IMG/VR virus record: IMGVR_UViG_3300005529_001109
Span: 1-29,031 of that record
Origin: a virus
DNA: 29,031 nt
Reading direction: 5' to 3' (one strand)
Every line of letters starts with the position of its first letter. Position 1 is the first letter of the stretch. Below the pieces are notes generated by a model that saw nothing but the letters and a program-made list of their open reading frames with translations, did no database searches and was not told where the DNA came from. Below are positions 1 through 29,031 of this stretch, one piece after another. Both the position numbers and the translations under genes were made by a program.

Positions 1-723
1 ATGACCAAATCCCTGGCTCCGATCCCTCCCGCACCCGTCATTTCTCCCGCATGGGAGAGGATCAAGGCTCTCCACGAAAAAGCGACCGGCGCGAGCAAGG
101 CGTTTTTCATGACCGCGATCGAATGCGGCCGGTTGCTCGCCGGGCAGAAAGCAATTTTGTGCCACAAAAATGGCGGTGATCGCGGCGGCAACCAGCACGG
201 GAAATGGGAACAGGGAGGCAGTGTGCCACGTGGCACAGTGCCATTCGACGAGCTGCTCGATACCGCGAATATCCCGCGCCGCACCGCTTACCGTTATCTC
301 GAATGGGCCGACCGCTGGAATGCGATCTGCGAGCTGGCGAAGGGGCGCGATGCGACGGTGGCCGGCAATCTGGTGAAGTGGACGCCGGCGCTGGGCAAGC
401 TGGCACGGCAGGCGGTGGAGCTGATGGAGAGCGAGGGCGTGAACCCGGCGCGGCTCTGGGCCGGAGTGAAGGGCGAAGGCGACCGGCTCGAAGGCGGCAG
501 CGAACGCGGCGCGGTGGATGTGCACATGCAGATGGAGCTCGGTTTCGGCAGCCTCGAGCGCTGGCTCGGCGCCGAGAAGCACTGGGACAGCCTCCCGCAC
601 ACTGCCCGCAGCGCGGTGATCGACAAGGCGCGCAGCTCGGCCCGCGTGCTGGTGCCGGATGTGGCGCGCGCGATGTTTGAGGAGCTCAACGAACGCTTTG
701 GAAAACGGGGAGGCGGACGATGA
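1..723 (+). CDS. DUF3102-like phage regulatory/DNA-binding protein
   Basis: The 240-residue product has an N-terminal helical part (about residues 37-50, ECGRLLAGQK) followed by a helix-turn-helix-like stretch at residues 89-106 (ANIPRRTAYRYLEWADRW). This resembles the DUF3102 pattern seen in phage and plasmid regulators. The gene ends in an ATGA overlap with the next gene and lies upstream of the transposase, where Mu-like phages carry repressor or Ner-type regulators, so a regulatory role is inferred. The ATG is the first base of the window, so its ribosome site and any upstream in-frame extension cannot be checked. Two palindromes occur inside the gene (155-169 and 222-237). Confidence 0.6.
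   Translation: MTKSLAPIPPAPVISPAWERIKALHEKATGASKAFFMTAIECGRLLAGQKAILCHKNGGDRGGNQHGKWEQGGSVPRGTVPFDELLDTANIPRRTAYRYLEWADRWNAICELAKGRDATVAGNLVKWTPALGKLARQAVELMESEGVNPARLWAGVKGEGDRLEGGSERGAVDVHMQMELGFGSLERWLGAEKHWDSLPHTARSAVIDKARSSARVLVPDVARAMFEELNERFGKRGGGR
155..169. repeat. Palindrome TTTTGTGCCACAAAA
   Basis: Perfect 7-base arms surround one central C. The half-site GTGCCAC is shared with the second palindrome at 222-237. It lies inside the first gene, so it could be an operator or chance. No binding protein is known for it. Confidence 0.5.
222..237. repeat. Perfect 16-base palindrome TGTGCCACGTGGCACA
   Basis: All 16 bases are self-complementary, and another partial half-site (GTGCCAT) follows at 238-244. 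With the palindrome at 155-169 it forms a cluster of GTGCCAC half-sites within about 90 bases. A repressor operator cluster is a hypothesis only. Confidence 0.55.
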
Positions 724-938
724 CCGACGACCTGGTGATCTACCAAAACCTGCACGGCACGGTGTGCGTGTGCGGCGCGGAGAAAAAAGCGCGACAGAGC
801 TTTTGCCGAACACATTATTTTAAGCTGCCGCCGGGCACACGCCAGGCGCTTTACGAGGTGAGTGAATACCCGGAGACATTCCGGCGCGCGTGCGAGCTGC
901 TCGGGCTCGAGGCACCCACGGTGGAGGTCGCGAAATGA
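720..938 (+). CDS. Small zinc-finger-like protein
   Basis: This 72-residue protein has Cys16, Cys18, Cys29 and His32 arranged like a small metal-binding knuckle, followed by a helical segment beginning LPPGTRQALY. It overlaps the previous stop and the next start by ATGA, so it belongs to a translationally coupled early operon. Its function is unknown. Nucleic-acid binding is an inference from the metal-ligand pattern and the location upstream of the transposase. Confidence 0.7.
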   Translation: MTDDLVIYQNLHGTVCVCGAEKKARQSFCRTHYFKLPPGTRQALYEVSEYPETFRRACELLGLEAPTVEVAK

Positions 939-1144
939 AGCCACGCTGGATGCGCACTCACATCGCCTGCCCGGACTGCGGCCAGATTATCGACGAGGAA
1001 AACGCGCCGCGCATGAAGAGCGTTGAGTTTGGCGTGAAGCTCGAGGCGCGGCATTTCGATTGCCCGCGCTGCGGAGTGCACTACACCGCCGAGGATTTTT
1101 GGAAGGAACACGAGTTCAAGACGAGCCGGGAGGCGCTGGTATGA
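935..1144 (+). CDS. Small zinc-ribbon protein
   Basis: The 69-residue product carries two CxxC pairs, Cys12/Cys15 (CPDC) and Cys43/Cys46 (CPRC), typical of a zinc ribbon. The start at 935 is chosen because it gives ATGA overlaps at both ends, whereas the longer upstream reading is arginine-rich shadow. No specific family is recognised. Its stop overlaps the transposase start, so the two are probably co-translated. Confidence 0.7.
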   Translation: MKPRWMRTHIACPDCGQIIDEENAPRMKSVEFGVKLEARHFDCPRCGVHYTAEDFWKEHEFKTSREALV

Positions 1145-2994
1145 ACATCGCCCAGCACCGCCTCGAGGCCCTCGAAACCGTTGCGCGATTCGAGCGCGAA
1201 AACAACAGCCTGCGCAAAGCCTGTTTCCTCGCCGGCCAATCCCCCGCGACCATCCTGCGGTGGCGCCGGGAGTTCGCTGCGGGCGGCGCGCTGGCGCTCG
1301 AGCCAAAAACCGACAACTGCGGCCGCAAACCGCTCGTCACGCTGAACGAGGAGGAATGCAAGCTCGCGAAAAAGTTTTACATCCAGACCGGCTCGAAAAC
1401 CTCCGCGTTGCGCCTGCTCGCGCATCACGACGCCTGCCGGCAGGAAGTGGCCGACGCCATTCTCAAGCGCCGCCGGAGCAAACACACCATCACCCGCCAT
1501 CTCCGTGAGCAGATCGAGCTGCCGCACGCCGTCACCATGTATCACAAATCGCCCGAATCCGTCCGCCGCAACGCCTTCATCTGCCCGCGCACGCTCAGCT
1601 ACATCGACGCGCTGGGGGCGGAGAAAACACTCCAGCCCGGCGACCTCTTCGAGCGCGACGACATGAGCAATAATTTCCTCTGCTGGGTGCCGTGGCCGTG
1701 GGGCGGCGATCCGTGCTCGGACAAATACGGGGTGCGAATCGCGCGCGGGCAAAACCTGCTGATGATCGATGTGGCGAGCCTCTATTTCGTCTCGTTTAAT
1801 TTCCTGATCCGCCTGCGCGACAGCTACCGCGCCGACGACATCTGGCAGTGGGTGCATCAGACTTACCGTGACGTCGGCATGCCGCGGATCGGCGAGCGCT
1901 GGGAGCGCGGCACATGGGCGAGCAAAAAGCTGCGTGGCGATGAGGAAGCGGTGATCGAGGCCGGCCACACGGATGAAGCGGCACGGCTCGGCGGCATGGG
2001 CGCGCTCGGTTTGCGGGTAATCGAATCGCAAAGCCCGACCACGAAGATCATCGAGAACCGGTTTAACTTTTTCCAAACCATCTGCGCCACCATTCCGGGG
2101 CTCCAGATCGGGCGCCGGCGCGGCGAGATGGAGCGCGAGAATAAAATCTGGACCGCGTGCCGGCTCGGCCATCGCGACCCGCGCGAATACTGCCTCAGCT
2201 TCGAGGAAGTGACCGACCAGATCGAGGCGAAGATCCATTACGTCAATAGCGAGCCGGTCGAGGGCGAGCTTTACCGCGGCGTGCCGGCGGAGATCTGGGC
2301 GCGCGGCATTGCGGAGAACCCGCTGCGCGCGATCGAGCCGGAGCAGGCTTACCTTTTCGCGCGGGACAAGCATACGATCACCACCAGCAAAGGCCACGTG
2401 AAAGTGCGCTTTACCGACCCGGACGGCGCACGCCGTGCCTGGTGGTTTTACCACGAGAATCTTTACCGGCACGAGGGCGGGCGTTTTGCGGTTTACCTCG
2501 ACCATTACAATGCCGAGGCCGGCGCGACTCTGGTGCATGCCGAGGGGCGCGACACCGGCAAGGTGCTCGGGCACGCGGAGCTCATCCACGGCTGCCCACA
2601 ATTCGCGCTCGGCTTCCAGACCGGCGAGGAAACCGACGCGGCCGACCGCACGCTCGGCGCGCTCGATCGCAAGCGGGATTTTACCGATGCCGTGCGCAGC
2701 GAATACCGCAGCTTCCACCCGAGCGGCCGCAGGCTCGGGCGCGTGGCCCAGGTCGATGACGGGCGAGGGCGTGCAGCCAGCATCGCCTCGCGTGGCGACC
2801 ATTCTCCGCGTCTCCCGGCCGGTGGGCCTGGGAATCCATTGTTCGACGGCGCCGGTGCCAAGGGACGCCGCGCCGCCGCCGGGGACGCGGGGACCATTTC
2901 CACACGCCGCCACTACGACGAGGACGCCGAGCTCGCGCACCTCGCCAAGCTCGAGGCCCGAGCTCGAGAGGACGGAATAATTTTGCCGGTCTGA
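1141..2994 (+). CDS. Mu-like DDE transposase (MuA family)
   Basis: The 617-residue protein should catalyse DNA strand transfer for integration and replicative transposition of the phage genome. An N-terminal helix-turn-helix (about residues 15-60, SPATILRWRREF) precedes an RNase-H-like core (about 165-310). The first catalytic Asp is D173 or D174 (FERDDMSNN) and the last Glu is E305 (TKIIENRFN). At the place of the middle Asp, the Mu motif IDNTRGA aligns with GERWERGTW, giving E252 rather than Asp. A C-terminal beta domain is followed by an Ala/Gly-rich tail ending in a helix, where MuA contacts MuB. The start at 1141 overlaps the previous stop (ATGA). A MuB-like ATPase lies downstream, which supports the call. 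Confidence 0.9.
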   Translation: MNIAQHRLEALETVARFERENNSLRKACFLAGQSPATILRWRREFAAGGALALEPKTDNCGRKPLVTLNEEECKLAKKFYIQTGSKTSALRLLAHHDACRQEVADAILKRRRSKHTITRHLREQIELPHAVTMYHKSPESVRRNAFICPRTLSYIDALGAEKTLQPGDLFERDDMSNNFLCWVPWPWGGDPCSDKYGVRIARGQNLLMIDVASLYFVSFNFLIRLRDSYRADDIWQWVHQTYRDVGMPRIGERWERGTWASKKLRGDEEAVIEAGHTDEAARLGGMGALGLRVIESQSPTTKIIENRFNFFQTICATIPGLQIGRRRGEMERENKIWTACRLGHRDPREYCLSFEEVTDQIEAKIHYVNSEPVEGELYRGVPAEIWARGIAENPLRAIEPEQAYLFARDKHTITTSKGHVKVRFTDPDGARRAWWFYHENLYRHEGGRFAVYLDHYNAEAGATLVHAEGRDTGKVLGHAELIHGCPQFALGFQTGEETDAADRTLGALDRKRDFTDAVRSEYRSFHPSGRRLGRVAQVDDGRGRAASIASRGDHSPRLPAGGPGNPLFDGAGAKGRRAAAGDAGTISTRRHYDEDAELAHLAKLEARAREDGIILPV

Positions 2995-3022
2995 CAGCCC
3001 GGCGGAAACCAAACGACAACAA

Positions 3023-3042
3023 CAAACCGACAGGAGAAAATG
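3023..3042 (+). promoter_or_regulatory. Strong ribosome binding site ACAGGAGAAAA
   Basis: The motif lies directly before the ATG at 3040, after a 45-base A-rich gap with no other feature. The same ACAGGAGAAAA string precedes the Gam-like gene at 4961. It fixes both starts and contrasts with the late genes, which lack such sites. Confidence 0.7.
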
Positions 3043-3384
3043 AAAAAACAGACAAAAGAAAATGCGGCACCAGCCGTTAAACACACGCCAGGACCGTGGA
3101 CAATCTCGAAGGTTGATCCCGGAGTATCCGAAGGCGCTTCCTACGCCTTAACAACGGTCGTCGAAACCGAGGAACGCCATATCGCGTTTTGCTTTAGTGA
3201 TTCCCCGGCGGACGCGCAGTTGATCGCAGCCGCGCCTGAGATGTTCAACACGCTTGTTGAAATCTGCGACACTTTCCTGAACTGCCCGGAGCACGAATTG
3301 GTGCAAAAGATTGAAGAGAACTATCTCCGCGCAAGGAATGTTCTCGCGGAAATAACGGGAGAGGAGGCCGCACATGGCGCCTGA
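3040..3384 (+). CDS. HTPGPW-motif phage protein of unknown function
   Basis: The 114-residue protein contains HTPGPW near the N-terminus and the ADAQLIAAAPEM block in the middle. This pair defines a common family of small phage proteins whose function is unknown. The start has a clear ribosome binding site. Its 3' end overlaps the ATPase gene by 11 bases. Position between transposase and ATPase suggests an early function, but nothing in the sequence indicates a specific activity. Confidence 0.85.
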   Translation: MKKQTKENAAPAVKHTPGPWTISKVDPGVSEGASYALTTVVETEERHIAFCFSDSPADAQLIAAAPEMFNTLVEICDTFLNCPEHELVQKIEENYLRARNVLAEITGEEAAHGA

Positions 3385-4372
3385 ACTTTTCAAAACCATG
3401 GAGGCAAATGAGCTGCGCGAGCTGGCCCAGAAGATCAAGGATTACCAGGAGGCGAAGAAACTCACCTTCGCGCTCCTGCTCAAGAAATTCCGCGGGATCG
3501 GCAGCGACAAGACGTTCAATCGCATCCTCGCCGGCGATCTCTCCGAGCTCGACCTCGAGAAGCAGCTCAATAATTACCGCGCAGTCTGGGCGCTCATCGA
3601 GTCGCTCGGCGACGAGGAGGCCGACGAGGAGGAGTTTTACGACGACCTCTTCCCGGTGATCCAGCTCAAGCGCGCGTTTTTCGAGACCACGCGCGAGAAT
3701 GGCAATGGCCGCGTGATCTTCCTGCTCGGGCCCACCGGCTCCGGCAAAAGCTGCGCGCGCAAGCTGCTCATCGAGAAATACGGCGAGCGCCTGCTCTGGA
3801 TCGAGGCGAGCGAAGCGTGGGGCGGCAGCCCGATGGCATTCCTCGGCGCGATCCTGGTCGCGCTCGGTAAAAAGGATGTGCCATACGGCCAGGTCGATCG
3901 GTTGAACCTCGTGATCCAGCTCTTGAAAGCGAGCCGCCGCTGCCTGGTGATCGAGGAGGCGCATCACCTCGGCCCGCGCAACCTCAACGTGCAGGTGACG
4001 CTGGTGAACCAGACGCCGGGCGAGTTTGTGAATCTCGCCATCGACACGCTCTGGAAAAAGCTCGAGAGCGCGGCATACGAGGAATGCCGGCAGCTCACAG
4101 GGAACCGGCTTGCCGAGCGGATCAACCTGGGGCGCGAACCGCGCGAGAGCGACGTCTGCAAGCTGCTCGAGCGCCGCATCAAGTGGGCCGATCCCGACCC
4201 GAAGAAAGCTTCCAAGCAAGCCGCGAAGCTCGTGCTGGATAAGGCTGCAAATTATGGCCGGCTGGCCTTCGTGCGCGATGTCTGCAAACGCGCCAATGAA
4301 ATGGCCGAGAGCAAACCGGTGGACATCGAGCTCTTTGCCGGCGCTGTCACGGAGGAGGTGGCGAGCCGATGA
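3374..4372 (+). CDS. MuB-like AAA+ ATPase, transposition target-selection protein
   Basis: The 332-residue protein has a helical N-terminal region that may bind DNA (residues 10-60), a Walker A motif GPTGSGKS at about residue 119 and a Walker B-like CLVIEEAHH at about residue 190. A helical AAA lid ends near residue 320. MuB-type proteins bind target DNA, form ATP-dependent filaments and deliver targets to the transposase. Its position one gene downstream of the transposase fits that role. It overlaps both neighbours, so expression is probably coupled. Confidence 0.9.
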   Translation: MAPELFKTMEANELRELAQKIKDYQEAKKLTFALLLKKFRGIGSDKTFNRILAGDLSELDLEKQLNNYRAVWALIESLGDEEADEEEFYDDLFPVIQLKRAFFETTRENGNGRVIFLLGPTGSGKSCARKLLIEKYGERLLWIEASEAWGGSPMAFLGAILVALGKKDVPYGQVDRLNLVIQLLKASRRCLVIEEAHHLGPRNLNVQVTLVNQTPGEFVNLAIDTLWKKLESAAYEECRQLTGNRLAERINLGREPRESDVCKLLERRIKWADPDPKKASKQAAKLVLDKAANYGRLAFVRDVCKRANEMAESKPVDIELFAGAVTEEVASR

Positions 4373-4626
4373 AAGTCTTACTCACCATCGGGCACACGAG
4401 CATCCTGCTTCCAGACGACAAAGGTGTGACTTCAATCATCAAGGCGCTCAGCCGTGGGATCGTCGTGTATGACCGAACCTACGGCGACAATCCAAAAGTC
4501 GAGTTCGTCGCAGAGTTGAATCTCGAGATGAAAATCGTGCCGCGTGACACGCGGATCACAGGTTTGCCGAAGGCAGAAAAAACAAAGCCGCTGGCACTGC
4601 GGGAACCGGGGACGATTTTGTTATGA
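4369..4626 (+). CDS. Hypothetical early phage protein
   Basis: This 85-residue protein begins MKVLLTIGHTSILL and is predicted to be mostly beta. It has no motif I recognise. It is joined to the ATPase gene and the next gene by ATGA-type overlaps. Its base composition is slightly more AT-rich than its neighbours. No function is proposed. Confidence 0.7.
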   Translation: MKVLLTIGHTSILLPDDKGVTSIIKALSRGIVVYDRTYGDNPKVEFVAELNLEMKIVPRDTRITGLPKAEKTKPLALREPGTILL

Positions 4627-4958
4627 GTCTTTCCATCCACGATCCAAATTGCCCGAAATGGTATCGCGCGTTTGTCGAGCGCAAGCGCGTGAAGGTCCGC
4701 AAGCCGCGCGGTAAACGCCGCGGCACGCTCTGCTCGCGTGACCGGCGCAACCGCACCGGCTGTGTCGGCATCAGCCTGGTCACCACGAAGGTGCACGGGC
4801 ACGAGTCGCTGTTCTTCGCCGCGCATGCCGGCGGGACGAACCGCAAGTTTCGCATCGACACCCTGGGCCGCGAGGAAGCGTGGCGCCGGGCTCTTCAATT
4901 TCGCGCCGCCTTCGAGCAGCGCGCCACCGCAGCAAAAAACCCACAGGAGAAAAACTAA
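4623..4958 (+). CDS. Basic protein with AP2-like DNA-binding domain
   Basis: The 111-residue product has a very basic N-terminal half (about residues 20-45, rich in Arg and Lys). A segment from GCVGISLV through to EEAWRRALQFRAAF resembles the three strands plus helix of AP2/integrase-type DNA-binding domains found in phage HNH endonucleases and stand-alone phage regulators. No nuclease motif is present, so a stand-alone DNA-binding protein is more likely. The match is by pattern only and needs a profile search. Confidence 0.6.
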   Translation: MSLSIHDPNCPKWYRAFVERKRVKVRKPRGKRRGTLCSRDRRNRTGCVGISLVTTKVHGHESLFFAAHAGGTNRKFRIDTLGREEAWRRALQFRAAFEQRATAAKNPQEKN

Positions 4959-4960
4959 AA

Positions 4961-5512
4961 ATGACCACACGCATCAAAATCATCAGCACCGGCCTTAAGA
5001 CCCGCGAGGAAGTCGAACGCCTCGTCCGCGAGACGGCAAAGCTTCAGCTTTTGCGCGAGTCGAGCATCATCGAGCGCGACCAGGAAATCGCCGCCGTCTC
5101 GAATAAGCACAACAAATATATCGACGGATACGGCCTCAAGATCGAATCCAACATGGCGCTCATCGAGCAATGGGCGAGCGTCCATCCCGAGGAGTTTCCA
5201 AAGGACAGCCGCTCGCTCGTGATCGATGGCAATCGGCTTGGTTACCGCCTCGGCCAGCCGCAGCCGAAGCCGATGAAAAAGCTCACGTGGAAAGCCGTGG
5301 CCGAGCGGATCAAGAAAGCCGGCGCGAAATTCGAAAACTGCTTCATCCGCACCAAGGAAGAGGTGAACAAGGAAGCCATCCTGGCCGCGAGAATGGAGGA
5401 AGGCGTGCTCGAGACGATCGGCATCGAAATCGTGCAGGCCGAAACCTTCTACCTCGACCCGAACCGCGAAGGCCAGCCGGAGAAACGTCTCACCACGGAG
5501 GTGGGGGCATGA
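4961..5512 (+). CDS. gam: Gam-like host-nuclease inhibitor
   Basis: The 183-residue protein matches the Mu Gam layout. A long N-terminal helical coiled region (residues 10-85) is followed by a beta-rich core with NRLGYRLGQ, and then a short helical C-terminus with KKAGAKFENCFIRTKEEVNKEAI. Gam binds double-strand DNA ends and shields linear phage DNA from host exonucleases; it is related to Ku. The start at 4961 follows a strong ACAGGAGAAAA ribosome site. The location after MuB matches the semi-essential early region of Mu. Confidence 0.85.
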   Translation: MTTRIKIISTGLKTREEVERLVRETAKLQLLRESSIIERDQEIAAVSNKHNKYIDGYGLKIESNMALIEQWASVHPEEFPKDSRSLVIDGNRLGYRLGQPQPKPMKKLTWKAVAERIKKAGAKFENCFIRTKEEVNKEAILAARMEEGVLETIGIEIVQAETFYLDPNREGQPEKRLTTEVGA

Positions 5513-5736
5513 GCGAGTTCGCGATCACGATCAACCAGCCGAAAAAGCCGGATGCGTTGATCATCTTCGACCGGCACGGCGCGCAGATCGATTCGCTGCC
5601 GTGGACGGTGGAGAATCATCGCTACGCGCTCGGCTTTGTGGATGCGCTTTTTGCCTACGATTTGATCACCGGCGAAGAGCATGACCGGCTGCACATCGAG
5701 ATTCAAACCGCGGTTTCCCGCGCGGAGGGACATTAG
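5509..5736 (+). CDS. Hypothetical early phage protein
   Basis: The 75-residue product starts MSEFAITINQPKKPD, with an ATGA overlap with the Gam-like gene. It looks like a compact alpha/beta protein with no recognisable motif. The longer upstream reading in the same frame is a shadow of the Gam gene and is rejected. No function is proposed. Confidence 0.7.
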   Translation: MSEFAITINQPKKPDALIIFDRHGAQIDSLPWTVENHRYALGFVDALFAYDLITGEEHDRLHIEIQTAVSRAEGH

Positions 5737-5738
5737 CC

Positions 5739-5924
5739 ATGTTTGTCCTCGACGGTGCACTCGTGTTTTTGGTCGGCGGGATCCTCGTCGCCTTGTGGCT
5801 CCTGCGCATCTTTTACAAATGGGTGTTTAACCGCGGCTTCACCGCCGCTCGCGAGAAGTATCAACCCACGGCGCTCGTGCCGCGTGAGGACGGCACCATT
5901 CGCCCAACTTATCTCCGCCGATGA
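5739..5924 (+). CDS. Small single-pass membrane protein
   Basis: The 61-residue protein has one hydrophobic segment (about residues 4-24, LDGALVFLVGGILVALWLL) followed by a basic cytoplasmic-type tail. It could be an accessory membrane or superinfection protein. A holin role cannot be supported, because it has only one membrane span and no endolysin is adjacent. It starts two bases after the previous stop and overlaps the next gene by ATGA. Confidence 0.65.
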   Translation: MFVLDGALVFLVGGILVALWLLRIFYKWVFNRGFTAAREKYQPTALVPREDGTIRPTYLRR

Positions 5925-6406
5925 AAACCTACGCGCTCACGAAGTTTTCCAACCAGAACCGCACCCGGCGCAACGCCTTTCCGCAGCGGCTTAGCGGCCC
6001 GCTTTCCAATGAACAGAAAGCGCGGCTCTGCATCCTGGCGCGCGAAGGCTACGCGCTCGCGTTTACCGACCAGCCGTTTGCCGACTGGCGGCACGAGCAA
6101 CAGGAGCTCGCGGTGGGCAAGGCTTCGCTGTGCGATTGCGTGCAGGACGATTATCTCGCGCTCAAGGCCCATTTTCAGCGGCTCGCGGGCGAGGAAGGCG
6201 ACGCGCTGCGCACCGAGACGCGCCACGGCACCGAGGATCGCCGCGTGGCCATGCGCAAGCTGGAGGTCGAATGCGCCGCGCGCAAGCTGGCGCTCAGCTA
6301 CCCCGCCGCGATCTGCCGCCGGCAATTCAAATGCGCGCTCAATGAGGCGACAGTGAAGCAGCTTTGGATGCTGGTTTTCACCGTGCGCAACCGGAGGAAA
6401 AAATAA
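5921..6406 (+). CDS. Hypothetical phage protein (FADWRHEQ motif)
   Basis: The 161-residue, largely helical protein has a conserved-looking block FADWRHEQQ followed by DYLALKAHFQRLAGEEGDA. I believe similar proteins occur in the early regions of other transposable phages, but I cannot name a characterised family. Many Arg and Glu residues and the helical content suggest a nucleic-acid or protein adaptor. It overlaps its upstream neighbour by ATGA. Confidence 0.7.
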   Translation: MKTYALTKFSNQNRTRRNAFPQRLSGPLSNEQKARLCILAREGYALAFTDQPFADWRHEQQELAVGKASLCDCVQDDYLALKAHFQRLAGEEGDALRTETRHGTEDRRVAMRKLEVECAARKLALSYPAAICRRQFKCALNEATVKQLWMLVFTVRNRRKK

Positions 6407-6407
6407 G

Positions 6408-6641
6408 ATGGCGTTCCGCGTCTACGGCACCCAGATGCCGCTCATTTTCGGCGCGCGGGCGCTCAAGCCGATCACCGATCTGCCGGCCGGCGCAAAGGTG
6501 CGGGTGCGGATGCGCACCGGCAAAATCGCCGTGGCGTTTGTCAAAACCGCGGACGGGATCACGGAATACATTTTGTTAGACAACGGCGACACGTGGGCGC
6601 TCGGCCCGCGCAAAGCCGCCAACGCGAGGATCGAGGCATGA
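6408..6641 (+). CDS. Hypothetical small beta-rich protein
   Basis: The 77-residue protein contains a barrel-like central part (AKVRVRMRTGKIAVAFVKTA) consistent with an SH3-like or OB-like fold. It has no catalytic motif. It starts just after the previous stop and overlaps the next gene by ATGA. Function unknown. Confidence 0.65.
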   Translation: MAFRVYGTQMPLIFGARALKPITDLPAGAKVRVRMRTGKIAVAFVKTADGITEYILLDNGDTWALGPRKAANARIEA

Positions 6642-6778
6642 AAACCAGCAATGCAAAGCAACGCCGCCGGCGCGCAAAGGCCATGCGCCTTTTGCACCGC
6701 AGCGGCGAGCGTCAATGCCGGCTCCTGCTCCTGATCCGCGACAACCCGGAGATGGAGCATCTCTATTACCGCCGATGA
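6638..6778 (+). CDS. Very small basic protein
   Basis: This 46-residue Arg/Lys-rich peptide (QRRRRAKAMRLLHR) is linked to both neighbours by ATGA overlaps, which is the main evidence that it is translated. Its high charge suggests nucleic-acid binding, but no domain is visible. The longer in-frame reading from 6593 is rejected because it lies within the previous gene. Confidence 0.55.
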   Translation: MKTSNAKQRRRRAKAMRLLHRSGERQCRLLLLIRDNPEMEHLYYRR

Positions 6779-7101
6779 GCCCGATCGATTACCGCAACGC
6801 CACTTTCGAGAGCCTGCGCGAGCGCCTGCACGGGCTGCGTTACCTTGTGCTCGAGGCGTGGCGCGTGCACGGCCCCGGCACCACGCGCGAGGTCGCCGAG
6901 CGCGCGCACATGGACATTCTCACATTTCGCCCGCGCACTACCGAGCTGGTGCAGCTCGGCTTTGTGCACCTGGTAGATGAAGAGCGCGGCGGCACCGAGG
7001 GCCGCTACGAAGCACTGAGCGATGAGCAGGCCCGCTCCATTTTCGAGCATCGCCGGCACGAGGCGATCCATGGCTTTCAACCGGAGCTGAATTTAAAATG
7101 A
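6775..7101 (+). CDS. Winged-helix DNA-binding protein
   Basis: The 108-residue product has a winged-helix layout: a helix (YLVLEAWRVHGPGTTREVAERA), a recognition helix (LTFRPRTTELVQLG) and a wing (VHLVDEERGGTEGRYEAL). It is probably a transcription regulator of the phage middle genes, although the target is unknown. The start at 6775 forms an ATGA overlap with the previous gene, and its stop overlaps the next start. Confidence 0.75.
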   Translation: MSPIDYRNATFESLRERLHGLRYLVLEAWRVHGPGTTREVAERAHMDILTFRPRTTELVQLGFVHLVDEERGGTEGRYEALSDEQARSIFEHRRHEAIHGFQPELNLK

Positions 7102-8240
7102 GCACGCAAACGAAAATCGAATGGTGCGACAACACGTTTAACCCGTGGATCGGCTGCACGAAGGTGGATGAGCTGTGCGCGCACTGCTACGCGGAGACAC
7201 GCGACAAGCGGCACCTGATCGAGAAGGTGGATCATTGGGGAAAAGGCGCGCCACGGCTGCGCACCAGCGCCGCGAACTGGCGGCTGCCGTTGAAGTGGAA
7301 CTCAACGAAGATTTGCGAGAAATGTAAGACGGCTCTGCGGCTAAATGTGTTGTCGTGCTCATGCGGCGGCGTAACCACGACCGGGCCGGAGGTCACGTTC
7401 ACCTTTCGCCGCCCGCGCGTTTTCTGCGCGTCGCTGGCCGATTGGCTCGATGACGAGGTGCCGATCGAATGGCTGGCCGATCTGCTCGCGCTCATCCACG
7501 CCACGCCGAATCTCGACTGGCTGCTGCTCACCAAAAGGCCGGAGAATTGGATGTCGCGACTCGTGAAGGCAATGAAGCATAACGAGGACGCTGGCGGTGC
7601 GTTGGAATTGCACACGTGGCTTCTTGACTGGGTGACGAGCAAGTCAATTGGAGCGGCACCGACAAACGTCTGGATCGGCACGAGCGTTGGCACGCAAAAG
7701 AGCGCCGATTTGCGCATCCCGCAACTGCTGCAAATCCCAGCGAAAATCCGTTTCCTGAGCTGCGAGCCGCTGCTCGGGCCGGTGCGGCTCATTGGTGCTA
7801 CAGAAACGCTGCCTTATGAGTTTGCTGCGACGGGTATGGGGTGGAGCGATTCAAACGTGCAATATGAACGCCTCGCGGAGCCAGGTATTCATTGGCTGAT
7901 CTGCGGCGGAGAATCCGGCGCGCACGCCCGCCCGATGCACCCCGACTGGGCGCGCTCGCTCCGCGACCAATGCGCCGCTGCCGGCGTCCCGTTTTTCTTC
8001 AAGCAATGGGGTGAGTTTGCCCCCTCATGCGCGCAATATCCGCAGAACGAAAGCGAGCACTGGGAGGCCGAACGAGCAGGCAATTATGGCGACATCGCTT
8101 TGGAACCGGACGGGACGATCGCAGAAGGCTACCAGCCTATCTCGAAGCGCACATGGCTCATGAATCGCATCGGCAAAAAAGCCGCAGGCCGCGCGCTCGA
8201 CGGCATCGAGCACAACGCTTTCCCGGGAGAACCGAAATGA
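7098..8240 (+). CDS. Gp37/Gp68 family protein (DUF5131), radical-SAM-like
   Basis: The 380-residue protein matches the phage Gp37/Gp68 (DUF5131) family. Residues 6-30 hold KIEWCDNTFNPWIGC with a Cys20-x6-Cys27-x2-Cys30 triad, followed by WLLLTKRPENW, FLSCEPLLG, ICGGESGAHARPM and PFFFKQWGE. The cysteine triad and barrel-like order suggest an iron-sulfur, radical-SAM-type enzyme. The substrate is unknown. An extra four-cysteine knuckle (Cys73, Cys76, Cys87, Cys89) is inserted after the first strands and may be a zinc ribbon. It overlaps both neighbouring genes. Confidence 0.88.
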   Translation: MSTQTKIEWCDNTFNPWIGCTKVDELCAHCYAETRDKRHLIEKVDHWGKGAPRLRTSAANWRLPLKWNSTKICEKCKTALRLNVLSCSCGGVTTTGPEVTFTFRRPRVFCASLADWLDDEVPIEWLADLLALIHATPNLDWLLLTKRPENWMSRLVKAMKHNEDAGGALELHTWLLDWVTSKSIGAAPTNVWIGTSVGTQKSADLRIPQLLQIPAKIRFLSCEPLLGPVRLIGATETLPYEFAATGMGWSDSNVQYERLAEPGIHWLICGGESGAHARPMHPDWARSLRDQCAAAGVPFFFKQWGEFAPSCAQYPQNESEHWEAERAGNYGDIALEPDGTIAEGYQPISKRTWLMNRIGKKAAGRALDGIEHNAFPGEPK

Positions 8241-8392
8241 TCCGGATCCTGATCGAAAACCAGGGCGTCACGCTTGAGCTGCGGCTGCAAAACGACATGA
8301 CGAAACTTTCCATCGAGGAATTTCGCCGGCAGGCGAAACGTGCGATCGACGAGATCTGCGGCGACTTGAAAAGAATCCCGGTCGAGGAATGA
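8237..8392 (+). CDS. Hypothetical 51-residue protein
   Basis: A small beta-then-helix protein (MIRILIENQ ... FRRQAKRAIDEICGDL) is retained because its start and stop both form ATGA overlaps with neighbours. No family is recognised. The longer frame from 8027 is a shadow of the Gp37/Gp68 gene. Confidence 0.6.
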   Translation: MIRILIENQGVTLELRLQNDMTKLSIEEFRRQAKRAIDEICGDLKRIPVEE

Positions 8393-8688
8393 TCACGCTC
8401 ACTTTTTCCAACCTCACCGACGAAGCGATCGACGCCGCGTGCATCGAGCGGCTCGAGAGCCGCGGTTACGTCTGCGAAATTCCGATGGACTGGAAGCCGC
8501 TCGGGCAATGCGCGCGCGAGCTCGGCATTTCCACCAAGACGCTGATCAAGCGGCTCAATGATCCGCGTTCTCCGCTGCCGAAAAATTGCGTGATGCGCAC
8601 CGGCGGCGGCGCAGACGGCCGGGGCCGTCGCTCGCATCTCGCAATGACGCTCGCTTTTCAAAAATTCTGCAAGGAGCCGAGGGCATGA
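8389..8688 (+). CDS. Helix-turn-helix DNA-binding protein
   Basis: The 99-residue product has a helix-turn-helix at about residues 38-60 (PLGQCARELGISTKTLIKRL), similar to excisionase or MerR-type N-terminal domains, and a Gly/Arg-rich loop after it. A regulatory or recombination-directionality role is plausible in a phage early region. The target is unknown. It overlaps both neighbours by ATGA. Confidence 0.7.
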   Translation: MITLTFSNLTDEAIDAACIERLESRGYVCEIPMDWKPLGQCARELGISTKTLIKRLNDPRSPLPKNCVMRTGGGADGRGRRSHLAMTLAFQKFCKEPRA

Positions 8689-9029
8689 AAAACAAGAGTT
8701 TTTCAGCTACCACTCCGCAGATGCGTGCACGCACGAAAAGCGTCACGCGACGGCTTGGATGGGACATTCCGGTCGGTGCATGTTTTCGCGCGGTCGAGAA
8801 ACAACGCGGGCTCAAGAAAGGCGAACACGTCACGCCGATCGACGTCTGCCGTGTGTTGAAGGTTAGCGACGAGAGACTCGATGCGACCACGACCGAGGAA
8901 GTGACGCGAGAAGGTTTTCCAGGGCACACGCCGGAATGGTTCATCGCGATGTTTTGCAAATTAAACCGCTGCCTGCGCGATCGCGTGGTTAAGCGTGTCG
9001 AGTTCGAGTTTGTGGAGGAAAACAAATGA
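8685..9029 (+). CDS. ASCH-domain-like protein
   Basis: The 114-residue protein has an ASCH-like pattern: TKSVTRRLGW near the start, a central strand PIDVCRVLKV, a conserved EGF-type block (TREGFPGHTPEWFIAMFC) and a terminal strand VVKRVEFEFVEE. ASCH/PUA-like domains bind or process RNA or modified nucleosides. The family call is by pattern only. The start at 8685 overlaps the preceding stop. Composition is a little more AT-rich than the flanking genes. Confidence 0.7.
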   Translation: MKNKSFSATTPQMRARTKSVTRRLGWDIPVGACFRAVEKQRGLKKGEHVTPIDVCRVLKVSDERLDATTTEEVTREGFPGHTPEWFIAMFCKLNRCLRDRVVKRVEFEFVEENK

Positions 9030-9493
9030 AACCACGCGCGCTCCAGTATCCCATCGGCATCACCGTGGAAATGGTGCAGAAATTGCACGCCGATTATTGC
9101 GCCAGGACTCGGATGGATTACACGCTCGACCGGCGGATCGAGGCGCTCTGGCTCGGGATGCTGGCCACGCGCAGCGAAGCGGAGATCCTGATGGTCGCCG
9201 GCTATCTGCGCTGGCGCGTGGATAACGGCAAGCGCCTGCCCGGCTGCCTCAAGCTCAACCTCGACAACTTTTTTAACCCGGTCCGTTTCGCCGATGACCT
9301 GGCCGAGGCCAAAAGCATCAAGGCCCGGCGCGCGGCCAAAAAGGCGCCGGCCGTGCAGAACGTCACGCAGACCGTGGGCGGCATTTCCCGCACGGTGGAA
9401 ATTCCCGCGGCGAGCCCCGATGGCGGGCAGATCGCCGAGGCGGTGAAAAAGGAAGCCGCGCGCTGGCGTCAAGATATGAGAGGTGCCCGATGA
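9026..9493 (+). CDS. Hypothetical early phage protein
   Basis: The 155-residue protein has a helical N-terminal two-thirds including RIEALWLGMLATRSEAEI and KLNLDNFFNPVRFADDL, then a flexible Ala/Lys-rich linker and a short helix. The layout (folded domain plus linker) resembles small phage replication accessory proteins, but no named family is recognised. It overlaps both neighbours by ATGA. Confidence 0.7.
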   Translation: MKPRALQYPIGITVEMVQKLHADYCARTRMDYTLDRRIEALWLGMLATRSEAEILMVAGYLRWRVDNGKRLPGCLKLNLDNFFNPVRFADDLAEAKSIKARRAAKKAPAVQNVTQTVGGISRTVEIPAASPDGGQIAEAVKKEAARWRQDMRGAR

Positions 9494-9780
9494 AACTGGA
9501 AACCGAGATCACCGCCGAGTTGCACGCGGAGATGCTCGCCGCGCTGCTGAGCTACCGCCGAGAGCCGATCGCGATCGACGTCTCGACCCCGCAGCTTTTC
9601 GCGCTGGCGCTGCGCAACGAACGGATCCGCACCGCGCAATGCCTGGACAAACTTTTTGAGATCATGAAACGCGGCCGGAAACCGGCGCTCGACTGCGAGG
9701 TGATCGATCGCGTCGAGAGCGTGCGCCGCCTTTTCCTCGAGAACGAACAATCGGAACCCGGAGTGCTCAACCCCTCATGA
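9490..9780 (+). CDS. Hypothetical helical protein
   Basis: The 96-residue product is predicted to be mainly helical and has no recognisable motif. It is linked by ATGA to the genes on either side, so it is probably translated as part of the early operon. No function is proposed. Confidence 0.65.
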   Translation: MKLETEITAELHAEMLAALLSYRREPIAIDVSTPQLFALALRNERIRTAQCLDKLFEIMKRGRKPALDCEVIDRVESVRRLFLENEQSEPGVLNPS

Positions 9781-10175
9781 AACCGCCGTCCTCAGAAGTC
9801 ACCGTTTACCCCGTGGGAATCAAGGTCAAGGTCGCGCCGGACGATCAGCTCACGCTCTGGCCCGATCATCTGCCGGTGCCGGAGATCGGCGTGTTTGAAT
9901 GGGTGGCGCAGGGCGACGGCAATTACAAGCCGATGATCCGCCTCCACCCGAAGCTGGTGCGCATGGGCGAATCGACGATCAAGGAGCTCGGCCTCGGCGT
10001 GAGCTACAACAGCCTGCGCCGGCTGATGACCGGCGGTTTTGTGCGTTACGTGCAGGTGACGCCCGGCAATTACGCGGTCGATTTGCAGAGCTTTTACCAG
10101 CACATCGCGAAGGTCAAAGCCGACCCCGATTTCTGGACCGGCAAAAACCTCAAGAAATACATGGAGGCGATCTGA
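9777..10175 (+). CDS. Putative helix-turn-helix protein at the end of the early operon
   Basis: The 132-residue protein has a C-terminal stretch (VSYNSLRRLMTGGFVRYVQVTPGNYAVD, read in pieces) that looks like a helix-turn-helix with a wing, as in excisionase-like proteins. It is the last gene before the integron-like segment. Its stop codon (10173-10175) lies within the R''-like core of the first attC-like site, an arrangement common for cassette genes. However, it overlaps the previous gene by ATGA and has no cassette-type 5' boundary, so I treat it as a phage gene. Confidence 0.7.
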   Translation: MKPPSSEVTVYPVGIKVKVAPDDQLTLWPDHLPVPEIGVFEWVAQGDGNYKPMIRLHPKLVRMGESTIKELGLGVSYNSLRRLMTGGFVRYVQVTPGNYAVDLQSFYQHIAKVKADPDFWTGKNLKKYMEAI

Positions 10176-10260
10176 ACGCAAAGCTCATGGACGGCGCACA
10201 GGAAGGCGTTCGCGCTGCGGAACGGTGCGAAGCGCCGTTCCATGCAGCGCCTGGCTCGGC
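10171..10260 (+). other. attC-like recombination site 1
   Basis: An R''-like core TCTGAAC (10171-10177) is followed by a left arm CATGGACGGCGC (10186-10197). That arm pairs over 12 base pairs with GCGCCGTTCCATG (10232-10244), leaving T10238 unpaired. The R'-like core is GCTCGGC (10254-10260). The text AACGCAnAGCT after R'' is shared with the site at 10940. R'' and R' do not match each other, as expected when they come from different cassettes or from a recipient site. It could alternatively be a remnant or the insertion target (attI equivalent). Confidence 0.65.
10221..10243 (+). other. Short hairpin nested in attC-like site 1
   Basis: GGAACGGTGC at 10219-10228 can pair with GCGCCGTTCC at 10232-10241 around a GAA loop, with one G-T wobble. 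This competes with the longer attC stem. No T-tract follows, so it is not called a terminator. Confidence 0.45.
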
Positions 10261-10272
10261 GAACGTAAGCGG

Positions 10273-10289
10273 CGCTCCGCAGCGGAGCG
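10273..10289 (+). other. Hairpin in cassette 1 leader
   Basis: CGCTCC (10273-10278) pairs with GGAGCG (10284-10289) around a GCAGC loop, just upstream of a purine-rich ribosome site (GGGAGG) for the cassette 1 gene. It could influence translation; that is only an inference. Confidence 0.4.
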
Positions 10290-10317
10290 GAGCGGGCGGG
10301 GAGCGGGAGGAAAATCT

Positions 10318-10623
10318 ATGATCGCAAAAACCAAAGTTACCTTCGACATGGCCTTCAACTCGGAGGGCGGCGAATGCAAAACGACCGTGGCATTCGTGTT
10401 CACGGACCACCCGGAAATCCCGGTGCCCGATGGCATCCGAGAAATGCTAATCGGCGAAATCAGGATGCTCTGTGGCGCAATGGACGCCGCGCGACTGGAA
10501 CTCTTTTCCGAGGGGGCGGGGGTTGGGAAGAAACGCTCCGACTCGAAGCCGCGCCATTCGCCGAGCGACCAGGCTCACCCCACTGCCGCGAGAGCGACCG
10601 TGGACGGCACTGAAAATTTATGA
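10318..10623 (+). CDS. Integron cassette 1 protein, unknown function
   Basis: The 101-residue product has a folded-looking N-terminal part (residues 1-62, with beta strands KVTFDMAF and KTTVAFVFTD) and a polar, low-complexity tail from about residue 66. The tail is encoded partly inside the cassette's own attC region, as is common for cassette genes. A GGGAGG ribosome site lies seven bases before the ATG. No family is recognised. The ATGA at its end coincides with a longer reading of the next gene, but that start falls outside cassette 2. Confidence 0.65.
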   Translation: MIAKTKVTFDMAFNSEGGECKTTVAFVFTDHPEIPVPDGIREMLIGEIRMLCGAMDAARLELFSEGAGVGKKRSDSKPRHSPSDQAHPTAARATVDGTENL

Positions 10624-10687
10624 GTGATACCAAAAGCATCGAATCAGAGACGTCAGCGGCAGCTGCGGGCGCAGCGCCTTGTTCGGC
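10560..10687 (+). other. attC-like recombination site 2 (end of cassette 1)
   Basis: R'' GCCGAGC (10560-10566) is the exact complement of cassette 1's own 5' boundary GCTCGGC (10254-10260). The match extends to 11 of 12 bases (CATTCGCCGAGC against 10254-10265). The 3' core GTTCGGC is at 10681-10687, preceded by GCAGCGCCTT, which resembles the same region of site 1. A 7-base inner stem CTGCCGC/GCGGCAG is visible. The folded structure is less regular than in sites 1 and 3. Confidence 0.65.
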
Positions 10688-10697
10688 ATTGGTGGAC

Positions 10698-10958
10698 ATG
10701 GCAATCGGTGACTACGTGGCGATGCTCGAACGCCAAAACAAATATCTGCGAAAGGAACTCCACAAGAATGAGGCGAGGCTGAAATGGCTGCACGACTGCT
10801 CAACTGGCCAGACCGACCCGGAGGGCTACGAGTGGGGAATCTACCGCGTGAAATGGGAGAACGGGAAAGCGGTGTCCGTGATGCAAACCAACTCAGACCT
10901 GAGCGACCTCGATGCTGAGATGGCGCGGGAACTGAATACGCCTAACGCAGAGCTATGA
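10698..10958 (+). CDS. Integron cassette 2 protein, unknown function
   Basis: The 86-residue product begins MAIGDYVAMLERQNKYL with a helical coiled segment. A beta-rich part follows (EWGIYRVKWENGKAVSVMQT). The start at 10698 lies 16 bases inside the cassette boundary at 10682. An upstream in-frame ATG at 10620 would start in the preceding cassette's attC and is less likely native. Its last codons (NTPNAEL) run through R'' of its own attC. No family is recognised. Confidence 0.6.
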   Translation: MAIGDYVAMLERQNKYLRKELHKNEARLKWLHDCSTGQTDPEGYEWGIYRVKWENGKAVSVMQTNSDLSDLDAEMARELNTPNAEL

Positions 10959-11027
10959 GACGCCGGACACGAGACGTTGAATTTTGTGAGAGCGCCATCC
11001 GGCGTTCTCATCAGCGATTGGTTAGCT
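10940..11027 (+). other. attC recombination site 3 (end of cassette 2)
   Basis: This is the clearest attC. R'' GCCTAAC (10940-10946) fits RYYYAAC perfectly. The arm ATGAGACGCCGGA (10955-10967) pairs over 13 base pairs with TCCGGCGTTCTCAT (10998-11011), leaving T11005 unpaired. R' GTTAGCT is at 11021-11027. Bulged bases of this kind define strand choice in integron recombination. The stop codon of cassette 2 lies inside the site. R' starts cassette 3. Confidence 0.85.
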
Positions 11028-11031
11028 GAAA

Positions 11032-11466
11032 ATGACAACCAAAACCAAACTTATGGAAGTGCAAATAACTGTGCCGAAAAAGGCAAAGATGAATGTCGTG
11101 GAAAAAGAATATCCCGACATCTATCAGGACGGCGACGAAGCGCATGACGACCTCAGCTACTTCGTGGGCAAGTCCTCGGATGAAACTCTCGAAGAAGGCG
11201 AAACGGAATGGATGACACGCGCCGCGGCAATCGCTTGCTGCGGCTTCGTGGAAGGTGCGATACCCGGAGCAGAGACGATGCTCGAAGGTAACGGCGGCTG
11301 GGCGCAAGGGATGCTCAGTCGAAAAGACTTCTCCGGCCTCGCCATCAGCAAATCGGCGAAACGCGAATACAAGCGCGAAAGCGACATCTACTGGAAGGCG
11401 TTCCGGCGTGGCAAGCGCCTTTCAGCTAACAGTGTATTGAACGAACAGGAGGCGCATAATGAGTGA
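11032..11466 (+). CDS. Integron cassette 3 protein, unknown function
   Basis: The 144-residue acidic-then-basic protein starts MTTKTKLMEVQITV, ten bases inside the cassette boundary at 11022. It shows helical segments but no family I recognise. A central block WMTRAAAIACCGFVEGAI may form a buried helix. Codon use is more AT-rich than the phage genes. Its last residues read through the R'' core of a truncated attC, and its stop overlaps the integrase start by eight bases, so integrase translation may depend on it. Confidence 0.7.
   Translation: MTTKTKLMEVQITVPKKAKMNVVEKEYPDIYQDGDEAHDDLSYFVGKSSDETLEEGETEWMTRAAAIACCGFVEGAIPGAETMLEGNGGWAQGMLSRKDFSGLAISKSAKREYKRESDIYWKAFRRGKRLSANSVLNEQEAHNE
11420..11430 (+). 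other. R'' half of a truncated attC (cassette 3)
   Basis: TTTCAGCTAAC is the exact complement of GTTAGCTGAAA at 11021-11031, the 5' end of the same cassette. This is the pairing expected between R'' and the cassette's own R'. Only 28 bases separate it from the integrase ATG and no right arm or GTTRRRY core is seen, so the attC appears cut off. Confidence 0.65.
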
Positions 11467-12454
11467 GAAAAAAGCCGGGTTGCTGGCGAAGTTTCGCGAG
11501 ATGGCGGCGCTCGATGAGTTGTCGAAAAACACGATCGATACCTACACGTGCTGGTTGCGGCAATTCGCGGCTTACACGCGCAAAGGCGCGGCTTCGTGGT
11601 CGGGCGCGGATGTCTCGGCGTTCATCCATTGGATGCACCGCGAGCGCTATTCGTCGGCGTCGCGCAAGCAGGCTCTCTGCGCGATCATTTACGCCTTCAA
11701 ACGCGTGCTGCAAATCGATCCGGGCCGGTTCGATCTGCCGCCGATGCCGCACGAGAAAAAGAAGCTCAAGATTATCCCGACTCGCAGCGAGCTTTCGACT
11801 TTGTTCACGCACCTGCGCGGACGCGACTGGCTCATGGCCCAGCTTCTTTACGGCTCGCTCTTGCGGGTCTCGGAATGCTGCATGTTGCGCGTGAAAGACA
11901 TTGATTTTGAAAATGGAAAGATCGATATCCATTCCGGCAAAGGCGACAAGGATCGCAAGACCTGGCTGCCTGAATCGCTCATCGCTCCGCTGCGCAAATG
12001 GATGGAATGGCGAGCGGCACTGCACCAGTGGGATCTCGGGCAGGGCCACGGCTGCGTGGAATTGCCGGGAAGGCTCGCGCGCAAATATCCAAGCCGCACG
12101 CGCGAACTCGGCTGGCAATATGTGTTCCCCTCGCAGATCGTGCAGCCGGATGGAACGCGCTGGCATACCACGCCGGAGTCTTTCCAAAAATCGCTCCGCA
12201 AAGCGCGCGCGGCGGCTGGGATCATCAAGGATTTAACGCCGCACACGTTGCGTCATGCTGGGGCGACGCACGGGCTGCGCACGCCGGGCAACGACATCGA
12301 GATCATCCGCGAAACACTCGGGCACACGAATCTTGAAACGACGCAGATTTACATTCATGCCGACGAAGCCGGGGGCGTGAGCCCGCTGGATGTGGGAGTT
12401 TCGCTGGCGCGTCCTGCCCTGCCGCCGCGCCGCATCTATCAACTCCATGGCTGA
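11459..12454 (+). CDS. intI: Integron-type integrase (IntI-like tyrosine recombinase)
   Basis: The 331-residue tyrosine recombinase has an N-terminal core-binding domain (about residues 18-90) and a catalytic domain with R136 (GSLLRVSEC), K164 (GKGDKDR), H262/R265 (PHTLRHAGATH), H289 (LGHTN) and nucleophile Y298. Residues about 190-225 (LPGRLARKYPSRTRELGW) match the extra helix region that separates IntI from XerC/D. Size is close to IntI1 (337). A strong AGGAGG ribosome site precedes the start. It overlaps the cassette 3 gene and the head gene by eight bases each. It should recombine the adjacent attC sites; activity is inferred. Confidence 0.87.
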   Translation: MSEKKAGLLAKFREMAALDELSKNTIDTYTCWLRQFAAYTRKGAASWSGADVSAFIHWMHRERYSSASRKQALCAIIYAFKRVLQIDPGRFDLPPMPHEKKKLKIIPTRSELSTLFTHLRGRDWLMAQLLYGSLLRVSECCMLRVKDIDFENGKIDIHSGKGDKDRKTWLPESLIAPLRKWMEWRAALHQWDLGQGHGCVELPGRLARKYPSRTRELGWQYVFPSQIVQPDGTRWHTTPESFQKSLRKARAAAGIIKDLTPHTLRHAGATHGLRTPGNDIEIIRETLGHTNLETTQIYIHADEAGGVSPLDVGVSLARPALPPRRIYQLHG

Positions 12455-15400
12455 TTTCCTTTTTAAACCGAGCCCGCACAAGCAGGCGGCGGAGTTCATC
12501 GCATCGAAGCCGGTCGTCTCGCGCGAGGTTTTCAGCAAGCTCCTGCCCGAGCTGCGGGCGCGGGCGTTCGTGATCTCCGGCGTCGAGGCCGCGAACGTCG
12601 TGCAAGGCATCCGCGACCGGATCGCGGAGCTGCCGCAGGGCGCGAACTGGGATGACGTGAAGGATGATCTCGTGGCCGAGCTGCATCCGTTTTTGCGCAA
12701 TGAAGACGACCCGGAAAACACCGTGGCCGCCGAGCGCCGGGCCGAGCTGCTCCTGCGCACGCACGGCTTCCAGGCTTACCAGGCGAGCGCGTATGAGGTG
12801 ATGGACCGCCAGCGCGATGTGCTGCCGTATTGGCAATACCACAGCATGGGCGACTCGCACGTGCGGCCCACGCACGCCGCGCTCAACGGCGTGGTGCTGC
12901 CGGCGGATCACGAGTTTTGGCGCACGCATTTTCCGCCGTGGGATTACGGTTGCCGCTGTCAAATTATCCCGATCTCACAGGTGGACGTGGATGAAATCGC
13001 GGCACGCGACGCGCAGAAAAACCCCGATAACCGCAGCGTGCTCGACCCCGACGCGCAGGCACAGCTCAGCTACCCGACGCGCCGGCTGGTGCGCAATGGC
13101 GTGAGCTACTACATGGCCGCGCCGATCGAGGAAAACAAACCGGGCGCATTCTACTGGCACCCCGGCGACCTCCGGATCCCGCTCGAGGAATTAAAAGGCC
13201 ACTACGACGCGCAGACGTGGAGCGATTTCCAGGGCTGGGCGAAAAAGACGCGGATCCCCGACGTCAATAAAACCGTGTGGGGCTGGCTCGGCGGCTCGGT
13301 CGAATGGCCGGAGCTCGATGAGCTTTCAAAAGTAAAACGCCTGGGCGGATCCACCGGCGCCGAGCTGATGCGCGATGGCGAGGGCCGGAAGTTCGTGCTC
13401 AAGCGCGGCGCGAGCGCGGACCATCTCAATGAGGAAGCGGCCGCGGACCAGGCTTATCTCGCCGCCGGCTTGAACGTGCCGAAGATGAAGATCTACACCA
13501 CGCCGGCCGGCCCGGTGAAGCTCGCCAAATACATCGAGGGCACCACGCTCCAGAGCTATCTCGCAAAGGCGACGGCGGAGGAAGCCGCACTCGCGATCGC
13601 GAAGGTGCAGAGCGGCTTTGTGGCCGATGCGCTCTTTGCCAATTACGACGTGGTGGGGCTCGACCTGGACAATATCCTGATCGACAAAACGGGGCAGGTC
13701 TGGCGCATCGACAATGGCGGCAGCTTCCGCTTTCGTGCGCGTGGCGGCGCGAAAACCGGCTGGGGGCCGAAGGTCACCGAGTTGCAGACGATGCGCGATG
13801 CGAAGATCAACCCGAGCGCCGCGCGCGTGTTTGGCTCGATCACCGACACGGAGATCCGCCGGCAGATCGGCGAGCTGATGGTAAAGCGCGAAGCGATCCT
13901 CGCGGCGGTGCCGCACGAGCTGCGCGACGTCCTCGCGAAACGGTTTGAAAACCTCGAGGAAATGCTCGCGCCGTCCGGTGGCGATTTTGCGAACGAAGTG
14001 GTCGAGAGCCGGATCGTCGGCAAAGTGAGCAAGCGCGACCGGGGCGACATCGAAAATACGCAGGTGCTTTTCTGGCAGGAAACCGGATCGAGCGGCAGCC
14101 ATGTCACACGCGCGAAACTCAAGCTCACCGAGGCGGGATCCGCGCGGGTGATGGAGCGGCTCGCCGCCAGCCTGCCATCGGTGCCGGCGGGCGTGGCGAA
14201 GGCCGCGACCGATGCGTATTGGCCCGGCATCCTCGATGCGCTCAAGACCGTGAACCAGCATGCGGGCGATGGCGCCTACAACATGGCGAAGCTGGCGAAA
14301 CTCGATGAGATCAAGGCCAAGCTCACCGCGCTGAAAAAAGATGCCGCGCTGAAAAAACATTACCTCGGGATCATCGACGGCATCGAGAAAGCGAAAGCGG
14401 CGAAAGTGAAGACGCCGATGTTTGCCGCCTACGTGCCGAAGGCAAAAGCGCCGCCGGTTGCCGCCGCGCGCGAATTTCAAATCAAGCGCGGGCATGTGCC
14501 GTATCTCAGCAAAACCACCGAGCGCGGCCGTGCGCGCGAGGGCGATCAATCGATCTACCAGCACGACGCTTATTTGATCGATCTCGGCGGCAGCAAAATC
14601 AAGCTGGTGCCGTTTAAGGAAAGCAACGGGGCGGACTTCAACGCGCCTTACGCGCTGCGCGGTTACGTGGAAGTGCTGCACCCGGCGGAGAGCTCGGAAA
14701 AAACGATCGGCGACATGCTCGAGCATCTCGCGAAGATCGGCATCGACACCGAACCGGCGAACGATGCGTATGCCGAGCAGCTCTATTTGCGCAAAGGCAT
14801 GCAGATCCGCACCGATGTTTTCACGCCGGAAAAATTGCAGGCGGCCGACGCCGTGCTCGCCTCGGCCAAAAACGATGCGGAGAAAGTGGCCGCGCTCAAG
14901 GAAATGGTGAAAAAGGAAATGGGGATCGATCTGCCCGAGCGCATCACGCCGGACTACGATCCGCGCGGGCACGCCAATTCCTTCGGCCAGGGCTGGGTGC
15001 GCACCGAGCGCTGGGATCTGCCGCGCGCGCAGGTGGAAAAGGAGATGAAGGATTACCGGTTGCACCACAGCTCCGCCACGCCGCTGCCCGAGCTGGTCGA
15101 TTCCATTCTCAATGGCGGCGGTGATTTCACCGCGACCACCGAGCGGCTGCGCAAGGGCATCGCGATCAATCGCGGCATGTCGCCGCAGGCCGATCTCGAC
15201 ACCGGCGGCGCCAATTACCTTTTCACCCGCATCCAGGGCAAGGCGAAGGCGCTCAAAAGCACCGGCATCAATTTCAAGATCGGCCTCCTCTCGCGGCAGG
15301 ATGCGTTTAGTTTTAACAGCGACCGGTTCGGCAATGTGAAGGATGCGAGCGCGTATGCGGCGCGCGCGAAAACGATCGCCGATCTCAAGCAGTGGTCGAA

Positions 15401-15569
15401 GGCGGGCGGCAATGAGACGATTTTAAAATGGGGCGTGCCGTTCCTGGATGAAGTCGATTCGATCGTGTGCGGCAGTGACGCGCAGCGCAAAGCGGTGCTC
15501 GATGTGTTTGCCCGGCATGGCTACGATGCACTGCCAGATGGCCGCAAAATCACGGAGATCCTCAAATGA
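12447..15569 (+). CDS. Mu gpF-like head morphogenesis protein fused to kinase-like and ART-like domains
   Basis: The 1040-residue protein starts with an SPP1 gp7/Mu gpF domain (residues 1-190, with SHVRPTHAALNG and WDYGCRCQIIPIS), which helps assemble the portal-proximal head. A kinase-like domain follows (about 295-515), with K319 (KFVLKRG), D406/D408-N409 (GLDLDNILID) and D422 (WRIDNGGSF) in positions of the HipA/PI-kinase-type lysine, catalytic and metal-binding residues. After a helical linker, the C-terminus (about 900-1040) has INRGMS and TGGANYLFTRIQ, suggestive of an ADP-ribosyltransferase-like fold. Such fusions are known as polyvalent proteins, which are packaged and delivered with DNA. 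Ordinary gpF is about 400 residues. Confidence 0.85.
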   Translation: MADFLFKPSPHKQAAEFIASKPVVSREVFSKLLPELRARAFVISGVEAANVVQGIRDRIAELPQGANWDDVKDDLVAELHPFLRNEDDPENTVAAERRAELLLRTHGFQAYQASAYEVMDRQRDVLPYWQYHSMGDSHVRPTHAALNGVVLPADHEFWRTHFPPWDYGCRCQIIPISQVDVDEIAARDAQKNPDNRSVLDPDAQAQLSYPTRRLVRNGVSYYMAAPIEENKPGAFYWHPGDLRIPLEELKGHYDAQTWSDFQGWAKKTRIPDVNKTVWGWLGGSVEWPELDELSKVKRLGGSTGAELMRDGEGRKFVLKRGASADHLNEEAAADQAYLAAGLNVPKMKIYTTPAGPVKLAKYIEGTTLQSYLAKATAEEAALAIAKVQSGFVADALFANYDVVGLDLDNILIDKTGQVWRIDNGGSFRFRARGGAKTGWGPKVTELQTMRDAKINPSAARVFGSITDTEIRRQIGELMVKREAILAAVPHELRDVLAKRFENLEEMLAPSGGDFANEVVESRIVGKVSKRDRGDIENTQVLFWQETGSSGSHVTRAKLKLTEAGSARVMERLAASLPSVPAGVAKAATDAYWPGILDALKTVNQHAGDGAYNMAKLAKLDEIKAKLTALKKDAALKKHYLGIIDGIEKAKAAKVKTPMFAAYVPKAKAPPVAAAREFQIKRGHVPYLSKTTERGRAREGDQSIYQHDAYLIDLGGSKIKLVPFKESNGADFNAPYALRGYVEVLHPAESSEKTIGDMLEHLAKIGIDTEPANDAYAEQLYLRKGMQIRTDVFTPEKLQAADAVLASAKNDAEKVAALKEMVKKEMGIDLPERITPDYDPRGHANSFGQGWVRTERWDLPRAQVEKEMKDYRLHHSSATPLPELVDSILNGGGDFTATTERLRKGIAINRGMSPQADLDTGGANYLFTRIQGKAKALKSTGINFKIGLLSRQDAFSFNSDRFGNVKDASAYAARAKTIADLKQWSKAGGNETILKWGVPFLDEVDSIVCGSDAQRKAVLDVFARHGYDALPDGRKITEILK

Positions 15570-15940
15570 ACAATCCCAAGGAAATTTCATCCGCGCTCGT
15601 CAGCAAGGGCGCGGTGCTCACGCTGCTCGACAAGGATGTGCAGGTGCTCGTCGGCCACTGGGAATGGCTCGATGAGCACCGCGTTTTTTATTTCGAGGCG
15701 GGCGCGAGCGATGAATTTGGCGGGCACCTGCTCGAGTTCGATTTCGTGAACGCGGTGCATGCGCTCGGCGTCGCTTTTTTCAAAAAGGAAAGCGAGATGA
15801 TCGCCTATCTCGCGCCGATCGCCGAGAGCGTGAACGAATCGGATTGCGCCGCGTATGAGAAAACTTTTCGCGAGTGGCAACACACAGGACCGGAGCTCGC
15901 CGACTTCATTCACCAGGTAAAACAACAACTAGAAAACTGA
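15566..15940 (+). CDS. Hypothetical partner of the large head fusion protein
   Basis: The 124-residue acidic protein starts in an ATGA overlap with the gpF-like gene. It has beta strands in the first half (VQVLVGHWEWL, RVFYFEAG) and helices in the second. No family is recognised. Tight coupling to a gene with effector-like domains suggests a chaperone or an immunity partner; neither can be shown from sequence. Confidence 0.65.
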   Translation: MNNPKEISSALVSKGAVLTLLDKDVQVLVGHWEWLDEHRVFYFEAGASDEFGGHLLEFDFVNAVHALGVAFFKKESEMIAYLAPIAESVNESDCAAYEKTFREWQHTGPELADFIHQVKQQLEN

Positions 15941-15942
15941 TT

Positions 15943-16269
15943 ATGTGGATCGCCTCAAAATTCGGATGGTTTTCAATCGTGCAAAAAGAGCCGGGGGAAT
16001 TTCACGTGCGCGCACGGGTGAAGCAGGACCTGCAAAACCTGCTCGACGCCATGCCGCTGGCCAATGCGGTGATCGAGACCTGGCCGGGCGCGGATTACCG
16101 TTATCGCATCATCATCGGCGGTGATGATCTGCGCGTGGTGATGAACTGCCTCGCGCTCCAGCTTGATTATTCGAATTTCAAAAGCAAAATCGCGCAAACG
16201 CCCGACCAGCGCGAGAAATTGCCCGAGTATCACACTATTTGGGCGACGATGGCAGGGCTGCAAAAATGA
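15943..16269 (+). CDS. Conserved hypothetical protein (MW-start acylphosphatase-sized family)
   Basis: The 108-residue protein (MWIASKFGWFSIVQKEPG ... YRYRIIIG ... LDYSNFKSKI ... YHTIWATM) matches a widespread bacterial and phage family of unknown function. The family is recognised by its N-terminal FGWFSIV strand, the DYRYRI strand and the DYSNFK block. The start at 15943 is chosen because upstream sequence overlaps the previous gene. Its presence in a head operon is unusual for the family. Confidence 0.75.
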   Translation: MWIASKFGWFSIVQKEPGEFHVRARVKQDLQNLLDAMPLANAVIETWPGADYRYRIIIGGDDLRVVMNCLALQLDYSNFKSKIAQTPDQREKLPEYHTIWATMAGLQK

Positions 16270-16445
16270 GCAAAGAACCGACCGCAGTTGAAATCAAGAT
16301 CGCGAGAGAAACACCGCTGACGCTTGAGAGCGTCTGCAAGATCTTCGATATCCTTGGTCCGCGAGCTGAATCGTTCATTCCTGCATGCCTACGATCCGGA
16401 AGGCATCCCCTCTGCGTCGCTGAAGCCGCCTTCACTTACGAATGA
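16266..16445 (+). CDS. Hypothetical small protein
   Basis: A 59-residue protein starting MSKEPTAVEIKIA, with ATGA overlaps with both neighbours. No motif is visible. The overlaps are the main evidence that it is real. Confidence 0.55.
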   Translation: MSKEPTAVEIKIARETPLTLESVCKIFDILGPRAESFIPACLRSGRHPLCVAEAAFTYE

Positions 16446-16927
16446 GCCTCGAGATCCGCGACACGATTTCCCCTGGGCTCGCGCGGTCGGCGAAGAAGAT
16501 TGCCGATCGCCGGCCGGTGCTGGAGGCGATGGGGCTCGAGCTCGTCTCGGTGACCAAGCGCGCGTTTGTCGATGAATCGCTGCGGCCCGCGCCGTGGCCG
16601 GCGCGCAAGAGCGGCGGCGATCATTCGCTGTTGCGTCTCTCGGGCGCGCTCTGGCAATCGATCCGCATAGCGAAGGTCACCAACTCGGAAGTGACCGTGG
16701 CGAGCGACCGCAAGTATGCGGCGATTCACCAGATGGGCGGCGTGATCTACGCGAAAGGCAAGGCGCTCGTCTTCTCGATCGCCGGCAAAAAAATCTTCGC
16801 AAAAAAAGTCACGATTCCCGCGCGACCGTTTTTTCCGTTCACGAAAGAGGGCGAAATGATTCCCGCGGCCAAACAGCGAATCGAGGCGGTGGCGAAAGCG
16901 AAGATCGCCGGGCTGCTCAAGAGCTGA
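16442..16927 (+). CDS. Mu gpG-like virion morphogenesis protein
   Basis: The 161-residue protein has the gpG/HK97-gp10-like layout: an N-terminal helix, a basic linker with LLRLSGALWQSIRIAKV, then YAAIHQMGGVIYAKG and IPARPFFPFTKE near the C-terminus. The IHQ(M/F)GG and PARPF motifs are characteristic. These proteins act in head assembly or head-tail joining. The position directly after the gpF-like region and before the protease gene matches Mu gene order. Confidence 0.85.
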   Translation: MSLEIRDTISPGLARSAKKIADRRPVLEAMGLELVSVTKRAFVDESLRPAPWPARKSGGDHSLLRLSGALWQSIRIAKVTNSEVTVASDRKYAAIHQMGGVIYAKGKALVFSIAGKKIFAKKVTIPARPFFPFTKEGEMIPAAKQRIEAVAKAKIAGLLKS

Positions 16928-17111
16928 TTTTCCGCGCGCGCAAATTGCCCCGCAAATCGCGCGGACGCTACCAACAGTGCTGAACACGCCTCCGCGCAAT
17001 CCGCGGGCTTTCGCGGGCTGGGATTCGGCCTTTTAAAAAGCGGTGTCAAGGCTGATTGCGCCCTCGGTGAACGGCCGAGCTGGCGGATCGGGGCCATTTC
17101 CGGTTTCGGCG
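16928..17111. other. Untranslated structured gap before the protease gene
   Basis: This is the longest stretch without a credible gene. Small inverted repeats are visible (AATCC/GGATT around 16993-17020 and CTCGG/CCGAG around 17063-17080), but no clear promoter hexamers. It leads straight into the repeated leader element at 17112. A late promoter could lie here, but none can be named. Confidence 0.4.
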
Positions 17112-17178
17112 ACCCCTTTTCCACCCTTTCCACGGCTCTTAGACGCTGTGAAAAGTGCCGCTAACGTCGGCTCTCGTG
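17112..17178 (+). promoter_or_regulatory. Repeated leader element, copy 1
   Basis: A pyrimidine-rich tract is followed by CCACCCTTTCCACGGCTCTT and AGAC, almost identical to the copy at 26892. CACGGC can pair with GCTGTG around the loop TCTTAGAC. A weaker match continues to the start codon (GTG at 17176 here, ATG at 26960 in copy 2). No Shine-Dalgarno site is present. A structured translational or transcriptional control element is inferred. Confidence 0.7.
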
Positions 17179-18246
17179 ATTCGCAGCAAAACGCAACCGG
17201 TTCTCATCGGCCTCAGTGCCGCCCCGGTCCTCATCGCCCTCCACGCCGCCGCGCCGGCGTTCAGGGAACTGATCGCCTGCCAGGCCATCCCGAACGATGC
17301 GTTGCAAGCCGACGAGCTGCCGACACGGCTCAAGCTTTTCAACTGGGGCGAAAATAAAACGGCGACCAAGGGCACGTTCGTCGTCGGCCCGAAAACGCTC
17401 GCCTCGCTCGCCGCGAACCAGAAAGCGCATGGCTTCGATAAAGTCGCGCTCGATTTCAACCACAACTCGCTCAAGGGCCATCCGAATTTCAAACCCGATC
17501 CGCGCGAGGTGGCCGCCTACGGCACGCCGGTGGTGATCGAGGGCGAGGGCCTTTTCCTCGATGGGCTGAGCTACACGCCCAGCGGCAAAAAGTTTGCCCG
17601 CGAGTATGCCGATCTCTCGCCGACGCCGGCGCGCGACCCGGAGACGGGCGAAGTGATTTTTCTCCACAGCGTCGCGCTTTGCCCGCAGGGCGAGGTCGAG
17701 GGGCTGACCTTCCTTTCTGCCGATGTCCTCGGCGAAACCAAAACGCAAACCACACACAAAAAAGTAACCACCAAAGTCATGGACTTCAAAAAACTCCTCT
17801 GCGCAATTCTTTCACTCGACCCGGACACGGCGACCGACGAGGACATCCAGGCCGCCGCCGAGAAATACGGCAAAACCGAAAAGACGGAAGCCGGTGCTGA
17901 CAAAGCCGTCGAGGCGCTGAGCAAGGCGCTCAAGCCATTTGGCGATCAGCTCGTCGCGCTGCAAAGCCGCCTGGACAAACAGGACCGCGATAACCTGGTG
18001 GCGCTCGCGATCCGCGACGGCAAGGAAATCCCGAAGTCCGCGCTCGAGGGCGATACCGCCGTCAACAACGCGCAGCTCGCCGCGCTCATCGCGGGGCTGC
18101 CGGTCACCGTGCCGCTCTCGCGCCGCACGCCCGAGAACGTCATCGACCTTTCCGCCGGCAACGGCCCGATCAGCGCCGAGCAGGCCGCGATCAACCGCAA
18201 CCTCGGCATCAGCGACGACCAGTTCAAAAAGCATAACGCAAAATAA
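17176..18246 (+). CDS. Mu gpI-like head maturation protease/scaffold
   Basis: The product (356 residues from GTG 17176, or 363 from GTG 17155) has the Mu I protein layout. LKLFNWGENKTATKG and VALDFNHNSLKG fill the place of the protease Asp-His region. GLFLDGLSYTPSGKKFAREYADLSP and LHSVALCPQG follow. The C-terminal half is a helical, Glu/Lys-rich scaffold segment with a short QAAINRNLGISDDQF end. It should process and guide capsid assembly. The 17176 start is preferred by alignment of the upstream leader with the copy at 26892. Neither start has a ribosome site. Confidence 0.85.
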   Translation: MIRSKTQPVLIGLSAAPVLIALHAAAPAFRELIACQAIPNDALQADELPTRLKLFNWGENKTATKGTFVVGPKTLASLAANQKAHGFDKVALDFNHNSLKGHPNFKPDPREVAAYGTPVVIEGEGLFLDGLSYTPSGKKFAREYADLSPTPARDPETGEVIFLHSVALCPQGEVEGLTFLSADVLGETKTQTTHKKVTTKVMDFKKLLCAILSLDPDTATDEDIQAAAEKYGKTEKTEAGADKAVEALSKALKPFGDQLVALQSRLDKQDRDNLVALAIRDGKEIPKSALEGDTAVNNAQLAALIAGLPVTVPLSRRTPENVIDLSAGNGPISAEQAAINRNLGISDDQFKKHNAK

Positions 18247-18259
18247 ATCTCCTGTTGGG

Positions 18260-18294
18260 CCGTGGCGGCGGTCGCTCGCCGCTGCGGTTTCTTT
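18260..18294 (+). terminator. Hairpin with T-rich tail between protease and cement genes
   Basis: CCGTGGCGGCG (18260-18270) pairs over 11 positions, two of them wobbles, with CGCCGCTGCGG (18277-18287) around GTCGCT, followed by TTTCTTT. It looks like an intrinsic terminator or an attenuator that would raise the ratio between the gene sets. No promoter is seen downstream. Confidence 0.55.
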
Positions 18295-18324
18295 CAAAAA
18301 AAACCAAATCCACACCACTAAATC

Positions 18325-19287
18325 ATGAGCGCAGCCACCACATCCATCAACACCCCCAAGCGCGACGGCGATTTCCTTCGCAACCTGCCGATCGCAGCCT
18401 CCACGAAGCTTTACGTCGGCACTCTCGCGGCGATTGACGCCAGCGGCAACCTGGTAAGCGCGAGCGACACCGCTTCGCTGCGCGTGCTCGGCGTGGTGCA
18501 GCCGAACCCGGATGGCACCAGCGGCGATTACGACAATAGCGCCGGCGCTGCGGGTGATCTGCTCGCGGTGGTCGAGCGCGGCATTTTCAAAGTTACCAAC
18601 TCCGGCACGCAGCCGGTGACCAAGGCGTATGTGGGCGCCGCGGTTTACGTCGAGGACAACCAGACGGTTGCGATCTCGACCTCGCACTCGATCCCCGCGG
18701 GCATCGTGGTGGAGATCGATGACGACGGCGATGTCTGGATCGATACCCGGCTCCACTTGATGGTGGTCGGCACGCCGAGCGATGGCACGATCACCGCCGC
18801 CAAGCTCGCGTCGAACGCGGTTACCACCGTGAAAATCACGGACGCGAATGTGACCGGCGCGAAACTTTCCGCAGCGGCAAACCTGCGCTCGATCGTGATC
18901 CCGCTCGGCACCATCGCGACCACAGGCTCGACCAAAGTCACGATCCCCGCGCCATTGGCGGGCACGCTGAGCGCCGTGAAATTCTGCGGCAAGGATGCGC
19001 TCGCGACGAGCGACACCAATTACCTCACGTTCGCCCTGACCAATAAAGGCCAGGCGGGAGCGGGCACCACGGCGATGCTTTCGGCCACGGCCTCCGGCAC
19101 CACGCAGGCGACCGGCGGCTCGGCCATCGCGGCTTACACCACGCGGGACTGTCCGCTGCACGCAACCGCGGGCAACGCGGCGATCGCGGCCGGCGACTGC
19201 CTCGAGCTGAGTGTCACCGCCACCGGCACACTCGCAAACACCGTTACCGAGGCCACGATCCGCCTCGACTACACCTTCACGGCATAA
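18325..19287 (+). CDS. Capsid cement/decoration protein (DUF2190-like)
   Basis: The 320-residue protein has an N-terminal part (about 15-140: SGNLVSASDTASLRVLGVV, AVVERGIFKVTN, AYVGAAVYVEDNQ) of the type found in DUF2190 and other capsid cement proteins next to Mu-type major heads. A second beta-rich domain from about residue 150 to the end is longer than usual and may be exposed on the head surface. The leader is A/C-rich with no Shine-Dalgarno site. Confidence 0.75.
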   Translation: MSAATTSINTPKRDGDFLRNLPIAASTKLYVGTLAAIDASGNLVSASDTASLRVLGVVQPNPDGTSGDYDNSAGAAGDLLAVVERGIFKVTNSGTQPVTKAYVGAAVYVEDNQTVAISTSHSIPAGIVVEIDDDGDVWIDTRLHLMVVGTPSDGTITAAKLASNAVTTVKITDANVTGAKLSAAANLRSIVIPLGTIATTGSTKVTIPAPLAGTLSAVKFCGKDALATSDTNYLTFALTNKGQAGAGTTAMLSATASGTTQATGGSAIAAYTTRDCPLHATAGNAAIAAGDCLELSVTATGTLANTVTEATIRLDYTFTA

Positions 19288-19397
19288 ACCAAAATTTAAC
19301 TTCCTTCGAAACACCCGCCGGTGCGCAAGCGCCCGCGGGTTTCGGAGGCGTAAGACAAAATTTGTCTGTGAAAATTTAACAAACCACCACCAAAGCC
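19288..19397 (+). promoter_or_regulatory. Structured intergenic region before the major capsid gene
   Basis: Two copies of AAAATTTAAC (19291-19300, 19371-19380) sit exactly 80 bases apart. Between them lie a GC-rich hairpin (19306-19345, arms beginning CGAAAC and ending GTTTCG) and a perfect inverted repeat AGACAAA-A-TTTGTCT (19353-19367). The hairpin lacks a T-tract. It may be a processing site, attenuator or operator for capsid expression. Confidence 0.55.
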
Positions 19398-20345
19398 ATG
19401 CAAATCAATCAAGCAAACCTCGCCGCCCTCTTCAAAGGTTATCGTGTCGTCTATATGGAAGCCTACCAGGGCGCCACGCCCATGTGGGACCAGATCGCGA
19501 TGCGAACCCCCAGCGCTTCCGCACAGGAGATTTATCACTGGCTCGGTGCCGTGCCTGGAATGAAAAAGTTCCTGGGCGAAGTGGTGATCGAAAACCTCGC
19601 CGCCAACAAATACGCGATCACGAACGATGAGTTCGAATCGACGGTGGGCGTGAAAAAGGCCGACATTGAGCGCGACACCTACGGCGTTTACAATCCGCTC
19701 ATGAGCGCGATGGGTGTGGCCGCGAAGGAACATCCGGACGAACTCACCGCCGATCTGCTCAACAACGGCTTCGATTCGCTCGATTACACGGGCAAGAACT
19801 TCTTCGACTCGAACAAAGTGCAGGACGGTGACCCGAAGAGCACGAAGTTCACCAATGTGGCGACCGCGAAGCTCGGGCCCACAGCCTTTGCCGCTGCGAA
19901 GGCTTCGCTCAAGAGCCGGAAAAACTCGAAAGGCCGCCCGATGGGCCTTGGCCGCAAGTTGCAGTTGATCGTGCCGCCCGCGCTGGAAACGATCGGCCTC
20001 GAAATCTTGAAGGCTGATAACATCCAGCAGACTGCGCGCAATACGGACGCGAAGGCGGTGGCCTCGGTCACCAACGTGCAGAAAGGCACTGCCGAGCTGG
20101 TGGTGTGGAGCCGCCTCACGAGCGACGACGCGTGGTTTTTGCTGGAAACCGGCATGCCGGTAAAACCGCTGATCGTGCAGTTCGAGCAGGAAGCCAGCTT
20201 CCAGGCGCTCACGAACCCGGACAGCGATCACGTGTTCAAAAAGAAAGAATTTCTCTACCAGGCTTACGGCCGTTACAACGCGGGCTACGGCCTGCCGCAG
20301 CTCGCCTATGGCAGCGACGGCAGCACCGGCACGCTCGGCGCGTAA
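19398..20345 (+). CDS. Mu gpT-like major head subunit
   Basis: The 315-residue protein matches the Mu major head family. The N-terminal NLAALFKGYRVVYMEAYQGA is followed by HWLGAVPGMKKFLGE, YAITNDEFESTVGVKKADIERD, and late blocks LVVWSRLTSDDAWFLLE and RYNAGYGLPQLAYGS. It forms the capsid shell. Order after protease and cement protein equals that of Mu-like head modules. No ribosome site precedes the ATG; the leader is A/C-rich. Confidence 0.92.
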   Translation: MQINQANLAALFKGYRVVYMEAYQGATPMWDQIAMRTPSASAQEIYHWLGAVPGMKKFLGEVVIENLAANKYAITNDEFESTVGVKKADIERDTYGVYNPLMSAMGVAAKEHPDELTADLLNNGFDSLDYTGKNFFDSNKVQDGDPKSTKFTNVATAKLGPTAFAAAKASLKSRKNSKGRPMGLGRKLQLIVPPALETIGLEILKADNIQQTARNTDAKAVASVTNVQKGTAELVVWSRLTSDDAWFLLETGMPVKPLIVQFEQEASFQALTNPDSDHVFKKKEFLYQAYGRYNAGYGLPQLAYGSDGSTGTLGA

Positions 20346-20366
20346 TTCGGCAACGTCCCGCACACG

Positions 20367-20786
20367 ATGCCTTACCTGATGCTCAGCGACCTGTCCGGGA
20401 TGATTCCCGGGCAGTTCCTCATCGAAGCGCTCGACGACGACGGCGACGGCGCGGCGGATTCCGCCGTGGTCGATCAAGTGCTCGCAGACGCGGGCGCGGA
20501 AGTCGATGGCAAGGTGGGCGGCCGTTACAAGACGCCGTTCACGATGCCATATCCGGCCAAGGTGGTGCTCGCCGCGAAGTTCTTCGCGATCCGCGCGCTT
20601 TACACCCGCCGTGGCAAGGCGGACGCAAATCCTTACAAAAAACAGGCCGATGACATGGACACCGAGCTCGCCGCGATCGCCAAGGGCGATGCGCCGCTCG
20701 ACCCGAACATCAGCCGCGCCAAACCGAGCGTCTCGGCAATCACCGAACCCGTGGCCACCACACCCGCCGGAAAAACCAACGCATGA
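20367..20786 (+). CDS. Mu gp36-like head-tail connector (DUF1320)
   Basis: The 139-residue protein shows the DUF1320 pattern. The N-terminal YLMLSDLSGMIPGQFLIEAL is followed by DADGDG-like acidic text (DDDGDGAADS), VDQVLADAGAEVDGKVGGRY, and helices ending in a Pro-rich tail. In Mu this class follows the major head gene and acts in head completion or connection. No Shine-Dalgarno site is present. Confidence 0.8.
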   Translation: MPYLMLSDLSGMIPGQFLIEALDDDGDGAADSAVVDQVLADAGAEVDGKVGGRYKTPFTMPYPAKVVLAAKFFAIRALYTRRGKADANPYKKQADDMDTELAAIAKGDAPLDPNISRAKPSVSAITEPVATTPAGKTNA

Positions 20787-21280
20787 AACTCCGCACGCTC
20801 CGCTTTTTAGCGCTCCTCGTCGTCTCGCTCTTCATCTGGCTCGCGGCCTATGGCCACGCGCTTTACGGTTTCCTCTGCCTCTTTGGTTTCTCGGCGGCCA
20901 TCCCCACGCTTTTGCGCGGCCAGGCGCTCGGCACCACGGCGGCGGTGATCAAGGGCGATAACACCATCCTCTGGGGCGCACGCAACGGCACCACCATCAC
21001 CGGCATCATCGTCTCGGTGCGCGACCAGATCACCGGCGAGATGGTCGAGATCCCCGATGACATCGGCTTTACCGTCTCGGTCGTTTTCTTTAACGACAAA
21101 CATGAGTGCGAGGCGGAGCTGATCGTGCAGACTTCCTATCCCTCGATCGCCCGCGGCGACATGGTGACGATCATGGGCATCACCAACGTGATGGTGACCG
21201 AGGTGGAGAAAATGTGGGAAAACAAACAGGCCCGCAAACTCCGTGTCAAAGGCACCGCCTTCTCCGCGATCACCTCGTAG
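20783..21280 (+). CDS. Tail or head-tail joining protein with N-terminal membrane segment
   Basis: The 165-residue protein begins with two hydrophobic stretches (residues 7-22, LRFLALLVVSLFIWLA, and about 24-43). A soluble beta-rich part follows (ITGIIVSVRDQI, AELIVQTSYPSIARGDMVTI, MWENKQARKLRVKG). The soluble part fits a small head-completion or tail protein by position; the hydrophobic start is unexpected for that role. It overlaps the previous gene by ATGA, which supports the start. No family is assigned. Confidence 0.6.
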   Translation: MKLRTLRFLALLVVSLFIWLAAYGHALYGFLCLFGFSAAIPTLLRGQALGTTAAVIKGDNTILWGARNGTTITGIIVSVRDQITGEMVEIPDDIGFTVSVVFFNDKHECEAELIVQTSYPSIARGDMVTIMGITNVMVTEVEKMWENKQARKLRVKGTAFSAITS

Positions 21281-21291
21281 TCTCCCGCGCC

Positions 21292-21813
21292 ATGGCCAAG
21301 AAGAAACGTGTCGGCTACTCGTCGGCGCAGGTGCAGGCTGCATCCTCCGCGCGCGACCGTGCAACCAAGGGCACACCGAGGATCGTGCTAGATGCGTTCC
21401 TGCCCGAGCAGCTCTCGGTGGCTGATATCCCGCTCGCGCAAATCAATATCGATCACATCATGGCGCTCCAGCTCGCCGCGCCAGGCATTTTGCAAAACAG
21501 CGATCCCGGCAAATTCGACGTGGTGGAAATCATGCGCGCGCTTTTCATCTGCACGCAGGACCAGGATCTGACCGAGAGCCTCCTCGCCGTGCGCGAGAAG
21601 GACGCGCTCACCGGCTCGATCATTTTTCCAAGATTCGACGCCGAGGTGCGCAGGCTCGCTCGCAATTTGAAACCGGCGGTGCTGGTGCAGATCGCGCCGA
21701 AGCTCGACGCGGCGATCGTGGCGGCGATGAAGCCGGCCATTCCTTTCGGCGCCGATAAAAGCACGCCGGCTGACAGCCCTTTTCCAGGGGCCCGGACGCC
21801 GGCTCCGGGCTAG
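21292..21813 (+). CDS. Tail assembly chaperone, short form (G-like)
   Basis: The 173-residue protein lies two genes upstream of the tape measure. Near its 3' end is a CCCTTTT slippery site (21777-21783), so it should be made both alone and as a fusion with the following gene. It is helical, with an extended N-terminus (KKKRVGYSSAQVQ) and a Pro-rich end. Tail chaperones of this kind coat the tape measure during tail assembly. The call depends on the frameshift and gene order more than on sequence similarity. Confidence 0.7.
   Translation: MAKKKRVGYSSAQVQAASSARDRATKGTPRIVLDAFLPEQLSVADIPLAQINIDHIMALQLAAPGILQNSDPGKFDVVEIMRALFICTQDQDLTESLLAVREKDALTGSIIFPRFDAEVRRLARNLKPAVLVQIAPKLDAAIVAAMKPAIPFGADKSTPADSPFPGARTPAPG
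21777..21810 (+). promoter_or_regulatory. -1 programmed frameshift site with stem-loop
   Basis: The heptamer C CCT TTT is in the correct phase for a -1 slip in the upstream gene. After a 6-base spacer (CCAGGG), GCCCGGA (21790-21796) pairs perfectly with TCCGGGC (21804-21810) around a 7-base loop. After the slip, translation enters the frame of 21822-22049 with no stop between. Confidence 0.85.
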
Positions 21814-21821
21814 GCTGGATT

Positions 21822-22049
21822 TTGACGCTGATCGATGTCCTCGCCAGCGAATACACAATTCCACCGCGACAGGTGCGGCGCGAAGGGCTGGCGGGCATCC
21901 TGGCGCTCTACTCGGCCATCGCCGCGCGCTACGACATGAAGCCCAAAGGCCCGACTTACGTGGAGCAGGAGATGCTCGATGCGCTCGCGCGCATGGAAAG
22001 TCGAATCCCGAAGCCCGAAGGCAAAAAGCGCCGCCGGCGCAAACGCTAG
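21822..22049 (+). CDS. Tail assembly chaperone, frameshift extension (T-like)
   Basis: This frame is open from 21774. From the slip at 21783 it adds 88 residues (SRGPDAGSGLGWILTLIDVL and on) to the first 164 of the upstream chaperone, giving a product of about 252 residues. An independent start would be a weak TTG at 21822 with no good ribosome site, so expression as a fusion is much more likely. The end is strongly basic (GKKRRRRKR). The arrangement parallels lambda G/GT. Confidence 0.7.
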   Translation: MTLIDVLASEYTIPPRQVRREGLAGILALYSAIAARYDMKPKGPTYVEQEMLDALARMESRIPKPEGKKRRRRKR

Positions 22050-22061
22050 CTTTTTAAAAAT

Positions 22062-22547
22062 ATGGACCCACTCACACCCGCCGCACTTCTCCAGTTCGTT
22101 TACGATCAACTCAAGCCATGGACCGATGCGCGCAAAGGCTTGCTCAGCCTCGCGGGCGATCCGGGCTATGTGCTCGAGGCGCTCGCGGATGGCCCGGCGA
22201 CCTTCCGCGTGATCCTCGCGTGGGCGGGCGATGAGGACCAGACCGGCGGCATCGAGCAGGCGGGCATTGTCACCAATCAATTTGAAGTGTGGCTGATCAA
22301 GGCGAAGGGAATGCAGCTCGATCCCGGCCTGCACTTGATCAAGGGCGAGCTGGCGTTTCTCGCGCTGCTGGGCGATCTGCGGCAGACGGTGCGCGCGATC
22401 CGGTTTCCGGAGGAAGTGACAAACGAGATCCCGCTTTACAAGGGCGCAAAGCAATTCGAGCCCGAGCTGGCGCTGCAACTGCCCACCACCGGCTACAAAA
22501 TGACCTTCGAGTTGATCGCCGCCATTCCCTACCTCGTGCTTTCGTAG
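22062..22547 (+). CDS. Putative tail terminator or minor tail protein
   Basis: The 161-residue protein (LLQFVYDQLKPWTDARKG ... FEVWLIKAKGMQLDPG ... LLGDLRQTVRAIRFPEE ... TGYKMTFELIAAI) resembles small alpha/beta tail-completion proteins in length and strand pattern. Its position between the chaperone and tape measure genes supports a tail role. The specific assignment is uncertain. The leader is AT-rich (TTTTTAAAAAT) without a ribosome site. Confidence 0.6.
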   Translation: MDPLTPAALLQFVYDQLKPWTDARKGLLSLAGDPGYVLEALADGPATFRVILAWAGDEDQTGGIEQAGIVTNQFEVWLIKAKGMQLDPGLHLIKGELAFLALLGDLRQTVRAIRFPEEVTNEIPLYKGAKQFEPELALQLPTTGYKMTFELIAAIPYLVLS

Positions 22548-22603
22548 CCACGGTTTCCGCGGCTCTTTGCCGCACCGTGCGCAATCCGCTTTTCTAAGCA
22601 GCC

Positions 22604-24202
22604 ATGAATCTCGCCGCCACAATGAGCCTCGACAATCGCGGGTTCATGGACCCGCTCAGCCGATCGCGCTCGGCGTTTGCGGGGATGCGCTCCGCGCTGG
22701 AAGGCCTCGCCGGCCCGCTCGCGGCGCTGGGCGTGAGTTTCGGCGCATTTAAATCGGTCGAGGGAATCGTGGAAGGTTTCAAGGGCGTTTTTGTGCTCGG
22801 CAAGGAACTCAAGGCGCAATCGGCCATCACCGGGCAGAGCATTCGCGACGTGGTGATCCTGCGCAAAGCTTACGATGAGGCCGGCATGGACGCGGGCTCG
22901 CTCACGGCGAATCTCTCGATGCTCCAGGCGGCGCTCGGCGGGGTGAATGAGGAGGGATTGCCGACCAAGCACATTTTCGAGCAGCTCGGGCTCGACATGG
23001 AAGCGCTTAAAAGCAAGCGCGCGATCGAGCAATTCGATGAAATCGCGAAGGCGATCGGCAACCTGGGCGATCAAAGCTCGAAGATGGCCGCCGTGCGCGG
23101 GATCTTTGGCCGGGCCGGCGCGCAAATGCTCGCGCTTTTTGCCAACCCGAAAGTGATCGAGGAGGCATCCGAGCTCGTCGGCAAGCAGGCGAACATTTTC
23201 CAGAAAAACGCGGAGACTTTTGCGAAGGTCACCAACGCGTTTGAGGCCGTGGGCACCAAGGTGCGCGGGATTTTCGTGGGCGCGGCGGCGGAAGCGGCCC
23301 CGGCGATCATGCCGATCCTCACGGCACTCCGCTCGATCGATACCGTGGGGATGTCGCAACGCCTCGGCGCGGTGCTGCGGCAGAGTGCACAGCTTTTGCA
23401 GGCCGCTTACAAGAGCGGCAACCTGAGCGAATTGATTTCCCTGAGCCTGACCGTGGGTTTTGAGAAAGCGGTGCCGAAAATCGGCTCGCTTTTGGTCAAT
23501 GCCTTCTCGGCGCCGATCGCTTATTTGCAGGCGGGACTGGAAAAAGCCGCGGAGCTCTGGAAAATCCGCACCAGCGGCGAAGGCGGGCTCTCGATGAAGG
23601 AAAAAAGCACGCTGCAAAACGCCTATCGCAATATCGACTCGCAACAGGCCGACGCTTCCGCCGCACTCGAGCGCGGCAACAAAGGACTCGCGAAGGAATT
23701 GATGCAAAGCGTCTCCGAATGGATCAAGGTGCGCGACGAGCTCGAGAACAAGGCCAACCTCGAGAAAAACCTCGAGGATATTCCTACGCGGATGAAGCGC
23801 ATCATGGGCGAAGGGGTGCAGTTCGATCTTTTCGGCCTCGGCAAGGGCAATGGAGCGAGCGCGGCGGAACGGACGCTCAGGGATTTGATGGCGCGTCTTT
23901 CGAAAAGCTTCGCGCCGCTCAATATCCCGATCGAAACCACGCCCGCGGCGGGCACGGCCGGTTTTGAAAACGTGAAGGACTACGGCGCCGGCAAGGCCGC
24001 GCGCAAGGGCCGCTTTGAAGATGGCGACAAACTCGCGCGGATCGGCCTGTTTGTCGGCGGCTCCGGCGGGCCCGCGCTCGAGCATGCGCGCAAAACCGCC
24101 GATAACACCACGAAACTGGTGGCGCTCACCGCACAGGTGCACGCGACCATCACCAACAGCATGCGGCAGCAACTCGAAAGCCTGCCAGCCTGGGGAATCT
24201 AA
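22604..24202 (+). CDS. Tail tape measure protein
   Basis: The 532-residue protein is helical with Ala/Gly-rich segments. A hydrophobic stretch lies at about residues 30-50 (GLAGPLAALGVSFGAF), followed by the typical LKAQSAITGQSIRDVVILRKAY and FGRAGAQMLALFANP blocks of tape measure proteins. A hydrophobic helix region near 290-310 and a coiled region at 360-400 follow. It sets tail length; 532 residues implies a short tail. It is the longest tail gene and directly follows the chaperone pair. Confidence 0.8.
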   Translation: MNLAATMSLDNRGFMDPLSRSRSAFAGMRSALEGLAGPLAALGVSFGAFKSVEGIVEGFKGVFVLGKELKAQSAITGQSIRDVVILRKAYDEAGMDAGSLTANLSMLQAALGGVNEEGLPTKHIFEQLGLDMEALKSKRAIEQFDEIAKAIGNLGDQSSKMAAVRGIFGRAGAQMLALFANPKVIEEASELVGKQANIFQKNAETFAKVTNAFEAVGTKVRGIFVGAAAEAAPAIMPILTALRSIDTVGMSQRLGAVLRQSAQLLQAAYKSGNLSELISLSLTVGFEKAVPKIGSLLVNAFSAPIAYLQAGLEKAAELWKIRTSGEGGLSMKEKSTLQNAYRNIDSQQADASAALERGNKGLAKELMQSVSEWIKVRDELENKANLEKNLEDIPTRMKRIMGEGVQFDLFGLGKGNGASAAERTLRDLMARLSKSFAPLNIPIETTPAAGTAGFENVKDYGAGKAARKGRFEDGDKLARIGLFVGGSGGPALEHARKTADNTTKLVALTAQVHATITNSMRQQLESLPAWGI

Positions 24203-24943
24203 ATGCCGACCGAACGCTGGAAAGGCACCACAGCCATCAAGGAGGCGCCAAGCTCTCCGGTATTTGAAAACACGAAGGATGGCCCGCGCTACACGCGCAC
24301 TTTCAACGGGCCTTACACTGCGCTGCTCGGCAACACGCCGGCGCGGCTCGGCACGATGACCGGCGTTCCATCCGGATTTTACGTCGACACCGTGCGCGTG
24401 GAGAAAGCACCGGGTAATCGCGGCATCATGACGGTGACGCTCACGCCGGCGCCGATCCAGGATTATACTTTCGAAGCAAACCAGACGCTCGAGGTCGAGT
24501 ATGTGGAGATCCAGAAACGGATCGAGACGCACCCGATGTTTAACGCCGTGACGGCCGAGAGCTCGCACCCGAACGCCGGCAAATACGAGCTCACCGACGA
24601 TGATCTTGACGCGATCGAGGAATGGAAAAACCAGACGACGGCGACGGACCGCAAAACGAAATACGACGCGCTGAGCGATAACGCAAAGGCGCTCGCGCAA
24701 CGAATCAAGCGCGGGCAGGACAGCTACGTCATTTACGCGCCGGTGTGCCGGGTGACCAAGAAGAACGCGACCAAACCCTTGAATACCCGGTGCGGTTTCC
24801 AGGACGATCCTCCCGCCGGCGTGAAGGTGGATGGTTATAGCTATTTGCAAACGGCAGACCGCGCCACGCGCGACCGCACCTGGTCGCGCATCCAGGAGTG
24901 GACCGGCGCCGATGAAATCGACACCGAAGTCTACGCCGGCTAA
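24203..24943 (+). CDS. Hypothetical tail protein downstream of tape measure
   Basis: The 246-residue protein starts with TAIKEAPSSPVFENTKDGPRY-type beta text and has a central acidic helix (LTDDDLDAIEEWKN). Its start follows the tape measure stop directly. No family is recognised. Location suggests a distal tail or tail tip component. A Lys-rich segment near the C-terminal third (RVTKKNATKPLNTRCGF) may be a loop. Confidence 0.65.
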   Translation: MPTERWKGTTAIKEAPSSPVFENTKDGPRYTRTFNGPYTALLGNTPARLGTMTGVPSGFYVDTVRVEKAPGNRGIMTVTLTPAPIQDYTFEANQTLEVEYVEIQKRIETHPMFNAVTAESSHPNAGKYELTDDDLDAIEEWKNQTTATDRKTKYDALSDNAKALAQRIKRGQDSYVIYAPVCRVTKKNATKPLNTRCGFQDDPPAGVKVDGYSYLQTADRATRDRTWSRIQEWTGADEIDTEVYAG

Positions 24944-25509
24944 TGCAACTGCCCACGCCGCCGAAAAGCTGGGAGGACGTGCCGCGCTGGGCGCGTGAGG
25001 TCAACAATCTCCTGCGCTCCATTTATCCGCGCCCGAGCCCGGATGTTCTGCCGAGCGTCGGGCCCGGCGGCACGACTTACAAAACGATCGCGGATCCCGG
25101 AAAGAAAATCACCAGGACAACGCGGCCTTTCCAGATCGCTGCCTCCGCTGCGTATGAGGCGCGCGTTTTTACTTCGCTGCTTTGCGGTGATACGCCGGCG
25201 GGATTTAGCCCCGGCGATGATCCGGCATTCACTCTCACGGTCGCAGATGGAGACAAAATCTGGGCCGGAGTGACGACCGATGGCGGGTTTACCAACGGCA
25301 GCGTGACGTCGCGCTTTATCGACTGCGGATCAAGCGTGCCCGCAGACGATCCAGAGGGCTTCACTTTTTACATCCGCCTCGGCAGCGTGAGCGTGGATGG
25401 CGACGGCAACGTCACGCGGGCGAACGATGTTTACGGCCCAATCGATTTCGGCTGTCCGCTACAGTATGCGAATCCCCCGACCGTGAGTTTGATCGGCACA
25501 GCGGGGTAA
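24943..25509 (+). CDS. Hypothetical tail tip protein
   Basis: The 188-residue protein overlaps the previous stop by one base (TAATG). A helical start (WEDVPRWAREVNNLLRSIY) leads into a beta-rich body with repeated Gly/Asp turns (VADGDKIWAGVTTDGGF, GSVSVDGDGNVTRAND), as in trimeric phage tip or fibre-base proteins with an N-terminal coiled coil. No named family is recognised. Conserved in this position among related phages would be a test. Confidence 0.65.
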   Translation: MQLPTPPKSWEDVPRWAREVNNLLRSIYPRPSPDVLPSVGPGGTTYKTIADPGKKITRTTRPFQIAASAAYEARVFTSLLCGDTPAGFSPGDDPAFTLTVADGDKIWAGVTTDGGFTNGSVTSRFIDCGSSVPADDPEGFTFYIRLGSVSVDGDGNVTRANDVYGPIDFGCPLQYANPPTVSLIGTAG

Positions 25510-25513
25510 GCCC

Positions 25514-26512
25514 ATGCCCGAAGGAGATTGCACTTGTTGTGAACGGATTTGCGAGCGTCCGGTGCTGCTTGGAATCAGCTCGAGTGCTGCAAAGTCCAAA
25601 TGCCAGTTCATTGCATTCGGATTCCGTGATGCGGCGATCCCGAAGTATTACAAAAATTGCGTCACTTCGTTTTTTATAGCTGCTGACCCGGACACAGGAT
25701 GTTGCGAGCTGGATGTAACCTATAGAACAACTAGCGGTGTTGGAACTTGCCCTCCATTTACATGCGAAGGAACGGCTACAGGTGACCCGGATGGTGATTG
25801 CGTAAGCGTCGATATTTGTAACGGGGGCGACGCTGGCCCATGCTCGGATAGTTGGAATGCGATCCTGCCGAACGTTCTTAATCCTGACCCCGGGGCGATT
25901 GAGGATGGTGCCTCGTTTATTACCAGCGACTCCAATGCTCACTATGAAGATGGTTTTGGCTCCTCTGCGGATTGGACAATGCAGGATGAATACACCACCT
26001 CGGACTTGGTGGATGAAGTGCTGGAGAATTTCACGAGTTTATGCGATAGCGTGCGTCCAGTTAGTGAACTAGTGGAAGGCGGCATAGGGGCGTATCGTCA
26101 TCTTTCTTCCGACGAGGCTACATTCCAAGCGGGTGGGATGATTTATCGTTTTGCATTTAAGCCGACCTCAACCTGCGCGATGAGGATCAAGATCACCGAG
26201 GTAGTCGTCCCGATTGATTCGGTGCTTGGACTTGTAAACTACGGGCACTTCGGCGGTGGCGGTGTGTTAACCGTGAGGGATTTCACCTGGAGCCCGCCGA
26301 GTAATTCGACTTCACCGCATAAAGGACTTTGTATTCCGCATCTGGACGAGGACAACGCGACCGATTTTGACATTGGGAATAAAAACACCTGGCCAATGAC
26401 GCCGCAGTATTGCCTGTCGCCAAACTCTATCGCCAACGAGCGAAAAATTGTTCTCTACGTCGAATGGACTTGCATCTCCGGCGCGGAACCAATCGGAGAC
26501 GGAACGCCATGA
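25514..26512 (+). CDS. Cysteine-rich, AT-richer tail-region protein (possible acquired gene)
   Basis: The 332-residue protein is Cys-rich at the N-terminus (CTCCERICERP) and has several Cys clusters later (CCELDV, CPPFTC, CVSVDIC). It is otherwise beta-rich with many Ser/Asp residues. Its codon use and composition are clearly more AT-rich than the flanking genes, a sign of later acquisition or of surface-gene exchange. The many cysteines could form disulfides if the protein is exposed outside the cell. No family is recognised. Position suggests receptor binding. Confidence 0.65.
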   Translation: MPEGDCTCCERICERPVLLGISSSAAKSKCQFIAFGFRDAAIPKYYKNCVTSFFIAADPDTGCCELDVTYRTTSGVGTCPPFTCEGTATGDPDGDCVSVDICNGGDAGPCSDSWNAILPNVLNPDPGAIEDGASFITSDSNAHYEDGFGSSADWTMQDEYTTSDLVDEVLENFTSLCDSVRPVSELVEGGIGAYRHLSSDEATFQAGGMIYRFAFKPTSTCAMRIKITEVVVPIDSVLGLVNYGHFGGGGVLTVRDFTWSPPSNSTSPHKGLCIPHLDEDNATDFDIGNKNTWPMTPQYCLSPNSIANERKIVLYVEWTCISGAEPIGDGTP

Positions 26513-26883
26513 TAATGCCGGAGATTGTAGCGATGGGGCGCCGGCAGATTTGCGCGCAGTGTCCGTCGCAGTGTGAGCTTTTTAAGAGCGGCCAGCAAAA
26601 ACCGGAGCAACCTTGCGTGACGTGCGCGACCGGGCTGCTTCCGAACTACGGCCACGACTGCGCGAAAACTGAAACGCTAGTCATAAAGTTCGTAGTTCGT
26701 AATCCCGGCGCAGTTTTAAACTGTATCCATCGCGGCGCTGAGATCCGCCAGGAGCAATGCACGAGTTGCTCTGGAATGGTGAAGGCGAAGATCTGCGCGT
26801 GTGCGATTTTCGGCGAATGCACGCTGTTTTCCAAACCGATCCCCGGCGTGAAAGCGTGTGCCGGTTGCGACCGCGCGGAGTAA
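26509..26883 (+). CDS. Multi-cysteine (zinc-knuckle-like) protein
   Basis: The 124-residue protein has about fifteen cysteines, most in CxxC or CxC pairs (CAQC, CVTC, CTSC, CACA, CAGC), suggesting several metal sites. It overlaps the upstream Cys-rich gene by ATGA, so the two probably act together. No family is recognised. It could be a metal-binding tail assembly factor or a maturation partner of the upstream protein. A second ATG at 26515 is possible. Confidence 0.65.
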   Translation: MIMPEIVAMGRRQICAQCPSQCELFKSGQQKPEQPCVTCATGLLPNYGHDCAKTETLVIKFVVRNPGAVLNCIHRGAEIRQEQCTSCSGMVKAKICACAIFGECTLFSKPIPGVKACAGCDRAE

Positions 26884-26891
26884 GCTGCAAC

Positions 26892-26962
26892 TACCCTTTT
26901 TCCACCCTTTGCACGGCTCTTAGACCGTGCTGGCAGGTGTGCCTAGAGTCTGCGCGCACATG
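26892..26962 (+). promoter_or_regulatory. Repeated leader element, copy 2
   Basis: CCCTTTTTCCACCCTTTGCA and CGGCTCTTAGAC repeat the element at 17112. Here GCACGG pairs with CCGTGC around CTCTTAGA; the arms differ from copy 1 but still pair. The element fills the gap between the previous stop (26883) and the ATG at 26960. No Shine-Dalgarno site is visible. Confidence 0.7.
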
Positions 26963-27727
26963 GCCTTTGCAATTCTTTACGAGCTTTTTGTCCTCAAGGC
27001 CAAGGGATCGGTCGAGCCGCTGGTGGTTTCCAAGACCGACAAGACCGCGCTCGAGAAGCCGCAATGGATCCGCGGCGATGAATTTACCCTGCGCATTCAC
27101 CTGCTCGGGCCGGGCGACACGGAATTTTCTCCACTGGTGGGCGAGCAGATCGACGCGGGCGACCAGATCGTCTTTGCCGGAAAGCCGGCCGCCACACCGG
27201 AACAGACCGACGCGCTCTTTAGCGCGACACCATTCACCGAGGTGCTCAGCGGCGGGCAGTATTACTACGAGGCCACACTCGACCTGAGCGCCGACAATTT
27301 AAAAACCGCGATCGCGGCCACGGGCAATAACCAGCTCGCGGTGCTGTGCGACATCGAGATCGAGAACTCGGACAACTCCAGGCGCAAGACCTTCCAGTTT
27401 GGGGCAATCGTCCGCGCCCAGGCTTACAAGGGCACCGAGAGCGATCCCGGCACAGGCAATGTGCTTTACCCCGCGCCCGGCGCGCTCGCGCTGGTGACCG
27501 GTGTGCCGAATTTTTACGTGCTGATCACCGGCTTGACCGGCGGCGGCTCGACCAAGCTCGACGGCATCGCCACCACGGCGCTGGCAGCCGGCTATCTCGC
27601 CTGCGCGAAGATCAGCGGCAATCTCAAGTTTTACCAGCTCCAGGCCGGAGCGGCCGGCGCTGGCGACGTCGCGCCCGCCGACTACGACGCCGGCACCAAC
27701 AACAAGAAGTGGGTGCAGGTCCTGTGA
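26960..27727 (+). CDS. Hypothetical tail protein controlled by repeated leader
   Basis: The 255-residue protein (MAFAILYELFVLKAKGS) is beta-rich, with GPGDTEFSPLVGEQIDAG and FGAIVRAQAYKGTESDPG, then a Gly/Ala-rich C-terminal part of about 90 residues (TGGGSTKLDGIATTALAAG) typical of fibre connectors. A GTG at 26927 would add 11 residues, but the ATG at 26960 fits better with the leader alignment. No family is recognised; a baseplate or fibre-attachment role is inferred from position. Confidence 0.65.
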   Translation: MAFAILYELFVLKAKGSVEPLVVSKTDKTALEKPQWIRGDEFTLRIHLLGPGDTEFSPLVGEQIDAGDQIVFAGKPAATPEQTDALFSATPFTEVLSGGQYYYEATLDLSADNLKTAIAATGNNQLAVLCDIEIENSDNSRRKTFQFGAIVRAQAYKGTESDPGTGNVLYPAPGALALVTGVPNFYVLITGLTGGGSTKLDGIATTALAAGYLACAKISGNLKFYQLQAGAAGAGDVAPADYDAGTNNKKWVQVL

Positions 27728-27735
27728 TTTCTAAT

Positions 27736-29031
27736 ATGAAAAAAATTCTCACTCTCTTTTTTACGCTCGCGCTCGCCGCGCACGTGTTCGCCGGCAACGA
27801 AGCGCTGCGCGTGGATAACCAGTCAGGCGCGATCAACAGCCCGGTGAGTGCCTCGACCTTTCGCGGCGCGAATGCGATCCAGCAACATTTCACCGACCTC
27901 GACACGATCGGCGCGAATGCGTTTTTCGGAACGCTCGCCGGCAGCGGCACCGATGCCGCGAGTTTCCGGATCGCGATCGGCGCGCTCTCCACCAGCGGCA
28001 CGGCGGTTGATACGCTGAAATTCGGCGGGCTCACACCGTCGCAATTTGCGAGCAGCGGCACTGCGGGATTGAGCGGCACCGCGACTTATGCTGTGACGAG
28101 CGGTAGCTCTACACTCAGCGGCACGGCTGCGAATGTCTCAGGTGGATATGTGCAAAAAGTAACTTCATCGAGCGCCGGCCTGACACTCAGCGGCTCGCAG
28201 GGCGCGATCACGATCGGTCTCGTGATCGGCGGCGACGCGACATTGAGCGGCACCACGCTCACGTTAAACACGGTGATTACCGGCACGACGGTCAACATCG
28301 GCAACGGCAACTACGTCGTGAACTCAAAAGGCCTCGTCACGTCTGCCACAACCCCGACGAATCTCCAGACGACAAATGGCGGTCTCGCGCTCGCGGGATT
28401 CAGCGGCATCACCGGCACGGTTCCAAATGCAAACCTGGTTGGCAGCGGCGCGATCACCATCAACGGAGCTTCGACCGCGCTCGGCGCCTCGATCATAACG
28501 TCGGCGCCAGGCACGTTCATGACGAGCTCGACCAGCGGTGGCACGATCACATTCACCGTCTCAACCGGCACAACGTCGAGCACCGTCGCTATCGGCAACG
28601 ACACGCGCTTTCCGGCGAGCGTTAGCGGGCTGCGCAAAAGCGCGGGCGCTGGCAGCACTGACACGGCTGCTGCTGCGGCTGACCTCGCAGGTGCTGGTGG
28701 AGTCGTTTCCAGCGGAACGGGCAGCACCGTGTTTGATCCGCAAATGCTGCACACGAATGTGAAATTCATCGGCGGGTTTTTTAAGGACGTCAGCGGCACG
28801 CGGGACAACCGACTTTTTCTCTACGACTCCGTCGACGGCATCACCTTCACTGCGCGCAATGGCGGGAATCCGGTCGTCGATTTATCCGGCAGTATTGGCG
28901 ACGTGGCGACGTGCCGAGTGGCGCGGTATCGCGGCGAATGGGTGATCGTTTTTGAAACGGGAAACTACGGCAACGTCGCCTATTGGGCCTATGTGAAAAC
29001 CAAAGACTGGGTGAATTTCACATCGCCGGTG
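27736..29031 (+). CDS. Tail fibre-like protein with signal peptide, partial
   Basis: The frame is open for 432 codons to the window edge. It starts with a Sec-type signal peptide (MKK, hydrophobic LTLFFTLALAA, then HVFAG as a probable cleavage site), followed by a long Ser-Gly-Thr-rich beta region (repeated SGT, for example AGLSGTAT and TLSGTAAN) as in fibre shafts. From about residue 335 there is a five-bladed-propeller or glycosidase-like start (KFIGGFFKDVSGTRDNRLFLYDS read in parts, and WVIVFETG, KTKDWVNF). The right end is missing. A signal peptide on a fibre is unusual. Confidence 0.75.
   Translation, partial: MKKILTLFFTLALAAHVFAGNEALRVDNQSGAINSPVSASTFRGANAIQQHFTDLDTIGANAFFGTLAGSGTDAASFRIAIGALSTSGTAVDTLKFGGLTPSQFASSGTAGLSGTATYAVTSGSSTLSGTAANVSGGYVQKVTSSSAGLTLSGSQGAITIGLVIGGDATLSGTTLTLNTVITGTTVNIGNGNYVVNSKGLVTSATTPTNLQTTNGGLALAGFSGITGTVPNANLVGSGAITINGASTALGASIITSAPGTFMTSSTSGGTITFTVSTGTTSSTVAIGNDTRFPASVSGLRKSAGAGSTDTAAAAADLAGAGGVVSSGTGSTVFDPQMLHTNVKFIGGFFKDVSGTRDNRLFLYDSVDGITFTARNGGNPVVDLSGSIGDVATCRVARYRGEWVIVFETGNYGNVAYWAYVKTKDWVNFTSPV

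Follow-up and report, generated by a model that had tools for sequence, protein, structure and literature searches.

A probable three-cassette integron with reversed genes in a Mu-like phage lineage

The 29,031-nucleotide stretch of viral DNA analysed here (IMG/VR record IMGVR_UViG_3300005529_001109; hereafter the window) probably harbors a small three-cassette integron which forms part of a Mu-like phage lineage, with two hairpins named in an earlier sequence-only reading representing two of its three attC sites. The predicted components comprise an IntI-type recombinase, an attI-like block, three attC sites, one of which is degenerate, and three cassette units whose boxes occur in the expected order. 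The likely genes of all three cassettes are predicted on the plus strand, against the direction of the attC sites and in the same direction as the phage genes and intI.

The first hairpin is formed by 12 base pairs (positions 10186-10197 with 10232-10244) and the second by 13 base pairs (10955-10967 with 10998-11011), with T10238 and T11005, respectively, bulged after six pairs, while the AACGCAnAGCT and CAGCG blocks are common to both sites. These features had all been recognized in the sequence-only reading, but it allowed each site a single extrahelical base where there are two: C10245 in the first site and C11012 in the second are bulged on the same arm, followed by three further pairs (AGC with GCT). 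The plus strand of both sites carries a T-N6-C arrangement, with the two extrahelical bases six pairs apart, and as such represents the bottom strand, so that both sites are in minus-strand orientation, the reverse of the direction initially assumed. The box beside AACGCAnAGCT, labelled R'' at the time, is R', whose GTT core is read from the minus strand. The attC1 site (10171..10260, minus strand; R'' GCCGAGC at 10260-10254, R' GTTCAGA at 10177-10171) forms the end of the array, where it abuts a phage gene (9777-10175), and both of its boxes are off consensus (5/7 each). The attC2 site (10940..11027, minus strand) contains the R'' box AGCTAAC (11027-11021) and the R' box GTTAGGC (10946-10940). 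A third, degenerate site, attC_mid (10560..10687, minus strand; R'' GCCGAAC, R' GCTCGGC), has lost the GTT core. The interpretation as attC sites, based on conserved structure with different stem sequence, is borne out, and an integron integrase adjoins them, but the third site had been overlooked and the cassette genes oppose the attC direction. The T-N6-C arrangement is found in most sites of the host family, whereas the class 1 cassette attC treated in PMC3053210 is T-N6-G.

A covariance model was trained on 20 of the 33 candidate sites from outside the window, all of them cellular attC sites on other contigs. In the training alignment the stated stem has 94.2% paired cells, and its covariation score lies above those of all 500 shuffles. 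Applied to the whole window with filters off, the model matched both hairpins, in keeping with the expectation of the sequence-only reading, and in addition attC_mid, all on the minus strand (attC1, 10260-10166: 35.3 bits, E-value 4.3e-8; attC2, 11027-10940: 31.6 bits, E-value 4.5e-7; attC_mid, 10687-10560: 29.3 bits, E-value 2e-6). The fourth-ranked match reached 11.6 bits, and matches above chance are confined to the minus strand. The model is narrow, recovering only one site of the cellular array L030 at E<=1. By a geometric scanner, the score of the second site was reached by 0/300 dinucleotide shuffles of the whole window, as was the joint occurrence of two 13/13 sites of the same geometry, while that of the first site was reached by 123/300, and a geometric scan alone is therefore insufficient to establish attC1. 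The scanner demands a GTT, which lets attC_mid and both sites of the related prophage G033 (see below) escape. The geometry of attC1 and attC2 matches that of cellular attC sites from the host family.

A stable bulged stem, as anticipated earlier, is obtained on DNA folding for attC2, whose plus strand adopts the attC fold at its energy minimum (P 0.28; -16.1 kcal/mol), but not cleanly for attC1, where a competing local hairpin (-23.6 kcal/mol) is favored by 4.2 kcal/mol over the attC fold (-19.4 kcal/mol; P 4e-4). The attC_mid fold is no better than those of shuffles (z-score 0.0). As attC1 prefers another hairpin and has off-consensus boxes, while attC_mid has decayed, lacking both the GTT and an unusual fold, attC2 is perhaps the only site active at present.

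The intI gene (11459..12454, plus strand) has an intact reading frame and codes for a 331 amino acid integrase with the catalytic residues R-K-H-R-H-Y and the IntI-specific insert, both present in the motif alignment. Its best curated match is NCBIfam TIGR02249 (261.4 bits; E-value 1.2e-77), and as it falls 3.6 bits short of the cut-off of 265 we term the integrase divergent. The nearest solved structure is VchIntIA (2a3v; E-value 1e-44). Aligned by this structure match, five of the eight residues described in PMC3053210 as touching the extrahelical bases are kept (K209, Y210, W219, P232 and H241), while Q145, W157 and H240 are changed. AlphaFold models of IntI and of the protein of the adjoining cassette gene c (mean pLDDT 43.8 and 35.6, respectively) were both too low in confidence for a structure search. 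An attI-like site (11424..11446, minus strand) is located 28 nt upstream of intI and consists of a conserved block, GTTCGTTCAATACACT, followed by G^TTAGCT. The 19 nt up to the GTT are identical at 15/19 positions between the window and G033, at 16/19 between G033 and the viral contig L098, and at 14/19 between the window and L098, a match which taken alone is weak, being reached by 38/200 shuffles. Over the next 19 nt past the GTT these values drop to 3/19 (window-G033), 8/19 (window-L098) and 4/19 (G033-L098). Conservation up to the GTT followed by divergence is the pattern expected for a putative attI joined to differing cassette heads.

In an array of inserted cassettes, the R'' box of each attC should complement the R box heading its own cassette. 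The crossover points delimit cassettes a (10177..10565; 389 bp), b (10566..10945; 380 bp) and c (10946..11429; 484 bp). Complementarity is 7/7 between attC_mid R' and attC1 R'', despite the unusual boxes GCTCGGC and GCCGAGC, 6/7 between attC2 R' and attC_mid R'', and 7/7 between the attI box and attC2 R'', the attI box having been chosen partly through this last match. The corresponding links are 7/7 for the single pair in L098 and 7/7 twice in G033, where the values are not independent since the R'' boxes were placed by the chain rule. The sum for the window and G033, 34/35, was matched by 1/120 permutations. Among neighboring box pairs of the cellular array L030, five of the eight are complementary at 7/7, and the remaining three (6, 5 and 5) span gaps of more than 1.1 kb.

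Each cassette of the window contains one open plus-strand frame with a positive codon score (+0.22, +0.41 and +0.38 for cassettes a, b and c), while every minus-strand frame scores negatively. The predicted genes are a (10318..10623; 101 amino acids; +0.22 per codon), b (10620..10958; 112 amino acids from 10620 or 86 from 10698; +0.32 from 10698) and c (11032..11466; 144 amino acids; +0.37). They run with the phage genes and intI, overlapping at 10620/10623 and, where gene c extends over the intI start, at 11459/11466. All three attC sites point away from intI, so that the intI, attI and attC elements show the usual divergent layout, but the cassette genes, which in integrons usually (though not universally) follow the attC direction under the control of Pc, are reversed in 3/3 cassettes. 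The longest ORF is likewise reversed in all six phage cassettes (three in the window, two in G033 and one in L098), while it is forward in 8/8 cassettes of the integron on contig C27 of the host genome G000. It is forward in just 4/7 of the L030 cassettes, which makes ORF length alone a soft test of gene direction. No Pfam family at cut-off and no PADLOC family was found for the proteins of genes a, b and c, and for b and c there was no homolog among 50,697 phage records, nor any beyond the locus of the window itself in 40 host-family genomes; anti-host or anti-defence roles would be a guess. In-frame start codons are present within the attC loops (10225-10260 and 10620-10687), so that cassette proteins may begin with attC-encoded residues, such as AAPCSAL in gene b. 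A stretch resembling AAPCSAL can also be read in G033 after position 18494 of L054.

Judged by its predicted proteins, the window is a Mu-like transposable phage. It encodes a MuA-like transposase (1060-2994, plus strand; phrog_310) and a MuB-like protein (3374-4372, plus strand; phrog_296), a Mu F-like minor head protein (12390..15569, plus strand; PF04233), which is the conserved downstream neighbor of the locus, as well as protease, major head, connector and tape-measure genes, with the right end of the phage near the contig end. The gene beyond the far side of the array (9777..10175, plus strand) is conserved in the prophages G033 and G048 and the viral contig L091. The G033 prophage, on contig C38 of a genome of another genus in the same host family, retains the order MuA, MuB, homolog of the 9777-10175 gene, variable genes, IntI and F, with 48% identity to the window for IntI and 47% for F and nothing in common among the variable genes. 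Two attC-like sites are present in G033 (L054 18021-18114, E-value 0.042; 18427-18555, E-value 0.011), oriented as in the window; they are weak by the covariance model, ranking third and first, respectively, within 5 kb, and their folds are at or near the minimum. The same flanking genes are found in L091 and in G048 (contig C6), with no intI match between them and no strong attC remnant in L091 or in 20 kb of G048 C6 (best match: 15.7 bits, from a 25-base match). By gene content, the predicted integron occupies a locus that varies within this phage family, two of the four members found carrying it. The transposase of the window shares 57% identity with its G048 counterpart and 25% with those of G033 and L091, while its MuB-like protein is 62%, 57% and 49% identical to those of L091, G033 and G048, respectively, the mosaic pattern extending over 1060-4372. 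A further integrase is encoded by L098, 60% identical to that of G033, together with a clean attC (36.8 bits; E-value 6.7e-9) and a cassette which is likewise reversed. L098 shares no other gene with the window, its intI lies at the contig end, and its viral setting is less sure.

In the phylogeny, the window and G033 integrases form a single clade with 100/100 support, apart from the two Xer proteins of the host and among the IntI proteins, with the host C27 integrase outside. A second tree, built without L003 and L050, adds L098 to this clade (SH-aLRT 100). Among the 213 genomes of the order, IntI matches below an E-value of 1e-90 were restricted to the host itself and G033. A rival reading is passive capture, by which the prophage would have acquired part of an integron of the host chromosome, now in decay; such an acquisition has been reported for Vibrio phage p16. 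A source is at hand, as the host has its own C27 integron and a genome-wide total of 31 attC matches at E<=1 (one of them from the window), the phage attC sites resemble those of the host family, and two of the three are off consensus. Capture is nevertheless unlikely, since the phage IntI groups with that of the G033 phage and is only 38% identical to the host C27 integrase, the synteny is retained in prophages from two different host genera, the attI block is common to three elements and the intI frame is intact. Some of the attC matches away from C27 (on C11, C24, C42, C53 and other contigs) are clustered, which suggests arrays without a nearby integrase. IntI relatives are also encoded by two other viral records, L006 (IMG/VR 3300005985_000011; 6637-7614; 37% identity) and L086 (Rctr41k; 4680-5678; 34% identity), and L006 contains an attC-like site at 10541-10652 whose boxes fully match the consensus.

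Even less probable is that the integrase serves the phage as a recombinase for another task, such as integration or resolution, and that the attC sites are fossils. A score just below the IntI cut-off and the weak or decayed state of two of the three window sites would fit such a role, but integration is already provided for by the MuA- and MuB-like proteins, the integrase retains the IntI-specific insert and the five contact residues, the box chain is intact and the cassettes vary between the phages. That chance inverted repeats or terminators of transcription account for the hairpins, as the strong local hairpin within attC1 and its common geometric score might indicate, is highly improbable given the attC-model E-values of 4e-8 to 2e-6, which already disfavor that reading, the geometry shared with cellular sites and an Rfam search of the window in which no family reached its gathering score and lower matches were at chance level.

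For the integron favored here, the fact that G033 and the window carry different cassettes gives indirect support to putative IntI-mediated excision or insertion of cassettes. The integrase would fold the plus (bottom, T-N6-C) strand of an attC into a hairpin and recombine it with attI at G^TT, by which small genes would be exchanged at the accessory locus of the phage. As phage transcription runs plus-ward through the locus, it would express a cassette only if its gene is directed back at attI, and this demand for expression would select reversed cassettes. The intI gene would be co-expressed with the phage genes in lytic growth. Both the activity of the array and the selection of reversal by phage transcription are inferences. 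The broader reading, that a transposable-phage lineage has domesticated the integron as a device for swapping accessory genes, with its own IntI clade and attI, reversed cassettes selected by expression and shuffling tied to the lytic cycle, we consider evenly balanced between true and false.

Integrons in phages are already known. According to Qi et al. 2023 (PMC9892861), 10,705 genomes yielded three complete integrons and one In0, which are tied to host or class 1 integrons where a source is stated. Phages described there include Vibrio p16 and p42, P1 L-II and Shewanella M16-3; the M16-3 IntI is 95.3% identical to that of S. oneidensis. Phage integrons known so far have the appearance of fragments captured from bacterial integrons. 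The window resembles those described there in combining IntI, attI, attC and cassettes within a prophage, but differs in an IntI whose highest identity to any sequence found is 48%, its placement in a phage clade, the reversed cassettes and the Mu-like phage. It shares with the host C27 integron the attC geometry, in which two extrahelical top-strand bases, G and A, are separated by six pairs, and an intI divergent from the attC sites, but not the cassette direction. With the Treponema integrons, in which, as described in PMC3607928, intI and the cassettes are transcribed one way and intI runs toward attI, it shares the common direction of intI and cassette genes; in the window, by contrast, intI runs away from attI and the cassette genes toward it. 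The literature searched, comprising few subscription papers and no bioRxiv preprints, gave no description of a phage-lineage integrase combined with reversed cassettes. An integrase kept by a phage lineage, together with cassettes facing phage transcription that vary from one relative to another, would imply that the integron serves phages in turning over their own genes and that phages can carry cassettes from host to host. A natural array of systematically reversed cassettes furthermore makes it testable whether expression or recombination sets gene direction.

Additional elements were observed in the window away from the integron. Within the early half of this prophage, a DUF5131 protein is encoded at 7098-8240 (E-value 2.7e-84). 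A 30-nt inverted repeat (18243-18272 and 19506-19535; 73% complementary) has the ends ATAAATCTCCTGT and ACAGGAGATTTAT. Finally, a 33-nt direct repeat (17112-17144 and 26893-26925; 94% identical) is located shortly ahead of two ORF starts (17155 and 26927), and may represent a phage promoter or operator present in two copies.

Follow-up and report, generated by a model that had tools for sequence, protein, structure and literature searches.

Tandem 9-bp direct repeats upstream of head and tail genes in a Mu-like prophage: candidate late promoters

Tandem direct-repeat activator sites next to the -35 element are known from promoters of the lambda CII and the PhoB/SARP type. In phage Mu, the late promoters lys, I, P and mom are activated by the C protein (PMC4461284), and Mor, the activator of middle transcription, has an inverted-repeat site that is centred at -43.5 and takes the place of the -35 element (PMC4390567). 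A TAnnnT motif about 12 bp upstream of the start codon has been described as a signature of leaderless bacterial genes (PMC3160421). In this study we analysed a stretch of viral DNA of 29,031 nucleotides (the window) in which a short repeat precedes one head gene and one tail-region gene. In our view both copies likely act as late promoters in a Mu-like phage, each composed of a tandem activator site, a degenerate -35 element and a TAnnnT -10 element, and giving rise to a late mRNA with no or nearly no leader. We found no description of such a promoter layout in the open-access literature.

According to this proposal a phage-encoded activator would bind the two 9-bp direct repeats at about -54 to -37 and would help the host's sigma70-type RNA polymerase at the degenerate -35 element (the TAG of TTAG). 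The -10 element would be TAnnnT, 17-18 bp from the -35 element, and transcription would start about at the start codon, so that the message would carry no or almost no leader and would need no Shine-Dalgarno (SD) sequence. The copy upstream of gene I would serve the head genes, and the copy upstream of gene f the last tail genes together with the lysis gene that overlaps the end of the fibre gene.

A repeat upstream of genes I and f

The window lies within a 111-kb contig of a 3.68-Mb genome. Judged by its gene content it is a Mu-like prophage, with a MuA-like transposase (phrog_310), a MuB-like protein (phrog_296), a Mu F-like protein, a phage virion morphogenesis protein, the gene I protease, a major head protein and a tape measure. 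The left prophage end seems to lie just past a repressor-like gene, with host-like genes from there on. Since a relative of the prophage is present in an Opitutaceae bacterium (L084), the window phage presumably has a host of Verrucomicrobiota type. Some other genes of the window were noted in passing. A tyrosine recombinase (PF00589, 11459-12454) is encoded directly 5' of the Mu F-like gene of this transposable phage and has relatives at a similar place in genomes G033 and G497. The Mu F-like head protein domain is part of a 1059-aa protein (12390-15569) whose long remainder has no Pfam match and which has long homologues in L084 and G254. A DUF5131 protein (PF07505, phrog_2045, 7098-8240) is kept in L084 and G497.

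The original prediction had described a duplicated leader, and the duplication was borne out: 17112-17144 and 26893-26925 form a 33-bp repeat of 94% identity, the copies being 9.8 kb apart and directly 5' of head protease gene I and of tail-region gene f (Table 1). When the 100 bp upstream of gene I were compared with the rest of the window, the best ungapped match was the second copy, with a score of 56, the best score in 30 shuffles being 29. The repeat is far above chance. In the whole 3.68-Mb genome only the two copies contain CACGGCTCTTAGAC without mismatch. A degraded third copy (22539-22571), absent from the original prediction, lies 38 nt ahead of the tape-measure start; by sequence alone it is not above chance (14-mer with 3 mismatches, an equal number of matches in 29 of 100 shuffles), and it was retained because of its position and layout. 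Outside this genome, the exact 14-mer has 45 scattered matches in viral contigs, a number at or below expectation by a rough estimate, and the window's 22-mer is absent from them. The repeat region has no match among named phages, and no viral relatives were found with the protease and f as queries.

Table 1. Sites, associated genes and candidate regulators in the window
Feature	Positions	Strand	Remarks
Candidate regulator, weak winged-helix similarity	6775..7101	+	Sub-threshold match to PF25212 (E 6e-4)
Candidate late regulator, 132 aa, role putative	9777..10175	+	Conserved upstream of F gene
Pyrimidine-rich run 5' of site 1	17112..17120	+	Belongs to 33-bp repeat
Site 1, proposed activator site: CCACCCTTT CCACGGCTC, 9-bp direct repeats in tandem	17121..17138	+	Layout recurs in 5-6 related prophages
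Site 1, TTAGAC, proposed degenerate -35	17139..17144	+	TAG conserved across sites; 17-bp spacer to -10
Site 1, TAACGT, proposed -10 (TAnnnT)	17162..17167	+	AnnnT enriched at that offset among the sites
Gene I (head maturation protease), GTG 17176 as proposed start	17176..18246	+	PF10123 E 3.8e-24, phrog_328 E 7.8e-25
Site 3 (degraded), CCACGGTTT CCGCGGCTC, then TTTG 22566-22569, no clear -10	22548..22565	+	
Tape-measure-like gene, ATG 38 nt past TTTG	22604..24202	+	phrog_9483 E 9.5e-9
Pyrimidine-rich run 5' of site 2	26893..26901	+	Repeat comparison
Site 2, tandem 9-bp direct repeat CCACCCTTT GCACGGCTC	26902..26919	+	Same repeat layout
Site 2, TTAGAC, proposed degenerate -35	26920..26925	+	Site comparison
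Site 2, TAGAGT, proposed -10, 18-bp spacer	26944..26949	+	Site comparison
Gene f, tail-region gene, ATG 26960	26960..27727	+	27-32% identical homologues at same place in relatives

A common layout in related prophages

With the capsid protein as query, related prophages were found in G048, G033, G329, G222, G215, G254, G444, G497 and L084, along with more distant ones; some of these genomes are fragmented. It had been suggested beforehand to look for the motif in relatives, and some of these carry a repeat of their own at the same places, 5' of I and f. When the region 5' of I was compared in G048, G033 and G329, the top match came from the stretch 5' of the f homologue, with scores of 30, 39 and 41 versus shuffle maxima of 30, 27 and 29; the score in G048 merely equals its shuffle maximum, yet the match falls at the expected place. 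The letters of the repeat in these three genomes differ from those of the window, and the layout is common to all. G033 and G329 each have a third copy, on the other strand and 37 nt ahead of the first gene of an operon with lysis-like genes, terminase and portal. The homologue of that first gene in G048 is preceded, at 38 nt, by a weaker site in which AnnnT has an unchanged offset. In L084, GCGCCAAGCTCCCCA is common to three places; the best fit among them is the place before I. G713 has a fitting site before I. The 22-mer of G329 was found in a single contig, whose sites read as those of G329, and that of G048 in one close relative of G048. The layout was not seen in the more distant G497, G222, G215 and G254 or in Mu-like phages of Pseudomonas and Faecalibacterium; relatives at ~30% capsid identity, together with Mushu, LPB1 and B23, showed none, the I site of G713 excepted.

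Several features of these genomes were noted in passing. G329 apparently contains the same prophage twice (C9 at about 117000-133000 and C10 at about 16000-32500), with equal scores throughout. In the relatives the lysis, terminase and portal genes are encoded to the left of the repressor and on the other strand (G033:C38, G048:C6, G329:C9). The window phage has a similar lysis-like gene after the fibre gene, and its right end may be represented by a fragment with terminase and portal, found at the end of contig C19 (G000:C19:1-5246). Tandem 9-bp repeats of the AAGTCGGAC type occur at several places in the L140 and L135 prophages (G570, G726), including upstream of I; these AAGTCGGAC repeats are multi-copy, looked like another kind of repeat and were set aside.

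If the first T of TTAG is counted as 0, the layout that unites twelve sites from five phages consists of CA at -17/-16 and -8/-7 (the two 9-bp repeats) and TAG at 1-3. AnnnT with its A at +23 to +26 is present in nine of these twelve sites, the mean of shuffles being 1.5; none of 5000 shuffles reached nine, and none of 800 did so when the count was maximised over offsets. Twelve of the 14 sites (a set that includes G048 ter and G713 I) have their start codon between +37 and +40, start codons having been picked among alternatives in a few genes. The exceptions are the I site of uba, with its start at +51, and the f site of G048, with a start at +52 or +61 and no clear -10. Across phages about 20 bp separate (T)TAG from the TAnnnT box. 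These positions were derived from the supporting sites themselves; G048 ter and G713 I are exceptions, having been recognised later. A scan with the layout, trained on the known sites, gave all-nine matches at those sites only and nearly none in reversed sequence. A T-rich run is likewise found ahead of the I and ter sites of G033, and is not present at every site.

With the last T of the TAnnnT box taken as -7, transcription would start at about position 35-36 of the layout, adjoining the start codon. The first T of the box is 14 nt (site 1) and 16 nt (site 2) before the start, as in leaderless TA-led genes. The genes had been predicted to have no SD site, and indeed there is little complementarity to the anti-SD sequence at I and f (-1.7 and -2.4 kcal/mol). 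Most early genes score -6 to -13; weak values are also seen at several other late genes (T, 18325, 20367), and the tape-measure gene has almost no complementarity. A lack of SD sequences would be expected if the mRNA begins at or next to the start codon. The late mRNAs are probably leaderless or near-leaderless.

A late promoter was one of the options of the original prediction. The same genomic places in independent prophages, the copy at a divergent late operon, the fixed -10-like box and the fixed distance to the start codon all support it. The promoter reading is well supported by this comparison, from which we infer transcription, its start site, leaderlessness, lateness and dependence on an activator. 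A generic scan for the sigma70 consensus calls neither site 1 nor site 2.

As to the activator, two genes might be considered: the 132-aa candidate and the 6775-7101 gene, which is conserved beside it in relatives. An AlphaFold model of the former from two sequences (pLDDT 50) was too poor for a fold search. Both are conserved before the F gene in relatives, some of which are without the layout, so the two are no more than candidate activators. It might be possible, and we propose it only tentatively, that in Mu-like phages with hosts of Verrucomicrobiota type an undescribed family of activators reads two 9-bp direct repeats with phage-specific letters and directs the synthesis of leaderless late mRNAs.

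Hairpins, operators and leader length

The original prediction had placed a 6-base stem around a shared loop at both copies and had taken arm changes that keep pairing as a sign of selected structure. A 6-bp stem is present at each copy (CACGGC/GCTGTG in copy 1, GCACGG/CCGTGC in copy 2), but the two are in different registers. When the copies are aligned on TTAG, the centre of the stem is shifted by one base; in the register of copy 1 the second copy keeps 2 of 6 pairs, and in that of copy 2 the first keeps 3 of 6. The paired positions are thus not homologous, and the argument from compensating changes falls away. The best stem is no longer than in shuffles (p 0.26 for copy 1, 0.60 for copy 2, 0.75 for the third copy), and fold energies are not exceptional when the 3' half is shuffled (p 0.21, 0.14 and 0.20). 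Shuffling the whole stretch of 42-43 nt gives z values of -2.8 and -2.1 for copies 1 and 2. The hairpins are mildly stable, and their stability is no evidence of selection. In related sites no stem is kept at the homologous place: the I site of G048 has a strong stem (p 0.002) but at another position, and that of G756 has one at a similar place (p 0.06-0.08). Inverted repeats are not conserved across the sites, and neither the window copies nor the relatives have a conserved or covarying helix, as would be expected of a structured cis-regulatory RNA.

A structured 5' leader, acting as an RNA switch or translation enhancer through a hairpin around CTCTTAGA, is therefore very unlikely. It could draw on the nearly identical loops of the two window copies, on the z values of that short stretch and on the stem of G756, whereas the non-homologous pairing, the 3'-half shuffles and the relatives all speak against it. 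Rfam and tRNA scans of the whole window were empty. Moreover, at several sites the preceding gene stops about 7-11 bp away, which would leave scant room for a promoter of such a leader, and a box placed 12-16 nt ahead of the start codon is in keeping with a promoter. Direct repeats beside a -35 element could also bind a repressor, be it that of the phage or another one. That the sites are such operators and not activator sites appears improbable, since every copy heads a late operon and a 45-kb scan of the contig returned the three sites only, with none beside the repressor gene or in the early region.

More weight might be given to promoters of the described kind with a short ordinary leader, although this too is rather unlikely. 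The starts at +51 in uba and at +52 or +61 in G048 would leave leaders of about 15-25 nt, and some genes have alternative start codons; the narrow range of start positions in the other 12 sites and the lack of an SD sequence at the three window genes argue for leaderless messages. It is scarcely credible that the copies are due to chance or to a mobile repeat that multiplied inside a single phage. The two copies of the window alone could be a recent duplication, but other prophages have the same layout in different letters at the same two places.

Comparison with Mu and other systems

If the sites are late promoters, their layout allows late operons to be predicted in a little-studied group of transposable phages, and it suggests that the late messages of these phages bypass the SD step. 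It also points to an activator outside the Mor/C family whose recognition letters have diverged between phages under a constant layout.

The sites resemble leaderless TA-led bacterial genes (PMC3160421) in having TAnnnT about 12 bp before the start and no SD sequence. Here, however, the box is joined to an upstream tandem repeat and is found at late phage operons. From the lambda CII and PhoB/SARP type they differ in their period, which is 9 and not 10-11, and no homologue was identified. With Mu Pm and its activator Mor (PMC4390567) they share an activator site that lies immediately 5' of the -35 element and substitutes for it, with a centre that we place at about -45.5, whereas the Mor site has two inverted repeats within 16 bp.

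The closest likeness is to the late promoters of Mu. In position, the repeat site upstream of I is the counterpart of Mu P_I, and the site upstream of f, a tail gene past the tape measure, is probably that of P_P. By sequence the resemblance to P_I and P_P (PMC4461284) extends to a non-consensus -35 element and a sigma70-type -10 element, and it would further extend to one activator for several late operons. In contrast to Mu, direct repeats of 9 bp take the place of a dyad upstream of the -10 element, the messages are likely leaderless, and the Mor/C family (PF08765) has no match in G000, G033, G048 and G329, although a diverged homologue is possible. Because of the direct repeats and the lack of a PF08765 match in these four genomes, we regard the sites as Mu-like in function and as standing outside the Mor/C-dependent class.
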